Position numbers and translations under genes: made by a program. Below, one piece after another: positions 1 through 49,563 of a stretch of DNA of 49,563 nucleotides. Location of the stretch: IMG/VR virus record IMGVR_UViG_3300044984_001489, positions 1-49,563 of that record; one strand, written 5' to 3'. The stretch's first letter is position 1, and every line of letters starts with the position of its first letter. The notes under the pieces are model-generated. The model had not been told where the DNA came from. It was given only the letters and a program-made list of their open reading frames with translations, and made no database searches. The stretch is from a virus.

Positions 1-2032
1 CTTGGTAGATGTACAGCTCGCGGTGGTCTGGCTGAGAGCCGTAGAAGCGGAACATCTCCTTGCCGAAGAAGTTACCCTCGTCAGGTATGGGGTTCTGCTG
101 GTAGAGCGCGTCCCACACACGCTTCTGGCCACCAGCGGTGAGATTCCTCTTGATCCGCTTCATGGCCTCGGTGGTGTAACGCGCCGGGTGCACGGCGGTG
201 TCCATGTAGCGCGTCAGGCGGGAACCTGCTGGGACAGGATTACCGGGTGGGATCTCCTGAATGCTGTCATCGGGCAGGATGAACTCGTCACCGTACTCGT
301 TGATCGCCGGGTAGCGGATGATCTCGAACTTGTCCCCGTCACCGGCGTTCATCGCCTCCTGTATCCTCCCCGCCCAGTCGTCAGCGTGCCACCATGTGTT
401 GTGTGAAACTAGACCGTTGGCGATGAAGTTCTCTGTGTCATCCACCTGAACATCGAAAACTTCCTCCTCGCCGTCAAGCTCTATGCTAACTATCTGTTCT
501 GCCGTAAATTGCGAGGTATTTTGCAGCGGCAAGTGCCACACGCTCAGTTCCAAGGTGTCCAATCCCCGCATTACAGTCGTTGCAGAGCAACCCGCGAACT
601 TTCCCAGTGTCGTGGTCATGGTCAACAGCGAGTTTGTCTTTCCAATGCTCTGGTTGACGCTCTCGCCCAGCTCCGCATATTGCGCAGTTTCCATCTTGTT
701 TGGCGTACATGGCGTCGTAGTCGGCAGCTGTGATCCCGTAGCGGTGTTTGAGTCGAGCGTTGCGTTGGGATTCTGGTGAATCTCCTTTGTTGCGATGCCC
801 GTCAGCCCACTTCTGTCTGCGGTAGTGCATGTCGCACATCCCACGACACTTAGCTGCTTTATCACACCCGTCTGCTGAGCATGTGACACCTTTCCACTTA
901 CCCCACTTCCCTGCAAGGCCACGATTCTGTGGGCCGTAGTCAGGCTTTTCACTCTTGTCCATACAAGCTCTCCGTCAGGTGCGATGGTCAGAAACGGGTG
1001 TCTCTGATTCGCTCTGACGATTTTACCAGAAGTTGTCGTAATTTTGTAAATAAAATCACTACCACATGACTTCAAAGCAGCTACACGAGAGGAACTCAGC
1101 GCTCCGTTCTTGTACGTAGCAATCTTGTCCGAGGTCTTCAGAGTGTCGAGGCGCTGGCTGGTGCCGTCGGCCATGAGGACAGGGGTGTCGCCAGTCATGC
1201 ACATGAGCCCCAGCACGCCGCCGCCCGGTGCCAGACGGGTATAAGCAGTAGAGAGGTACCACTCCCACGTGTTGTCGCGGATCGTTATGGAGTCCGCCGC
1301 CTCGATGTCCTTTACCAAGTCGTCCAGAAGTAGCACGTGAGCACCACGACCTGTGATACCAGTTCCAACACCAGCAGCAAGATAACCACCTCCTTTTGTA
1401 AGGTTCCAGTTCTCAACCGACTGACTAGACGGATCAAGCTTAGCGTCAGGAAACACAGCAGAATAAGCAGGATCGCGCATAACATCGCGGAGGTACCTCG
1501 AAAATGAGAGGGAAAGGCTGGAAGTGTGGCTCGCAGCGATAATCTCCCAGTCTGGGTGCTTGCCAAGTATCCAACCGGGAGTGTGACGGGAGCTGATCTC
1601 GCTCTTACCGCTACGTGGCGGCATCATCAAGAGCAGTCGAGGCTCCAGACCCTGCTCAACCTGCTCCACAAAGCGCTCAATACGTCGGCAAATGTCTTCA
1701 TGGACCCAACCAGCCGTGTATTTCGGACGAAACCGCTGGATAAATGGCAACAATTTGCGCCTACACAGCTCACGAGTAGCCAGCTCGACCTCGGGGTTAT
1801 CACTCGGTGCAAAGTGGTAGCTCGGCGGGTCGTAAGGAAGCTCGTAAGCCTCATTTATGGCCTCTTGATTCTTGCCACGGGGAATGGCGACGCTTGGTTC
1901 AGCTGGCGGAGGAGCAACTCGCGCTGCACGCTGCTTAACGGGAGGTTTGGCAGGTTCTTCCTGCACCACAACAGGAACTGGTGGTTTTTCACGGGCTTTC
2001 AACTCCTTGACAGTCAGTGGTTTAGTGCTCAA
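1..2032 (-). CDS. terL: Terminase large subunit, 3' partial, intein-containing
   Basis: ATPase-nuclease motor that packages DNA into the prohead together with TerS. One frame is open from a TTG at 2032 to the left edge, so the C-terminal nuclease is outside the window. The N-extein is 277 codons. Its first ~70 residues are Pro/Ala/Lys-rich, followed by a conserved adaptor (LLPFIQRF), the Walker A motif PPRSGKSE and the Walker B motif HVLLLDD. The frame then enters an intein (398-1201) and resumes with TWWHADDWAGR, matching the T-x-WH-x-DD motif that follows Walker B in this family. No in-frame ATG precedes Walker A, so a TTG start is chosen. It overlaps the terS stop by 11 bases and has AAGGGG upstream. 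Visible C-extein is 132 codons. Family assignment is firm; the exact start is inferred. Confidence 0.93.
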   Translation of the reverse strand, partial: MSTKPLTVKELKAREKPPVPVVVQEEPAKPPVKQRAARVAPPPAEPSVAIPRGKNQEAINEAYELPYDPPSYHFAPSDNPEVELATRELCRRKLLPFIQRFRPKYTAGWVHEDICRRIERFVEQVEQGLEPRLLLMMPPRSGKSEISSRHTPGWILGKHPDWEIIAASHTSSLSLSFSRYLRDVMRDPAYSAVFPDAKLDPSSQSVENWNLTKGGGYLAAGVGTGITGRGAHVLLLDDLVKDIEAADSITIRDNTWEWYLSTAYTRLAPGGGVLGLMCMTGDTPVLMADGTSQRLDTLKTSDKIATYKNGALSSSRVAALKSCGSDFIYKITTTSGKIVRANQRHPFLTIAPDGELVWTRVKSLTTAHRIVALQGSGVSGKVSHAQQTGVIKQLSVVGCATCTTADRSGLTGIATKEIHQNPNATLDSNTATGSQLPTTTPCTPNKMETAQYAELGESVNQSIGKTNSLLTMTTTLGKFAGCSATTVMRGLDTLELSVWHLPLQNTSQFTAEQIVSIELDGEEEVFDVQVDDTENFIANGLVSHNTWWHADDWAGRIQEAMNAGDGDKFEIIRYPAINEYGDEFILPDDSIQEIPPGNPVPAGSRLTRYMDTAVHPARYTTEAMKRIKRNLTAGGQKRVWDALYQQNPIPDEGNFFGKEMFRFYGSQPDHRELYIYQ
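398..1201 (-). other. Intein (268 aa) in TerL, with a nested out-of-frame nuclease gene
   Basis: Hint-type self-splicing insertion in the TerL frame. Block A is CMTGDTPVLMADG with nucleophile Cys1. Block B is VRANQRHPFLT with its His. Blocks F/G are EVFDVQVDDTENFIANG then VSHN, ending in Asn268, followed by Thr as the +1 extein residue. Removing it joins GVLGLM to TWWHADD and restores a normal terminase motif. Residues ~80-239 overlap, in another frame, a complete EndoVII-like gene (486-962). In the intein frame the middle of this stretch is Ser/Thr-rich and matches no intein or nuclease block I recognise, so it looks like a spacer kept open because TerL must be read through it. Splicing is inferred from the motifs, not shown. 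Confidence 0.88.
486..962 (-). CDS. Endonuclease VII-family HNH homing nuclease, nested out of frame in the terL intein
   Basis: 158 aa. The N-terminal Cys-rich segment (C28, C33, C39, C43, H46) is of the kind often found in front of phage EndoVII domains. It is followed by YGITAADYDAMY, then the beta-beta-alpha-metal core: C93-x2-C96, DHDHDTG (D114-H117) and C127-x2-C130 with NAGIGHLG. The Cys pairs should hold structural zinc and the DHDH segment the catalytic metal. The gene lies wholly inside the intein but in another frame from TerL. ATG 962 has GGAG seven bases upstream, so internal initiation is plausible. Likely role: homing endonuclease that spreads the intein. No activity is demonstrated. 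Confidence 0.88.
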   Translation of the reverse strand: MDKSEKPDYGPQNRGLAGKWGKWKGVTCSADGCDKAAKCRGMCDMHYRRQKWADGHRNKGDSPESQRNARLKHRYGITAADYDAMYAKQDGNCAICGAGRERQPEHWKDKLAVDHDHDTGKVRGLLCNDCNAGIGHLGTERVALAAAKYLAIYGRTDS

Positions 2033-2528
2033 GGGTCACCCCTTCGACAACTTTGGCCTGTTTCGAGGCGATGGCATACAGCTCCTCGTCGGTCATCTGC
2101 TTGAACTTTGTCGCCATGACGTTGTGATTGACGTTATGCTCGATCTTGATTGTCTCAGGCTCGTAGAAACCCATCATCCTACCCACCTCTCGCGCACCGT
2201 TGATCATCTGCGCAGGGTCAGCAAGGGTTCTGGCCATGTCTATAGCCTCAATCATGATGTCTAACACGTCTAACTTTTTGATCGTAGATATGTCCCGCAA
2301 TTCTGACCTCGCCTCGTTGACCAACAGTTGAACCTCTTCCTGCCGCTGGACATTTGACATGCTCGACGGGTGGTAGCCCGCAGCCAGCGCGGCATCTTTC
2401 TTGGTCGCGCCCATCACCAACGCGTCGGCGTAGGCCTTCTGCTTAGCTTGAATCTCTTCACGCTTGGTCACGATGGACTTCTCGCGTTGAGCGTTGGTGA
2501 TGATTGCGTCGCGTGATGCCACAGTCAT
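2022..2528 (-). CDS. terS: Terminase small subunit
   Basis: 168 aa; DNA-recognition subunit that selects the packaging site and hands DNA to TerL. Residues ~25-60 form a helix-turn-helix-like segment (KQKAYADALVMGATKKDAALAAGY) as in Terminase_2-type small subunits, followed by a long helical oligomerisation region (~70-120). It is directly upstream of terL with an 11-base overlap, the usual order. A promoter-like sequence at 2555-2582 faces it. The sequence-level call is moderate, but the context makes it strong. Confidence 0.85.
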   Translation of the reverse strand: MTVASRDAIITNAQREKSIVTKREEIQAKQKAYADALVMGATKKDAALAAGYHPSSMSNVQRQEEVQLLVNEARSELRDISTIKKLDVLDIMIEAIDMARTLADPAQMINGAREVGRMMGFYEPETIKIEHNVNHNVMATKFKQMTDEELYAIASKQAKVVEGVTLEH

Positions 2529-2554
2529 AGTCTCTTTTGGAAAAATATAAAAAT

Positions 2555-2582
2555 ATTATAGACGAGTTTCAGAGTTTGTCAG
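2555..2582 (-). promoter_or_regulatory. Predicted leftward (late) promoter before terS
   Basis: On the minus strand CTGACA (2582-2577) and TATAAT (2560-2555) are separated by 16 bp, a good sigma70-type pair, about 30 bp before the terS ATG. The -35 hexamer lies inside a copy of the recurring ACTCTGACRRACTCTGA motif. It would drive terS-terL and the rest of the late genes. Confidence 0.6.
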
Positions 2583-2585
2583 AGT
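2569..2585 (-). repeat. ACTCTGA direct-repeat motif, copy 1 (perfect)
   Basis: ACTCTGACAAACTCTGA: two ACTCTGA units 10 bp apart, oriented with terS transcription and overlapping its predicted -35 element. Confidence 0.7.
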
Positions 2586-2791
2586 GGGGGTGGGTGGAGG
2601 AAAGTTTACATGACGCTTAGGTACTTAAAACTGGGTATGGGGAATTTAGAAACTTAGAACTATTTACGGGGCTGGTACCCTCCCCCTCCAACCCGTAACG
2701 GGCCACCCCACTTCGGATTCGGATTCTCCGACTCACAAGGAGTCCCTTAGTGCTCGCAGGCTCGCAGCAAAGGCACGCAAAGGCGTAGACC

Positions 2792-3001
2792 TTGGGGCTC
2801 TGCCCCAACACCCCGCTCGGGGCTAGCACCCCGAGACCCGCAACAAAGTCAAAGGCTCAGCCCTCAACGAACACACGATAAGGCTGTGTGTTCGTTGCGC
2901 CCCACTCTTGGGGCGTCAACGTCAAAGGCAGCGTTGCACGATGAAGCTGTGCAACGCCAAAGTCAACAGCCCAGCACTGCGTGCTGTGTCGCTGCGCGAC
3001 A
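2792..3001 (+). other. Chain of seven perfect hairpins (structured leader or ncRNA candidate)
   Basis: In the gap between terS and the first rightward gene, seven short perfect inverted repeats follow one another: 2792-2808, 2816-2835, 2865-2897 (12-bp arms CAACGAACACAC), 2898-2915, 2931-2957 (GCGTTGCAC), 2972-2986 and 2987-3001. Linkers resemble each other (CAAAGTCAAAGGCTC, GTCAACGTCAAAGGCAG, CAAAGTCAACAGCCC). No ORF here looks real. Bases 2586-2791 hold nothing I can name. Function unknown. Confidence 0.55.
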
Positions 3002-3056
3002 ACACCCTCATTCGTCAGCCCACACCCAACATCGCACTCCGCTCGTGTGGTTGATC

Positions 3057-3126
3057 GCTATCCCTGTCGGGCTAGCGCTTGTTCTCTTGGGCATAGGCAA
3101 TGTCGCCTCTTACAAGGAGTAGCACC
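3057..3126 (+). terminator. Terminator-hairpin connector 1
   Basis: GCTATCCC / GGGCTAGC (3057-3064, 3069-3076) with a TGTC loop, then GCTTGTTCTCTTG, a small AGGC/GCCT hairpin and AAGGAG before ATG 3127. It has the same design as the connectors at 3454, 4952, 5522 and 5794, with an imperfect stem. Confidence 0.55.
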
Positions 3127-3387
3127 ATGACCAAGATCGAACTTGAACAGATCAACAGCCGTCTCTCTGAAGAGAACGCCGCCCTTCGCGCAGAACTCTC
3201 ATCGTTGAAGGTCTTGGCTGAAGCCAAGACTCAACGCACGACGTATGTCGCGGACGAAGAACGTGTCCACGACTACGACACCTTTGCTGAAGCAACAGCT
3301 CGTTGTAAAGAGCTGGTCGCGTGGGATCAAGCGCGTAAGTTCAAATTCATCCAGCGCGGCAATCGCGTCATCTGTAAGGTGCGCTGA
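3127..3387 (+). CDS. Small coiled-coil protein, unknown function
   Basis: 86 aa. ATG 3127 is chosen because AAGGAG lies seven bases upstream; an ATG-less extension further upstream is only the connector sequence. The first ~40 residues (KIELEQINSRLSEENAALRAELSSL) are a heptad-patterned coiled coil with leucines at regular spacing, followed by a basic C-terminus (QARKFKFIQRGNRVICKVR). It is the first gene of the rightward early operon. I do not recognise the family; a small DNA-binding or regulatory role would fit but is a guess. Confidence 0.65.
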   Translation: MTKIELEQINSRLSEENAALRAELSSLKVLAEAKTQRTTYVADEERVHDYDTFAEATARCKELVAWDQARKFKFIQRGNRVICKVR

Positions 3388-3389
3388 TC

Positions 3390-3446
3390 ATGCTACCAAT
3401 CTACGAAGTAGTGGAGTGTGAAGTGATCGAGGTCACTATCGAATGA
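3390..3446 (+). CDS. Possible 18-aa peptide
   Basis: ATG follows the previous stop in a TGATCATG junction, the same junction that starts the gene at 5262. The product is MLPIYEVVECEVIEVTIE, acidic and ending just before the 3454 terminator. Translational coupling is plausible. Too short to judge further. Confidence 0.3.
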   Translation: MLPIYEVVECEVIEVTIE

Positions 3447-3453
3447 ATAACTC

Positions 3454-3535
3454 GCCAGCCCTTTCGGGCTGGCGCTTGTTTTCTTTTGTGTAGTTGACGA
3501 GGATTCCCTCGCCTACAAACTGGAGATTTTCAACC
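3454..3535 (+). terminator. Terminator-hairpin connector 2
   Basis: GCCAGCCC TTTC GGGCTGGC (3454-3473) followed by the T-rich GCTTGTTTTCTTTTGTG. Then comes a second hairpin (GTAG..CGAGG attc CCTCG..CTAC) and the ribosome site CTGGAG before ATG 3536. Confidence 0.75.
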
Positions 3536-3823
3536 ATGGCTAACACCAACACCACCGCTGCTGTCGCAACCCTTCCTTCGGCTGAGCAGTTCATCGCCGA
3601 ATACCTTGCCTCCAAGGCCAACCCGCGCAACCAGATCGGGCTGATCGACCGACTCACGACATTCGTCGAGAACCGTGTCGTTGACACGGTTGCCGACAGC
3701 ACCCGCATCGCAGGGCGCGTCAGCGCCGCTGCATCCGCAGCTGGCGATGGATATCATCAAGCCGCCGCGCTTGAGCACGCTCGGCAGGCCAAGCGGATGG
3801 CCGCTCGGTTAGGTCTGAGCTAA
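3536..3823 (+). CDS. Unknown small Ala-rich protein
   Basis: 95 aa. ATG 3536 is chosen: CTGGAG lies upstream, and the longer frame only adds connector sequence. Ala/Thr-rich N-terminus, then a predicted helical body (FIAEYLASKANPRNQIGLIDRLTTFVENRV) and a basic end (ARQAKRMAARLG). Sits between a connector and the origin-like region. Family not recognised. Confidence 0.6.
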   Translation: MANTNTTAAVATLPSAEQFIAEYLASKANPRNQIGLIDRLTTFVENRVVDTVADSTRIAGRVSAAASAAGDGYHQAAALEHARQAKRMAARLGLS

Positions 3824-3830
3824 CACGGCA

Positions 3831-4019
3831 CTGGGTGCGTCGCTTGCGCGACGCACCCAGTTCAAAATCAACGGCTCAATAGCGCAGCAAGCTGCGTTGA
3901 AAAGCCAAGGCGGCAACACCAAGGTCAAAACCTTAACCCGTGTGTTGCACTATGGGCCTCGTCAATAAAAATGTTTTTTGGTAATGGGTTGGTGGGTTCG
4001 CCCACCGAGCCATAACCAA
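3831..4019 (+). other. Second hairpin chain, including a 13-bp terminator-like stem
   Basis: Stems at 3831-3843/3848-3860 (13 bp perfect, loop TTGC), 3883-3888/3891-3896 extended by TCAA/TTGA, nested 3913-3919/3942-3948 around 3921-3925/3930-3934, and 3978-3987/4010-4019 (one mismatch) around a perfect GGTGGG-TTCG-CCCACC stem. The linker CAAAATCAACGGCTC resembles those of the 2792-3001 chain. The first stem may end transcription of the 3536 gene. Confidence 0.5.
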
Positions 4020-4032
4020 AGGGCATAATCAT

Positions 4033-4071
4033 TTATGACAACACGTAAAAAACGTGATGAACCTGTCATAA
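4033..4071. repeat. Nested inverted repeat, operator-like
   Basis: TTATGACA (4033-4040) and TGTCATAA (4064-4071) are perfect 8-bp arms around an inner CACGT/ACGTG pair. It opens the origin-like region; regulator binding is inferred only. Confidence 0.45.
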
Positions 4072-4319
4072 GTGCTTGTACCGATATTTTTTCCCTTTGA
4101 AATCAAGCACTTGCACCAATGCTGCGTGGTTTCAGAGGACAAGTGGAGCGGTCCACCAATGTTGGTCAGGGAAGACAACGACCCTTGTGAGTCGATCGTC
4201 GTCCTTCATAAACAAGGAAAACACTGGTACATTGGTACAAATTATCAATATGGTCTGTATATATTACGTTTAATACTAATAAACGTATATAAATCATATA
4301 CATGCTATTGTCCTTATTT

Positions 4320-4361
4320 GTACCAAACCTGTACCAAACCTGTACCAAGCTGTACCGATTT
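4320..4361 (+). repeat. TGTACCA iterons, four tandem copies, 11-bp period
   Basis: GTACCAAACCT, GTACCAAACCT, GTACCAAGCT and GTACCGATTT begin at 4320, 4331, 4342 and 4352, one per helical turn. The same core recurs at 4232-4247 (reverse), 4471-4507 and in 29821-30240. Confidence 0.8.
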
Positions 4362-4394
4362 GACCGTGGGAGTCTTCATATACGTCTGTAGGCC

Positions 4395-4454
4395 TGTGGA
4401 TAACTTTTTCGCTAACCTGTGGATAACTTTGATGGCTCCCATGCCTGTGGATAA
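4395..4454 (+). promoter_or_regulatory. Three DnaA boxes
   Basis: TGTGGATAA, the reverse complement of the TTATCCACA consensus, occurs at 4395-4403, 4418-4426 and 4446-4454, each within CCTGTGGATAACT and in the same orientation. Host DnaA loading is the expected role. Confidence 0.75.
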
Positions 4455-4470
4455 CTCTGTTTTTTAGCTG

Positions 4471-4496
4471 TTTGTACCAAAACTCCTTGGTACAAA
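4471..4496. promoter_or_regulatory. Perfect inverted repeat of the TGTACCA motif (operator-like)
   Basis: TTTGTACCAA (4471-4480), six bases, TTGGTACAAA (4487-4496), followed by a further CTGGTACAA. It lies just upstream of the 4524 gene, so a dimeric protein bound here could control that gene. Confidence 0.6.
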
Positions 4497-4523
4497 CTGG
4501 TACAACTTTTTGAGGACATTGAC

Positions 4524-4943
4524 ATGCAATTCTCTATTACCAAGCTCTTACTTGAGAACGCTCATGAGTTTCCACTCACGCCTGAGTGGGAGCGTCTGTT
4601 GTACGAAGAGTTCTACACACAATGGCTGAGCGATGAGATCGACATGACCGACCCAGTCATATACGTGGAGGAGCTATATCAAGCCTTCTTAGTGAAGTTC
4701 AACAAGGCTGCTGCAAAGCTAGCCCCTACGTTCAAAGCTCAGAACATTGAACAGCTGGCGAGTGGCGCTTACCGCGTAACGCTCCAAGTGGAGGGTGAGC
4801 GCATCCGTAAGATATTCGATACCTTGGACGAGGCTAGGTTGTTTCGCAACGACCTGCTCAAGCATCCAAAGGTTGGTGGGATGATGAAAGATGCTTTCAT
4901 AGCCACGCTAAACGATGCGCGAAGCGCCCTCAAAGCAGCCTAG
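4524..4943 (+). CDS. Origin-adjacent protein with AP2/Arm-like C-terminal segment
   Basis: 139 aa, ATG 4524 after TTGAGGAC. The N-terminal half is helical and acidic. Residues ~85-120 (AYRVTLQVEGERIRKIFDTLDEARLFRNDLLK) have the three-strand-plus-helix pattern of AP2 or integrase arm-binding DNA-binding domains: YRV-x-L, RIRK-x-F, T-x-DEA. It directly follows the TGTACCA iterons and the operator-like repeat, so it could be the protein that reads those repeats (initiator or autoregulator). The domain resemblance is by eye only; function is inferred. Confidence 0.55.
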   Translation: MQFSITKLLLENAHEFPLTPEWERLLYEEFYTQWLSDEIDMTDPVIYVEELYQAFLVKFNKAAAKLAPTFKAQNIEQLASGAYRVTLQVEGERIRKIFDTLDEARLFRNDLLKHPKVGGMMKDAFIATLNDARSALKAA

Positions 4944-4951
4944 TTCTTTCC

Positions 4952-5025
4952 GCCATCCCTTTCGGGATGGCGCTTGTTTTCTTTTGTGAAGGTCGACGCT
5001 CGTCGATCACAACTGGAGAAACGAA
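4952..5025 (+). terminator. Terminator-hairpin connector 3
   Basis: GCCATCCC TTTC GGGATGGC (4952-4971), T-rich tail to ~4986, then a second perfect stem TCGACG/CGTCGA inside GTGA/TCAC and CTGGAG before ATG 5026. Confidence 0.75.
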
Positions 5026-5259
5026 ATGAACCAATCTGATATTGATCACATTCAAGAGTGCGTTGCTAAATGCGCTGAGTACGCAGCCGAGATCGAAGCG
5101 TCTCGCTATTGGGTACTCACTATTGTGTATCCAGTACGCGGAGCTGTGCACTACACATGTCGTACCCGTGAGGGTTGTCTCGACATTGTTGGCGAGAACG
5201 TAGCAAACCTCGAAGAGGTTAAGTTTTACATCAAACGTCACACTTTTGCGGACTGCTGA
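5026..5259 (+). CDS. Unknown small protein
   Basis: 77 aa with CTGGAG upstream of ATG. Acidic helical N-terminus, then alternating hydrophobic strands (YWVLTIVYPVRGAVHYTCRTR), a small alpha/beta pattern. Five cysteines (at 12, 16, 44, 50 and the last residue). Followed by the membrane protein at 5262 through a TGATCATG junction. Family not recognised. Confidence 0.6.
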   Translation: MNQSDIDHIQECVAKCAEYAAEIEASRYWVLTIVYPVRGAVHYTCRTREGCLDIVGENVANLEEVKFYIKRHTFADC

Positions 5260-5261
5260 TC

Positions 5262-5507
5262 ATGAACATGACTCTCCTCCACGGCTCGTTTGAGCCACTC
5301 ATTTATGGATGCATTATCTTCCTAGGCATCTTCAGCATGGTCTGGAAGATCAAGACAGGCCGGTTCCTCGGCTTCTTCATGGAAGCCTCCGTGTTCTGGT
5401 TGGTCTTCAAGCTGCACGGCGGCACCATGAACGGTGGCTTTGCGGCTACTGTCGCAGCCCTCTTGGCAGGTGTCATCCTGCCTCTGTTGTTCCGCTCTAA
5501 GAACTAA
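5262..5507 (+). CDS. Small membrane protein, three predicted TM segments
   Basis: 81 aa. Hydrophobic segments at ~12-29, ~35-51 and ~58-76 separated by short charged turns (KIKTGR, HGG), ending FRSKN. No own ribosome site is obvious; the TGATCATG junction suggests coupling to the 5026 gene. Three short TM helices would fit a class I holin topology, but the position in the early region and the absence of an endolysin beside it argue against naming it so. Confidence 0.6.
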   Translation: MNMTLLHGSFEPLIYGCIIFLGIFSMVWKIKTGRFLGFFMEASVFWLVFKLHGGTMNGGFAATVAALLAGVILPLLFRSKN

Positions 5508-5521
5508 CCACTCAGACACTC

Positions 5522-5598
5522 GCCACCTCTTTCGAGGTGGCGTTTGTTTTCTTTTGTGTAGCGAGCACGCCGTGCTTGCACAAACTGGAGAAACAAAC
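5522..5598 (+). terminator. Terminator-hairpin connector 4
   Basis: GCCACCTC TTTC GAGGTGGC (5522-5541), GTTTGTTTTCTTTTGTG, then a GAGCACG/CGTGCTT second hairpin and ACAAACTGGAG before ATG 5599. Confidence 0.75.
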
Positions 5599-5787
5599 AT
5601 GTGGCCAACAGAACAACTCAGCCTCGACGAAATAGTCGCCCGTAATCGTGGAGACGCAGATTGGCGTGACAACGCGCCACTCAGCTCTGAAGGTAGCTAT
5701 CGACGTAAGTCGATGGAAGCCGAGCGTCCGAGCAAGTACGAGCCTGAACCTAACATCGACAAGTTCCGTTACGCGTCGATGCACTAA
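5599..5787 (+). CDS. Unknown small hydrophilic protein
   Basis: 62 aa, ATG 5599 set by CTGGAG eight bases upstream. Charged and Pro/Ser-rich (LDEIVARNRGDADWRD, EAERPSKYEPEPNIDKFRY), likely partly disordered. Flanked on both sides by connectors, i.e. a single-gene cassette. Family not recognised. Confidence 0.55.
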   Translation: MWPTEQLSLDEIVARNRGDADWRDNAPLSSEGSYRRKSMEAERPSKYEPEPNIDKFRYASMH

Positions 5788-5793
5788 CACCAC

Positions 5794-5877
5794 AGCCCTG
5801 CGCCTCGTGCGCGGGGCTACTTATTTGTTTTCTTGCGCGTAGCCACTTCCGCGCTACATCACTCAAGGAGTTTCACC
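5794..5877 (+). terminator. Terminator-hairpin connector 5
   Basis: AGCCCTGCGC / GCGCGGGGCT stem (5794-5818, one G-U pair), T-rich TTATTTGTTTTCTTG, then a GTAGC/GCTAC hairpin and AAGGAG before ATG 5878. The stem is unrelated to the others but the arrangement is the same. Confidence 0.65.
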
Positions 5878-6885
5878 ATGAACGCAAACAACGTATTCAG
5901 CATCGTCTCACGCCTCCAGTCCACCCTGGCTCACCCGTTGATCAAGCGTGCAAACCTAGGCTTCACGTTGACCAGCCCGTTCAGCTGGTCTCTCATCAAC
6001 GCAGCAGCCGTGCTAGCACGCATGCCGCAGCTTGAGTCGGATCCGCTGTTTAACAGCGACCGACTTGACCAGCTCAAGACGAAGTGTGCGAACCTGCGCC
6101 ACTTCAACCGTCAAGTTGGTGACAACGAGGTGGGCATGGGCGCCATCAACCAGTGCCTGCGTCTCGACGAGGAAGTCAACCTCGAAGGCATCCAGAAGCT
6201 CGCACGCGACCGTGTCAAGGTCGAGCGCCGATCAGGCAAGTGCTCGGCAGCGAACGTGAAGTCTCGCTACGTCCAGCTCTATACTGCGATGTATGAAGCT
6301 GCTCAGCAGAAGCACCGCGAGCAGCGGGCTCTGATTGACGAGGTGTACTTCATCTGCAACCGCAGCGATGAGCTGCTCTTCGACGGCTCAACCTACCAAG
6401 ACGAAGAGCTGGTCGACTTCGACGAGTACGACTACGTCGTCGAGGGCCTACTCGACCGCTGCGTGCAGCCCATTGTTAAAGCTACCGAGGAGTTGCAGCG
6501 CGTGCTCGACAAGAGCTACCGCGTCACGGCCATAGCCGAAGGGCAGCAGCTCATGGCTGAGATCAAGCGCATCGGCACTGAGGTGGGTATCTCGTGGGCC
6601 AAGATGGACGCCGAGAACAAGGCCATCGACGAAGAGTTGCGCATTGCAGCAGCCGACGAGGCTGCGGTTGACGCTGACCTCGACGCCTGTATGGACGAGG
6701 TGGATCTTGGTGCTATGGCGACTGTACCTGTGAACCGTGTGACAGTTACAATCAAGAGCCCCGAACGCCTCGCTCGTGAGGCTGAGGACGCACGCGTCGC
6801 AGCTGTCGACGCTGATCTGAAGGATAAAGCGGCTAAGGCCAAGGCCAAGCGTGCCTTGGCTAAGGCAGCGAAGGAGTCAGTATGA
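5878..6885 (+). CDS. Unknown 335-aa helical early protein
   Basis: ATG 5878 chosen over an upstream alternative because AAGGAG lies eight bases before it. Almost entirely helical. The middle is acidic (DEELVDFDEYDYVVEGLLDR) and the last ~45 residues are Ala/Lys-rich (LKDKAAKAKAKRALAKAAKE), like a basic nucleic-acid-binding or coiled tail. No catalytic motif seen. It shares an ATGA overlap with the next small gene. Family not recognised. Confidence 0.65.
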   Translation: MNANNVFSIVSRLQSTLAHPLIKRANLGFTLTSPFSWSLINAAAVLARMPQLESDPLFNSDRLDQLKTKCANLRHFNRQVGDNEVGMGAINQCLRLDEEVNLEGIQKLARDRVKVERRSGKCSAANVKSRYVQLYTAMYEAAQQKHREQRALIDEVYFICNRSDELLFDGSTYQDEELVDFDEYDYVVEGLLDRCVQPIVKATEELQRVLDKSYRVTAIAEGQQLMAEIKRIGTEVGISWAKMDAENKAIDEELRIAAADEAAVDADLDACMDEVDLGAMATVPVNRVTVTIKSPERLAREAEDARVAAVDADLKDKAAKAKAKRALAKAAKESV

Positions 6886-7010
6886 AATGGTATAAATGGT
6901 ATGACTGGGACGTAGGCAAAATCCTCGTCCCGATTGGTTTACTTAATGCTGTGCTGGCGATCATCTTCGCCATAGCTATGCTTTTTGATTGGATTTCAAC
7001 CTTGTTGTAA
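6882..7010 (+). CDS. Small single-TM protein (42 aa)
   Basis: Starts in an ATGA overlap with the preceding stop, with AAGGAG upstream inside the previous gene. Aromatic/basic N-terminus (MKWYKWYDWDVGK) and one hydrophobic helix (ILVPIGLLNAVLAIIFAIAMLF). It ends right before a strong terminator. A membrane anchor or small regulator is likely; function unknown. Confidence 0.6.
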   Translation: MKWYKWYDWDVGKILVPIGLLNAVLAIIFAIAMLFDWISTLL

Positions 7011-7014
7011 CACT

Positions 7015-7056
7015 CACCGCGCACAGGACTCCAGCCTGTGTGCGGTGTTTTATTTT
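7015..7056 (+). terminator. Rho-independent terminator
   Basis: CACCGCGCACAGG / CCTGTGTGCGGTG (13-bp arms, one G-U) with a 7-base loop, followed by TTTTATTTTT. It closes the 5878-7010 unit. Confidence 0.85.
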
Positions 7057-7097
7057 TCACGGCCTCTACTATGGGCCACGCGAAGGAGGTGAGCTAC

Positions 7098-7151
7098 ATG
7101 CTGTTATTAAAGCCGCTTGGCTCCGTACAGGGCGAGCACACACCCGTTTAA
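7098..7151 (+). CDS. Possible 17-aa leader peptide
   Basis: AAGGAGGTGAGCTACATG is the strongest ribosome site in the area, yet the frame gives only MLLLKPLGSVQGEHTPV. It follows a terminator and precedes the 7203 gene, so it may be a leader peptide; it may equally be a decayed gene start. Confidence 0.35.
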   Translation: MLLLKPLGSVQGEHTPV

Positions 7152-7202
7152 ACCTCATGGCACTGCGCAACCTGCGTGGTGCCTTTCATTTGGAGCATCA
7201 CA

Positions 7203-7421
7203 ATGCACGTTGCCTTAACCGAAGTACCTCGTTTTACGCCACGCACCTTAACCATCAACCTTGAAAATCAAGAAGAGTTTGACCTACTGGCCTACCTGTT
7301 CAAGCGCCACATCATCATCCCGAAGCACCTTGTCAGCCGAGGCGACTTGACCAAAGAACGCCTCCCTCAGCTCATGGCACTGATGGAAGAAGTTCACCTC
7401 ATTATCAGTACAAATAGCTGA
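7203..7421 (+). CDS. Unknown small protein before the primase-helicase
   Basis: 72 aa from ATG 7203 (TTGGAG upstream; the longer frame has no ribosome site). Mixed alpha/beta (TLTINLENQEEFDLLAYLFKRH, LPQLMALMEEVHLIIS). A DnaA box and an ACTCTGA motif follow it. Family not recognised. Confidence 0.55.
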   Translation: MHVALTEVPRFTPRTLTINLENQEEFDLLAYLFKRHIIIPKHLVSRGDLTKERLPQLMALMEEVHLIISTNS

Positions 7422-7425
7422 CATC

Positions 7426-7434
7426 TGTGGATAA
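7426..7434 (+). promoter_or_regulatory. Solitary DnaA box
   Basis: TGTGGATAA between the 7203 gene and the primase-helicase gene, 3 kb from the three-box cluster. Confidence 0.5.
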
Positions 7435-7444
7435 CTCGCTTGCC

Positions 7445-7461
7445 ACTCTGACGAACTCTGC
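7445..7461 (+). repeat. ACTCTGA direct-repeat motif, copy 2
   Basis: ACTCTGACGAACTCTGC, one mismatch to consensus, 58 bases before the primase-helicase ATG and oriented with it. Confidence 0.6.
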
Positions 7462-7518
7462 GGTAATCTGACCCTCACGCTGCGAGGTCAAGGGCAGCGC
7501 TCACTGAGGTATTCCTAT

Positions 7519-10500
7519 ATGTTGATTCATTTCCTTGGGGCATCCGTGCCCCTAACAAAGTCGTTCGCGCTTGAAAAGTCAGGCGCTATTACCAAAGACG
7601 CGTACCCACTCGTTGAAGCTGTTAGCAGCTTCGATGAAGACATCGCCACAGCAGCAGAGTTCTACGCTGCTATCAAGCAACACGCAGCTCAAGGGCATTG
7701 CCTACTCAAAGGCCTGCTCTCACGCCCTCTGATGAAAGAGTCAAGGCGTGGCACCACCAAGACAGACGATGCAAGCAGCTGGGTCTGTCTTGATTTCGAC
7801 AGGCACGAGTCGCCCAGTATCGACGACACACTCAACCGTATAGGTCTGGGGGACGTGTCCTACGTCCTCCAGTACAGCGCCAGTCAGGGTATGCCTGACA
7901 CCGAGGGCACACTCAGTGCCCACGTCTTCATGTTGCTGACTAAGCCCGTCAGCGCACCGGATCTCAAAGCGTGGCTCATGGACATCAACCTCAAGTACCT
8001 GCGCGACGACATTCACTTGTCTCGCAGCAAGATGATGTTGAGCTGGCCGTTGGACATCACCACTTGTCAGAACGACAAGCTGCTGTACATCGCACCACCG
8101 GGGTTCAGGGGGATGAAGGATCCACTAACGACACGCATCGAGCTGTGTCCAAAGAAGATCCCCGCTATGCCTGTTGACCGCATTGGCGGCGCCCACATCA
8201 ACGCACTCAAACTTGCAGAGAGGAAGTTGCTCAATGAACTACGCAAAGGAGAAGACCTCCCTTCCAGGCTTGCCAAGACCTCATGGGTCGGCACTTGCGA
8301 GGTACAGAACAAGCCAGACGTATGTAGTGTCACCGGGATTAAAGAGACTGGTGATTATGTACGTCTTAATATCAACGGCGGTGATAGCTGGGCATATTGG
8401 CATCATCGTGACAGCTTTGAGCTGATCCATGACTTCAAGGCAGATGCTTGGTACAAGACCAAGGAGCTGTTACCTGCGTACTACGCAGAACTCATGGAAG
8501 CGCGTCAAGCGCTGACTGCGACACCGACAGAGGAAGGTGACCTCATCCTTGCCTTCCGTGACATGAAGACCGCTGAGTATTTCAACGGTCTGTGGAACCC
8601 TAACACGGGTAATCTGGAGCTACATCGTGCGCGTAACGAAACGCAACTTGATCATTGGATGCGTAGTCACGGTCGTGTTATTGGTGACTACATCCCAGTG
8701 TGGGACATGCGGTACGACCCTCTGGCGAGCTACCGGGTGGATGCCGAGAATCACGTCATTAACACCTTCATTTCGAGCCCGTACTACGACCTCGAACCAG
8801 ACGCAAAAGCACGCTTCCCAAAAATCGAGTACCTCATTAAGCACCTGCTTGGAATCAATGACGGATCACCAGAAAATGCCAAGTTGTATGAGCATTTTAT
8901 TAACTGGTTTGCTGTCGTATTCAAGCGCAAAGGTACCGCCAACCACCCTATAACCGCGTGGGTGTTGCAAGGTATCCAGGGATGCTTGGCTGGTGACACA
9001 GAGATCAATTTTCATCAGCAAAAGAAATCAGGTCGCCCGGTCAGTATCAAAACAGCCTTTGAAAAATTCAACGGCACCTATCAACTCGGCACAGGAAAAG
9101 GCCGTACTTGGAATACAACCAAGCCTGTTTACGCACAGTGCGTTAAAGATGAATTCACTGTTGGCTACAGCGAAATTTTAAGCATCGTCGAATCAGGTGT
9201 AAAAATGATTTATCGCGTTGTGTCCAGCGATGGTGGTTTGATTCGTGTGACGCACAAACATCCATTTATGCGCCCAGACGGTTCGTTCACACCTCTGTGC
9301 GATTTAAAACTGGGTGATAAAGTTCTTCGTCGCGGTGATGCGCTAGCCCACATACGCCACCCTAAAGGTCGTAATAAAAAGCGCGTGACAATTTATTCAA
9401 TCCAACATCATCCACACGCTTGGCAACACATCATCAATGGCAAGAACTACAAGCGTTCTCACAAAGCACGTCTTGTTTGGGAAGCATGGATGAACAACAT
9501 GTCGCTGGATCAATTCATTGATGTTTTGCGTAACGATCCAATAACAGCGTCAAAACTTACTTATCTCAGTGATGATTTGATTGTTCACCATATTGATGAA
9601 GATTGCACCAACGATGAGCTTGGCAATTTAACAACCATCGACAAACTCGATCACGACAAGCATCACGCTAAAGAAACCGGTCTGGGTACTATTTTGACCA
9701 AAGAAGTGTCAATTGTTTCCATAACAGAAGATTGTGAGGAAATGACTTACGACATGACCATGAAAGCTCCGTATCACAACTATGTGGCCAATGGTTTCTG
9801 TGTGAAGAACACAGGCAAGGGCTCCTTGTTCAACAAGATCATCCTGCCGTTGTTTGGTCACCAGAACGTCTTCGCTGCACAGGTGCAGAACATCGAAGAA
9901 GGCTTCAACGGCTGGCTGCAAAACAAGCAGTTCATCATGGTCGAGGAAGTTGACGTTGACGACTTCAAAGACAAGGGGCGCATCAGCGCCAAACTCAAAC
10001 AGTACATCACTGAGCCCAAGGTGCCGTTTCGTCAGATGCGGCAGACAGCGGTGTGGACTGACAACTATGCGAGCTTCCTGTTCGCGTCCAATAAACCTCA
10101 GCCCGTGCACATCGAGGCTAGTGACCGTCGTTACAACTGCGGTAACTACCAGCGCTTACGGCTGAACTATCCGGGAGATGAAGCCATTGAAAACGAACTT
10201 GAAGCATTTGCGAGCTTCTTGCTCGCGCACAAAGCGGACGCAGAACGTGCAAATCAAATTATCCAAACAGAAGCAAGAACGCGCATCCAGCAACTTGGTG
10301 TCACGTCTATTGACGAAACTTGCCGCTGGATCGTAGAGGGTGATTTTGAAGCACTCTGGTACTCCATGCCCGACGAGCAGGTAGTGCGCGAGTCGCCTAT
10401 TACCAACAGCGTTACTGCTGACGCTACGGCTTATATCACCCTCATGAAGCGCTTGCTTCATGATGTGGTGAACGAGCCAAAGAACCGTCTTTCTCGTGAT

Positions 10501-10719
10501 GAGATGTACATCCTTATCCAGTATCACGTCGGGCAGCTGTCCTCTGCCCCCGGCAAGTTCACCAGCTTGCTGCGTCATCACGGGATCGACACCAAGCAGA
10601 TTCGCCGCAACAACCAAAAGACTTACGGTATTGACGTTGAGTGGCACGTCAGCGAAGAGTTTTACGAAGAAGTTCTTAAACCGAAACTTAAATTGAAATC
10701 AATGAGGATGGTCAAATGA
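7519..10719 (+). CDS. Primase (AEP-like)-SF3 helicase fusion, intein-containing
   Basis: 1066 aa before splicing, 790 after. The N-terminal domain carries archaeo-eukaryotic-primase-type motifs: LDFDRH (D92, D94) and SAHVFML (S133-x-H135), then SWPLDIT. The C-terminal domain is a superfamily 3/DUF5906-type helicase. Its Walker A is GIQG-TGKGS, split exactly by an intein at residues 489-764. Walker B-like FIMVEEVD and the FASNKPQP sensor segment follow. Such fusions prime and unwind phage DNA. It stands at the head of the replication genes and shares an ATGA overlap with the gene at 10716. It probably acts at the origin near 4.3 kb with the split PolB. Activity requires intein removal. Confidence 0.9.
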   Translation: MLIHFLGASVPLTKSFALEKSGAITKDAYPLVEAVSSFDEDIATAAEFYAAIKQHAAQGHCLLKGLLSRPLMKESRRGTTKTDDASSWVCLDFDRHESPSIDDTLNRIGLGDVSYVLQYSASQGMPDTEGTLSAHVFMLLTKPVSAPDLKAWLMDINLKYLRDDIHLSRSKMMLSWPLDITTCQNDKLLYIAPPGFRGMKDPLTTRIELCPKKIPAMPVDRIGGAHINALKLAERKLLNELRKGEDLPSRLAKTSWVGTCEVQNKPDVCSVTGIKETGDYVRLNINGGDSWAYWHHRDSFELIHDFKADAWYKTKELLPAYYAELMEARQALTATPTEEGDLILAFRDMKTAEYFNGLWNPNTGNLELHRARNETQLDHWMRSHGRVIGDYIPVWDMRYDPLASYRVDAENHVINTFISSPYYDLEPDAKARFPKIEYLIKHLLGINDGSPENAKLYEHFINWFAVVFKRKGTANHPITAWVLQGIQGCLAGDTEINFHQQKKSGRPVSIKTAFEKFNGTYQLGTGKGRTWNTTKPVYAQCVKDEFTVGYSEILSIVESGVKMIYRVVSSDGGLIRVTHKHPFMRPDGSFTPLCDLKLGDKVLRRGDALAHIRHPKGRNKKRVTIYSIQHHPHAWQHIINGKNYKRSHKARLVWEAWMNNMSLDQFIDVLRNDPITASKLTYLSDDLIVHHIDEDCTNDELGNLTTIDKLDHDKHHAKETGLGTILTKEVSIVSITEDCEEMTYDMTMKAPYHNYVANGFCVKNTGKGSLFNKIILPLFGHQNVFAAQVQNIEEGFNGWLQNKQFIMVEEVDVDDFKDKGRISAKLKQYITEPKVPFRQMRQTAVWTDNYASFLFASNKPQPVHIEASDRRYNCGNYQRLRLNYPGDEAIENELEAFASFLLAHKADAERANQIIQTEARTRIQQLGVTSIDETCRWIVEGDFEALWYSMPDEQVVRESPITNSVTADATAYITLMKRLLHDVVNEPKNRLSRDEMYILIQYHVGQLSSAPGKFTSLLRHHGIDTKQIRRNNQKTYGIDVEWHVSEEFYEEVLKPKLKLKSMRMVK
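8983..9810 (+). other. Intein (276 aa) with in-frame HNH nuclease in the helicase P-loop
   Basis: Starts CLAGDTEINF (Cys1, block A), block B RVTHKHPFMRPDG, and ends MKAPYHNYVANG then VKN with Asn276, with Thr as the +1 residue. Removal regenerates GIQGTGKGS. Between blocks B and F lies an HNH domain (LIVHHIDEDCTNDELGNLTTIDKL...HDKHH, about residues 687-716 of the precursor). The segment is visibly more AT-rich than the exteins, as expected for an acquired element. Confidence 0.92.
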
Positions 10720-11024
10720 ATACCCAATTACGCAACGCTGTGGCAACCCGTCTGTTTATTAACGCCATGACTCAAGAGTATGGCGAGGACGGTGTTAGCA
10801 AGCCGTTTGTAAGAGAAATCAGTAACGATGCCCTATGGGCCTCAACGATCTTCGTTGAAGAGCTTGAGAACTTTGACGCCGCTCAAGCGGATGAGGCCGA
10901 GCAGAAGTGTGAAGGTTGCAACGGCTGCTCACCCGAAGAAGATGAGGCGTTTACTCAACTCGAACGCGCTCTGAAAGAGCAGTTCCTTAACGCCACGCTA
11001 CACGCGATTTTCAAGGGTAAGTAA
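10716..11024 (+). CDS. Unknown 102-aa protein with a Cys pair
   Basis: ATGA overlap with the helicase. Helical, acidic, with CEGCNGC near residue 65-71, which could bind a metal. It sits between helicase and RecB-like nuclease, so a replication-related role is possible. Family not recognised. Confidence 0.6.
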   Translation: MNTQLRNAVATRLFINAMTQEYGEDGVSKPFVREISNDALWASTIFVEELENFDAAQADEAEQKCEGCNGCSPEEDEAFTQLERALKEQFLNATLHAIFKGK

Positions 11025-11026
11025 TC

Positions 11027-11806
11027 ATGAGCAAAGGTCGTATCACGAGCTGGAGTTTCAGTTCTTTAAGCGTGTTTGAGTCGTGCAAGTATCACAGCAA
11101 GCTCGCACGTTTGGACCGCATCCCCGATCTTCAACCGAAGACCGCAGCTGATCGTGGTACGGCCATTCACCAAGAGGCAGAAGATTATGTCTGTGGTAAA
11201 TCTCCATTCACGAACAACCTCCGGTTCTTCAAAGACGACCTCACGGCTCTTGCCGCCCACTATGCCGAGGGGCGTGTGGTTTGCGAGCAAGAATGGGGCT
11301 TTAGTTCCGCGTGGGTCGTTACTGACTGGCGAGCCGCATGGCTCAGGCTTAAATGCGACGCAGTATGCTTCCTTGATCCAAGTCATGCTGTGGTCATTGA
11401 CTACAAAACCGGCAAACGATTTGGAAATGAAATAAAGCATGCTGAGCAGCTCCAGCTTTACGCTGTGACTGCACTGCTACGCTACCCGGACGTTGAGCGC
11501 GTCACCTGCGAGCTGTGGTACTTCGACCAGAACGAGCTGGCCACCTTCACCATGAAGCGTAGTCAACTTTTGAAATATCTTCGTTTGTTTGACAAGCGTG
11601 GCATCGCCATGACCACCGAGACTGAGTTCAAGCCAAACCCGAACATCTACAGCTGTAAGTATTGTCCGTATGCCCCGCACAAACAGGGTGACTGCAAGTT
11701 CGGTATTGACCCGAGTAACGTCCTTGGCTCTAACAAAGTCGTAAGCACTCTGCCAGAGGTGAAGCTCAGTGTGGAGTTCGCTAAGAAAGCTGCGAGGTTT
11801 TTGTGA
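11027..11806 (+). CDS. RecB/Cas4-like PD-(D/E)XK exonuclease
   Basis: 259 aa. ITSWSFSSLSVFESC is the typical N-terminal helix of the PDDEXK_1 family. RGTAIHQEAEDY supplies the His of motif I. LKCDAVCFLDPSHAVVIDYKTGK holds the catalytic D...D-x-K, and HAEQLQLYA is the Q-x3-Y motif. A C-terminal SCKYCPY...GDCKFG Cys set, with C19, suggests an Fe-S cluster as in Cas4/AddB-type nucleases. It probably processes DNA ends for recombination or replication. Translation is coupled to the next gene through overlapping GTGA. Confidence 0.85.
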   Translation: MSKGRITSWSFSSLSVFESCKYHSKLARLDRIPDLQPKTAADRGTAIHQEAEDYVCGKSPFTNNLRFFKDDLTALAAHYAEGRVVCEQEWGFSSAWVVTDWRAAWLRLKCDAVCFLDPSHAVVIDYKTGKRFGNEIKHAEQLQLYAVTALLRYPDVERVTCELWYFDQNELATFTMKRSQLLKYLRLFDKRGIAMTTETEFKPNPNIYSCKYCPYAPHKQGDCKFGIDPSNVLGSNKVVSTLPEVKLSVEFAKKAARFL

Positions 11807-12036
11807 AAAAACAAATCGACTTACCAAGCTGGTTATTTGAAATTAACAAGAAATCAGCAATGAACTTCAGAGATTTAGTGGGGCTTTATAAAGTCAGCGC
11901 TACAACGCTGGAGTCTTGGTTGGATAGAGGGGCTCACCCAGTTGCTGACTTCGTACTAACTCACAAGCGGCATAACCGAGAGTGGTACGTCTCAACCGTG
12001 ATTAAATTTATCAGGAGCCACAATGAAGCTCACTGA
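11803..12036 (+). CDS. Small HTH-like protein
   Basis: 77 aa with a GTG start overlapping the nuclease stop. Residues ~22-45 (FRDLVGLYKVSATTLESWLDRG) fit a helix-turn-helix of the MerR/excisionase type: a short helix, a turn after KVSA, then a recognition helix. A basic stretch follows (THKRHNREWYV). It could be an excisionase or a transcription factor, but the integrase is 17 kb away. Weak family evidence. Confidence 0.5.
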   Translation: MKKQIDLPSWLFEINKKSAMNFRDLVGLYKVSATTLESWLDRGAHPVADFVLTHKRHNREWYVSTVIKFIRSHNEAH

Positions 12037-13354
12037 AATGAAGCATCAGACGCAGAGCCTGAAGTTCATGGCACCAAAGAAGTCAGTGTTCGATATGTCA
12101 GATCCCGGCACTGGCAAGACCTACGTCGAGATCAAAGACTTTGCGCGTCAACACAAGAAAGACGGCAGGGCTATGCTCGTCGTCTGTCCTAAGTCCCTCA
12201 TGCGTGCTGCGTGGGAGAACGACATCAAGAAGTTCGCCCCACACCTCACGGTCAGTTGCGCCTACGCTAAGAACCGAGCTGAGGCGCTAGGTGCCAAGGC
12301 TGATGTCTACGTGCTCAACGTCGACGGTGTAAAAGAGCTGCTCAAGTATCCTAAAGGGTTCTGGAAGAAGTTCGGGCGCATCGTCGTCGACGAGTCGACA
12401 GCCTTCAAACATCACACCAGTCAGCGTAGCAAAGCGTTGGCTAAGCTTATAAAGAACTTCGATTGGCGCCGACTCATGTCAGGTACACCGACGAGCAACG
12501 GTGTCTGTGACCTGTGGCACCAGATGTTCCTGCTTGACGACGGCAAGCGCGTAGGCAAGTCGTTCTTCGCCTTCCGCTCGGCCTGCTGTACCCCTGAGCA
12601 GGTTGGTCCGTCAACCGCGCACCTCAACTGGGTCGACAAGCCCGGTATCGAGCTTCAGATCGGCGCGCTGATCTCAGACATTGTGATTCGTCACAAGTTT
12701 GAAGACTGCGTCGACATCCCGGAGAACCATAAATATGCAGTACCTATCGCCCTCACGACCAAGCACTTGGACGTGTACAACGAGCTACGAGACTCGTCCT
12801 TGGCGGTCCTGCGCGAGACCACCATCACAGCGGTCAACGCAGCTGTTCTTGCGCAGAAGCTTCTTCAAGCGGCTAGTGGCGCAGTCTACAACGACGACGG
12901 AGGATATTCGTATCTTGCGAATGATCGCTATGACCTAGCGCTTGACCTCGTCGAAGCGCGTGACCACACCGTTGTCTTTTACCAATGGGAGCACCAACTC
13001 AATGAACTTGTCAAAGAAGCGAAGGCCCGGAAGATTCCACACACGACGTGGAACCCGGATCATCCGGAAAGTGCTACAGACTTCCAAGCGGGTAAGTACC
13101 AGGTTCTTTTTGCACACCCCGCGTCAGCTGGCCATGGCCTCACGCTCACCAAAGGCACGGCGACCATTTGGGTATCACCGACATATAACCTCGAACACTT
13201 TTTGCAAGGTCTCAAACGTATTCATCGTATTGGTCAATCCAAAAAGACAGAAACGATTGTCATCATCGCAGAAGGTACGATTGACGAAAAAGTCTACGCA
13301 GCTTTGGAAGCCAAAAAAATTAATATGGCAGCGCTACTTGCGGAGTTGACATGA
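12023..13354 (+). CDS. SNF2-like superfamily 2 helicase/ATPase
   Basis: 443 aa. Motif I SDPGTGKT (K32), motif Ia-like VVCPKSLM, motif II VVDEST (D123-E124), motif III SGTPTSN, motifs V/VI ASAGHGLTL and QGLKRIHRIGQ near the end. Length and motif order match the compact phage SNF2-family DNA translocases. Likely remodels protein-DNA or branched intermediates during phage replication. Overlaps the HTH-like gene by 14 bases and the next gene by ATGA. Confidence 0.9.
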   Translation: MKLTEMKHQTQSLKFMAPKKSVFDMSDPGTGKTYVEIKDFARQHKKDGRAMLVVCPKSLMRAAWENDIKKFAPHLTVSCAYAKNRAEALGAKADVYVLNVDGVKELLKYPKGFWKKFGRIVVDESTAFKHHTSQRSKALAKLIKNFDWRRLMSGTPTSNGVCDLWHQMFLLDDGKRVGKSFFAFRSACCTPEQVGPSTAHLNWVDKPGIELQIGALISDIVIRHKFEDCVDIPENHKYAVPIALTTKHLDVYNELRDSSLAVLRETTITAVNAAVLAQKLLQAASGAVYNDDGGYSYLANDRYDLALDLVEARDHTVVFYQWEHQLNELVKEAKARKIPHTTWNPDHPESATDFQAGKYQVLFAHPASAGHGLTLTKGTATIWVSPTYNLEHFLQGLKRIHRIGQSKKTETIVIIAEGTIDEKVYAALEAKKINMAALLAELT

Positions 13355-13551
13355 TCAAGGACGCAATTTACATACTCATTCTGCTGTGCGTCATTGCCTA
13401 CATGCAGAAGAAAGACGCTGAAGACATTGCGTACACACAGGCGCTTGAGGTGGTCCTCACCTCGTGCCTGAGCGACAACACAGGTAAGCCTGTAATCATT
13501 GGCAAAGACGTGTACCTCTGCGGTATTTACCACACCGGCGAAAAGATCTGA
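13351..13551 (+). CDS. Small membrane-anchored protein
   Basis: 66 aa starting in an ATGA overlap. One hydrophobic segment at residues 4-18 (DAIYILILLCVIAYM), then a soluble tail with two Cys (C39, C57). Could be a signal-anchored periplasmic or cytoplasmic-face protein. Function unknown. Confidence 0.6.
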   Translation: MIKDAIYILILLCVIAYMQKKDAEDIAYTQALEVVLTSCLSDNTGKPVIIGKDVYLCGIYHTGEKI

Positions 13552-13684
13552 TTTCACCCTACCGCGACAGAGCGTCGCGCCCTCTTTAAACATGGCCGTA
13601 TTGCCGCGCTGATCTTTTGTTGACGATGGTCTTGGAATCGTGGCGGCGGTTGGGGTGGAAGGGTGTTAATTTTGGAGAATGAAA

Positions 13685-14272
13685 ATGGAATTTAAAGAGT
13701 TTCCTAAGATGGCTCGATTGAGCCGTGAGTGTGTCATCAGTGAAAAAATTGATGGCACCAACGGACAGATCTTCATTGCTGAAGATGGTTTGATGCTTGT
13801 AGGTAGTCGTACCCGTTGGATCACACCAAGTGATGATAACCATGGGTTTGCTAAATGGTGTCATGAGCATTATCAAGAACTGCTAACGCTAGGCCCAGGA
13901 CGACACTTTGGAGAATGGTGGGGTCAAGGCATTCAGCGTAAGTACGGACTGACTGAGAAGCGATTCAGCTTGTTTAACACCTTACGATGGGTGGAGCATG
14001 ACAAAGAACCAGCACAGATTCCTACTGCTGATCCACGCATTGTGAAAATGCAGGGGGTATTGCCTGAGTGTTGCTCACTGGTTCCTATCTTGTATCAAGG
14101 GGAGTTCAGCACTGATGCTACAGACGCAGCCCTTTATTTGTTGCGTACTTATGGTAGCAAAGCTGCACCGGGGTTTATGAAACCAGAGGGCATAGTGGTT
14201 TATCACATTGCCGGTAATGTTGGCTTCAAGAAAACCATTGAGGGTGATTCTGAATACAAGGGAAAGAAATGA
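13685..14272 (+). CDS. RNA ligase-family nucleotidyltransferase
   Basis: 195 aa. Motif I is EKIDGTNG with the adenylated K21. Further motifs are SRTRWI (Ia-like), FGEWWGQGIQRKYG (III, E77), PEGIVVYH (IV) and FKKTIEGD (V). It is short, an adenylation core without a clear C-terminal domain, closest in pattern to Rnl2/DRB0094-type RNA ligases; a DNA ligase is less likely since one is encoded at 26878. Possible use: repair of cleaved tRNA or other RNA during infection. ATG 13685 preferred over 13679 because GGAG is then seven bases away. Bases 13552-13684 hold no gene I can support. Confidence 0.8.
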   Translation: MEFKEFPKMARLSRECVISEKIDGTNGQIFIAEDGLMLVGSRTRWITPSDDNHGFAKWCHEHYQELLTLGPGRHFGEWWGQGIQRKYGLTEKRFSLFNTLRWVEHDKEPAQIPTADPRIVKMQGVLPECCSLVPILYQGEFSTDATDAALYLLRTYGSKAAPGFMKPEGIVVYHIAGNVGFKKTIEGDSEYKGKK

Positions 14273-14496
14273 ATTCAACTGAGCAAAAAATTCGTGAATC
14301 TTTCAACGCCTATATCAATGAAATGTTCAAACTCTACGGTGGTGATCAAGATATGTGTAATGCCATCAAGCGTGAAAATGAAAACGGGTTTTATATGTTT
14401 GAACATGGCTATCTCGCGCTACTAAATGAGCTTGAGTTTGTTGGTGAGAACAAAGTTGAGAAACTTTATCGTTTGCCTGAAGGGATTGAAAAATGA
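14269..14496 (+). CDS. Unknown small protein
   Basis: 75 aa, ATGA overlap with the RNA ligase and again with the next gene. Helical, acidic (FNAYINEMFKLYGGDQDMCNAIKREN), with a C-terminal EKLYRLPEGIEK. Family not recognised. Confidence 0.55.
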   Translation: MNSTEQKIRESFNAYINEMFKLYGGDQDMCNAIKRENENGFYMFEHGYLALLNELEFVGENKVEKLYRLPEGIEK

Positions 14497-14774
14497 TTAG
14501 CAAAAAACGGTTTGATGAGTTGATTAAAAAAGTTGCAGGAGAGAACCAAATCTCATTTGCGACGGCAACATACCCGTGTATTAACAGCACAATGTTTTAT
14601 GGCTTCGCCAACGCCCTGCTCAAAGCGGTTGAAACGGAGAGCGAGGTTGTTGCGTACTTTAGCAACGAGACTAATGCAGCATACACGCCAGAGCAGGTAG
14701 GTTTTGATGACCGCGACAATATCGGTTATGAGCTAATCGCCCTGCCCCTAGTCGAATCGGAGGAATTGAAATGA
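14493..14774 (+). CDS. Unknown 93-aa protein
   Basis: Overlaps both neighbours by ATGA. Basic start (MISKKRFDELIKKVAG), then mixed alpha/beta (TMFYGFANALLKAVETESEVVAYF). Part of the run of small coupled genes between RNA ligase and polymerase. Family not recognised. Confidence 0.55.
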   Translation: MISKKRFDELIKKVAGENQISFATATYPCINSTMFYGFANALLKAVETESEVVAYFSNETNAAYTPEQVGFDDRDNIGYELIALPLVESEELK

Positions 14775-15094
14775 ATGAGTACATAAACACCAACGCGCAC
14801 CTTGAAGCGCAGGTATCAATCCTCCGCGCTGACCTAGACCACTGGGTAAAGAAGTGGAGCAATCAGAACGAGCAGTTGAATACCGTAGTTGGAGAGCTTG
14901 CCGAGCGAGAGGCTGAGGCGGAGGCTCGGCTGCGTGATTGCAAGAAGGACGCTGAACGGTATCGCTGGCTACGTCCCCGCATGACGGGGAAGGACACAAT
15001 GACCTTTGCACGCCGTAAAGACCTTGGTGATGCTTACTGCACGATACTTGACGACGACATCGACGCAGCAATGACGCAGAAGGAGGGAGCATGA
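14771..15094 (+). CDS. Coiled-coil phage protein of common type
   Basis: 107 aa. Residues ~8-62 are a long heptad coiled coil (HLEAQVSILRADLDHWVKK...ELAEREAEAEARLRDCKKDAERYRWLR). The end LDDDIDAAM, with RYRWLR before it, is a pairing I associate with widespread phage proteins of unknown role. ATGA overlaps at both ends. Confidence 0.6.
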   Translation: MNEYINTNAHLEAQVSILRADLDHWVKKWSNQNEQLNTVVGELAEREAEAEARLRDCKKDAERYRWLRPRMTGKDTMTFARRKDLGDAYCTILDDDIDAAMTQKEGA

Positions 15095-15366
15095 GATTAC
15101 TTGAACGAGTACGTGGAAACGTAGAGGCTGCACCTTGGGTGTTGTCAGAGATTTCTGCACTTGAGAGGAAGATCGAATCTCAGGCGCGAGAGATTGAGTA
15201 CGCTAACAACATCATCCGCAACCAAGAGGCGGCGCTGGAGGAACTCCGCACTGCGCTTATCGCGGCCAAAGAGGTGATTGACGACTATACGGGCGACCCG
15301 CCAAAGGATGCGTATGCCAGATACAAAGAAGCACTCACCCGATGTAAGGAGGTTCTATGCACATAG
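15091..15366 (+). CDS. Coiled-coil protein upstream of PolB
   Basis: 91 aa. Residues ~20-65 form a heptad-rich coil (ISALERKIESQAREIEYANNIIRNQEAALEELRTAL). The C-terminus overlaps the polymerase start by 10 bases, so translation is probably coupled. Function unknown. Confidence 0.55.
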   Translation: MRLLERVRGNVEAAPWVLSEISALERKIESQAREIEYANNIIRNQEAALEELRTALIAAKEVIDDYTGDPPKDAYARYKEALTRCKEVLCT

Positions 15367-16448
15367 TTTTCGACACGGAAATTCTTGGCTTACGGAAACC
15401 CGTGTTTCTTACATGCGCTAAGGTCGTTGAGACCGGTGAGCGCTTTACCTTTTGGCACGATAAGCGTGGGCACACAGCCAAGCTTGAAAAGATGTTGACC
15501 CAAGGCCACACGTGGGTCAGCTTCAATGGTACGAACTTCGATCAACCTCTCGTTGCCGCCGCAGTCATGGGCTACGACGAAGAAGATCTGAAGAAGATAG
15601 CCACTGAGATCATCGACAACGAGATGCGTAGCTGGCAGACATACCGCCAGTACAACCTCGACTATCTGAACTATGACCATATTGATCTGATCGAAACCGC
15701 CCCCGGCGTGATGGTCTCACTTAAGACTTACGCTGGGCGCATGGCGTTCCCAAGCATGGTCGATATGCCGTTCCATCACGACGATGAGATCGACACGCCT
15801 AAGAAACGCAAGATCGTTGAGGACTACTGCCACAACGACTGTGACGTGACTGAGGCGTTGTTCAAGAAGCTGTCGACTGAGATCGAGCTGCGTGAAGTCA
15901 TGGGCGTTGAGTACAACCTCGACTTCCGTAGTAAGTCTGACGCACAGATTGCCGAAGCCATTCTCAAACAAGAAGTTGGCATCAGCAACCAAGACAAGCA
16001 GGTACCCAACTATGTTGAGTACAAAGCGCCGTCGTTCATCAAGACGCGCAGCAAGGCACTCAAAGCATTGATCTATGCATTCGAGAACGAGTGCTTCGCC
16101 ATCAATCGCGGCAACGGCTCGCCCGTTGAAGCTGAGTGGATGAAGGAACCGATCAAGGTTGGCAGTGGTTTGTATAAGGTCGGACTGGGTGGGCTACATA
16201 GCCAGCACGACAAACGGCTTCACCTCGAAGCGTCCGAGAGCCTCCTCCTCTCGGACTTCGACGTTGCTTCGTACTATCCGAACATCATGATGAAAGCAGG
16301 CCTAATCCCTCGCCTCGGCGGTAACAAGGGTCAGCTCTTCCTTGATGAGTACCGGATGATCTACGACCGGCGTATGGCAGCAAAACGTCGAGCAGGAGAA
16401 ATCAAACGACAGATTTCTGAAATCGAAAAGAGATTGGCCAATGGCTAG
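15357..16448 (+). CDS. Family B DNA polymerase, N-terminal fragment (exonuclease + motif A)
   Basis: 363 aa. 3'-5' exonuclease motifs: Exo I FDTE (D6, E8), Exo II FNGTNFD (N57-D62), Exo III YCHND (Y157-x3-D161). Polymerase motif A is DFDVASYYPN, with D302 as a metal ligand. The frame stops at 16448 after a charged helix (EIKRQISEIEKRL), directly where an AP2/HNH gene begins (16441). Motifs B and C are on the next polymerase ORF (16823), in another frame. No intein blocks are present, so the two parts must either assemble as separate chains or be joined at RNA level. Split PolB with a homing gene between the parts is known in some T4-like phages. Confidence 0.88.
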   Translation: MHIVFDTEILGLRKPVFLTCAKVVETGERFTFWHDKRGHTAKLEKMLTQGHTWVSFNGTNFDQPLVAAAVMGYDEEDLKKIATEIIDNEMRSWQTYRQYNLDYLNYDHIDLIETAPGVMVSLKTYAGRMAFPSMVDMPFHHDDEIDTPKKRKIVEDYCHNDCDVTEALFKKLSTEIELREVMGVEYNLDFRSKSDAQIAEAILKQEVGISNQDKQVPNYVEYKAPSFIKTRSKALKALIYAFENECFAINRGNGSPVEAEWMKEPIKVGSGLYKVGLGGLHSQHDKRLHLEASESLLLSDFDVASYYPNIMMKAGLIPRLGGNKGQLFLDEYRMIYDRRMAAKRRAGEIKRQISEIEKRLANG

Positions 16449-16911
16449 AACATACCACCCAAGAGGCGAACTCGTTGAAGGGTTTGCTCCGCGAAAACAT
16501 CCTTTGTATTACACATGGGCAAACATGCTTTCACGATGTAGTAATCCAAAAGCACCTAACTATGCTGATTATGGTGGTCGAGGGATCTTTGTCTGTCAGC
16601 GTTGGTTTCATTTCAAAAACTTTGTCGAAGACATGGGTATTAAACCAAGTGACAATCATTCTATTGACAGAATAAATAATGACTTGGGTTACTCACCCGC
16701 TAATTGCAAATGGTCGACTCGAAAAGAGCAGAACTCGAACAAGCGACTGTATCGAACTTCAGAAACTGGGTACGCAGGAATTCGTACTCGTGATGGTAAA
16801 TATCAAGTGCGGGTGACAATTCATGGCAAAAGAAAATCAATCGGTAACTACCAAACCATTCAAGAAGCTCTCAACGCAAGAGCGCCTTACATTGGAAAAA
16901 CAACTATCTGA
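16441..16911 (+). CDS. HNH endonuclease with AP2 domain, splitting the polymerase
   Basis: 156 aa. HNH core: YYTWANMLSRCSNP, NYADYGGRGIFVCQRW, then SIDRINNDLGYSPANCKWST with the HNH-type D-R-I-N-N-x-G-x-Y segment. The C-terminal part GYAGIRTRDGKYQVRVTIHGKRKSIGNYQTIQEA is an AP2 DNA-binding domain. It starts 8 bases before the end of the N-polymerase ORF and overlaps the start of the C-polymerase ORF (16823). AT-richer than its neighbours. Probably a homing endonuclease whose insertion split PolB. Confidence 0.9.
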   Translation: MARTYHPRGELVEGFAPRKHPLYYTWANMLSRCSNPKAPNYADYGGRGIFVCQRWFHFKNFVEDMGIKPSDNHSIDRINNDLGYSPANCKWSTRKEQNSNKRLYRTSETGYAGIRTRDGKYQVRVTIHGKRKSIGNYQTIQEALNARAPYIGKTTI

Positions 16912-17812
16912 ATTGAAGGCTGAGTATAAACAACAGCAAGGAATTTCAAATAGTCTAAAAATTACGCTTAATGGCACGTTCGGTAAGCTGGGTAGCATCT
17001 ACTGTGCGTTCTACAGCCCCGACCTGCTTATTGCTGTGACCATCACGGGTCAGCTCAACCTGCTCTGTGTCATCGACGAGTTGGAGAAGTTGAAGGATGT
17101 GCGTGTCGACTCAGCGAACACAGACGGTGTGCTGGTGGCTTACCCGCCTGCACAACGGCAGGCTGTGTTAGACGTGTTCGCTCGTAATGCCAAGCGCACG
17201 GGTTTCGAGTACGAAGAGACACCGTATCGCAAGATGGCTATGAAGGACGTGAACAACTACATAGCCATCACCACAGACGGCAAGGCTAAGACCAAAGGGC
17301 TGTATGCAGACGCAGGCCTTATGAAGAACCCAACGATGCAGGTCTGCTCTGACGCAGTCGTAGCTTACCTGCGTGACGGTGCAGACATTGCCGAGTACGT
17401 TCAGACCTGTGACAAGCCTGAAGACTTCATGGCGATACGCAACGTTAAGGGTGGTGGCGTGCAGCACAAGAAGATGGAGTTGGTCGACGACTGGGAACTA
17501 GCTGAAGACTACGGCACTAAGGAGAATTTGTGGCAATCACCCTCGACAGGCAAGTATGTAACCCGCAAGTCGCGCCCTAAACCGTTTGAAGCCTTCAGTG
17601 GCGGTGTACCCTTCGGTCGCGTCGCTCGGTGGTACATGACGACCCAGTCGATGCCACCCATCAGTTATATCGGATCAGGCAACAAGGTTCCCAAGACAGA
17701 AGGCGCGAGGGTCTGCATGACCTTGCCCGACACGCTACCGACTGATCTCGATATTGACTGGTACGTCGGTGAAGCACATCAAATTCTTTCAGATATTGGT
17801 GTTGTAATCTGA
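16823..17812 (+). CDS. Family B DNA polymerase, C-terminal fragment (motifs B and C)
   Basis: 329 aa from ATG 16823. Motif B is SLKITLNGTFGKLG (K46, N50, G51). Motif C is SANTDGVLV with D101 (NTDG in place of the usual DTDS). A C-terminal thumb-like region follows. The first ~35 residues (AKENQSVTTKPFKKLSTQERLTLEKQLSE) are encoded over the tail of the HNH gene and were probably acquired with it. KQLSEL repeats the pattern RQISEI near the end of the N fragment, so the junction seems partly duplicated. ATG is the only ATG before motif B; a TTG at 16914 is an alternative. Confidence 0.85.
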   Translation: MAKENQSVTTKPFKKLSTQERLTLEKQLSELKAEYKQQQGISNSLKITLNGTFGKLGSIYCAFYSPDLLIAVTITGQLNLLCVIDELEKLKDVRVDSANTDGVLVAYPPAQRQAVLDVFARNAKRTGFEYEETPYRKMAMKDVNNYIAITTDGKAKTKGLYADAGLMKNPTMQVCSDAVVAYLRDGADIAEYVQTCDKPEDFMAIRNVKGGGVQHKKMELVDDWELAEDYGTKENLWQSPSTGKYVTRKSRPKPFEAFSGGVPFGRVARWYMTTQSMPPISYIGSGNKVPKTEGARVCMTLPDTLPTDLDIDWYVGEAHQILSDIGVVI

Positions 17813-17822
17813 CGGACTCTGA
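17806..17822 (+). repeat. ACTCTGA direct-repeat motif, copy 3
   Basis: AATCTGACGGACTCTGA spans the PolB stop codon and is followed at once by TACAAT, 48 bases before the next ATG. Confidence 0.6.
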
Positions 17823-17869
17823 TACAATCTTTTCAACAAAACGTAACAACTTAGTGCACGAGGAAACGT

Positions 17870-18265
17870 ATGACAACAAAAGCCCCTAACCCCGGCGCGC
17901 TTATCGACAAGCTGGCGAAAGCCCGTGCTGCGAAAACGGCCAACGCTGTAATTACAAAGCAACTTGAAGCTGATTACAAAGCCATCGAAACTGAAGTAAT
18001 GGAAACCCTTGAGGCACAAGGCATTACAGGTGCCAAGGGTAAACTTGGCACTGTCAGTATCATCGAAGCTATTGTCCCGGACGTACAAGACTGGGACAAG
18101 TTCTACGCGATGATCAAAAAGAATGGCTGGTTTCACCTGCTTAACCGTGCGCCTAACGCCCCCGCCTTCCGTGAAGCCCTTGAACTCAAGGGTGAAGCGT
18201 GGATGGAGAAGAATGGCGTCACACCCTTCCACAAGAAGACCCTCAGCCTAACGGCTGCCAAGTAA
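17870..18265 (+). CDS. Conserved-type phage replication-region protein, unknown function
   Basis: 131 aa, ATG 17870 with GAGGAAACGT upstream. The first ~60 residues are helical and Ala/Lys-rich (LIDKLAKARAAKTANAVITKQLEADYKAIETEV). Then GAKGKLGTVSIIEAIVPDVQDWDKFYAMIKKNGWFHLLNRAPNAPAFRE and a TPFHKKTLSLT end. This shape, placed right before a ssDNA-binding-like gene, recalls proteins seen in many phage replication modules, possibly Gam/Gp157-like helpers; that is recollection, not a motif proof. Confidence 0.6.
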   Translation: MTTKAPNPGALIDKLAKARAAKTANAVITKQLEADYKAIETEVMETLEAQGITGAKGKLGTVSIIEAIVPDVQDWDKFYAMIKKNGWFHLLNRAPNAPAFREALELKGEAWMEKNGVTPFHKKTLSLTAAK

Positions 18266-18290
18266 TCTTACAAACTCTAAGGAGAAACAC

Positions 18291-19043
18291 ATGGCAACTG
18301 CCAAAACATCTGTTGTAAAAGCCAAGCCGAAAGGCGGCGCACTCGTTTCAGGTTCGCAACAAGAAGCGCTCGACAAACTGCGTGCGCGACTCTTGGCGCC
18401 AACCGGTGACAAGATCAAGATCAGTAACAAGCAATTCAAGCTGCCTTCCGGCGACACGCTTGATTTCCTTGATGTGATCGTTGTCGACTTCGTGTTCTAC
18501 AACACGTACTACGAAGGCGCGTATGACAAGGACAACATGGTTCCGCCGAACTGCTTCTCGATTAATGTCGAGCAGAAGACGATGGTGCCGTCTGCGAACT
18601 CTCCCGACAAGCAGGATGACGCATGTGCGGGCTGCTGGGCCAACGAGTTCGGCTCGTCAGGCAAGGGCAAGGCTTGTCAGAACCGCTGTCTCATCGCTGT
18701 ACTGCCGCGTGATGCAGGTGAAGACACGCCGTTCGCCATCCTCGACATCTCACCGACCGCCGTTAAGGGTTTCAGCTCTTATATGACGGGTGTTGTACGT
18801 GGTGGCAAGATGCCGTACGAGGTGGCCACCCACGTTGAGTGTAACCCAACATTCAAACACGACGTGGCTGTGTTCAGTGATCCTCAACTCATCGAGGATG
18901 ACGGCTTTATCGGCATGGTTGAGTCCCGTCTCGGTGAAGCTGCCGAGCGCTTGCAGCAAGAGCCTGACGTGTCAGCGTTTAAAGCGGCCAACGATGCCCC
19001 CAAGAAGGGTTCGTTGAAAGCTCCAGTGAAGCGTCGTGCTTAA
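18291..19043 (+). CDS. Putative ssDNA-binding protein with zinc motif
   Basis: 250 aa with AAGGAG before ATG. Basic disordered N-terminus, then a beta-rich body (TLDFLDVIVVDFVFYNTYYEGAYD). A four-Cys cluster, DACAGCWANEFG...GKACQNRC, should bind zinc, followed by CLIAVLP and TPFAILDISPTAVKGFSSYM. The end is basic (KKGSLKAPVKRR). Arrangement and position after PolB suggest a phage ssDNA-binding/replication protein; not proven by a known OB-fold signature. Confidence 0.65.
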   Translation: MATAKTSVVKAKPKGGALVSGSQQEALDKLRARLLAPTGDKIKISNKQFKLPSGDTLDFLDVIVVDFVFYNTYYEGAYDKDNMVPPNCFSINVEQKTMVPSANSPDKQDDACAGCWANEFGSSGKGKACQNRCLIAVLPRDAGEDTPFAILDISPTAVKGFSSYMTGVVRGGKMPYEVATHVECNPTFKHDVAVFSDPQLIEDDGFIGMVESRLGEAAERLQQEPDVSAFKAANDAPKKGSLKAPVKRRA

Positions 19044-19230
19044 CCAGTGGCGCATTTCTGAAGCGCTAGTCAGCGTCCGTCGTCTCGTCGATTTATTGCC
19101 GAGTCTGACGGACTCTGAAATTAAGCAAATGATTGCTTTAGAGGAAGCATCAGCAAGGCGCAAATCTTTCCTCGACAAGTTGTACCGCGAAGCCCGGCAA
19201 CGTGCTCGCAAAGAGTTTATTCGTAGTTAA
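19036..19230 (+). CDS. Small basic helical protein
   Basis: 64 aa from a GTG that overlaps the stop of the 18291 gene by eight bases. Helical with Arg-rich end (KSFLDKLYREARQRARKEFIRS). An in-gene copy of the ACTCTGA motif lies at 19102-19118. Function unknown. Confidence 0.5.
   Translation: MLNQWRISEALVSVRRLVDLLPSLTDSEIKQMIALEEASARRKSFLDKLYREARQRARKEFIRS
19102..19118 (+). repeat. ACTCTGA motif, copy 4 (inside the 19036 gene)
   Basis: AGTCTGACGGACTCTGA, read in frame as SLTDSE; oriented with transcription. Confidence 0.5.
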
Positions 19231-19256
19231 TCCAACCCCGTTAGAAAGGAGCCATC

Positions 19257-19487
19257 ATGGCCCGCAAATCCTCAGTTGTACTTACCCCGGCTGAAAAGAA
19301 AGCCGTTGTTGCAAACCTCAAAGCCGAGCTGAAGACCGCTCAAGCTGTTACCAAGGACTTGGCTGCTCAAGCCAAGACCGTCGCCAAAGCTCGCGCTCTG
19401 GAAGACAAGGAGCAAGGCAAGCTGGTCAAGGCTGCGGAGGCTGTTTTAGCCAAAGCACAAAAGGCTCTCGACGCAGCAGTAGCGTAA
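19257..19487 (+). CDS. Lys/Ala-rich histone-like or coiled-coil protein
   Basis: 76 aa, AAAGGAG before ATG. Composition is almost entirely Ala, Lys, Val, Leu, Glu and Gln, with a repeated AxxA/KxxxA helix pattern (LKAELKTAQAVTKDLAAQAKTVAKARALEDKEQ). May coat DNA or pair with another coil. No family named. Confidence 0.6.
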   Translation: MARKSSVVLTPAEKKAVVANLKAELKTAQAVTKDLAAQAKTVAKARALEDKEQGKLVKAAEAVLAKAQKALDAAVA

Positions 19488-19498
19488 AGAGCACAGTT

Positions 19499-19694
19499 GC
19501 TGGTCTGATCAAAACCAGCACTTACAGACCCTAGCCTTGGCCAAGCTGGCCAGTGCGGCACTCGGGATTAGGCCCGTAACAGGGCTAGGGTCTGTAAGTC
19601 CGACAATTAGACCCTAAGACTTGGGTCGGAAGATGTCTCCGCACGCGGTAAGCGGAACCTATAACAACACACGAGGACAGCGCACGAGGGCAGC
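19499..19694 (+). other. Highly structured intergenic region (ncRNA/terminator candidate)
   Basis: A GCTGGT/ACCAGC hairpin (19499-19519) is followed by a perfect 16-bp inverted repeat, CTTACAGACCCTAGCC at 19521-19536 and its complement at 19583-19598. It encloses smaller stems (GGCCA/TGGCC, GGGC/GCCC). Further short stems (GACCC/GGGTC, CCGC/GCGG) continue to ~19655. No ORF. It sits directly before a free-standing HNH gene, so an intron remnant or a riboregulator are both possible. Confidence 0.5.
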
Positions 19695-20168
19695 ATGAAA
19701 GATATAACAGGTGAAAAGTTTGGTTTACTCACGGCGATCACGACTTATGACATTGTCAGTTCAAGATACAGATGGGTTTGTAAATGTGATTGTGGAGTTT
19801 GGCACCTTACATCAGTTAGTAATTTGCTAAACGGTCATAGTAAATCATGCGGCTGTTTAAAATTAAATAATGATCAGAACATTACCCATGGCATGACCAA
19901 CTCCAAGCTGTATATGCGTTGGGCAAATATGATTCAACGCTGCACAGACAGTAACTGCCCCGCATATAAAGATTATGGCGGTCGAGGGATTACAGTTTGT
20001 AATGAGTGGTTATCTTTCGAGAATTTTTATCGCGATATGGGTGACCCTCCTAAAGACTTGACTCTTGACAGAATAAATAACAACGGTGATTACAAAAAAT
20101 CAAATTGCCGCTGGGCAACTTATAAACAACAAGCAAATAATCGGAGAAACAGTAAATGCAATCATTGA
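19695..20168 (+). CDS. Free-standing HNH endonuclease
   Basis: 157 aa. N-terminal zinc-ribbon-like domain ([30 protein letters not shown], Cys pairs CKC/CDC and CGC). Then an HNH core of the same type as at 16441: [58 protein letters not shown]-rich compared with neighbours. Its end overlaps the start of the exonuclease gene (20156) by 13 bases. Probably a homing endonuclease targeting this replication region. Confidence 0.88.
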
Positions 20169-20686
20169 TGCTCGACATCGAGACGTTAGGCACGTCCTCG
20201 AATTCTGTAATTTTATCCATCGCCGCCGTTGAGTTCGACGGCGAGAAACTCGGTAAGGAGTTCGAGGTCTTCATTGACCCGCAGTCCTGTACCGATCACG
20301 GTCTGGTCATCGACGCATCCACAGTGATGTGGTGGCTCGGTCAGAGTGACGACGCTCGTAAGGAGCTGCTCAAGCGCAAGGGTGTGCCGTTGGACGAGGC
20401 GATTGTTAAGCTTCACGGCGCATTCGATTGGAAGGGTAAACAAGTCTGGTGCAACGGCGCCGATTTCGACTTCCCGATCATCGCTTCTGCCTGCAAGGCA
20501 GTCGGTGTCACAGAGCCGTGGCAATACTGGTCCAAGATGGACTACCGCACGCTCAAGAACCTGCTGCCGAAGAAGACCTATGGTGAGCTGAAGGTTGACG
20601 CCACCGTCAAGCACTCAGCACTGGCCGACGCCAAGGCACAAGCACTGAGCACGATCAACATCCTCAAGTTCTTGGGAGGTGAGTGA
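20156..20686 (+). CDS. DnaQ-fold 3'-5' exonuclease
   Basis: 176 aa. DEDDh-type motifs: MLDIETLG (D7, E9), [12 protein letters not shown] (D103/D105), [12 protein letters not shown] (H153, D158). Layout matches the phage/Rv2179c-like 3'-5' exoribonuclease branch. Could trim RNA or DNA 3' ends; PolB has its own proofreading domain, so this is an additional enzyme. The C-terminus overlaps the next gene by ATGATGG. Confidence 0.82.
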
Positions 20687-21021
20687 TGGCTGCGAAGAAA
20701 CCACTCATCGCCGAGAACTGCGCGGTCAAGTTCGACGCTGGCAAGCCGCCGCTCGGCTTGATCTCGCGTACAGCCTTGGAAGAAGAAGCCAAGGTTATGG
20801 CCTACGGAGTCAGTAAATATGGAATTCATAATTGGCGTGCTGGAATGGACTTTAGTCGGCTTATGGACGCGGCTCTACGTCATGTCTACGCTTTCGCCGA
20901 CGGAGAAGACCTCGATAAAGAAACTGGCCTCAGCCACTTGGCTCACGCTCGTTGCTGCCTCGCTTTTCTACTTGAATATCAAGGCAAGTCTTTAGGGACG
21001 GACGACCGCTTTGGCCGCTAA
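20683..21021 (+). CDS. dATP/dGTP diphosphohydrolase-like (DUF5664-type) protein
   Basis: 112 aa. VKFDAGKPPLGLI, AKVMAYGVSKYGIHNWRAG, LMDAALRHVYAFADGEDLDKETGLSHLAHARCCLAFLLEY is the pattern of the small helical family annotated as dATP/dGTP diphosphohydrolase N-terminal domain, related in fold to MazG. It would adjust nucleotide pools; a true MazG lies at 25396. Confidence 0.75.
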   Translation: MMAAKKPLIAENCAVKFDAGKPPLGLISRTALEEEAKVMAYGVSKYGIHNWRAGMDFSRLMDAALRHVYAFADGEDLDKETGLSHLAHARCCLAFLLEYQGKSLGTDDRFGR

Positions 21022-21409
21022 GCCTGAGACGACGTTCAGCGCCGCTTTACACAAGCGGCTGCCGAACCAGATTTATCGCATGAAGAACAACAACCCCTAC
21101 ACGGGCGGTGTTCCAGATTGCTGGTACTCAGCGCTTGGCGGTGACCTCTGGGTGGAGTACAAGTACCTGCCGACGGTGCCGGTTACCGCCGTCATTCAAC
21201 CCCTCAAGCTGCTCAGTGCTTTACAAGCGAAGTGGCTCAACGATAGACACAAGGAAGGTAGAAATGTCGCAGTTATCATTGGTTGTCCCAAAGGGGGCGT
21301 GATTCTAACGCGAGGTGCCTGGTTAAACGAGATACCCGCAAAAAATTTCATCGCTCTGCTAAGATCTAAAGAAGAGCTTGCCGATTGGTTACAAGAGCAA
21401 GTGCTTTAA
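21011..21409 (+). CDS. VRR-NUC-type PD-(D/E)XK nuclease
   Basis: 132 aa from a TTG overlapping the previous gene. Core GGVPDCWYS...LWVEYKYLP gives the D...E-x-K of the VRR-NUC family, followed by LSALQAKWLNDRHKEGRNVAVIIG with the Q-x3-W helix. Likely structure-specific (Holliday-junction-like) nuclease in replication or recombination. Confidence 0.82.
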   Translation: MAAKPETTFSAALHKRLPNQIYRMKNNNPYTGGVPDCWYSALGGDLWVEYKYLPTVPVTAVIQPLKLLSALQAKWLNDRHKEGRNVAVIIGCPKGGVILTRGAWLNEIPAKNFIALLRSKEELADWLQEQVL

Positions 21410-21434
21410 AACCCATATCCTAGAGGTAGGTGAA

Positions 21435-21812
21435 ATGGCAATGATCAAATCCACAGCTGAGATTTACAACGTCCTAGAGAGCGCCCTCAGCGCGCTCGAC
21501 CACCCAGTCACGGCTGCGGCGCTCATGGAGAATCCAGTCGTACGCGCCGAAGCGGTTGAGCGCTACGGCAGCGACATTCAAATCGCCACGAACAAGCTGT
21601 CAGACACACTGGGCTTCATGGCTAGGCGCAACGTGCTTGAGCGCTACGTCTCTGACGACCCGCGCACAACAGCCAAGTGGGCGTACAAGCTGAAGCCGAA
21701 GCCTGTGGTTAAAACGATCTCATCTGCACCAAGCTTGAGGTTTTCAGAAAACGCCGACGGTAGTCTTACCATTGATTTTGAAAAATTCTCGATTGTTGTA
21801 AAACCTAAATAA
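21435..21812 (+). CDS. Unknown 125-aa protein, winged-helix-like
   Basis: ATG 21435 chosen (TAGGTG upstream; the longer frame lies over the VRR-NUC gene). Helical first 70 residues (ALDHPVTAAALMENPVV...ATNKLSDTLGFMARRNVLERYV) fit a winged-helix pattern, ending with beta strands (GSLTIDFEKFSIVVKPK). Family not recognised. Confidence 0.5.
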   Translation: MAMIKSTAEIYNVLESALSALDHPVTAAALMENPVVRAEAVERYGSDIQIATNKLSDTLGFMARRNVLERYVSDDPRTTAKWAYKLKPKPVVKTISSAPSLRFSENADGSLTIDFEKFSIVVKPK

Positions 21813-21869
21813 TTCAAACCCTGTGGCAAGACCAAGGCCTTGTCACGCCTACGAATCCAAGGAACTCTT

Positions 21870-23456
21870 ATGCTTTTCATTAACATGCAGACGAACGAAC
21901 ACGAACTTCGTCACCTTTTCTGGATTTCAACTTATTCGGATGAGCAGCGACTGGTCGAGTACGATCTCATTGATCGCGCCAAGCAGTTTCACATTTGGTG
22001 GAATGATCAGCGCGCGACTAAGTTCTCAAAACTGCGTTATCTCCACTCAATACGGCTGAATGGTGCAAACGCCAGATATCACCGATCATCACTTCGCAAC
22101 CTTAAAAAGATCAAAAGTCTTTGCAAGCAAATTGCTGTTGTGCGCGAAGACTCTTCCGAAGTCTGTCTACTACTCAATGACTTGCGATTTCACGACCAAG
22201 CGTTCGCACAGGCGATTCGATCAACGCTGAACCATGACGATATTTTGGTCTGTGACGACTGCGGTGAGTTCTACGATGAGAGTGATAACCACATAACTGT
22301 CGACGACCGTAACATCTGTGAGTCGTGCTGCGACGATAACTACCGATACTCGTCCTGTATGGACGGATACATCCGCAGTGCCAACGCGTTTGACGTTTAC
22401 GACTCATCGTATTCCTACCGCAACGAAAACCCTGACGATGTGTGTACCTCGCGGTATGGAAACAGTAACTTTGAGCAGTACGACAACGTGTACTTCAGCG
22501 ACATTGACGCGTACTACGAAGTTTCAGACTCTGATAACGATGACGAAGATCGTGAGGATGAAGAGGCTGACGACTACCTGCCGAGCTGGCACAATGCGAC
22601 GCGCAACTTCGTCACCAAGAACAAGACGGGTAAGTACCCAGCGCTAGGTGCTGAGCTTGAAATCTACGTGCCTTATCGAAACGACTTTGTGATCGAGACG
22701 CGCTCTGAGTTCGATGTCATCCTTGAGAAAGACGGCTCCATTGACGACTACTGCGGTGTTGAGATCATCACCAACCCGCTGGGTCGTGAGGAGTGGGCCG
22801 TGCTTGCGCCCGCGCTGTTCGAGCACATTCACAACCACAAAGGGGTTGGCTATAACGAGCCTGCGGGTGACAGCTACGGTATTCACCTGACGATCAGCCG
22901 CGAGCATCTGTCGCCGCTGGCCGAGGCCCGCATCGCTATGTTCTTGTGCGACTCAGCCAATGCCAGCTTTGTCAGAGCCGTGTCACAGCGCAATCAGATT
23001 TACTCATCGAACCATGGCGTTGGGTTTAACGAGACTTTGCACCCAGTTGTTAGTACGATCAGTTCTGAAATGTCATATCGAATGCGTAACGGTGTACGGC
23101 AGAAAAAGATTTACGGTCGCGGTAAATATTGCCCGGTTAACTTCAAAGAGAACTTGGCTGAGTTTCGCATTTTTCAATCCACAACCAACGAGACAAGTTT
23201 CCAAAAGAACCTTGAGTTCGTCTGGGCACTTTGGGCTTGGACCAAGCCTGAAACGGCCAGTGGTTGTTCACACAGCTATGTTGATTTCCTGACATGGCTC
23301 AACAAGCGTCAACAGCGCAAAGAGTTTCCCGAACTCGTGCGCTTTCTTTCCAAGCGTGTGTTTTACGGCACCAACTACAACCCCATCATTTCCTCATGGC
23401 AAGGTCTGATGACCAAGCCGAACGAGCTTGAGGCTTGCGAGCCGATGGCCGCTTAA
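21870..23456 (+). CDS. Amidoligase-family enzyme with Cys-rich insert
   Basis: 528 aa; ATG 21870 set by AAGGAACT. The N-terminal ~125 residues are helical. A Cys-rich zinc-ribbon-like part (CDDCGEFY...ICESCC, ~128-152) and an acidic linker (~218-235) follow. From ~255 comes the amidoligase domain: YPALGAELEIYV, EKDGSID..GVEIITNPLG, GDSYGIHLTIS and LAEFRIFQST. This matches the GCS/glutamine-synthetase-like amidoligases proposed to ligate amines or peptides with ATP. The class II glutamine amidotransferase at 23891 would supply ammonia. Substrate unknown. Confidence 0.8.
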   Translation: MLFINMQTNEHELRHLFWISTYSDEQRLVEYDLIDRAKQFHIWWNDQRATKFSKLRYLHSIRLNGANARYHRSSLRNLKKIKSLCKQIAVVREDSSEVCLLLNDLRFHDQAFAQAIRSTLNHDDILVCDDCGEFYDESDNHITVDDRNICESCCDDNYRYSSCMDGYIRSANAFDVYDSSYSYRNENPDDVCTSRYGNSNFEQYDNVYFSDIDAYYEVSDSDNDDEDREDEEADDYLPSWHNATRNFVTKNKTGKYPALGAELEIYVPYRNDFVIETRSEFDVILEKDGSIDDYCGVEIITNPLGREEWAVLAPALFEHIHNHKGVGYNEPAGDSYGIHLTISREHLSPLAEARIAMFLCDSANASFVRAVSQRNQIYSSNHGVGFNETLHPVVSTISSEMSYRMRNGVRQKKIYGRGKYCPVNFKENLAEFRIFQSTTNETSFQKNLEFVWALWAWTKPETASGCSHSYVDFLTWLNKRQQRKEFPELVRFLSKRVFYGTNYNPIISSWQGLMTKPNELEACEPMAA

Positions 23457-23483
23457 CTTTACCCACCACTCTAAGGAACTATC

Positions 23484-23834
23484 ATGAACTCTGCTGCAAT
23501 CGAAGTAATCCGTCACTCCCTCAACGCTGCCTCTGCGGCTCTTTCACTGCTTGATACCCGACCCGTCGTTGAGAAGATCATCGTTGAGGAAGTCGTTGAG
23601 GAAGTCGTCGTCGATAACGCGCCTGTACCGAACCTTGACGAAGAGCTGTTCTACAAGCTCATGGGGGAGCTTGACGGGGAATACAAGCTACGCACCATCT
23701 CTGAATTGACTGCCAAGCTGGGCATCTCGCACAGCAAGATGTTGCAGTTGCTGGCCATCAACGATGTTGATCACGTCACCAAGATTCGTCGTTCGGATAA
23801 CGCGCCGCTCATCGGTCTTGGTTCACGCAACTAA
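23484..23834 (+). CDS. Small protein between amidoligase and amidotransferase
   Basis: 116 aa with CTAAGGAACT before ATG. N-terminal helix, a Val/Glu-rich repeat (VEKIIVEEVVEEVVVD), then a helix-turn-helix-like segment (TISELTAKLGISHSKMLQLLAINDV). Position suggests a partner or substrate of the flanking enzymes; it could also be a regulator of the cluster. No family named. Confidence 0.55.
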   Translation: MNSAAIEVIRHSLNAASAALSLLDTRPVVEKIIVEEVVEEVVVDNAPVPNLDEELFYKLMGELDGEYKLRTISELTAKLGISHSKMLQLLAINDVDHVTKIRRSDNAPLIGLGSRN

Positions 23835-23846
23835 ACAAATTTGGGT

Positions 23847-23863
23847 GGAGGGCTTTGCCCTCC
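23847..23863 (+). terminator. Short hairpin before the amidotransferase gene
   Basis: GGAGGGC TTT GCCCTCC, 7-bp perfect stem without a T tract; may act as attenuator or mRNA-stability element. Confidence 0.45.
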
Positions 23864-23880
23864 GCTCTAACAAACTCTGA
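23864..23880 (+). repeat. ACTCTGA direct-repeat motif, copy 5
   Basis: GCTCTAACAAACTCTGA (two mismatches) runs directly into the AGGAAC ribosome site of the amidotransferase gene. Confidence 0.5.
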
Positions 23881-23890
23881 AGGAACTGCT

Positions 23891-24826
23891 ATGTGTTTGC
23901 TCGTCAGTCAACCCGCAACAACCAAATTCGACGACGCCTTTATCAAGGGCGTCTACAACCTCAATTCTGATGGTCTTGGCGTGATGTATGCCGAAGACAG
24001 CTCGCTGTTCATCCGACGAATCGTTCCAACTACGGAGGAAGAATTCGTCAAGTTTTTCCGTGAGAACGTAGAAGGTCGTGCCTGTGCTTGGCATGCTCGC
24101 ATGAAGACGCACGGCCACATCGATCTGACCAACTGTCACCCGTACCAAGTCATCAGCGCTGAGGAAGGCTACCCGCTGTACCTCGCGCACAATGGTGTGC
24201 TGCACACAGGTAACAACAAAGACAAGTCGAAGTCAGACACGTGGCATTTCATCCAAGACTACCTCCGACCGATGCTCTTGAAGAACCCTGAGTTCTTCAT
24301 GACCGAGGCTTTCTCCGACCTCATTGGTGACTTCATCGGTACAGGTAACAAGTTCATCCTCATGGACGCCTATGGCAACACCGTGACGATTAATGAAGAC
24401 CAAGGGGTTCAGCACAAAGGTGCGTGGTTGTCGAACACTTACGCTTGGGACACCGAAGGCACTGAGCATGATGTTTACGGCGGCGGTTACGGTTATCGCT
24501 CGAAATTCAGTCGTTCTGCTTACAGCGCGTACAAGCCGAACAGCTACTACGGGGTGTTCGACAAGGACGACAAGGATGACCTCCTTAGTGAGCTTACCAG
24601 CGACATGCCTGATGAAGTTGATGAGTGGTCTGACGCCTTGTTCAAAACACTGAACGACTTTGGACTCAAGTGTGACCAGAGCATCACCAAGGACGATGCT
24701 GAGATGTACTTCCTGTCAGCGGGTTACGAGCTGGCTTGGGAAGTGATTGAGGCGATTCAGTACGGCGCTTATACACGGGCAGAGATCATCGACGAGATTA
24801 CCTTCTACTCGAAGGCTGCGGCATGA
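23891..24826 (+). CDS. Class II glutamine amidotransferase (Ntn hydrolase)
   Basis: 311 aa from ATG 23891 (AAGGAACT upstream). This start leaves Cys2 (MCLLVSQP) as the N-terminal nucleophile after Met removal, which the family needs. Further signatures: LNSDGLGVMY, CAWHARMKTHG, DLTNCHPYQV and LYLAHNGVLHTG. The C-terminal ~120 residues (Tyr/Gly-rich then acidic helical) are extra. Expected reaction: glutamine to glutamate plus ammonia, channelled to the amidoligase at 21870. Overlaps the next gene by ATGA. Confidence 0.88.
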   Translation: MCLLVSQPATTKFDDAFIKGVYNLNSDGLGVMYAEDSSLFIRRIVPTTEEEFVKFFRENVEGRACAWHARMKTHGHIDLTNCHPYQVISAEEGYPLYLAHNGVLHTGNNKDKSKSDTWHFIQDYLRPMLLKNPEFFMTEAFSDLIGDFIGTGNKFILMDAYGNTVTINEDQGVQHKGAWLSNTYAWDTEGTEHDVYGGGYGYRSKFSRSAYSAYKPNSYYGVFDKDDKDDLLSELTSDMPDEVDEWSDALFKTLNDFGLKCDQSITKDDAEMYFLSAGYELAWEVIEAIQYGAYTRAEIIDEITFYSKAAA

Positions 24827-25080
24827 CTCCTTGCACCTACACCCGCAAAGTTCCTCAAGGGTACGAGTTTGGTTACATCACCCTTGAGAACACTGCGATG
24901 AAGAACGAGAAGCGGACGTACGTACCGCTCGGTATCAAACCTACGATTGACGAGGCGCTTACTGCGAACCAAATGGCGCTGAAAGGTGAGCCGCGTCTCG
25001 GCAGTCAATATTCCGCGCCGCTTATATGGAGAGAACTCTATGCACCTGTCCTCAACCCTATTGTGGAGCTTCAGTCCTGA
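24823..25080 (+). CDS. Unknown 85-aa protein
   Basis: ATGA overlap with the amidotransferase. TYTRKVPQGYEFGYITLENTAMKNEKRTYVPLGIKP is beta-like, followed by a helix (TIDEALTANQMALKGE). Family not recognised. Confidence 0.55.
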   Translation: MTPCTYTRKVPQGYEFGYITLENTAMKNEKRTYVPLGIKPTIDEALTANQMALKGEPRLGSQYSAPLIWRELYAPVLNPIVELQS

Positions 25081-25089
25081 GTCACCACC

Positions 25090-25209
25090 ATGAACGTGCT
25101 GCTGAGATTTCTCAGCTACGCGCTTGTGGCACAAAAAACCCTTACCGCAGTCGGCGCATCCATCGTGATCACCGTCGGCGTTTATGAATACTTGAAGAAT
25201 AGGAAATGA
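25090..25209 (+). CDS. Small single-TM protein (39 aa)
   Basis: ATG 25090 to TGA 25209. MNVLLRFLSYALVAQKTLTAVGASIVITVGVYEYLKNRK: one hydrophobic helix with a basic tail. No clear ribosome site (CACCACC precedes). It fills the gap between two genes in the operon. Function unknown. Confidence 0.45.
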   Translation: MNVLLRFLSYALVAQKTLTAVGASIVITVGVYEYLKNRK

Positions 25210-25210
25210 A

Positions 25211-25399
25211 ATGAACTTACAGAAAATCACCACCAACGACAACAAGACCTTCTGGCTGGCATCGCAAGCAGAAGCTAGTGCCAAGCGTGCAGACCTCGTG
25301 CGCGAAGGCTACAAGCGTGTTGAGCTGACCACCGAAGCCGTTGATGTCCCGACTGACAAGCAGGGTCTCATTGGCTTCCTCAACGGCATGTCGTCATGA
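25211..25399 (+). CDS. Unknown small protein
   Basis: 62 aa, GGAAATGAAATG start region. Short alpha/beta (TFWLASQAEASAKRADLVREGYKRVELTTEAVDVPTDKQGLIGFLN); the pattern of a strand, helix, then strands is seen in small phage accessory proteins. Overlaps MazG by ATGA. Confidence 0.55.
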   Translation: MNLQKITTNDNKTFWLASQAEASAKRADLVREGYKRVELTTEAVDVPTDKQGLIGFLNGMSS

Positions 25400-25695
25400 G
25401 TCGTTTCGACGACATTCGCAGCTGGGCCCACGAGCGCAATATCGTCTTCGGGGCCACGCCTGAAAAGCAGTTCGTCAAGCTGATTGAAGAAGTGGGTGAA
25501 CTGGCTGAAGGTATTGCCAAAAATCGCCTTGACGCTGTGTACGACGGCATTGGCGACGCTGTGGTGGTGCTGACTATTCTTGCCGAGCAGTTCAACGTCA
25601 GCATCGAGCACTGCATCGAGCTGGCGTGGGACGAGATCAAAGACCGTAAGGGTCGGCTAATTGATGGGACTTTCGTAAAGGAGTCGGATCTATGA
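25396..25695 (+). CDS. mazG: MazG-like nucleoside triphosphate pyrophosphohydrolase
   Basis: 99 aa. KLIEEVGELAEGIAK (E31, E32, E35) and DAVYDGIGDAVVVLTILAEQ (D50, D54) form the E-x2-E and D-x3-D metal site of the all-alpha MazG/dUTPase-like fold. It hydrolyses (d)NTPs or alarmone-like nucleotides to monophosphates. ATGA overlap with both neighbours. Confidence 0.9.
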   Translation: MSRFDDIRSWAHERNIVFGATPEKQFVKLIEEVGELAEGIAKNRLDAVYDGIGDAVVVLTILAEQFNVSIEHCIELAWDEIKDRKGRLIDGTFVKESDL

Positions 25696-26057
25696 GTATG
25701 GTGCCGTCAAGCGAACTTCACTATGCGTGGGCCGCTGGAATTATTGAGGGCGAAGGTTGTTTTATTTTTAGCAAAGATAAACGCAACAACCATCACACAA
25801 CAGCGGTTCAAGTCGAGATGACTGACGAAGATGTTTTGAAACGTCTTCAGCTGCTGTTTGGCGGCACCATTGTTACAAGTAACTATCCGTCGAAGCTCAT
25901 TAAAAACCCAAACGGTAAGCCGTCTTGGCGATGGAAAGTCATGCGTCAAGCAGACGTCTTTGACTGTCTTTTGAGAATTATGCCGTTTTTAGGTGAGCGT
26001 CGACTTCAACGAGCAGGCGAACTGCTCACCTATCTTGAACCAAAGGTTTTGAAATGA
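25692..26057 (+). CDS. LAGLIDADG-family homing endonuclease
   Basis: 121 aa with a strong AAAGGAG ribosome site. The motif YAWAAGIIEGEGCFIF is a LAGLIDADG helix (G-II-E-GEG). Then beta strands (TTAVQVEMTDEDVLKRLQLLFGG...SWRWKVMRQADVFDCLLRIMPFLGERR) as in single-motif, dimeric enzymes. It is free-standing between mazG and the 26054 gene, joined to both by ATGA-type overlaps, so it is a clean insertion into the operon. Confidence 0.88.
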   Translation: MSMVPSSELHYAWAAGIIEGEGCFIFSKDKRNNHHTTAVQVEMTDEDVLKRLQLLFGGTIVTSNYPSKLIKNPNGKPSWRWKVMRQADVFDCLLRIMPFLGERRLQRAGELLTYLEPKVLK

Positions 26058-26632
26058 AAGTTACTATTCTTGAAGAAGCTGGGCACGACTTAGCGCTTCG
26101 TGGGATGGCCTATTCCTACAAGGATCGGAGCATTGCCCCTGATGAATGGTGGCAAGTACAGCGTGAACGTGCTTTGAAACGAGCACCTTTGCTTGCACCG
26201 ATGGATGCAGGGCACAACAAGTTTCTTCGCCAGATTGAACTATGGATGGACATCGAAGCCTGCCGTGCATGGTGGTCTGAGTTCGACACATACAAAGTGG
26301 GAACCGTTGCCAACTCAGAAAGCACAATGCACACCTTGAGCAAGCGACCCCCGACGCCGTGGGATTTCGAGGAAGGAACAGACTTTGAAGTCATCAACGC
26401 TTTCTCGCGTGTCTGGTTGAACGCAAAGGGTGATGTCACAACTTTGAAAATGAATCTGCCCGAAGGCTTTCTTCAGCGACGCATGGTCACGATGAACTAC
26501 GCCGTGTTGCGCAACATCATTGATCAGCGTGAAGCTCATCGTTTGAAGTGGTGGGGTGTATTCATTGACGCTGTTCGTCAACAAGTTGCCCATCCTGAGT
26601 ATTTGACTCTGATGAACACTAAGGAGAACTGA
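26054..26632 (+). CDS. Unknown 192-aa protein, faint ThyX resemblance
   Basis: Helical protein with FLRQIELWMDIEACRAWWSEFDTYKVGTVANSESTMHTLSKR and MNYAVLRNIIDQREAHRLKWWGVFIDAVRQQV. The S-x-S-T-x-R spacing after an aromatic-rich strand, and the later R-x-A-H-R/W helix, recall flavin-dependent thymidylate synthase, but the RHR motif is not present. With dCMP deaminase downstream a dTMP role would make sense; not proven. Confidence 0.5.
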   Translation: MKVTILEEAGHDLALRGMAYSYKDRSIAPDEWWQVQRERALKRAPLLAPMDAGHNKFLRQIELWMDIEACRAWWSEFDTYKVGTVANSESTMHTLSKRPPTPWDFEEGTDFEVINAFSRVWLNAKGDVTTLKMNLPEGFLQRRMVTMNYAVLRNIIDQREAHRLKWWGVFIDAVRQQVAHPEYLTLMNTKEN

Positions 26633-26635
26633 AAG

Positions 26636-26881
26636 ATGGACCTCGAAACTAAAGAAGGTTTCGAGGCCGCTAAGCAATGGACAGCAGACTTCATATCCCG
26701 CCTGAACGAAGGTGGGCTGTGGGGTGTGCCCCGTAGCAACAGCGGCTATCGAATCTGGAATGAAACAAAGAAGTACGAGTGCGTTGTCGGTGGTGAAGAG
26801 TGCATCGAACGAGTGCTCGAAGCCCTTGGCTACGAGAGCGTTGGTGGTAAGACGCTTGAGATTGAAGGGGTGCCGGTATGA
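26636..26881 (+). CDS. Unknown small protein
   Basis: 81 aa with AAGGAGAACTGAAAG upstream. Acidic, two Cys (KKYECVVGGEECIERVLEALGY), ends in an ATGA overlap with the DNA ligase. Family not recognised. Confidence 0.55.
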   Translation: MDLETKEGFEAAKQWTADFISRLNEGGLWGVPRSNSGYRIWNETKKYECVVGGEECIERVLEALGYESVGGKTLEIEGVPV

Positions 26882-27756
26882 GCACCATCTTCAAACCCCT
26901 CCTCGCTACTGACTACGATCCTGACAAACAGCGCTACCCGTGCGTAGCCAGCCCCAAGCTCGACGGTGTGCGCGGTATCGTGCGTGACGGCATTGTGTAC
27001 AGCCGCTCGAACAAGCCGATACCGAACAGAAATGTTCAGGATAAGTTTGGCCGACTGGAGAACTTTGACGGAGAGTTAATCGTCGGAGACCCTTGCAGCA
27101 CAACGGTCTACAGAGATACTGTGAGTATCGTCATGTCGCACGACAAGCCGTCGCATGACGTGCGCTTCATTGCGTTTGACCATATCGAGCGGCAGTTCCA
27201 CCCCTATCGAGACCGTCGCGCCCAGCTCATCAAAGAAGCGGTCAAGTACAAGCACAAGGATGTTCACATTCAGTGCGAAGTCTTGTCGCACAACGAGCTT
27301 GTCGAGTACGAGGCTGAGTGCCTGACGATGGGTTACGAGGGTCTCATCCTGCGTGACCCGGACGGCTTTTACAAGATGGGTCGCAGCACAGTCAACGAAG
27401 GCATCTTACTCAAGGTGAAGCAGTTCGTTGACGACGAGTGCGTAATCATCGGCTTTGAAGAAAGAATGAGAAATGACAACGAAGCAGTTATCTCTGAACT
27501 TGGACGCACCAAGCGCTCTAGTCATCAAGCTGGGAAGCATGGACGGGACGACCTTGGCTCACTTATCGTCCGTAATAAAGACGGCGTCGTGTTCAACATC
27601 GGGACAGGCTTCAATGACGCTGAGCGAGAACGCATCTGGCAGAACCAGAATAAATATCTCGGTAAGTTTGCCAAATACAAATTCTTCCCTGTTGGAATTA
27701 AAGAAGCACCTAGACACCCGGTTTGGCTCGGTCTAAGAGACCCGTTGGACATGTGA
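26878..27756 (+). CDS. ATP-dependent DNA ligase
   Basis: 292 aa. Motif I is SPKLDGVRG (adenylated K27). It continues with SRSNKPIPN (Ia), FDGELIV (III), FIAFDHI (IIIa), YEGLILRDPDG (IV) and LLKVKQF (V), then an OB-fold C-terminus ending FFPVGIKEAPRHPVW. Compact T7-like layout. Joins nicks between Okazaki fragments and in repair. Confidence 0.93.
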   Translation: MSTIFKPLLATDYDPDKQRYPCVASPKLDGVRGIVRDGIVYSRSNKPIPNRNVQDKFGRLENFDGELIVGDPCSTTVYRDTVSIVMSHDKPSHDVRFIAFDHIERQFHPYRDRRAQLIKEAVKYKHKDVHIQCEVLSHNELVEYEAECLTMGYEGLILRDPDGFYKMGRSTVNEGILLKVKQFVDDECVIIGFEERMRNDNEAVISELGRTKRSSHQAGKHGRDDLGSLIVRNKDGVVFNIGTGFNDAERERIWQNQNKYLGKFAKYKFFPVGIKEAPRHPVWLGLRDPLDM

Positions 27757-27977
27757 TGAGAAACCTTGTCACCCGTCTTGTTAAAGAAGGTTGGCAACTC
27801 ACCGGTGAGCGCAAGCACTACAAGCTGCGCTCACCCACAGGAAAGATGCTCGTCCTCTCTAAAACACCCAGCTGCCCTCGCGCTATGCACAACGCCGAGC
27901 GCGACGTTAAAAGGATTATGAAAAATGAACAAGCTAACCAAATACATGGGGATTGCCGATGCGGTGGCGCAGCTTAG
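27756..27977 (+). CDS. HicA-like small protein
   Basis: 73 aa from ATG 27756, overlapping the ligase stop (TGATG). MRNLVTRLVKEGWQLTGERKHYKLRSPTGKMLVLSKTPSCPRAMHNAERDVKRI follows the HicA double-stranded-RNA-binding-like fold: N-helix, G-W, K-H-x-K-L strand with the key His, then P-x-G. HicA proteins are mRNA interferases; no HicB antitoxin is adjacent. It may be a repurposed regulator. Confidence 0.65.
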   Translation: MRNLVTRLVKEGWQLTGERKHYKLRSPTGKMLVLSKTPSCPRAMHNAERDVKRIMKNEQANQIHGDCRCGGAA

Positions 27978-28446
27978 TAAAGATTCGTCGACAAAAGTTG
28001 GCGCACTCATTGTTGGTGCGTCAAACGAAGTACGAAGCATGGGCTACAACGGCTCGCCGCGTGGATGCTCAGCAGACGAAGGGTTGGACGGTCGAACCGT
28101 TCGACCAGAGAAGTATTTTTGGTTCAGTCACGCTGAAGCCAATGCAATTACCAACGCAGCTCGTGTTGGCACTCCTCTGGATGGCAGTAGCATCGTTGTT
28201 ACTCATTTTCCTTGCATGGACTGTGCTCGATTAATCGTCCAGTCAGGGATAAAGCACGTTGTCACATACGAGGTTGACCATGCGTTTTACGACCGTTGGA
28301 AAGAACACATCGTTCGCGCCGAAAAGCTCTTTGACGAGTGCGGCGTCGAGCTAACGATTTTGCCACCCTCATCCGATCAACTTGCTGATAACGAGGCGAC
28401 GGGCTGCGGGAACAGCGAGGGTGGCAAATCACCACAGTCGTGCTGA
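27925..28446 (+). CDS. dCMP deaminase
   Basis: 173 aa. Zinc site H69-A-E71 (SHAEANAI) and P96-C97-x2-C100 (FPCMDCARLI); YNGSPRG substrate-loop typical of deoxycytidylate deaminases. Converts dCMP to dUMP for dTMP synthesis. It overlaps the HicA-like gene by 53 bases, and its 3' end overlaps the convergent integrase gene by 18 bases. Confidence 0.93.
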   Translation: MNKLTKYMGIADAVAQLSKDSSTKVGALIVGASNEVRSMGYNGSPRGCSADEGLDGRTVRPEKYFWFSHAEANAITNAARVGTPLDGSSIVVTHFPCMDCARLIVQSGIKHVVTYEVDHAFYDRWKEHIVRAEKLFDECGVELTILPPSSDQLADNEATGCGNSEGGKSPQSC

Positions 28447-29466
28447 CAGGGTGCTGCCGCGCAGGTTCGCATAGCGTTGCAGCATCCTGAAGCCCTTGTG
28501 TCCGGTAATCGACGCCACTTCCAGATCAGACAGGTTCGTCCTTTCGTAGATTCTTGAAGTGGCTTCATGTCGACAGTCATGAAATCGCAAGTCTGGACAA
28601 CCTGCCTGCTCAAAGCGCTTGGCAAACTTGTGCGACAGCATGTGGCCAACGCGCTCTTTTTCTTCTTGACCACCACCAGACCACCACGCCGAGAACACAT
28701 AGTCCTGCGTCAAGTCCCAAGCCTGTAGCTTTGCCAGCAGCACGCTGGATATGGGTACCTGTCTTCGGGTACCGTTCTTGGACTGGTGGACAAATATTGT
28801 GCGCCGCAGCAAATCAACGTCGGCGCATTTAAGGGTGAACATCTCACCCAACCGCATGGCCGTTTCAAGGGCCATATCGAACAAGAGACCCTCCTCTTTT
28901 GACAACAGGGTCTTGCGAATAGCCCCTTCCTCTGTCTGTTCTAGCCTCCTGTTTCGCTCACCTGACCATAGCTTGTTCCTATCGAAACCTGCGCTCCCAT
29001 AGCCACGTGGCAGCATACGCAACGGGTTTGCCGTCAACGACAACATATTGCGCCGCATGGCCCAGTCCACCACCCGTGCGAGGCCGCTAACGCGCTTGGT
29101 AATCGTGCTGGGCGCCTTGCCAGCAGCGTGAAAGCTCTCAACCCAGCCTTCCACCCACCCGTAGTCAAACAGGGCCACCTTGACCCCCTCCACGTCCTTA
29201 CGAATGGCTGGCAGCAGGTCAGCCTCACTGCGACACATCCTTACAGTGGCCCCATACAGGTCACACAACGCACACAGCGTGCCCACAGCGCCCTCGCGCA
29301 TCTCAACGGGTACGACACCCTTCCCAAGCAGCTCCTCGACCCGTGTAGCGTACCTGTCGCCTTCCTCCTCAGAGTCAAACGTGAGGTACACAGGGTTGGG
29401 TAGTACCCCTTTGCGCTTGAAAACATACTCCCAAGTCCCGTTGGACCGCAGTCTTTTGCCTGCCAT
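28429..29466 (-). CDS. int: Tyrosine recombinase (phage integrase)
   Basis: 345 aa from ATG 29466, preceded by GAGGTG eight bases away (an alternative GTG lies at 29475). Catalytic set: R205 (TAMRLGEM), K230 (QSKNGTRRQVP), H296-x2-R299 (HDCRHEAT), H323 (TGHKGFRM), Y332 (LQRYANLR). N-terminal Arm-like part (WEYVFKRKGVLPNPVYLTFDSEEEGDRYA) followed by a SAM-like core-binding domain. Should integrate the phage at a tRNA-His gene using the attP core at 29656-29707. Convergent with dCMP deaminase, overlapping by 18 bases. Confidence 0.93.
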   Translation of the reverse strand: MAGKRLRSNGTWEYVFKRKGVLPNPVYLTFDSEEEGDRYATRVEELLGKGVVPVEMREGAVGTLCALCDLYGATVRMCRSEADLLPAIRKDVEGVKVALFDYGWVEGWVESFHAAGKAPSTITKRVSGLARVVDWAMRRNMLSLTANPLRMLPRGYGSAGFDRNKLWSGERNRRLEQTEEGAIRKTLLSKEEGLLFDMALETAMRLGEMFTLKCADVDLLRRTIFVHQSKNGTRRQVPISSVLLAKLQAWDLTQDYVFSAWWSGGGQEEKERVGHMLSHKFAKRFEQAGCPDLRFHDCRHEATSRIYERTNLSDLEVASITGHKGFRMLQRYANLRGSTLSARLW

Positions 29467-29570
29467 ATCAGTCACCTCGCTTATTAATCAGATTTTCAAT
29501 GTACCCGCGTTGGTTTTCCGGGGCCAGTTGGTTGAACCAGCGCTCTTACGGACTCATATACAAAAATATA

Positions 29571-29585
29571 GCGTTTTGTCAGAGT
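29571..29585 (-). repeat. ACTCTGA motif, copy 6 (half degenerate)
   Basis: ACTCTGACAAAACGC about 105 bases upstream of the integrase start, oriented with it. CTGACA could serve as -35 with TATATG 16 bp downstream. Confidence 0.45.
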
Positions 29586-29610
29586 TCATGAGATTCGCAT
29601 AGAATACAAA

Positions 29611-29643
29611 GAAACCCTGAAAGCCTTGCGGCTACAGGGTTTC
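29611..29643. terminator. Strong hairpin beside attP
   Basis: GAAACCCTG (29611-29619) and CAGGGTTTC (29635-29643) enclose AGCC/GGCT with a TTGC loop, and a TTTCTT tract follows. A related CAGGGTTT copy lies at 29723-29730. May insulate integrase from outside transcription or be integrase-binding arms. Confidence 0.55.
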
Positions 29644-29655
29644 AAGGTTTCTTAC

Positions 29656-29707
29656 TGGGGCGACTGATGGGGCTCGAACCCACGACAACCGGAATCACAA
29701 TCCGGTG
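29656..29707 (-). other. attP core: 3' half of a tRNA-His (GTG) gene
   Basis: On the minus strand: anticodon stem-loop CCGGA-TTGTGAT-TCCGG (anticodon GTG), TTGTC variable loop, T-arm GTGGG-TTCGAGC-CCCAT, acceptor 3' strand CAGTCGC, discriminator C and CCA. The 5' acceptor and D-arm are absent, so this is not a working tRNA but the identity block with which a phage rebuilds the host gene after integration. The C discriminator is the tRNA-His hallmark. Located 190 bp upstream of int. Confidence 0.8.
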
Positions 29708-29820
29708 AGACCCTTGCTACGACAGGGTTTGAGAGGTGTCCGACCAACTCAACTGCTCTTTTTGAGTCTTATTTGACGATTGTGGCGTTTACACCAACTG
29801 CTGAGCAGTTATCAAAAAAG

Positions 29821-29840
29821 TTGTACCAATGTACCAATGT
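29821..29840 (+). repeat. Two TGTACCAATG copies near attP
   Basis: TTGTACCAATGTACCAATG; with GGAAAACACTGGTACAAATTAT at ~29914-29935 it closely resembles the 4216-4245 segment of the origin region. Confidence 0.65.
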
Positions 29841-29985
29841 TTTCCATGTTCGTATAGGAAACACACACTACTATTACCCTGAAAACACACAGTCGTTGTC
29901 GCCATCAGGAATTAGGAAAACACTGGTACAAATTATGTTATATACATGTAAAGTACCTTCAAACTTAGATATAGCTTAAAACCGA

Positions 29986-30035
29986 GCTGTACCAAAGCTG
30001 TACCAAAGCTGTACCAAAGCTGTACCAGTTGTACC
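29986..30035 (+). repeat. TGTACCA iteron array, plus-oriented
   Basis: GCTGTACCAAA at 29986, 29997 and 30008, then GCTGTACCAG and TTGTACCGAT: five units at 10-11 bp period, ending in the same TGTACCGATTT as the origin array. Together with 30201-30240 it brackets ~165 bp of palindromes. Confidence 0.8.
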
Positions 30036-30052
30036 GATTTTTTTCTAATATA

Positions 30053-30133
30053 GCCTATTATTTAGGCAAACGTACGTTTAGTGACAGAAGTTGTTACGTT
30101 TCGTTTAAGAATGTGAACGCCTAAAAATTAGGC
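30053..30133. repeat. Two GCCTA..TAGGC palindromes and an AAACGTACGTTT palindrome
   Basis: GCCTA/TAGGC at 30053-30067 and GCCTAA/TTAGGC at 30119-30133 flank a perfect 12-bp palindrome, AAACGTACGTTT (30068-30079). Operator- or iteron-like; no gene here. Confidence 0.5.
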
Positions 30134-30139
30134 AGTTTT

Positions 30140-30195
30140 CTTACACGAACCTTACGTGGAACAACAAATCGTGTTTCACGTAAGTTTCGTGTAAG
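30140..30195. repeat. 19-bp inverted repeat with one mismatch
   Basis: CTTACACGAACCTTACGTG (30140-30158) and its complement (30177-30195, one mismatch) with an 18-base spacer. Too long for a simple operator; a cruciform, origin or partition site is conceivable. There is no T tract, so terminator use for the leftward late genes is unlikely. Confidence 0.6.
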
Positions 30196-30200
30196 TATTG

Positions 30201-30240
30201 TGGTACAGCTTGGTACAGCTTTGGTACAACTTCGGTACAA
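30201..30240 (-). repeat. TGTACCA iteron array, minus-oriented
   Basis: TGGTACAGCT, TGGTACAGCTT, TGGTACAACTT and CGGTACAAG: four units facing the 29986-30035 array, just downstream of the last late gene's stop. Confidence 0.75.
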
Positions 30241-30261
30241 GAGATAACTTGTACTTATGAC

Positions 30262-33200
30262 CTATGCGTTTCCAAGCCTTTCAAGCCTGCGTAGCATACT
30301 GCCTCCCGGTAGCGCGCCCAGACCCTCGCCTATCACTGTGTGGTCACGCATGGCCATGAACTCACCAAACGGTACTGACAGGATGTTCTGGAGCTGATCC
30401 ACGGTTGGCCCTGCCAAGGTAGCAGGATCGAACGCTGCGCCTGCCTTGCCGAAGTTTAAGCCCGGTATCTCAGACACGTCCACCAAGTTGCCCAGCATCA
30501 TCTGTGGCACGCCCAGCACCCCGGCGCGGCCAAAGCCATACTGGAGGTACCCGTCAAGACCACCTTTCATCCAAGGTGGCTCCTCACCGGGGATCAGCAT
30601 CTCCTTGATAGCCCCGGCAGCGATGGCGATAGGCATGTAGCCCAGACCCATGGCCATCACCGGGCGGTAGTTGCCTAGACGGGCTTGGTCGGCAGCGTTC
30701 TTCATCATCACGCGATGGAAGCTGTAGCTGTAGCTCTTGAGCTGAGCAAACACGGCGTAGTGTGGGTCGCTCATCCAGATCGTGCGGTGAGCTGCTGTTG
30801 GCGCCGCTACAGCGGTGAGCACCCAGCGTGTTACAGCGGCTTGGTTGGCAGCGTTCTTCTCAAGGTTGCCGTCAGGGCCAAACTTGATGTTTTTCGGGTC
30901 GAATCCTTTGCCAAACAGGTCTTCCATGCGCGACACAGCCGCTTTGTCGTTGGTGTCGATACCGTTCTTCGCCCACCCGCTAATGATGCGCACCGCCACC
31001 TGTGTGGCAGCGGCGCGTACACCACGGTTCCAGCCCACCATACCGTTGTACTTGAACAGCTTGTCGCTCAAGACCTTGGCCTTACCTGACATGAAGGGTG
31101 AGCCTTGGGCCTGTGCGGTGCTCTCAAGGTACGCCCCTGAGTCGACAGTACCCCAGAACTCAGCGTCGGCCACCGCCGCGCTTGGATCTTTCTTGTCAAA
31201 GATCGTGTTGCGAATCTCGCGGATGCCTTCAACAAACCCTGTCCAAGCGTCCTTAGCCTCGCCACCGTTGACCACCAGACCGACAACGTCTTGGAAGTTG
31301 GTGAACAAGCTCGTCGCCATCAAGCGGAACGACTGGTAGGTGACAATCCAGCTACTGACAGCCCGTGCGTTGGGTGAAATCTCACGACCCAGCGTACCCT
31401 CAAGCGCCTGAATAGCCTTGAAGCTGTTTTCAAGCTTACCCATCGCCTTGAGCAGTGCGGCGTCGTGCTTCTCTTGACCAACACCTGCAACGTGCATGTC
31501 TTGACCGACAGAGCGCAGGGTTGGGAATGGCTCGCTGAAGTCGTCACCCACAGCAGCCTTCTGTTTCGACCACTTCTTACGAGCTGCCTCCAGACCCTTT
31601 TCAGCCTGTTCAACCAAGGCGTCACCACCTAGCTCGAACAACACAGCCTTGTCAGCCCCCTCAGCGATCTTCCCGCCGTCCGGGCCGAAGCGACTCTGGT
31701 ACTCACCGCGCTTGACGATACTGTGCGCGTAGGTCGTCATGATCGAGGTGAGGTCTTTCTCCTTGTACTTGTCGAACACGTCCTTGTCCAGCCAGTTCAG
31801 CTCGCGCTTGTTGACCGCGCTAGACGCCGGGGTGATGCCCAGACCGCTGTTGCTCTCGGAGATTTCAATGTGGCCGTTGGAAGCCAGCAACCGTGTGGCG
31901 ATAGCGTCGGCAACCATCTCAGCAGTGATGGTCTGAAGGTTCAGCTTGGCCATGACCTTACCTGAGTCTTTGAACTCTTGCTCAGCCCGGTCGAACTCAG
32001 CCCGTGCCGCAGTGCCCTTTTCAGGCAGCTTGTCAGCTTTGACTTCCTTGTTCGCTTCGTCGGCGATGTGCTGAAGCTCACGAGAGTGGTGCTTGAGCAG
32101 GCTCTCTTTGAACCCAGCCATGTCACCCATCAGCGCGTCGACGGACCAGACTTGCGGCAGGTAGTTCTTGCGCAGGGGGATGTCCTCCCACACACCTTTC
32201 ATGCCGGTCTCAGAGTCTATACGATCCATGTTCAAGCGCTTGACGCCCTTCTCGGCCATGTAACCAGCCATCTCGCTGTAGAACGCGTTGATCTTGGCGA
32301 CCAGCTCCTTGGCCACACGGTCGGTTGGCTCCGTTTCAGTTGACATCGCCTTACGCGCCATCTCGATGTCTTCTGGGCTGTAGCCGTCGAGGATGTTCTC
32401 TACTTTGTGCACCCAGTGGCTCGTAGCCTGACGGAGTCCGTCAGAGTATGAGCCGTAGGAAGACCCGACCTTACGCATGGCTGTACCGATCTTCTGGTGG
32501 AAGCCCCGCGCTATGTCGACCATGTGCTTGTTGTTCGTCGCGTCCATCATGGCTTCGTTCGAGAACACCAGCTTACCGGCAGCGTTGGCAAAGTTCTGGA
32601 AGGTCTCACCTACCCGCTCAACAGCAGCGTTGTGGGCCTCAGTGTCCTTGTTGATAGCGGCCACCACAGCTTGACGGGTGTCAGCGTTTGCCACCGCGCC
32701 GTCAGAGAACTGACGCATGAGCCGCTCGGCATGACCTGCCTCCAGCTGCTCACGGCTCATGGCTTCAACCTCCTTGCGGAAGGTCTCGCTGAATACAGCA
32801 GCGACGCGCTTGAGGCCGTTCTTGATCATCTGGAAGATGCTCTTCGTCTCAGGCCCAATCTTCAACGCACCGGCCTGCCAGAACTGATACATGAACGCAG
32901 CTGCTTCTTCGTGGTTGGCCAGCTGCTTGATAGCCTCTGGGTGACCGTCAAGCAGACGCTCCAGCTTGCGCTGGATGATTGGGTTCATGGCGGCACGCTT
33001 CATCACATCGACCGAGGCCTTGCCACCGTTCTTCTCCAAGATGTTGACAAACTCATGGAAGGACTCATGGAAGGCGGCACCGAGCACGTCGCCGTTGAGC
33101 GCTAGCTTGATGGTGTTCTTTACCTGCCCCGGCGTCCATTCACCAGAGCTGTCGGTCATGCGCTTGAACAGCGTGGTGATGTTGTCACCCAGCGCCTTGA

Positions 33201-36200
33201 GGATGTGCTCCTTGGCAGCAGCTACTTGCTCGTGGACCTTGCCCTTGGCTTGGTTCTTGGGTTGCTGGGTGGATTGTTTGCCACCCTCAAGCGACCGCAA
33301 GCGCTCGTAGTTCTCAGCGCGTGCCTTGTTTAGACCCGCCAGAGCCTCTGCTTTCGACAGACCGTGCCGCTTAGCGTAAGCCCCTAGCTTTGTATTGCTA
33401 CCAAGTATGCTGTCGATCTTGTCGACAGTGGCGCGTGCTTCTAGCAATCCTTCGGTGGATTTGCTCGCAGCCACTCCGGTTTTAGATGATCCGGTGTTCC
33501 CAGTTCCTTGGGCCTGCCCCACGACGGATATGGCGCTCTCCTCGCCTTGATCATTCGCAGCGTTGCCGCTATTTCCTCCGGGTCTCCCGACAGGAGAGCC
33601 TTGTCCACTTCCTCTTGCGTTGTTAGCATTTGCTTCCTCCAAAGAGGAAATCTTACCGCTGATCAGATCGGCTGTGTTACCCAACCTGACTTTTAGTTCT
33701 GCCGCCTCCGCTTTATCGAGTGTGTACAGCGAGGCCAGTTTGTCGACCGACAACTCTGCAAGGCCGATGGTGTGCACTTCTTCGTAACGATCCCCGACGT
33801 ACTTTGTTGTCTTGCTAACAACATCGTGGTCACCCTTTTTCTGCGTACTTGGGACGTACTCAGCGATTTTGTTCATCCGCGTGGTACCAAGAATGGCTAT
33901 GTCAAAAATCTCACGATTTTCTTGCGATAGCGTTGCGCGCCCACTCATCAAAGAGGCCACGCTCTTTTGCAGCGCAGCCACGATACGGTCTTTTACATTC
34001 TCCAGTTTGTCCTCAGCCTTCGGCTGGGCAGATTCCTTCTTGGCGGTAGACACTTCATGTGTGCTTGGCAAGACATGGGGGTCGACCTTAGTGCCTTCGC
34101 GTGAGCGCGTACTGCCCGGACCACCGTAACCAGCGCCAGCTGCGTCAGCACCTAAACCAATGCGTGCTCCGTCCGGTCCGCGCTCAACTTCCTTCTTACC
34201 CTTCGTGCTCGACTTTTGATACTTGACGAGGTGTTCCATCTCTTCAGCTCGAAGCGCTTTCAACGTGTCTGACTGCGCCTTGCTCAACGCTGGGCCATCT
34301 CCGGTGACAGCCTCGCGGTACAGCTTCTCAAGACGAGCCAGTTGCTTCTCCTTTGGAAACTTAACAAGCAGCTGCCCGGTGTACTCTGTGTCCGACACTG
34401 ATAGATCACCGTCCTCAGCTTCAATGCGACCCTGCGCCTCGCTCGGTGCAGGTACGCCTTCTTTCTGACCCTTGCGACGCATCTCAGTGGTCTTCTCGGT
34501 GTCGTACTCTGTCGTCGGGCGAGCGAAGGTAATGTCCTTCTTCGACATTGGCGTGCCACCAAAGTCGTCAGGCGACCCTTGCCACTTGTTACGTTCCTTG
34601 CGGTAAAACTGTAGTACGGCTGGTGCGCCTTTTTTTAAGGCTTCGTAAATTTTGTAAGCACGACCAGAACTCGTTGTCTCGCGCTGAGCAAGTTCCAACA
34701 GCGCCTGAACACGCTCCTTGTGGTTCTCGGCGAAGCCAATACCAAATTCGGTCGGCTTCTCCTCACGACGCTCAATGTCAGCCTGTGTCTTGGCGTCACC
34801 GACAGTATGTTGACGACCGAGCAGCATCTCCTTGGGGAGCCGTTCGAGGTTCTCAACCCACTGAAGCGGTTGACCCGGAGCAGTGCGGTAGCCAATGCGA
34901 CTGGTGAAGTTTCCACCCTCGGCCAGCATCAAGTCGGTCAGTGCTGACATGACCAGATCAGAGCTGCCTAGCGCACCACGGCGCTTGCCTTCGAGCGTGG
35001 TGCCTGTTGGACCGTCCTGATTCTCGAAGTTACCTGTCGGGAACACGCCGCCGTCTTTACCTTTGGCGCGTGTGCCGTTCTCTGTGAAGATGCCCTGCTT
35101 GCGCAGGCTGTCGGTACTGACAGGGAAGTGTGTCACGCCCTTGCTACCGTTGCGCTCAAGGAACAACACGCCGTTCTGCGCGGTGAAGGTCTCAGGTTTG
35201 GCGTCCTTCGGGTTCCACTTGAACGAGTCAATGTCTTGGATGTTGTGCCGTGAGTCGCCGCTGTCAGGCTGTGTCACCTCAAGGTAGCGGAACTGCTTGT
35301 CGATTTGACCGAGTAGGGCCGCGCGCTGACGTTTCGACAAGTCGCCAATGTCGATTGTGCCTTCAGAGAATCCTTTGATAAGGGTTTCATATTTGCCTTG
35401 ATGGCTAAGCTTCGGCCCGAAGCTCTCAAGCAGGTCGTAGCCTGCTTGCTCGATGGCTGCTGCGTCGTTGTTCAGGTCTTTCTTGGTGCGCGACCAGATG
35501 CCAGCGTCGACAACGCTGTTGCCCAGCTCGCTTGAGTGCTGGGCCTTCACAGCCTCGTACTTCTCGATACCTTTGTCAAAGCCGAGGTTGAACGGGATAC
35601 CAACGCGACCTTTTGGGTTCGTAAAGCCGACGATCTTCGGCCCTTTGATCTCACTAACACTGGCACCTGCACCGTACTTGTTGACGATCAGCTCACCGTC
35701 TTCGTCGAACTGCTGCTCAGGCACGACGTTACCATCAGCGTCGATCTCGACTTGATCCTTACCACCGCCAGTCGCCTTCGACACGAGCTTCTTGTGCTCA
35801 CCCGTGTCAATGTAGGCATTCATCACGTTGTGCAGGCGTTCCTCAGTGCCGAAGAAGTTGTCGATCAAGCCCTGCTTGACCTTCGCCGACATCCCCTCCT
35901 GTACGACGGTCTTCATCATAGGCACGAGCTTCTTCACCGCGCCGTCCACATCCTTGACACCGTGTAGCGCGATGTCGCTCAGGTTGTTCTTCAGAGCGCT
36001 TTTGATTATCTGCTCTTTGTTCGAGGCGAAGGTGATGAGCGCCTCAATGTTCTTAGCCGCCTCTGGCCGGTTCTCCACCAGCCCGTTGCGCGTGGCTAGG
36101 CCGTAGGCTTTCTTAAACAGGGAAGCGCTACCTTCACCGAAACGCTCAACGATGGCGCCGACAGCCTGCTGGTGATCTTCCATACCGCTGTTGATCCAGT

Positions 36201-37770
36201 TCAACATACCTGCGAGCTGGATCTTGTTGTGCTCACCGTTTGTCGCCTTAATGATCTTCTCGTCGACACCCTGCTTGACCATGATGTCTGTCAGCGTATT
36301 TATCTTCTGCTGCTGAGCTTCAGGCTTGAGTAGCTCAGACTCAAGGTACATGCGGTCTGAGGGACGCATCTCAGACTTCTTCGAGTTCTGCCCCAACCCC
36401 GTGAGCAGCGCGTCGGTCTCTTTCTCAGCGACCTTGTCGTTCTGCGTCTGGTGCAGCTTCGTCTGAAACTCAACCGCGTCGATCTTACCAGCGGCGTACT
36501 GCGAGGCCAGTGACTTCTCAGCCTCTGTGCTGTCGCGCCCAGCCTTGAGAATCGTCGCAGCGTCATCTTTGAGCTTGTTCTCGTGGTGAGCGTTGAAGCT
36601 CTGATCGTCCATCTGATTCTCTTCGTCGCTTAGCGGCGATGTGCTCTTCAGGTCAGACTTACCGGCCAGCGTGGCTTGAATTTGCTCAAGGCGGCCTTGG
36701 TCAATCTCGTCTTGCGTCAGACCCTTGGACTTCAGCTCGCGCTCGTCGAAGTAGTTATCTACCTTCGCCTTCAGCGTGCCAGCCTTGGCAGCAAGGTCGA
36801 CACCCGCGTCGAGCACCGTGCCTAGTGGGTCGGAGGCAACGTCGCGCGCGGTGTCTGTGACCTTGTCGACACCCCTGCCTAGCATGCCGTAACCCGCGTC
36901 AGCACCTGCGCCGACAGCACCCATACCGCCGCCTGCGATGGCACCGGCAGCGGCCTCGTTGAGAGCCTGCTTGTAATCGTAGTTGGTCAGGTCGTCCTGA
37001 TTCAGCCAGTTCTGTGCAGACTGCCCGGTTAGACTCTGAGCACCTTCTGTAGCGCCTTCTGTCAGCATGTCTTGGCCGACGCGCTTGGCCATACCGGCTT
37101 TGGTCAGCTGCTTCGCGCCCATACCCGTCAGACTCTTGACGACGCCGAACGGCACAGCCGCTTCGAGTGCCCCGCCAACAATAGCGTTGCCCATACCTGC
37201 GTTGCCAATGTCTTCGTAGCTACGCGTGGCACGGATGTTCTCGTCCTGCATCGCTTGGGCGACTGTCTCGTCGTACATCTGGTTGCCGCCGACCAGCGCT
37301 GAACCAATCCGCGCGCCAGCCAGAGCCCCCGGCGCAGCGCCGACTCCACCCATGAGCGCACCACCGACGCCGCCGATGGCCGCGCCAGCTAAGCCGCCGA
37401 GGGCTGAGGGTACCGACGAGCGGATGCCACCCAGCGCACCACCGACGTAGTCGATGGCAGAACCGAGACCTCGCACATCGCTCGCGTCACGAACAGTCGG
37501 CGCCCACTGCTGCGCCTGTGCGCCGAGGTCGCGCGCTTGCTGCTCGTAGATCAGACCGCCTTCAGTGTCGCCAGCAGCATGGGCTGAACGAGCTTTTGCC
37601 CAGAGCGTGTTGGCTTCGTCACCTAACCCTGCTGAAGTCCAGCCTCGACCAAACTGCGACGAGGCGTTGACCTGTCCAGCAAGATCAGCATCAAGGTTGG
37701 CTTGAGTGTATAGCCCAGCTGCGTCGTTAGATAGGGTGAGCGCTCTCTGTGGTGCGAGTTCAAGTGGCAT
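30262..37770 (-). CDS. 2502-aa internal virion / polyvalent protein with a HExxH metalloprotease-like motif
   Basis: Very large virion-associated protein, last of the late operon. Residues ~100-170 and ~270-295 are Gly/Ala-rich hydrophobic glycine-zipper segments (LGGLAGAAIGGVGGALMGG) suited to crossing membranes during DNA ejection. The middle is long, charged and helical. HESFH at 1568-1572, with N-H-E-E at 1619-1622 downstream, is a HExxH zinc-peptidase signature like the MPTase domain of phage polyvalent proteins. No lysozyme or RNA-polymerase motif was recognised. Size and position match podovirus ejection proteins. A 3-bp gap separates it from the 920-aa gene. An ACTCTGA motif lies inside at 32431-32447. 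Confidence 0.72.
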   Translation of the reverse strand: MPLELAPQRALTLSNDAAGLYTQANLDADLAGQVNASSQFGRGWTSAGLGDEANTLWAKARSAHAAGDTEGGLIYEQQARDLGAQAQQWAPTVRDASDVRGLGSAIDYVGGALGGIRSSVPSALGGLAGAAIGGVGGALMGGVGAAPGALAGARIGSALVGGNQMYDETVAQAMQDENIRATRSYEDIGNAGMGNAIVGGALEAAVPFGVVKSLTGMGAKQLTKAGMAKRVGQDMLTEGATEGAQSLTGQSAQNWLNQDDLTNYDYKQALNEAAAGAIAGGGMGAVGAGADAGYGMLGRGVDKVTDTARDVASDPLGTVLDAGVDLAAKAGTLKAKVDNYFDERELKSKGLTQDEIDQGRLEQIQATLAGKSDLKSTSPLSDEENQMDDQSFNAHHENKLKDDAATILKAGRDSTEAEKSLASQYAAGKIDAVEFQTKLHQTQNDKVAEKETDALLTGLGQNSKKSEMRPSDRMYLESELLKPEAQQQKINTLTDIMVKQGVDEKIIKATNGEHNKIQLAGMLNWINSGMEDHQQAVGAIVERFGEGSASLFKKAYGLATRNGLVENRPEAAKNIEALITFASNKEQIIKSALKNNLSDIALHGVKDVDGAVKKLVPMMKTVVQEGMSAKVKQGLIDNFFGTEERLHNVMNAYIDTGEHKKLVSKATGGGKDQVEIDADGNVVPEQQFDEDGELIVNKYGAGASVSEIKGPKIVGFTNPKGRVGIPFNLGFDKGIEKYEAVKAQHSSELGNSVVDAGIWSRTKKDLNNDAAAIEQAGYDLLESFGPKLSHQGKYETLIKGFSEGTIDIGDLSKRQRAALLGQIDKQFRYLEVTQPDSGDSRHNIQDIDSFKWNPKDAKPETFTAQNGVLFLERNGSKGVTHFPVSTDSLRKQGIFTENGTRAKGKDGGVFPTGNFENQDGPTGTTLEGKRRGALGSSDLVMSALTDLMLAEGGNFTSRIGYRTAPGQPLQWVENLERLPKEMLLGRQHTVGDAKTQADIERREEKPTEFGIGFAENHKERVQALLELAQRETTSSGRAYKIYEALKKGAPAVLQFYRKERNKWQGSPDDFGGTPMSKKDITFARPTTEYDTEKTTEMRRKGQKEGVPAPSEAQGRIEAEDGDLSVSDTEYTGQLLVKFPKEKQLARLEKLYREAVTGDGPALSKAQSDTLKALRAEEMEHLVKYQKSSTKGKKEVERGPDGARIGLGADAAGAGYGGPGSTRSREGTKVDPHVLPSTHEVSTAKKESAQPKAEDKLENVKDRIVAALQKSVASLMSGRATLSQENREIFDIAILGTTRMNKIAEYVPSTQKKGDHDVVSKTTKYVGDRYEEVHTIGLAELSVDKLASLYTLDKAEAAELKVRLGNTADLISGKISSLEEANANNARGSGQGSPVGRPGGNSGNAANDQGEESAISVVGQAQGTGNTGSSKTGVAASKSTEGLLEARATVDKIDSILGSNTKLGAYAKRHGLSKAEALAGLNKARAENYERLRSLEGGKQSTQQPKNQAKGKVHEQVAAAKEHILKALGDNITTLFKRMTDSSGEWTPGQVKNTIKLALNGDVLGAAFHESFHEFVNILEKNGGKASVDVMKRAAMNPIIQRKLERLLDGHPEAIKQLANHEEAAAFMYQFWQAGALKIGPETKSIFQMIKNGLKRVAAVFSETFRKEVEAMSREQLEAGHAERLMRQFSDGAVANADTRQAVVAAINKDTEAHNAAVERVGETFQNFANAAGKLVFSNEAMMDATNNKHMVDIARGFHQKIGTAMRKVGSSYGSYSDGLRQATSHWVHKVENILDGYSPEDIEMARKAMSTETEPTDRVAKELVAKINAFYSEMAGYMAEKGVKRLNMDRIDSETGMKGVWEDIPLRKNYLPQVWSVDALMGDMAGFKESLLKHHSRELQHIADEANKEVKADKLPEKGTAARAEFDRAEQEFKDSGKVMAKLNLQTITAEMVADAIATRLLASNGHIEISESNSGLGITPASSAVNKRELNWLDKDVFDKYKEKDLTSIMTTYAHSIVKRGEYQSRFGPDGGKIAEGADKAVLFELGGDALVEQAEKGLEAARKKWSKQKAAVGDDFSEPFPTLRSVGQDMHVAGVGQEKHDAALLKAMGKLENSFKAIQALEGTLGREISPNARAVSSWIVTYQSFRLMATSLFTNFQDVVGLVVNGGEAKDAWTGFVEGIREIRNTIFDKKDPSAAVADAEFWGTVDSGAYLESTAQAQGSPFMSGKAKVLSDKLFKYNGMVGWNRGVRAAATQVAVRIISGWAKNGIDTNDKAAVSRMEDLFGKGFDPKNIKFGPDGNLEKNAANQAAVTRWVLTAVAAPTAAHRTIWMSDPHYAVFAQLKSYSYSFHRVMMKNAADQARLGNYRPVMAMGLGYMPIAIAAGAIKEMLIPGEEPPWMKGGLDGYLQYGFGRAGVLGVPQMMLGNLVDVSEIPGLNFGKAGAAFDPATLAGPTVDQLQNILSVPFGEFMAMRDHTVIGEGLGALPGGSMLRRLERLGNA
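32431..32447 (-). repeat. ACTCTGA motif, copy 7 (inside the 2502-aa gene)
   Basis: ACTCTGACGGACTCCGT, one mismatch in each half; same orientation as transcription. Confidence 0.45.
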
Positions 37771-37772
37771 GA

Positions 37773-40535
37773 CTATTCCTTGATTTTCTTGGCTTGGGAT
37801 ACGCGCTCTCTAAGTATCTGTCTCGCACGCGGGGAAAGGTTTGCGTACGCATCAGACTCATAAATCTTTTCGTTTGTTAATGGGTTGGTGTACATATTCT
37901 GACCCGGAGCCCTGCCGTGTAGCAGAGCGCTCATACCGGCCTCTCTGACTTTCGGCATAACCACCTCGCCATCTCTAGGTGTTTCATTACCTAGCAAGTG
38001 GCGACCTTCTTTGTCAAAAAGCGAATCAACAGCGTAGTTGTCCATAATCTCCGACAGATGCGCTGAAGACGACATACCGTCGGCGCGAACAAACTTACCT
38101 GCGTATTTCTGCAAGTTCGCGTACTTGGTGTTGTACGCAGGGTCTTTCGGGTCACCCGCAAGGCTCTTTATCATGTCGTCAAGGCGATTTTGGTGGTCCT
38201 TACCCTCAGCAGCCTTGGCTGCCGCGACAGTGTTGCCCTGCATCTGGCGTGTATCCCGCTCATGTTGAGCAAGCGTGGCTTGCTGGTATGGCGTGATGGC
38301 GTTCTTCGACAAGTTGGCGTCATCGGTGTTGAACTGAGCTAGTCCGCGCTGGGCAGCTGCGACGTACTGCGGAGCAAGGTTCGGGTCAGATACATCTTTT
38401 GTGAACCTGTCCTTCTGCATCTCCCGTAGCTGAGCCTTCATAGCCCCAACACGACCGTCGTCCCAGTTGCCGTAGATGTCCTTCTTAGCACCTGAAGCAG
38501 CCATGCGGGCGTCAGTGGCACGGTCAGCGTCTGAAATGCCAAGGATGGCGGCTTGCCCACCCTTCAAACCAGTCACTGTGTTGTACCCGGCTTTTGCGTA
38601 CACGTCGGCAGCGCCTCGTGCGTTGTCAAAGCGCTCGTAGCCGTTCATACCGCCGACGCGTAGGTCAGGTGATCCGTCGGCATTAAGAGCTGTGCCTTTA
38701 CCGTAGTTTGGTTTTGCAACGTCACCTGTGCGTTTTTCGTAGGCTGCAAGCTCTTTTGCGTCACGCTTCGCCGTCGAACCAACTGCATCTTTCAGATCAG
38801 GGCGAATGTTCACACCTTTACCAGAGCTGTCATAGCCGTCAGATACGATCTTGGCATTGGCATCAATGGTCTTTAGCTGATCTTTTGTGCGGAACGTGCC
38901 CTCTTGCAGCTCTCGCGCTCCGGTTGGTGTCATCTTGCGCAACCAGTCAGGCGTTTCACCGCTTGACTCTCCTTTGAATAGAGAGCCTTCGGCGGAGCTG
39001 GTCTTAGGTACGTTGACACCCGGAATCTTGTCGCGGATAGCGTCACGGTACATCTGGTTAACCGCACCCGTCGTCTTACCGCGCGTCTCGTCGCTGATGA
39101 TGCCAGCTTTGTTTGCCGCCCAAATAGGCAGAGTAGCTGCGCCGTCAACGAAGGAGGTGGCAATGTCGGCGGCAACGACGGGGAACCCTGTTGCTGCGCG
39201 CCGTAATGGGCTAGCGCCGTTGTTCTCATCCAGTGTTATCGGATTACGACCGGCTGAAACGGCTGATTCAGCTAGGGTAAACGCGTTTGAAGCTTTCGCA
39301 ACTCCCCGCGCCAACCCTTTAACCGAGTCTGGGATAATCGGTCCGCGCGGTTGTGCTGGCGGAGTACCTGCTGGGGTCATTGTTGGTTGGGTTACAGGCA
39401 CAACATCCGTTACGTTTGAAATGGGTGCTGATAGTCTAGCCTGTGCCCCACCAGCACGTCCCGTACCGCCGCCGTCACCTTGGCGACCTATGAAGTCAGC
39501 CCCCGTGTTTGATCCGCGAGCACCTGATTGAATGTACTCACCCTCAAGCGCTGGCTGTGGAATGTTTGCTCGCGCACGAGCTGCGTTCTTGAGCGACTCG
39601 TTGATTGCAAAGTCCTTACCTCTCTCGCCCAGCGGTGCGGTAGAAGGGTGTTTGAAGGCTTCAGCAAGCTGTGCCTGACCAATTTCAGGTGTTGTCACAG
39701 GCTGCACGTTTGCCTTGAGACTTGCCTTATCGTAATGCTGAAATTCAGGCTCTTGGGCTGCGAGGGCGAGCTCGTTGAGTAGAAACTCGGGTGTAAACCC
39801 CTTTGACGCGTGAACCGTTTCCTGACCATCACGCAGCCCACGCTGCGGAGATTTGCCGTTGGTCTGCTCGATCAGCTCAGCTACGGCGTCCGGTCCACCC
39901 ATGGCGAGCACAGTGGCCGCTGGCAGCACAGCCTCGCCGTCTGAGAGCTTGGCGTCGACCTTGTCCTCGCGCGGCCCACCGGGGCCGTGGACGATGCCCG
40001 GCCCTTCGTGCGGCACCTCACCGTCGGCGAAGCCTGCGGCCTTGTTGAGCTGCGCCGCGCGGTCGCGTAGCGCTCCGTAGGCACCGGCGAGACCCTGCTG
40101 CTTCGGTTGAGGCGCAGGTGCTTGCTGCTGAGGCGCTTCGTGCTTAGGCTCTGGCTGGCTCGTTGACGACACGCCGTACTTGGCCGACATGCGTGCCAAG
40201 AGTTGCTCAGAGGTCTCAGGCACCATACCGTCGGCGAAGCCCTCAGCAACCCGTCCTCTGAAGTAGGTGTCGCGGTCACTTTCACTCATACCCTCCACAG
40301 CGCTGAGCTTGGCGTGTCCATACTCGACACCTTTTAACGCAGCGCCAGCTGGCGTTAGAGGCGTTGCTGGCGCTGCGGCAAAGGGTTGTGATACTGCTGG
40401 TGCGCTGGGGGTGTAGCTAGCCATGCGCTCATCAAATCTACCCAGCATCGCCTTCTCACCATCGGTAGGTACATACCCAGTAGCGGCGTGCAAAAGGCCA
40501 CGTTTGTTTGCAAAGCTTTTTTGAATGTTGTTCAT
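37773..40535 (-). CDS. 920-aa internal virion protein
   Basis: Pro/Gln/Ala-rich N-terminal part (~40-150), then GIVHGPGGPREDKVDAKLSDGEAVLPAATVLAMGGPDAV at ~185-225. This is a version of the DxVpA-LSdGE-vlpA motif common in phage virion/internal proteins. The rest is helical and charged with many tRNA-like TDARMAASGA repeats. Lies between two large structural genes and likely travels with DNA or forms the inner core. ATG 40535 has GAGG upstream within the ACTCTGA copy 8. Confidence 0.65.
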   Translation of the reverse strand: MNNIQKSFANKRGLLHAATGYVPTDGEKAMLGRFDERMASYTPSAPAVSQPFAAAPATPLTPAGAALKGVEYGHAKLSAVEGMSESDRDTYFRGRVAEGFADGMVPETSEQLLARMSAKYGVSSTSQPEPKHEAPQQQAPAPQPKQQGLAGAYGALRDRAAQLNKAAGFADGEVPHEGPGIVHGPGGPREDKVDAKLSDGEAVLPAATVLAMGGPDAVAELIEQTNGKSPQRGLRDGQETVHASKGFTPEFLLNELALAAQEPEFQHYDKASLKANVQPVTTPEIGQAQLAEAFKHPSTAPLGERGKDFAINESLKNAARARANIPQPALEGEYIQSGARGSNTGADFIGRQGDGGGTGRAGGAQARLSAPISNVTDVVPVTQPTMTPAGTPPAQPRGPIIPDSVKGLARGVAKASNAFTLAESAVSAGRNPITLDENNGASPLRRAATGFPVVAADIATSFVDGAATLPIWAANKAGIISDETRGKTTGAVNQMYRDAIRDKIPGVNVPKTSSAEGSLFKGESSGETPDWLRKMTPTGARELQEGTFRTKDQLKTIDANAKIVSDGYDSSGKGVNIRPDLKDAVGSTAKRDAKELAAYEKRTGDVAKPNYGKGTALNADGSPDLRVGGMNGYERFDNARGAADVYAKAGYNTVTGLKGGQAAILGISDADRATDARMAASGAKKDIYGNWDDGRVGAMKAQLREMQKDRFTKDVSDPNLAPQYVAAAQRGLAQFNTDDANLSKNAITPYQQATLAQHERDTRQMQGNTVAAAKAAEGKDHQNRLDDMIKSLAGDPKDPAYNTKYANLQKYAGKFVRADGMSSSAHLSEIMDNYAVDSLFDKEGRHLLGNETPRDGEVVMPKVREAGMSALLHGRAPGQNMYTNPLTNEKIYESDAYANLSPRARQILRERVSQAKKIKE

Positions 40536-40544
40536 AAGAGCGCC

Positions 40545-40561
40545 TCAGAGTTTGTCAGATT
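40545..40561 (-). repeat. ACTCTGA direct-repeat motif, copy 8
   Basis: AATCTGACAAACTCTGA just before the 920-aa gene. TATAAT directly precedes it on the minus strand with a weak TTACAA 15 bp further up, so an internal late promoter is possible. Confidence 0.6.
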
Positions 40562-40566
40562 ATAAA

Positions 40567-42498
40567 TCATAGGTTGTAGTTGTAATTCGTGTTGTTGCCC
40601 TTGCTTTCGCTCCACGAATGCTGCTGACTTGCGCTCTGATTCATGGTGTCAGCCATGTTACCTGCCCCTGAGACACTCGCACTCATGTGTAGCGCCGACA
40701 TAGCCCCTGCGGCGAGCTGCGAGGTGTATCCGCCAGCAGCTGTCAACCCAGCTTGTGCAATTTTGGCTGTCTCAAGCGCTTGGTGTAAATCAACCTCGTA
40801 TTTTTTCAGAGAGAGCTCTGTGGTGAATTTATTTGCCTGAAGCGTAATGTCAGCCGTTTTGATAGCCATGTCGCTGTTGGCTTTCGCACCCTCAACCTCG
40901 GCTCTAAACGCATCGACCTCGCTGCGGAATGCGTTTGTCTGAAACTCAGCGATTTTTACCTGCCCGTCAAGCAAAGCTTTCTTCGCAACGGCCCGTGTTT
41001 CAAACTCCGATATTTGCGCTTTGGCCACTTCAATTTTTGCCTGTATGCTCTTGTTCTTAGCCTCAGTCTTTGCCGAATACGCCTGTACTGTGGCTGCATA
41101 GGCGCCCACCTGTGAGTTGTACACAGCTACTTTTGACGATTCGCCTTCAACCTGTGCCTTGTAGATGTCGACCGTTGCCTTCTGGGCGTTTATCTTTTCA
41201 GCAAAAGCCTGAACGTCCGTGCGATAGGCTTCAAACTGCGACTTGATTACTTCTGAGCGAACTTGGGCGCCTGACAAAACAGCTTTGTAAATTTCAACTT
41301 GAGAGAGCAAGCCCTGCATCTTCGCACTGTACACCTTGACCGTTTGTTCATTGAGCTGGCCTATTGCCTGCTGTGCCTCAACGGCGGCTTTGAACGCTTG
41401 CACTTTGGCAAGGATGCCTTCCAGCTTTGTTTTGTACACAGTAGCCAGTGTTTGAAAACCTTGGTTCTGTGCGTTAAAGAGCTGTACGTGCATGTCAAAT
41501 ATTTTGATCTGGCTTTCAGCGTAATATTTGGCTACTTCAAACGTGCGCTTGGCCGAGTTCTCAAAGAGGTTCATCGTCAGCCCTTCGAGAGCAATACCTT
41601 TCTCAACAGCAACGCGAAGGTTCTCGATTTCAAACTTACTGGCTTCCACCAAAATGTCACGGTTAATCTCCGCTGCTTTAAGGCGGTTCTGTTCATTGAT
41701 GACGTTAACCTGCTTAACCAACGCGCCGGGCGGTAAACTGAAGTTTTTTGCAGCAAATGTGTCGAAAGCTTCCGACACAGCTTTGGCGCTTCCTTGGTCC
41801 TCCCTCTGCCGAGCACGATCAAACAGCGCCTGTTCGATCTCTTTAGGCAGACCTGTTCCACCAGCGAGCATCTCACTCACCCGAGCCTGCACTTCATCCA
41901 AGTTTTGAGATGCGTAAACAGGCTCAGTCCAGTTGATCAGCGGGTTCGGTACTGGGAAATTGAAACTGGGTGGGGTTTCATTAAACGGCGGAAGGTCTTG
42001 GAATTCAAACTCCGGGATGGAAATGGGTAGCATCTCCCCAATTTCAGGTAGTGTCAAAACAGGCGCATCGGCTATGTCCACAGTCGTGTCTATAGCAGGA
42101 CGCTCCGGGGCGGTCTGCGTTTGAATCGACGGTGCTTGTGGAAAAGATAGCACTGGGGCCGCGCCAAGCCCGTAGTTAAAGCCTTCAATACTTGTGTCAA
42201 GACTATTTAACGCTGTTGACAACGCATCGAGTTCGATAGGTGTCGGCTTATCAAACGCAGGTACTTTCAGAACATTCTTAATCTCTGTGGCTTTTAACTC
42301 AGTCCCCTTCTCCATTTTTTCTGGAGGGGCCGGGGTTGTCAATTCTATGGAGCCTAACTTGCTAATGATGCCGTCTAGTTGACCCTGCATCGAATCGCCA
42401 AAGCTGCCAATTTCTCCGATATTGGTGTTTATTAGAGCAAGCGCTGTGTTAAACGCTTCATTTGCAGCTGACTTTGCTGGTTCCCAACCCATGATCAA
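40567..42498 (-). CDS. 643-aa coiled-coil virion protein
   Basis: Residues ~55-190 are Pro-rich with repeated P-x-L/P-x-F segments (APVLTLPEIGEMLPISIPEFEFQDLPPFNETPP). Residues ~200-560 form a very long helical coil rich in Ala, Gln, Lys and Glu (QAFKAAVEAQQAIGQ, VEIYKAVLSGAQVRSEVIKSQFEAYRTDVQAFAEK). Ser/Asn/Gly tail. Fits a structural core, stalk or ejection component. Overlaps the next upstream gene by ATGA. Confidence 0.65.
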   Translation of the reverse strand: MIMGWEPAKSAANEAFNTALALINTNIGEIGSFGDSMQGQLDGIISKLGSIELTTPAPPEKMEKGTELKATEIKNVLKVPAFDKPTPIELDALSTALNSLDTSIEGFNYGLGAAPVLSFPQAPSIQTQTAPERPAIDTTVDIADAPVLTLPEIGEMLPISIPEFEFQDLPPFNETPPSFNFPVPNPLINWTEPVYASQNLDEVQARVSEMLAGGTGLPKEIEQALFDRARQREDQGSAKAVSEAFDTFAAKNFSLPPGALVKQVNVINEQNRLKAAEINRDILVEASKFEIENLRVAVEKGIALEGLTMNLFENSAKRTFEVAKYYAESQIKIFDMHVQLFNAQNQGFQTLATVYKTKLEGILAKVQAFKAAVEAQQAIGQLNEQTVKVYSAKMQGLLSQVEIYKAVLSGAQVRSEVIKSQFEAYRTDVQAFAEKINAQKATVDIYKAQVEGESSKVAVYNSQVGAYAATVQAYSAKTEAKNKSIQAKIEVAKAQISEFETRAVAKKALLDGQVKIAEFQTNAFRSEVDAFRAEVEGAKANSDMAIKTADITLQANKFTTELSLKKYEVDLHQALETAKIAQAGLTAAGGYTSQLAAGAMSALHMSASVSGAGNMADTMNQSASQQHSWSESKGNNTNYNYNL

Positions 42499-43646
42499 AC
42501 CCTCCTTTTTGTAGATTCAACAACTGCCGTCATCTCAAAGGCTTTGAACTTCATACCTGTAGAGGAGAGCCTGAAACTGTAGTACCTGCCGCGCAGACCG
42601 CGACCTAGTGTAAAGCGACCGGTCGTGGATGAGTCAGCTAGCTCAGCAGGTAGCTTGTAGCTGAACTCGACTTTATTACCCGACTGCTCGGTCACCACAT
42701 CAAGCGTGACCTCACTGTCTGACTCATAGCCCAGATATACCCAGCGAGGGGTACCAAGTTGTGACCCGCTTACGTCCATTGATGGGAACTGGGCAATGGC
42801 CGGGACAACCTCGTCTGACCCCACCCCGTCGAGCCTGAACACTCCGTCGCTGCGCGTGCCGTAAAGCACACCCCTGATGATGGCGATGCTTGTAAAGTCG
42901 TAGTTCTCATACCGACTGGTTGCGAAAGCAGCTACGTTCGCCGTCCACGCAGCTCCGGCTGTGCGGCTTAGTTCATCGTAGGCGGTGGCAAACTCAGTGA
43001 CCGTCTGTCTGGCGGCAAGGTGGTGCAGCACGCTGTCTGAAGCGACACCTGTCTCCACAACGCGGTCGTCGCTCAACACTGTCTCGTCAATAGAGTCAGC
43101 TACGGTGGCGGTGTCTTGCACATGCTCAACCCGCCTACCTGTCAGTACAAACTGGTCTGTTCCTGTAACAGTCTCGCTCAGTTTGTCTGAATGGAGGTTG
43201 GTTAACAGGTCTCTGGCAAAGACGCTGTCCGTCAGTTCCTGCTTGGCACCGATGATGTCGACCAAAGTCTCTGTCACCAGCACAGCGTCTTCGCTAACCG
43301 CCAGTGATGTGACACTCGTGCTGTCTGACGCTGTTGCGCTGTCGCCAAACTCAGTAACGTGCTCGACCAGCAGACTATCGCCAGCTACAGCGAGGTCGGT
43401 TATCAGGTTGCTTGGCAGGTACGTCGCAACAAACTCATCAGTAGCCACGACGGTGTCGAAGCTTGACGTGATTGTGTGTTGCGTCAGTTCGTCAGTGGCC
43501 TGAGCCCCGTCGCTGAATAGTAGATTGACCACAAGGAACAAGCTTGCTGTTGCCGTAGCGGCCTCTTGGATACGCTCGCCCCAACCGGCTGTGTAGGTCT
43601 CTGTCGCTATAGCCGACGAGACTTCGTCGTCGCGATAATCACTCAT
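42495..43646 (-). CDS. 383-aa tail protein with degenerate D/T-rich repeats
   Basis: Residues ~20-230 contain irregular repeats built on D-x-x-x-x-x-D and T/V/S-rich strands (DTVVATDEFV, DSATASDSTSV, DTATVADSIDE, GVASDSVLHH), suggesting a fibrous beta or coiled repeat. The C-terminal ~150 residues look like a beta-sandwich (RWVYLGYESDSEVTLDVVTEQSGNKVEFSYKLP). Likely tail or fibre-shaft component. Overlaps the 859-aa gene by 8 bases. Confidence 0.6.
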   Translation of the reverse strand: MSDYRDDEVSSAIATETYTAGWGERIQEAATATASLFLVVNLLFSDGAQATDELTQHTITSSFDTVVATDEFVATYLPSNLITDLAVAGDSLLVEHVTEFGDSATASDSTSVTSLAVSEDAVLVTETLVDIIGAKQELTDSVFARDLLTNLHSDKLSETVTGTDQFVLTGRRVEHVQDTATVADSIDETVLSDDRVVETGVASDSVLHHLAARQTVTEFATAYDELSRTAGAAWTANVAAFATSRYENYDFTSIAIIRGVLYGTRSDGVFRLDGVGSDEVVPAIAQFPSMDVSGSQLGTPRWVYLGYESDSEVTLDVVTEQSGNKVEFSYKLPAELADSSTTGRFTLGRGLRGRYYSFRLSSTGMKFKAFEMTAVVESTKRRV

Positions 43647-46218
43647 TGATGACTCCTATAAAGTAGTGGCGACTGTCTTCTGTATTGAAGCGCGTGGCGC
43701 CAACAACCACCGTGTTTCCCGGCTCAGACCCTCTTGCAAACACCTTCGTCCCCATCAAGTTTTTGTGACCAGTAAACATGTACGTGAGGGTTACGCCTGC
43801 AAATACGTAGGGGGTGGCTGCGTAGAAAGTATCCGAGGCGGGTTCAGGTAACTTAGCAATAGTTGGCGCATAACTTAGTTCAAAGTCTCCACTGCTAACT
43901 ATTTGGTTCGGGTCGAAGGTTGACTCAAAACCGGGCTGCATATCAACCCATAGAGCAACGTCGTGTGACGCAGGGCCTGTGTTATTGGCATAATAAATAT
44001 CAGTTACGTTCTCGCCAACATTAGCCCATGGACCTTGGTCAAGTTCTGACGGCCATTCCATAATAAAACCTTTTGCGCTACCCGCAGCCGGATTGTAAAA
44101 CTGTTGATAAACCTGAACCGTGTAGTCGTCCCATAGTTTTGGAACACCGAAGGTGTCTAGGCTAATGGCCCCTATCCAGAAATGGTCCCCGGTTGCAAAA
44201 ATCCTGTAGCTGTATGGGTCTGACAAAAGAGTCCCCGCCCAAGTGGTCGTTGTGTAGCTTTTAAGCTTGTGGCTGTGCGAACCATGGGCGCACCCATCCC
44301 TTGTGTAAAATGGGACGCAAACACCTACTTTTTTATTAAAGCCTTCCGTAACCTCGGTAACCACCCTTTCTCTAAAATCGTGAAACCGAACAAGCCCCCC
44401 ATCTGGCCACGACCCCGGTATTTGCCCGTAATATGGAAAAACTTTTTTGTGCCAAGCTTTTCGCGTTTCTTTAAAATAACTAGGTGTTTTCCATTCACGC
44501 GCGTCAAAATCTGAGGTGTAAAAATTACCCCACACTTCGGCGTCGCCCTCACCCCATTCAGTTGTTTTGTTTGCAATAAGACGCACGTCCTCCTCTGTTA
44601 TTGGAGTGCGGCTTGAAGGTACTTTTCTCGGGTCGTATGTGAAGTGAATGTGCTTTAGATCATCCCCAACAAAATAAGCGTAAACAACTGTGTCAAATGT
44701 TTTTTCTGCATCTGTAAATTCTTTTTTTGGATCAGGATGTGGTGAAAAATCATGTGAGTAGCAACTGCGGTCTTTACCTAATGTCATGGGTAGTTTAAAA
44801 GGCCCACCCCACCCCCAGACGCGCCCTTCGCTCGTCTTAACCAAAGTGGCTGAACAACTGGCTATTGGCGGTGCGGTAGCTTCATCCCAGTAAGCGGCCT
44901 CCGCCGCTGGGTTCTGCCCACCTTGTAGAGCTGCTTGTACGTAGGGTTCAATCCTAGCGGCAAGCTCACCGGGCATGCGCCCTATTTTATATTTGGCGGC
45001 TCTCCCTGAGTTGCCATACAGCTTTGGCAACACCTCTGAAAAATAAAGTTCAGCGCCTTCTGGTAAATCAACCTTGGCCGATGACGCTGTGATCGCACCC
45101 AGTTTAAAACGCATCGAGAATACAGCTGCCTGCTGCATCGTTGTCGGGCCGTAGTTATAGCCCGAGTTGACCGCCTCGTTCCCAGTTTCGGAAAACGACC
45201 AACCCAGCGTTGTCCCTGCGAACGGAAGCCACTGATAAAACTCACCCATGTCGCATAACCGCGTTACTACACCGGCTCGTTCCCAGTCAGTCCAGTTATC
45301 AGGGAAACCTTCACCTGAAGGCATGCCTCCAAAAAGATCGAGTATTTCGAGTATTTCTGTGTCGTTAACCTTTTCAATGTAGTCGCGGAAGGCTTTAGTT
45401 TGCGACGCAGGTATCATCGGTAGCGGCATGGCTAGCGCCCCGTAGATTTCGCTTAACCAGACCAGCCAAGGGGTTTTGTCGTCGCCAAACAAAACACCGT
45501 TACCTGTAAAAAACTTGTAGTCAAACTGTATTTTTCCGTCTTTAGGTGGACGACCTAGACACCCGTGAGGCTTGAATTTTCCAATCTCAAGCTCGATTGC
45601 CGCCTTCACGCTGTCGGGTATAAACAGGTTGTTCTTTTTGTTGGTGTTTTGTTTTCCGTAACCTGCGACTATCTGCACAACCTTGCCCATCAAACCTGAA
45701 AACCACGTTGGGTAAAGGTCGCGGTACTGCGTCCATACCATGTCGTATGACTGTTCCGGTAAAAACTCGTCGTGAATGTTGTTGTATGGAACTTCAAACT
45801 TGCCTGTGGTGATGCGGGTCTCAGAGCTTATCTTGTCGTCGTTGTACCCGGCGAGCCGTCTCTGTGTTTGCGTTGATATTTCAACAGTTAAACCTTCACC
45901 CGGTGCACAAATACCGTGCAGCACTTGCCCTGAGTACATTAGAGGCACGCTCAGGTGTACGTGCGGGTCGTCCTCGTCACCTTCTTCATCATGATAAGCG
46001 GGTGGCTTATTACGTATGGCGATTACTTTTGTAACCCCGCCAATGTTGTACGCCTTCAAATACCCAGTTTCTGTTTTTAGATAACCGTGTGCGGCTAAGT
46101 TACCGCTGAGAGCCTTTCGACCCTCAACGATATTTGCCAGCTTGGCACCAAGTGCTATCTCATGCTTGGTGGGTGCGCCGTCAGACGCATCGCCTGTATG
46201 GATAGCAAATGGTTGCAT
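43639..46218 (-). CDS. 859-aa putative tail/virion protein
   Basis: Large mixed beta protein, aromatic-rich (YPTWFSGLMGKVVQIVAGYGKQN, WSFSETGNEAVNSGYNYGPTT, WGWGGPFKLPMTLGKDRSCYSHDFSPHPDPKKEF). No enzyme motif recognised. Sequence AT-richer than the rest of the late genes between ~44.3 and 44.8 kb. Location among tail genes suggests tail or adsorption apparatus. ATG 46218 abuts the preceding gene's stop. Confidence 0.6.
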   Translation of the reverse strand: MQPFAIHTGDASDGAPTKHEIALGAKLANIVEGRKALSGNLAAHGYLKTETGYLKAYNIGGVTKVIAIRNKPPAYHDEEGDEDDPHVHLSVPLMYSGQVLHGICAPGEGLTVEISTQTQRRLAGYNDDKISSETRITTGKFEVPYNNIHDEFLPEQSYDMVWTQYRDLYPTWFSGLMGKVVQIVAGYGKQNTNKKNNLFIPDSVKAAIELEIGKFKPHGCLGRPPKDGKIQFDYKFFTGNGVLFGDDKTPWLVWLSEIYGALAMPLPMIPASQTKAFRDYIEKVNDTEILEILDLFGGMPSGEGFPDNWTDWERAGVVTRLCDMGEFYQWLPFAGTTLGWSFSETGNEAVNSGYNYGPTTMQQAAVFSMRFKLGAITASSAKVDLPEGAELYFSEVLPKLYGNSGRAAKYKIGRMPGELAARIEPYVQAALQGGQNPAAEAAYWDEATAPPIASCSATLVKTSEGRVWGWGGPFKLPMTLGKDRSCYSHDFSPHPDPKKEFTDAEKTFDTVVYAYFVGDDLKHIHFTYDPRKVPSSRTPITEEDVRLIANKTTEWGEGDAEVWGNFYTSDFDAREWKTPSYFKETRKAWHKKVFPYYGQIPGSWPDGGLVRFHDFRERVVTEVTEGFNKKVGVCVPFYTRDGCAHGSHSHKLKSYTTTTWAGTLLSDPYSYRIFATGDHFWIGAISLDTFGVPKLWDDYTVQVYQQFYNPAAGSAKGFIMEWPSELDQGPWANVGENVTDIYYANNTGPASHDVALWVDMQPGFESTFDPNQIVSSGDFELSYAPTIAKLPEPASDTFYAATPYVFAGVTLTYMFTGHKNLMGTKVFARGSEPGNTVVVGATRFNTEDSRHYFIGVINE

Positions 46219-46793
46219 TACACGCTCAAGGTAACGCGATAGCCAAGATCGTAAGTCTCACCGTTGTACATGGTGCGGGTGGCGGCGTAGCGAGAAGCTG
46301 AGACCAACACACCTGACGTACCGCCACGCACATTAGACGACAACAGCGCGGCACCGTTGACGTTGATCGAGCTGGCGGTGACGATGGTGAAGCGAGCTGC
46401 ACCTGCAAAGTTGTCAATGACACCTGCTGCGGCAGTGGCCGGTACCCACGCAGGACGAGTCACTTCACTGAAGCCTTCGGTCAAGCTGACGATCTCAGCG
46501 GCTGTGGCAGCAAACGAAGCTGCCGTCCAGTTTGCAGCGGGGCTGACAGCACTAGCGTACAAGGCCATGTAATACCCGGCAGGCTTGGCGGTTGCTCCCA
46601 GCGCCACGTTGAGCAGGTGTGTCAGACCTTCGGTGGTGATCAAGTTCTTGTCGATGGTGACCTCGCCACCGTTGACACTGTGGTGGTACTCGCCAGAAGC
46701 AAGCACACCCTGTTTAGGAAAGTAGAGACCTTCGGTGGTTACGTCGAAGATTTCGTCACGGATGGCGCCAGCAAGTTCTTTATTAAGAGTCAT
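46218..46793 (-). CDS. 191-aa tail-region structural protein
   Basis: Beta-rich, Ala/Thr/Val-rich (GLTHLLNVALGATAKPAGYYMALYASAVSPAANWTAASFAATAAEIVSLTEGFSEVTRP). N-terminal LAGAIRDEIFDVTTEGLYFPKQ. Pattern recalls small phage virion decoration or tail proteins of the KPAGYY-type. One base shared with the 859-aa gene. Function inferred from context. Confidence 0.6.
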   Translation of the reverse strand: MTLNKELAGAIRDEIFDVTTEGLYFPKQGVLASGEYHHSVNGGEVTIDKNLITTEGLTHLLNVALGATAKPAGYYMALYASAVSPAANWTAASFAATAAEIVSLTEGFSEVTRPAWVPATAAAGVIDNFAGAARFTIVTASSINVNGAALLSSNVRGGTSGVLVSASRYAATRTMYNGETYDLGYRVTLSV

Positions 46794-46802
46794 AGCAGTT
46801 CC

Positions 46803-47999
46803 TTAGTTAGTTATGGTCAGCAAAAAACGATCATGCGCAACAGTCTGACCACGGACTGCTGACAAACCACTGAGAACCCCCGCTGACATTTCATGAATCA
46901 CACCGTCAGAAGTGCCCAGCACATAGCCGTTTGCGGCTAACCAGCAAGCTGTCGTACCACCTGAATCTGACACTTTCTCGCTGACTAACTCAGAGTTTAT
47001 CAGAGTGGAGGACCAAGGCACAGGGGGTAGCACATTTTTGTAATCAACGCTTAGATTTTGAATTTCAGCACCCGACAAAAACACAACGTCGTTCTTTTGC
47101 CCAACCCACAAGCCACCGTCAACAGGCTCAATGAAGGTGATCTTGGTTGGTAGCTGAATGTACCCAGTGCGCGGATCGTGCAGGTGGTAGTTAAGGGCTT
47201 CTGAGAAGTACAGCGTGTTTGAGCTTACGGTTACCAAGCGACCGCGCCAAAAGCGAACGGCGCTCCCTGTGGGCATTTTTGTCAGCCAGCGGTTGGTGGC
47301 AAGCTTGCCGTAAATAGCCGAGGCCCCTAGCTCAACGGTTTGGGTGTTTATCGGCACTGTCTCCACAGCGTACAGCTCACCGCCGTTGGGGTGTGAGGCA
47401 TAGACGGTTATATGGGTGGCCGTTGTGTCGAGCAGATCAAGGCCTGATAGCGAGACTGTGACACCGCCACCTACGTCCACAACAACATGGGATGTTTCTG
47501 ACACAGCACCTTCTTTTGTACCTCTCCGCAGAGAGACCGCTATGGCGTACTCGCCAGCAGCTAGACCACCTGATGCGCTGGCCGCTATGTACGGCACAAA
47601 ACCGTTCTCAATGGTTAGTGGTTGCAAGGTCTCACCACTGAGTTCATACACCCCGTTGTTGCCAGCAATAATTACTGTGCTGTTCAACTCTAGGTATTTA
47701 GCGTAGCCGCCAACATCCGCAAGCACTTGGGTTGACCAGTCTTCAAATACTCGAACAAGGTTTGTACCCTGCGTGGCAAGCGTGTCGTTGAAACGCTCGC
47801 TGAACCACAGGTTAGCTAACGGCGTTGCTGAGACCTTTGCTGCGCCGGGGCGCTTTTCCCACGTACCGGCGCTGTCAACGCGCCCGTTGATCAGATCACG
47901 CGCATAGACGCGTCGACCTTTGTTGTCCTTCTTAATCATGTCGGTGTCTGGGTCGACTGTGTTCATGCCAGCCAGCGGGTAAAAGTTAAAGTCGCTCAT
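46803..47999 (-). CDS. 398-aa tail protein, beta-propeller-like
   Basis: Starts SDFNFYPLAGMNTVDPDTDM and then shows repeated beta motifs with FWRGRLVTVSSNTLYFSEALNYHLHDP and LWVGQKNDVVFLSGAEI. This is the layout of podovirus tail-stabilisation or adaptor proteins (R-x-x-x-V-x-x-x-N-x-L-Y-F-S-E is a common signature). ACTCTGA copy 9 lies inside. The ATGA start overlaps the stop of the next upstream gene. Confidence 0.65.
   Translation of the reverse strand: MSDFNFYPLAGMNTVDPDTDMIKKDNKGRRVYARDLINGRVDSAGTWEKRPGAAKVSATPLANLWFSERFNDTLATQGTNLVRVFEDWSTQVLADVGGYAKYLELNSTVIIAGNNGVYELSGETLQPLTIENGFVPYIAASASGGLAAGEYAIAVSLRRGTKEGAVSETSHVVVDVGGGVTVSLSGLDLLDTTATHITVYASHPNGGELYAVETVPINTQTVELGASAIYGKLATNRWLTKMPTGSAVRFWRGRLVTVSSNTLYFSEALNYHLHDPRTGYIQLPTKITFIEPVDGGLWVGQKNDVVFLSGAEIQNLSVDYKNVLPPVPWSSTLINSELVSEKVSDSGGTTACWLAANGYVLGTSDGVIHEMSAGVLSGLSAVRGQTVAHDRFLLTITN
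46990..47006 (-). repeat. ACTCTGA motif, copy 9 (inside the 398-aa gene)
   Basis: ACTCTGATAAACTCTGA, one mismatch to the perfect form, read as STLINSE; oriented with transcription. Confidence 0.5.
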
Positions 48000-49563
48000 T
48001 GATAACCTCCTTGTCTGAATGTTTCTGCGTTTCCATCAGGGAGAATCACCTGACGCGGTGTGCCTATTTCTGGCCAGCCAAATGTGTCGTGGGCGAGGCT
48101 GTTGATTTGCACAAGCTCATCCGGCTGAACCACTGGCAGTTTGGTGCGAGTAACGCGCATTCTCTCGTCAAAGAACCCCGGCTCATATCCTGTGATGAAC
48201 CCGTCAAAACCTTCAGCGCCAACGTCTCTGACTCGATGGGTTACCCACGTAACCCCAAACTGCGATGAGTCAAACCCTTGCATAGCCGGGTCGTTGCGGA
48301 ATCCAGCCTTGAGATGTTGCGGCATATAGATTTTGTCACCCGATACCGACGTGCCAAAACGCTCAGAATAAAATCCGGTTGTGAAAAGTTTACGATGTAG
48401 AAGTTGGATGTCTGTGCTACCAAACACATTTGACAGTACGCCGCTTGGTGTCAGATAAGGCGACCTAACAACGACGTGATCCACTCTTTGCCTTGCCACC
48501 TGTGGGGGTTCAATACCGTCCATGCTGATGTTGTAAACACCGCCATACGCATTTGCACCACCAAAACGCATTGTGGTAAACCCTTTTACTTCAAGATAGC
48601 GACGCGAAAGGTCTATGTTTTGACTACCCATGCGAAGATGATCGTTGCTTGAAAACCCTGTATCCCTGTCAACAACATTCAAACACTCGATGATCCTGTT
48701 ATTTAGAGAAATAGTTGGTGTCCCAAGGCCTTTCAAAGACGCGCCTGTTTGTTGGTTGTGATCAATGTAATGTAAAACTTTCGGGTCAACTGGGTGATTT
48801 ATTTTTGCTTGCTCAGTAGCTTCTTTTACAGCGTAAATTGTGTGGGGTGTAACCCTTGGTTTTCCATACGCTCGCACTTCACCGTCAACTTTGAGGCACC
48901 CTTCTGGCAACAAATACCTGCGCCCTAATTGAATAGTTGGACCTTTGAAATTCTCTTGTGCGCCTATTGTATAAATGCTGTTGAACACAAGGTCGATCAC
49001 GTTTGAAGTAACAACAGCCGTACCAAATTTTGTAAATGGGTCTGGTGTAGTGACATAAATAATCATCTGCCAAACACGCGGGGCGGGTACTTTAATAGGC
49101 ACGCGCTGATGAGCGTCTGTAAACTCGTCCACAAATATAGACGGTGGCAAAATTTTGCGATTTGATGGTGGGTCTAAACCAATACGATAACAAACGGTGT
49201 CGCCAAAACCAGCTATCGGAATGGTTACGTTTTCAATCCATTGACGGCGGTCGGCAATCTTTAGGTAACCAACCGTCGACATTACGCCGCCCAAAGTAGT
49301 CACAGTCCGCCATTGTGTACGAATCTCTGTGTCGCCAAATTCTTCACTGCGCCAGCCATAGGCACCAAGCTCGGGTGTGTTGTTGCGCAGTGTAGTCACA
49401 CCGAAGGCGTCACGCTGTTGTGTCCACCGTGGGGTGATCAAATTGCGATGATGGTTGAGCGCAGGCACACCGCAGCCGCCATCAACAATACCCAACGGCT
49501 CGATGTAGTTACGCCACTGGCGAACCACTGGATTGGCCATCATTGGCGGGTCTAACGGCCAGC
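47996..49563 (-). CDS. Repeat-containing tail protein, 5' partial
   Basis: At least 515 aa, built from degenerate ~22-28-aa beta repeats around G-F/L-x4-FG-x-x-x-I/V followed by an Arg-containing strand (GFYSERFGTSVSGDKIYM, GFDSSQFGVTWVTHRV, GLGTPTISLNNRII, AYGWRSEEFGDTEIR). The frame stays open through the ATG at 49543 to the right edge, with no ribosome site there, so the true start is probably outside the window. Such repeats occur in phage tail/adhesion proteins. Confidence 0.62.
   Translation of the reverse strand, partial: WPLDPPMMANPVVRQWRNYIEPLGIVDGGCGVPALNHHRNLITPRWTQQRDAFGVTTLRNNTPELGAYGWRSEEFGDTEIRTQWRTVTTLGGVMSTVGYLKIADRRQWIENVTIPIAGFGDTVCYRIGLDPPSNRKILPPSIFVDEFTDAHQRVPIKVPAPRVWQMIIYVTTPDPFTKFGTAVVTSNVIDLVFNSIYTIGAQENFKGPTIQLGRRYLLPEGCLKVDGEVRAYGKPRVTPHTIYAVKEATEQAKINHPVDPKVLHYIDHNQQTGASLKGLGTPTISLNNRIIECLNVVDRDTGFSSNDHLRMGSQNIDLSRRYLEVKGFTTMRFGGANAYGGVYNISMDGIEPPQVARQRVDHVVVRSPYLTPSGVLSNVFGSTDIQLLHRKLFTTGFYSERFGTSVSGDKIYMPQHLKAGFRNDPAMQGFDSSQFGVTWVTHRVRDVGAEGFDGFITGYEPGFFDERMRVTRTKLPVVQPDELVQINSLAHDTFGWPEIGTPRQVILPDGNAETFRQGGYQ

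Follow-up and report, generated by a model that had tools for sequence, protein, structure and literature searches.

What do an amidoligase gene and an amidotransferase gene do together in this virus, and is the small protein encoded between them the one that they modify? The window that we analyzed is a 49,563-base viral contig. Its replication genes are on the + strand and its structural genes on the – strand, and an integrase is encoded at ~29 kb. At 21870-24826 on the + strand, we found three co-directional ORFs that encode P0001 (528 aa), P0002 (116 aa) and P0003 (311 aa), each preceded by a leader of the same type:

21859..21872, + strand: Shine-Dalgarno leader AAGGAACTCTTATG of the amidoligase gene (DNA pattern search).
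21870..23456, + strand: P0001, amidoligase-family protein, 528 aa (profile, hhalign and tblastn homology).
23473..23486, + strand: leader AAGGAACTATCATG of the middle gene, P0002 (DNA pattern search).
23484..23834, + strand: P0002, 116-aa orphan (codon usage supports coding).
23880..23893, + strand: leader AAGGAACTGCTATG of the amidotransferase gene (DNA pattern search).
23891..24826, + strand: P0003, class II glutamine amidotransferase, 311 aa, Cys2 nucleophile (PF13230, PDB profile matches, invariant columns).

All three ORFs are present where the first-pass annotation had placed them, and their in-frame codon scores are positive, each above the scores of its other five frames. An upstream TTG at 21840 is a possible start for P0001; the leader favors the ATG at 21870. 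The similarity of leaders that had been described for these genes was also found, as AAGGAACT-N3-ATG at each gene with the start codon 11 nt past the first leader base. There are four copies of AAGGAACTNNNATG in the window as compared to 0.02 expected; three are at the P0001, P0002 and P0003 genes and the fourth belongs to a – strand late gene at 46793. This leader is a Shine-Dalgarno variant, the phage's own style of ribosome site, and it is shared beyond the operon. We considered and dropped the idea that it marks a private regulon because the same leader precedes the late gene at 46793; AAGGAACT is thus no proof of a special regulon.

P0001 alone has zero matches in Pfam, PHROGs and NCBIfam, and we found no match to Pfam PF12224 even at E 1 for the whole protein or at E 10 for its catalytic part. 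When P0001 was compared with a profile of 74 relatives from which it had been left out, it matched with E 3.5e-39 (hmmsearch) and its catalytic part alone matched with E 7e-23, and shuffled and reversed P0001 controls gave no matches to this profile. Profile-profile comparison with the relatives gave a probability of 98.4% (hhalign), and tblastn matched P0001 to MEP401/402 and to the ligase of Acinetobacter phage 313. The relatives, the nearest included, match Pfam PF12224 (Amidoligase_2). We assign P0001 to this family because it is homologous to proteins that match PF12224, though it does not match the model directly. Judged by its sequence, P0001 is an amidoligase by descent, and the homology is not due to chance. 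Scans of IMG/VR and GTDB genomes with P0001 as a single protein found no relatives; relatives of both enzymes were reached solely by alignment-based scans. The layout of P0001 is that of its relatives. A variable, helical N-terminus is followed by a CxxC...CxxC module, then by an acidic linker and finally by the catalytic domain, and two of these parts can be placed on the DNA:

22251..22328, + strand: Cys motif C128-x2-C131 ... C150-x2-C153 (the four Cys are kept in 69-76 of 78 relatives).
22617..23369, + strand: amidoligase catalytic region, residues 250-500 (alignment columns).

The Cys motif is probably a zinc-binding module. In the catalytic region, P0001 keeps G260-x-E262-L-E264, D288-x-S290, E298, H339, R374, N424 and E431-x-R433 (alignment columns). 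A search of PDB sequences with the amidoligase profile found nothing credible. The AlphaFold model of P0001, made from a 10-row alignment, has a pLDDT of 42.6 and is too poor for use, and a Foldseek search of PDB with this low-confidence model gave no match with E ≤ 0.001.

P0003 matches Pfam PF13230 with E 1.5e-5, above the cut-off, and the profile matches in PDB are chains of glucosamine-6-phosphate synthase and PurF. The protein begins with M1-C2, Cys2 is invariant in the 74 relatives, the glutamine site (R70-x2-T73-H74-G75, N101-G102 and D116) is present, and 36 of 37 invariant columns are kept. On these matches and residues, P0003 is a class II (Ntn) glutamine amidotransferase with an intact glutaminase signature, in agreement with the earlier description of an Ntn amidotransferase with Cys2.

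Starting from the amidotransferase, we found the amidoligase immediately upstream on the same strand in 95 of 98 IMG/VR loci, and the remaining three are cut off by the contig end; many of the 98 contigs are near-duplicates, so there are fewer independent linkage events than 95/98 suggests. The usual spacing between the two genes in this set is 3-60 nt or a slight overlap. Starting from the amidoligase, 75 of the 76 viral loci with both genes were scored as adjacent, and in the exception (L137) the amidotransferase lies, on reading, 90 nt downstream. Three amidoligase-seeded viral loci are without an amidotransferase, and in these the contig ends ≤12 nt from the amidoligase. Loci from bacterial genomes have a same-strand amidotransferase in 68 of 80 cases, within 150 nt in 49. 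In a Flavobacteriaceae MAG, a cluster at 1243-6565 (L215) combines an amidotransferase gene with an ATP-grasp-like gene and two amidoligase-like ones.

Among close relatives of the pair, there are 0 loci with a gene between the two enzymes, and we saw intervening genes or a scattered arrangement in remote phages only (Rhizobium RHph_N3_13, a Christensenellales phage and StenR_269). Gene order and strand in our virus are those of the standard module, with the amidoligase first and the amidotransferase on the same strand; the interval from P0001 to P0003 is 434 nt and holds the 116-aa gene, as compared to about –9 to 60 nt in close relatives. When we clustered the ORFs within 5 kb of the pair, just the two enzymes recurred across most loci, and the next commonest flanking cluster reached ≤21 of 106 loci, many such clusters being shadow frames. 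Because no small family consistently flanks the pair, the module is not accompanied by a small substrate of its own. Taken together, reciprocal linkage in more than 150 loci and intact glutaminase residues strongly support that the amidoligase and the ammonia-producing amidotransferase are one functional module, as the first-pass annotation had assumed.

The two enzymes are well established as a phage module, known from phiEco32, Marvin, LUZ24-like phages and MEP401/402, and since such pairs are already published, our finding is a member of a known module type. What is unusual here is the interrupting P0002 gene together with an eroded or altered ligase, in one virus. Pairs of PF12224 and GATase have been described in OM43 phages (PMC10580990), and that paper cites the suggestion that they serve in cell-wall modification against superinfection (phiEco32) or in making secondary metabolites (Marvin). 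The pair is annotated in phages elsewhere, with a larger cluster in LUZ24-like phages (PMC3890496, PMC3517423), and Pa11-type podoviruses carry similar amidoligase/amidotransferase annotations. In the OM43 phages MEP401 and MEP402 (PMC10580990), a PF12224 amidoligase is followed by a class II amidotransferase in the early region, and tblastn matches both P0001 and P0003; however, their genes overlap with nothing between them and their amidoligase has the HxH and TxExR residues. The early region of the LUZ24-like phage UFV-P2 (ORF23-29; PMC3890496) has Amidoligase_2 and GATase_6 with a small gene between them, but this gene is an HNH endonuclease unrelated to P0002, and there are extra ATP-grasp, COOH-NH2 ligase and cyclotransferase-like genes. 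Podovirus ctgrD200 (MW202733) is the best phage-record match to P0003 (31.8% over 83%) and has an amidoligase directly upstream; unlike our virus, it is without a middle gene and its amidoligase has the conserved residues that P0001 lost. Gene 116/117 of the mycobacteriophage Marvin type (Beelzebub record) are likewise an adjacent amidoligase-like gene and amidotransferase, although their sequence is very distant and about 78 nt separate them without a middle gene. The pair is widespread in phages, and any tractable member matters for finding its target.

The explanation that we favor, and think probable, is a two-enzyme glutamine-dependent amide-forming module with a drifted amidoligase and an inserted P0002 that is not a general substrate. 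We base it on homology, linkage, the residues kept and lost and the orphan status of P0002. P0003 would split glutamine via Cys2 and release ammonia, and P0001, which is predicted to belong to a glutamine-synthetase-like class, would activate an acceptor carboxylate with ATP and join the ammonia to it. Acceptor choice probably lies with the zinc module of the amidoligase and with its variable N-terminus. Because no acceptor is encoded beside the pair, it would most likely come from the host (a cell-envelope building block or a protein) or be a phage protein whose gene lies elsewhere. The more than 150 loci indicate that the module can do without a small substrate gene of its own alongside, so the acceptor is better sought in the host or at a distance in the phage. 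In this virus, the ligase would have diverged strongly, and a small early gene that is unrelated to the enzymes would have been inserted between them. The chemistry with the best support is that glutamine provides ammonia, which is transferred to a carboxylate activated with ATP; we infer the reaction, the acceptor and the benefit to the phage. MurT-GatD, in which the folds of both parts differ from those of this pair, is an analogue and not a homologue. Its likeness to the pair is that an ATP-dependent synthetase fed by a glutamine amidotransferase amidates a carboxylate, in that case in peptidoglycan (PMC3267633).

P0001 is an outlier in its family: it has lost 7 of 29 near-invariant residues, and no other sequence in the set has lost as many. 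At H341 (the second His of HxH) P0001 has Thr and at T429 (the T of TxExR) it has Leu, whereas all 74 relatives have His and Thr at these positions; position C336 is Tyr (alignment columns). In glutamine synthetase, the two His of the HxH-type motif have different roles: the first is a metal ligand and the second is in contact with the nucleotide. Because of this nucleotide contact, the H341 change could weaken or alter ATP use by P0001. The divergence of the two enzymes is correlated across locus pairs (r 0.94), and locus pairs with amidotransferases that are 45-55% identical have amidoligases that are 47 ± 4% identical (764 pairs). In contrast, in the six such pairs that include this virus, amidoligase identity averages 22%, and the terminal branch of this virus is 2.25 in the amidoligase tree as compared to 0.92 in the amidotransferase tree. 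From the residue losses, H341 and T429 included, P0001 may be inactive or have another function. The earlier label of an ATP-dependent amidoligase is right as a family; this copy, however, is without residues that every one of the 74 relatives has, so its activity is less certain than had been assumed. The natural loss of H341 and T429 provides ready-made positions for testing which residues the ligase requires.

These losses raise the alternative that P0001 is decaying or is no longer an ATP-dependent synthetase, with P0003 acting as a glutaminase alone or with another synthetase. Consistent with this, HxH has become HxT and TxExR has become LxExR among the seven lost positions, amidoligase identity is about 0.22 where the divergence of the partner predicts 0.47 ± 0.04, and P0003 still has 36 of its 37 invariant columns. 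However, the P0001 frame is open across 528 codons with phage-like codon use. It also still encodes the metal-type acidic residues, the first His, the Arg and every Zn cysteine, unlike in random decay, and we think decay unlikely. Most likely, the locus is a glutamine-dependent carboxylate-amidating module whose synthetase is altered or weakened in this virus.

It also seems rather improbable that a gamma-glutamyl-type peptide or a small metabolite is what the module makes or trims. Clusters of amidoligase, amidotransferase, ATP-grasp and gamma-glutamyl cyclotransferase genes in Stenotrophomonas phage StenR_269, Rhizobium phage RHph_N3_13 and UFV-P2 point in this direction, but we scanned the neighbors of the pair in the window and found no ATP-grasp peptide ligase or cyclotransferase gene beside it, so this is the minimal pair only. 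PADLOC gave no match to a defence system.

A third reading, which we regard as quite unlikely, is that P0001 represents a sub-branch in which the ATP/metal site has been remodelled (HxH to HxT and TxExR to LxExR), with the 116-aa protein as a partner or regulator, and that its reaction is unlike that of the standard module. The insertion and the altered ligase are seen in one virus, and the collections may omit its nearest relatives; our amidoligase scan patterns demanded HxH or TxExR, so a sister clade changed in both may be missed.

The middle protein, P0002, has a codon score of 0.33 bits/codon in frame, and the Val/Glu repeat that had been described in it is present, although it amounts to one short feature:

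23583..23606, + strand: two exact 12-nt copies coding VEEV VEEV (printed sequence).

We found no P0002 homologues in 50,697 phage records, no relatives in IMG/VR by peptide-pattern scan and none when every ORF of the first 107 loci was compared. The AlphaFold model of P0002 alone has a pLDDT of 44, with low-confidence helices at 53-61, 69-79 and 83-92. The C-terminal half (TISELTAKLGISHSKMLQLL) may read like a helix-turn-helix, and P0002 is perhaps a DNA-binding regulator, a small early gene unrelated to the enzymes. Since P0002 is absent from close loci and has no detectable relative, it is a lineage-specific insertion in this virus and not the general or conserved substrate of the module; its absence from close relatives means that it cannot be required for module function elsewhere. 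The proposal of the first-pass annotation that P0002 is the natural substrate modified by both enzymes draws on its position between the enzyme genes with the same leader type and on a Glu-rich stretch that supplies side-chain carboxylates, but it is very unlikely to be correct because P0002 is missing from all close relatives, whose enzyme genes directly adjoin, is without a homologue in the phage records, in IMG/VR and in the loci that we fetched, and is replaced by no small family elsewhere, and because the leader is also found at an unrelated late gene.

Between 15000 and 37000 in the window, there is no DNA-level match among phage records. The DNA polymerase is found in two ORFs (15357-16448 and 16823-17812, + strand) that match consecutive parts of phrog_1252, and between them is a 156-aa ORF (16441-16911, + strand) of no known family and with no Pfam match; the split at 15357-17812 looks like an intron or homing-type interruption. 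In a 1066-aa protein (7519-10719, + strand), one frame holds matches to primase (residues 748-874) and to HNH endonuclease (residues 627-725), an arrangement that resembles an intein or an endonuclease insertion. A few genes downstream of P0003, there is a LAGLIDADG-like endonuclease (25692-26057, + strand; E 6e-4, just under the Pfam cut-off). On the – strand, a 2502-aa protein (30262-37770) has a weak match at residues 113-455 to phrog_2206, a virion RNA polymerase family (E 2.9e-11), and the end of the same protein matches a virion structural family. A late protein (40567-42498, – strand) shares 43% identity with proteins of the Pseudomonas phages Epa33 and vB_PaeP-D14S, which points to a structural module of the Epa33/vB_PaeP-D14S lineage.

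Follow-up and report, generated by a model that had tools for sequence, protein, structure and literature searches.

To our knowledge, paired replication origins in a phage are well described for SPP1 and have seldom been reported elsewhere. The P4 primase-helicase alpha binds its origin and crr. In SPP1, oriL and oriR carry direct repeats and an AT-rich unwinding element, and gp38 (G38P) binds both; oriR lies in the late region and is a possible fork barrier triggering the theta-to-sigma switch (PMC6316719, PMC3485210). For SaPI Rep and Cch2, the domain that contacts the iterons is the C-terminal one (PMC7581432).

The two repeat loci compared here with these systems lie in a phage fragment, IMG/VR record IMGVR_UViG_3300044984_001489, and the whole analysed stretch of 49,563 nucleotides is called the window. 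The TerL gene is truncated at base 1 and another gene at the right end. Early and replication genes run rightward from ~3 to 28.4 kb. Late genes run leftward, and their block closes with a giant virion gene (30262-37770, minus strand), whose 3′ end was used as the marker of the second locus across relatives. The early and late blocks are separated by a tyrosine integrase gene (28429-29475, minus strand) and a tRNA-His-like att core. TerL (2-2032, minus strand) holds an intein-like insertion, inside which an Endonuclease VII ORF (486-962, minus strand; 158 aa, PF02945) is read on the same strand in another frame. The two halves of a DNA polymerase of family phrog_1252 were found in separate ORFs (15357-17812, plus strand), split around an ORF at 16441-16911, which suggests an interrupting element.

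The whole window was scanned for the repeat motif. Of the 20 TGTACCA copies, 18 fall within intergenic region A (3824-4523) or B (29476-30261), with two in the remaining 48 kb. Eight copies were observed in region A and ten in region B, against 0.23 and 0.20 expected from dinucleotide-preserving shuffles; the maxima in 2000 such shuffles were three and two, respectively. The observation of an earlier note that one TGTACCA family appears in two distant regions was confirmed, far above shuffle expectation in each. The exact pattern proposed in that note, TTTGTACCAA, was not the best motif, because the invariant core is TGTACC, with A next in most sites. Exact TGTACC was found at 23 sites across both regions (10 in A, 12 in B and a lone plus-strand site at 29500). 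An exact search of viral contigs for the tandem unit gave zero matches, and the tRNA-His segments were the only matches in a DNA-level search of a phage collection.

Region A adjoins the early genes, and its TGTACC sites lie at 4077+, 4226-, 4234-, 4319+, 4330+, 4341+, 4351+, 4473+, 4489- and 4499-. From left to right, it holds an outlying site TGTACCGATA (4077-4086, plus strand) and a segment GGAAAACACTGGTACATTGGTACAAATTAT (4216-4245), which is common to region B and holds the minus sites 4226 and 4234, 8 bp apart. An AT-rich stretch (4241-4300) with 82% AT, the window maximum for 60 bp, is proposed as the unwinding element. It is followed by an array of four plus-oriented sites (4317-4361) that ends with TGTACCGATTT, by three exact DnaA boxes TGTGGATAA (4395, 4418 and 4446; 4395-4454, minus strand) and by the three closing sites (4471-4506). 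Of the four exact DnaA boxes in the window, three cluster within these 60 bp.

The sites in region B, besides the lone one, are 29822+, 29830+, 29925-, 29988+, 29999+, 30010+, 30021+, 30030+, 30202-, 30212-, 30223- and 30234-. The first two form a pair 8 bp apart (29821-29837, plus strand), and this pair recurs inverted in region A (4226/4234). The segment GGAAAACACTGGTACAAATTATGT (29915-29938) is common to region A (4216-4245), and the minus site 29925 sits in the shared segment GGAAAACACTGGTACAAATTAT. The AT-rich stretch of region B (29922-29981), likewise a proposed unwinding element, reaches 75% AT over 60 bp (the 99.9th percentile of the window is 73%). Then come an array of five plus-oriented sites (29985-30040; sites spanning 29988-30035) ending with TGTACCGATTT, the palindromes GCCTATTATTTAGGC (30053-30068) and GCCTAAAAATTAGGC (30119-30134), a long inverted repeat downstream of the giant gene (30140-30195; 24-nt arms at 30140-30163/30172-30195, z-score -6.9) and an array of four minus-oriented sites (30201-30240). 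No exact DnaA box was found in region B. The plus and minus arrays, with a spacing of 9-11 bp, oppose each other across genuine palindromes, as the earlier note had described. The segments that it reported in both regions were also real, GGAAAACACTGGTACA being found at 4216 and 29915 and TGTACCGATTT at 4351 and 30030; AATTAT comes after GGAAAACACTGGTACA in both copies, 8 bp farther along in region A. The hairpin at 30140-30195, just past the stop of the giant gene, showed no clear U-run on the transcript strand and may be a terminator, a single-strand initiation site or an operator. GC-skew extremes, which are confounded by gene orientation, did not single out A and B and were discarded as an uninformative origin marker.

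The closest named relatives of the window's primase-helicase are KPP25-like Pseudomonas phages, with 37% identity. KPP25, which is lytic, carries its own motif, TGTYACGA, at two loci (26394-26818 and 58257-58535) with identical internal spacings in both (31, 46 and 8 bp). The positions of these loci match those in the window, one upstream of the early genes and the other just past the giant virion gene. KPP25 (L035) also contains a dense 9-bp tandem repeat of the AGCCCAGC family at 29863-30120, which is probably coding and is unrelated to the arrays. Further relatives were gathered by helicase alignment, which gave many IMG/VR contigs, the majority of them encoding both the giant protein and the primase, and the full sequences of 21 were retrieved. 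Twenty-one genomes (the window, KPP25 and 19 contigs) entered a twin-copy test, in which the 700 bp upstream of the primase gene, or region A for the window and KPP25, were compared by blastn with the genome's own sequence. The best second copy was located 0-312 bp past the giant gene's stop in 10 of the 21 genomes, with E values of 3e-4 to 4e-77 (the window, KPP25, G021, G018, G026, G019, G014, G008, G009 and G003; G014 was counted after the contig's own terminal repeat had been set aside). Random 700-bp queries placed a second copy in that interval in 0 of 1,260 cases. Among five bacterial-assembly loci with both genes on one contig, four had a second copy near the giant stop, 45 bp past it in Herminiimonas (L240), overlapping it in Janthinobacterium (L242), and 5 bp and 527 bp past it in L244 and L243.

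The two copies within one genome were up to 96% identical (G009; 92% in G019 and 91% in G008, over 162-173 bp). The motifs, on the other hand, vary between genomes and include TTACACT, TTATACT, TTCCAATC, TGTTCCA, TTGTAAG, TGTYACGA and TGTACCA. In about half of the relatives no B copy was found by blastn, and G037 has array A and lacks B. Because it overlooks degenerate sites, a test of shared 7-mers against random pairs reached significance in just three genomes (the window, KPP25 and G009); blastn proved more sensitive. G001, the first relative found, was identified via the integrase; besides that gene it has parts of its structural region, but not the primase, in common with the window. It carries a single array of GGTATGGAA in both orientations (L034, 4475-4712), which differs from the window motif, and no clear second array locus was found in it. 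No comparable array was found in 8P, USP_18 and phiA008. PCA1 has motif clusters.

The same motif within a genome together with turnover between genomes is as expected from one shared DNA-binding protein. That one protein reads both sites, as the earlier note had suggested, is very probable on this comparison of sequences. The product of the ORF at 4524, named there as a candidate binder, fared less well, with no homologue in KPP25 (tblastn, E 1e-3) and no match in PHROGs, Pfam and NCBIfam. The protein scan yielded a DUF5906 primase-helicase (7519-10719, plus strand) as the replication candidate; it is the proposed initiator, of D5/SaPI-like type, and a better binder candidate than the 4524 product. 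Its SF3-like helicase core matched PF19263 (DUF5906) with E 8.1e-18, and it aligned with the C-terminal region of the NrS-1 primase with E 5.6e-37. The P4-family model TIGR01613 scored 17 bits, below the curated NCBIfam cut-off of 108.7. An intein with HNH matches interrupts the Walker A motif (residues about 489-764; 8983-9810, plus strand). The primase frame of G006 is of similar length (1076 aa) and perhaps likewise has an insertion. In-frame TGA codons (one TAG) were seen within the primase match of G012, G014, G026, G009 and G002; they may reflect recoding, frame breaks, assembly errors or a match running beyond the stop.

The C-terminal domain of the primase-helicase (10366-10716, plus strand) is the proposed iteron-binding domain. 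It is fast-evolving and has a predicted winged-helix topology (pLDDT 84), its matches to solved structures were weak (Z 3.8), and Foldseek with the winged helix alone returned no match at E 0.001. In most array-bearing relatives, the primase-helicase gene immediately follows array A; in KPP25 and the window the two are not adjacent, A being located 3-12 kb upstream (3 kb in the window). The winged helix of G037 is closest to that of the window (37%), and TGTACCA is likewise found upstream of the G037 primase gene. Covariation of motif and winged helix was weak (mean residual +3.1 versus -0.4) and confounded by relatedness, with G023 as a counterexample; as proof of the binder it was too weak to name the primase-helicase and was set aside.

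Given that relatives keep both copies in place despite the change of repeat, paired origins read by one viral protein are most likely. We give a probability of about 0.72 to the reading that a single iteron-type origin element is present twice, as A and B, with one phage initiator, likeliest the primase-helicase. In each region, oriented TGTACC clusters adjoin the AT-rich stretch, which would melt. With three DnaA boxes and the early genes next to it, region A would act as the principal origin, used early. Region B, where the late block closes, would serve either as an additional origin or as a loaded fork barrier, the role suggested for SPP1 oriR. The initiator, bound through its C-terminal winged helix, would stall or restart forks at B and could aid the switch from theta (circle-to-circle) to sigma (concatemer) replication before packaging. 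Origins or a replication assay for this clade were not found in the open-licence papers searched. A broader proposal, which we put forward tentatively and consider somewhat doubtful, is that two homogenised origins, under concerted evolution, occupy opposite arms across a temperate and lytic clade of 60-70 kb genomes, that iteron and initiator DNA-binding domain co-evolve, and that one primase-helicase sets the start, fork arrest and the concatemer switch.

The arrays could instead be operators of one phage regulator, a repressor or an activator, which would act at A on the early operon and at B on the promoter of the integrase or of the late region. A single motif shared by two control regions is typical of phage operators; moreover, the rightward early genes are downstream of A, and B, in the window and KPP25, is upstream of genes on the strand of the giant gene. 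However, no sigma-70-like promoter above shuffle expectation was detected in A or B. In the crude ORF lists of G009, G008 and G019, the ORFs past B were mostly opposed to the giant gene, indicating a convergent junction with no promoter there to control. The AT-rich centre is kept in both copies, and the similarity of ~170 bp in some genomes exceeds the needs of an operator. We consider such a regulatory role unlikely.

Somewhat less likely still is an arrangement in which only A fires and B is a cis enhancer or copy-control site like P4 crr, the initiator bridging to A by looping. P4 alpha does read both its origin and crr, and the window protein is a DUF5906 primase-helicase with a weak P4-family match, but that match (17 bits) is far under the cut-off. 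B also keeps an AT-rich stretch of its own, which a pure enhancer would not need, and the loci are 24-40 kb apart.

The location of array B beside a probable attP was also considered. The segment 29649-29703 (minus strand) matches the tRNA-His 3′ ends of many phages and bacteria, and ARAGORN found no complete tRNA. With the tyrosine integrase next to this tRNA-His 3′ match, the attP proposed beside array B in the earlier note is a sound deduction from the sequence, and the segment is probably the core. G037 (L236, about 3,450-3,500) has a similar tRNA-His 3′ segment near the end of the giant gene, and the two phages may thus share an integration site. Array B occurs in three genomes in which no integrase was found. 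In KPP25, which is complete, the integrase is absent from the annotation and tblastn with the window integrase found nothing, and no PF00589 match was obtained in G014 (67.5 kb) or G021 (61 kb). In the window, the arrays are confined to one flank of the att core, extending out to 540 bp from it, and just the lone 29500 site is on the integrase side. The conservation of array B in these three genomes indicates that the suggested link between replication and integration fails, and the one-sided sites do not support it either; of the earlier interpretation, one protein for both sites and a second origin as the best reading stood, and the DNA loop that it also proposed between the two regions may form. 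The notion that the sites in B are attP arm-type sites for the integrase or an excisionase, which would also bind A in a secondary regulatory role, draws on the start of B about 120 bp from the core and on the integrase gene alongside, but it is largely refuted already and highly improbable, given the three genomes with no integrase found, the 2-4 kb that often separate integrase and B where one is present (G008, G019 and others), the lack of flanking sites on both sides, and an array A of the same kind as B yet with no att site.

If A and B are paired origins, the position of the second copy immediately after the giant virion gene becomes a sequence rule that predicts origin pairs throughout a large clade, most of it uncultured, as well as in the environmental bacterial-assembly loci. 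The clade offers a natural series of motifs and initiators for site choice by D5/SaPI-type primase-helicases, and a way to test a second origin as the driver of the theta-to-sigma switch. KPP25 is an isolated lytic phage, so the prediction is directly testable.

KPP25 (Kochitakasuvirus) is like the window in its syntenic twin loci and in its homologous primase-helicase, RecB-type exonuclease, helicase and giant virion gene. It differs in its motif, TGTYACGA, and in having no annotated integrase; exact DnaA boxes next to array A characterise the window and were not seen in relatives, KPP25 having one near A rather than three. P4, with alpha, ori1 and crr, is like the present proposal in that a primase-helicase reads two separate cis regions, but the window protein reached 17 instead of 108.7 bits with TIGR01613. 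The NrS-1 phage primase (PDB 6k9c/6k9e) is the best match in sequence and structure to the C-terminal half of the primase-helicase; unlike it, the window protein carries an intein. SaPI Rep and SCCmec Cch2 resemble the window in having short direct repeats near the initiator gene and a D5-type helicase with a C-terminal DNA-binding domain (PMC7581432; predicted here), and the SaPI5 primase-helicase was among the structural matches of the window protein. The SaPI/SCC elements have a single origin downstream of the gene, whereas the repeats here are upstream and duplicated elsewhere in the genome. SPP1 differs in that oriL is inside gene 38 whereas region A is intergenic, in that its initiator acts together with a loader and a helicase of the DnaB type whereas the likely initiator here is a fused primase-helicase, and in an origin spacing of 12-13 kb versus about 25-32 kb. 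Like the window as proposed here, however, SPP1 has two origins made of repeats and an AT-rich element, both read by one origin-binding protein.
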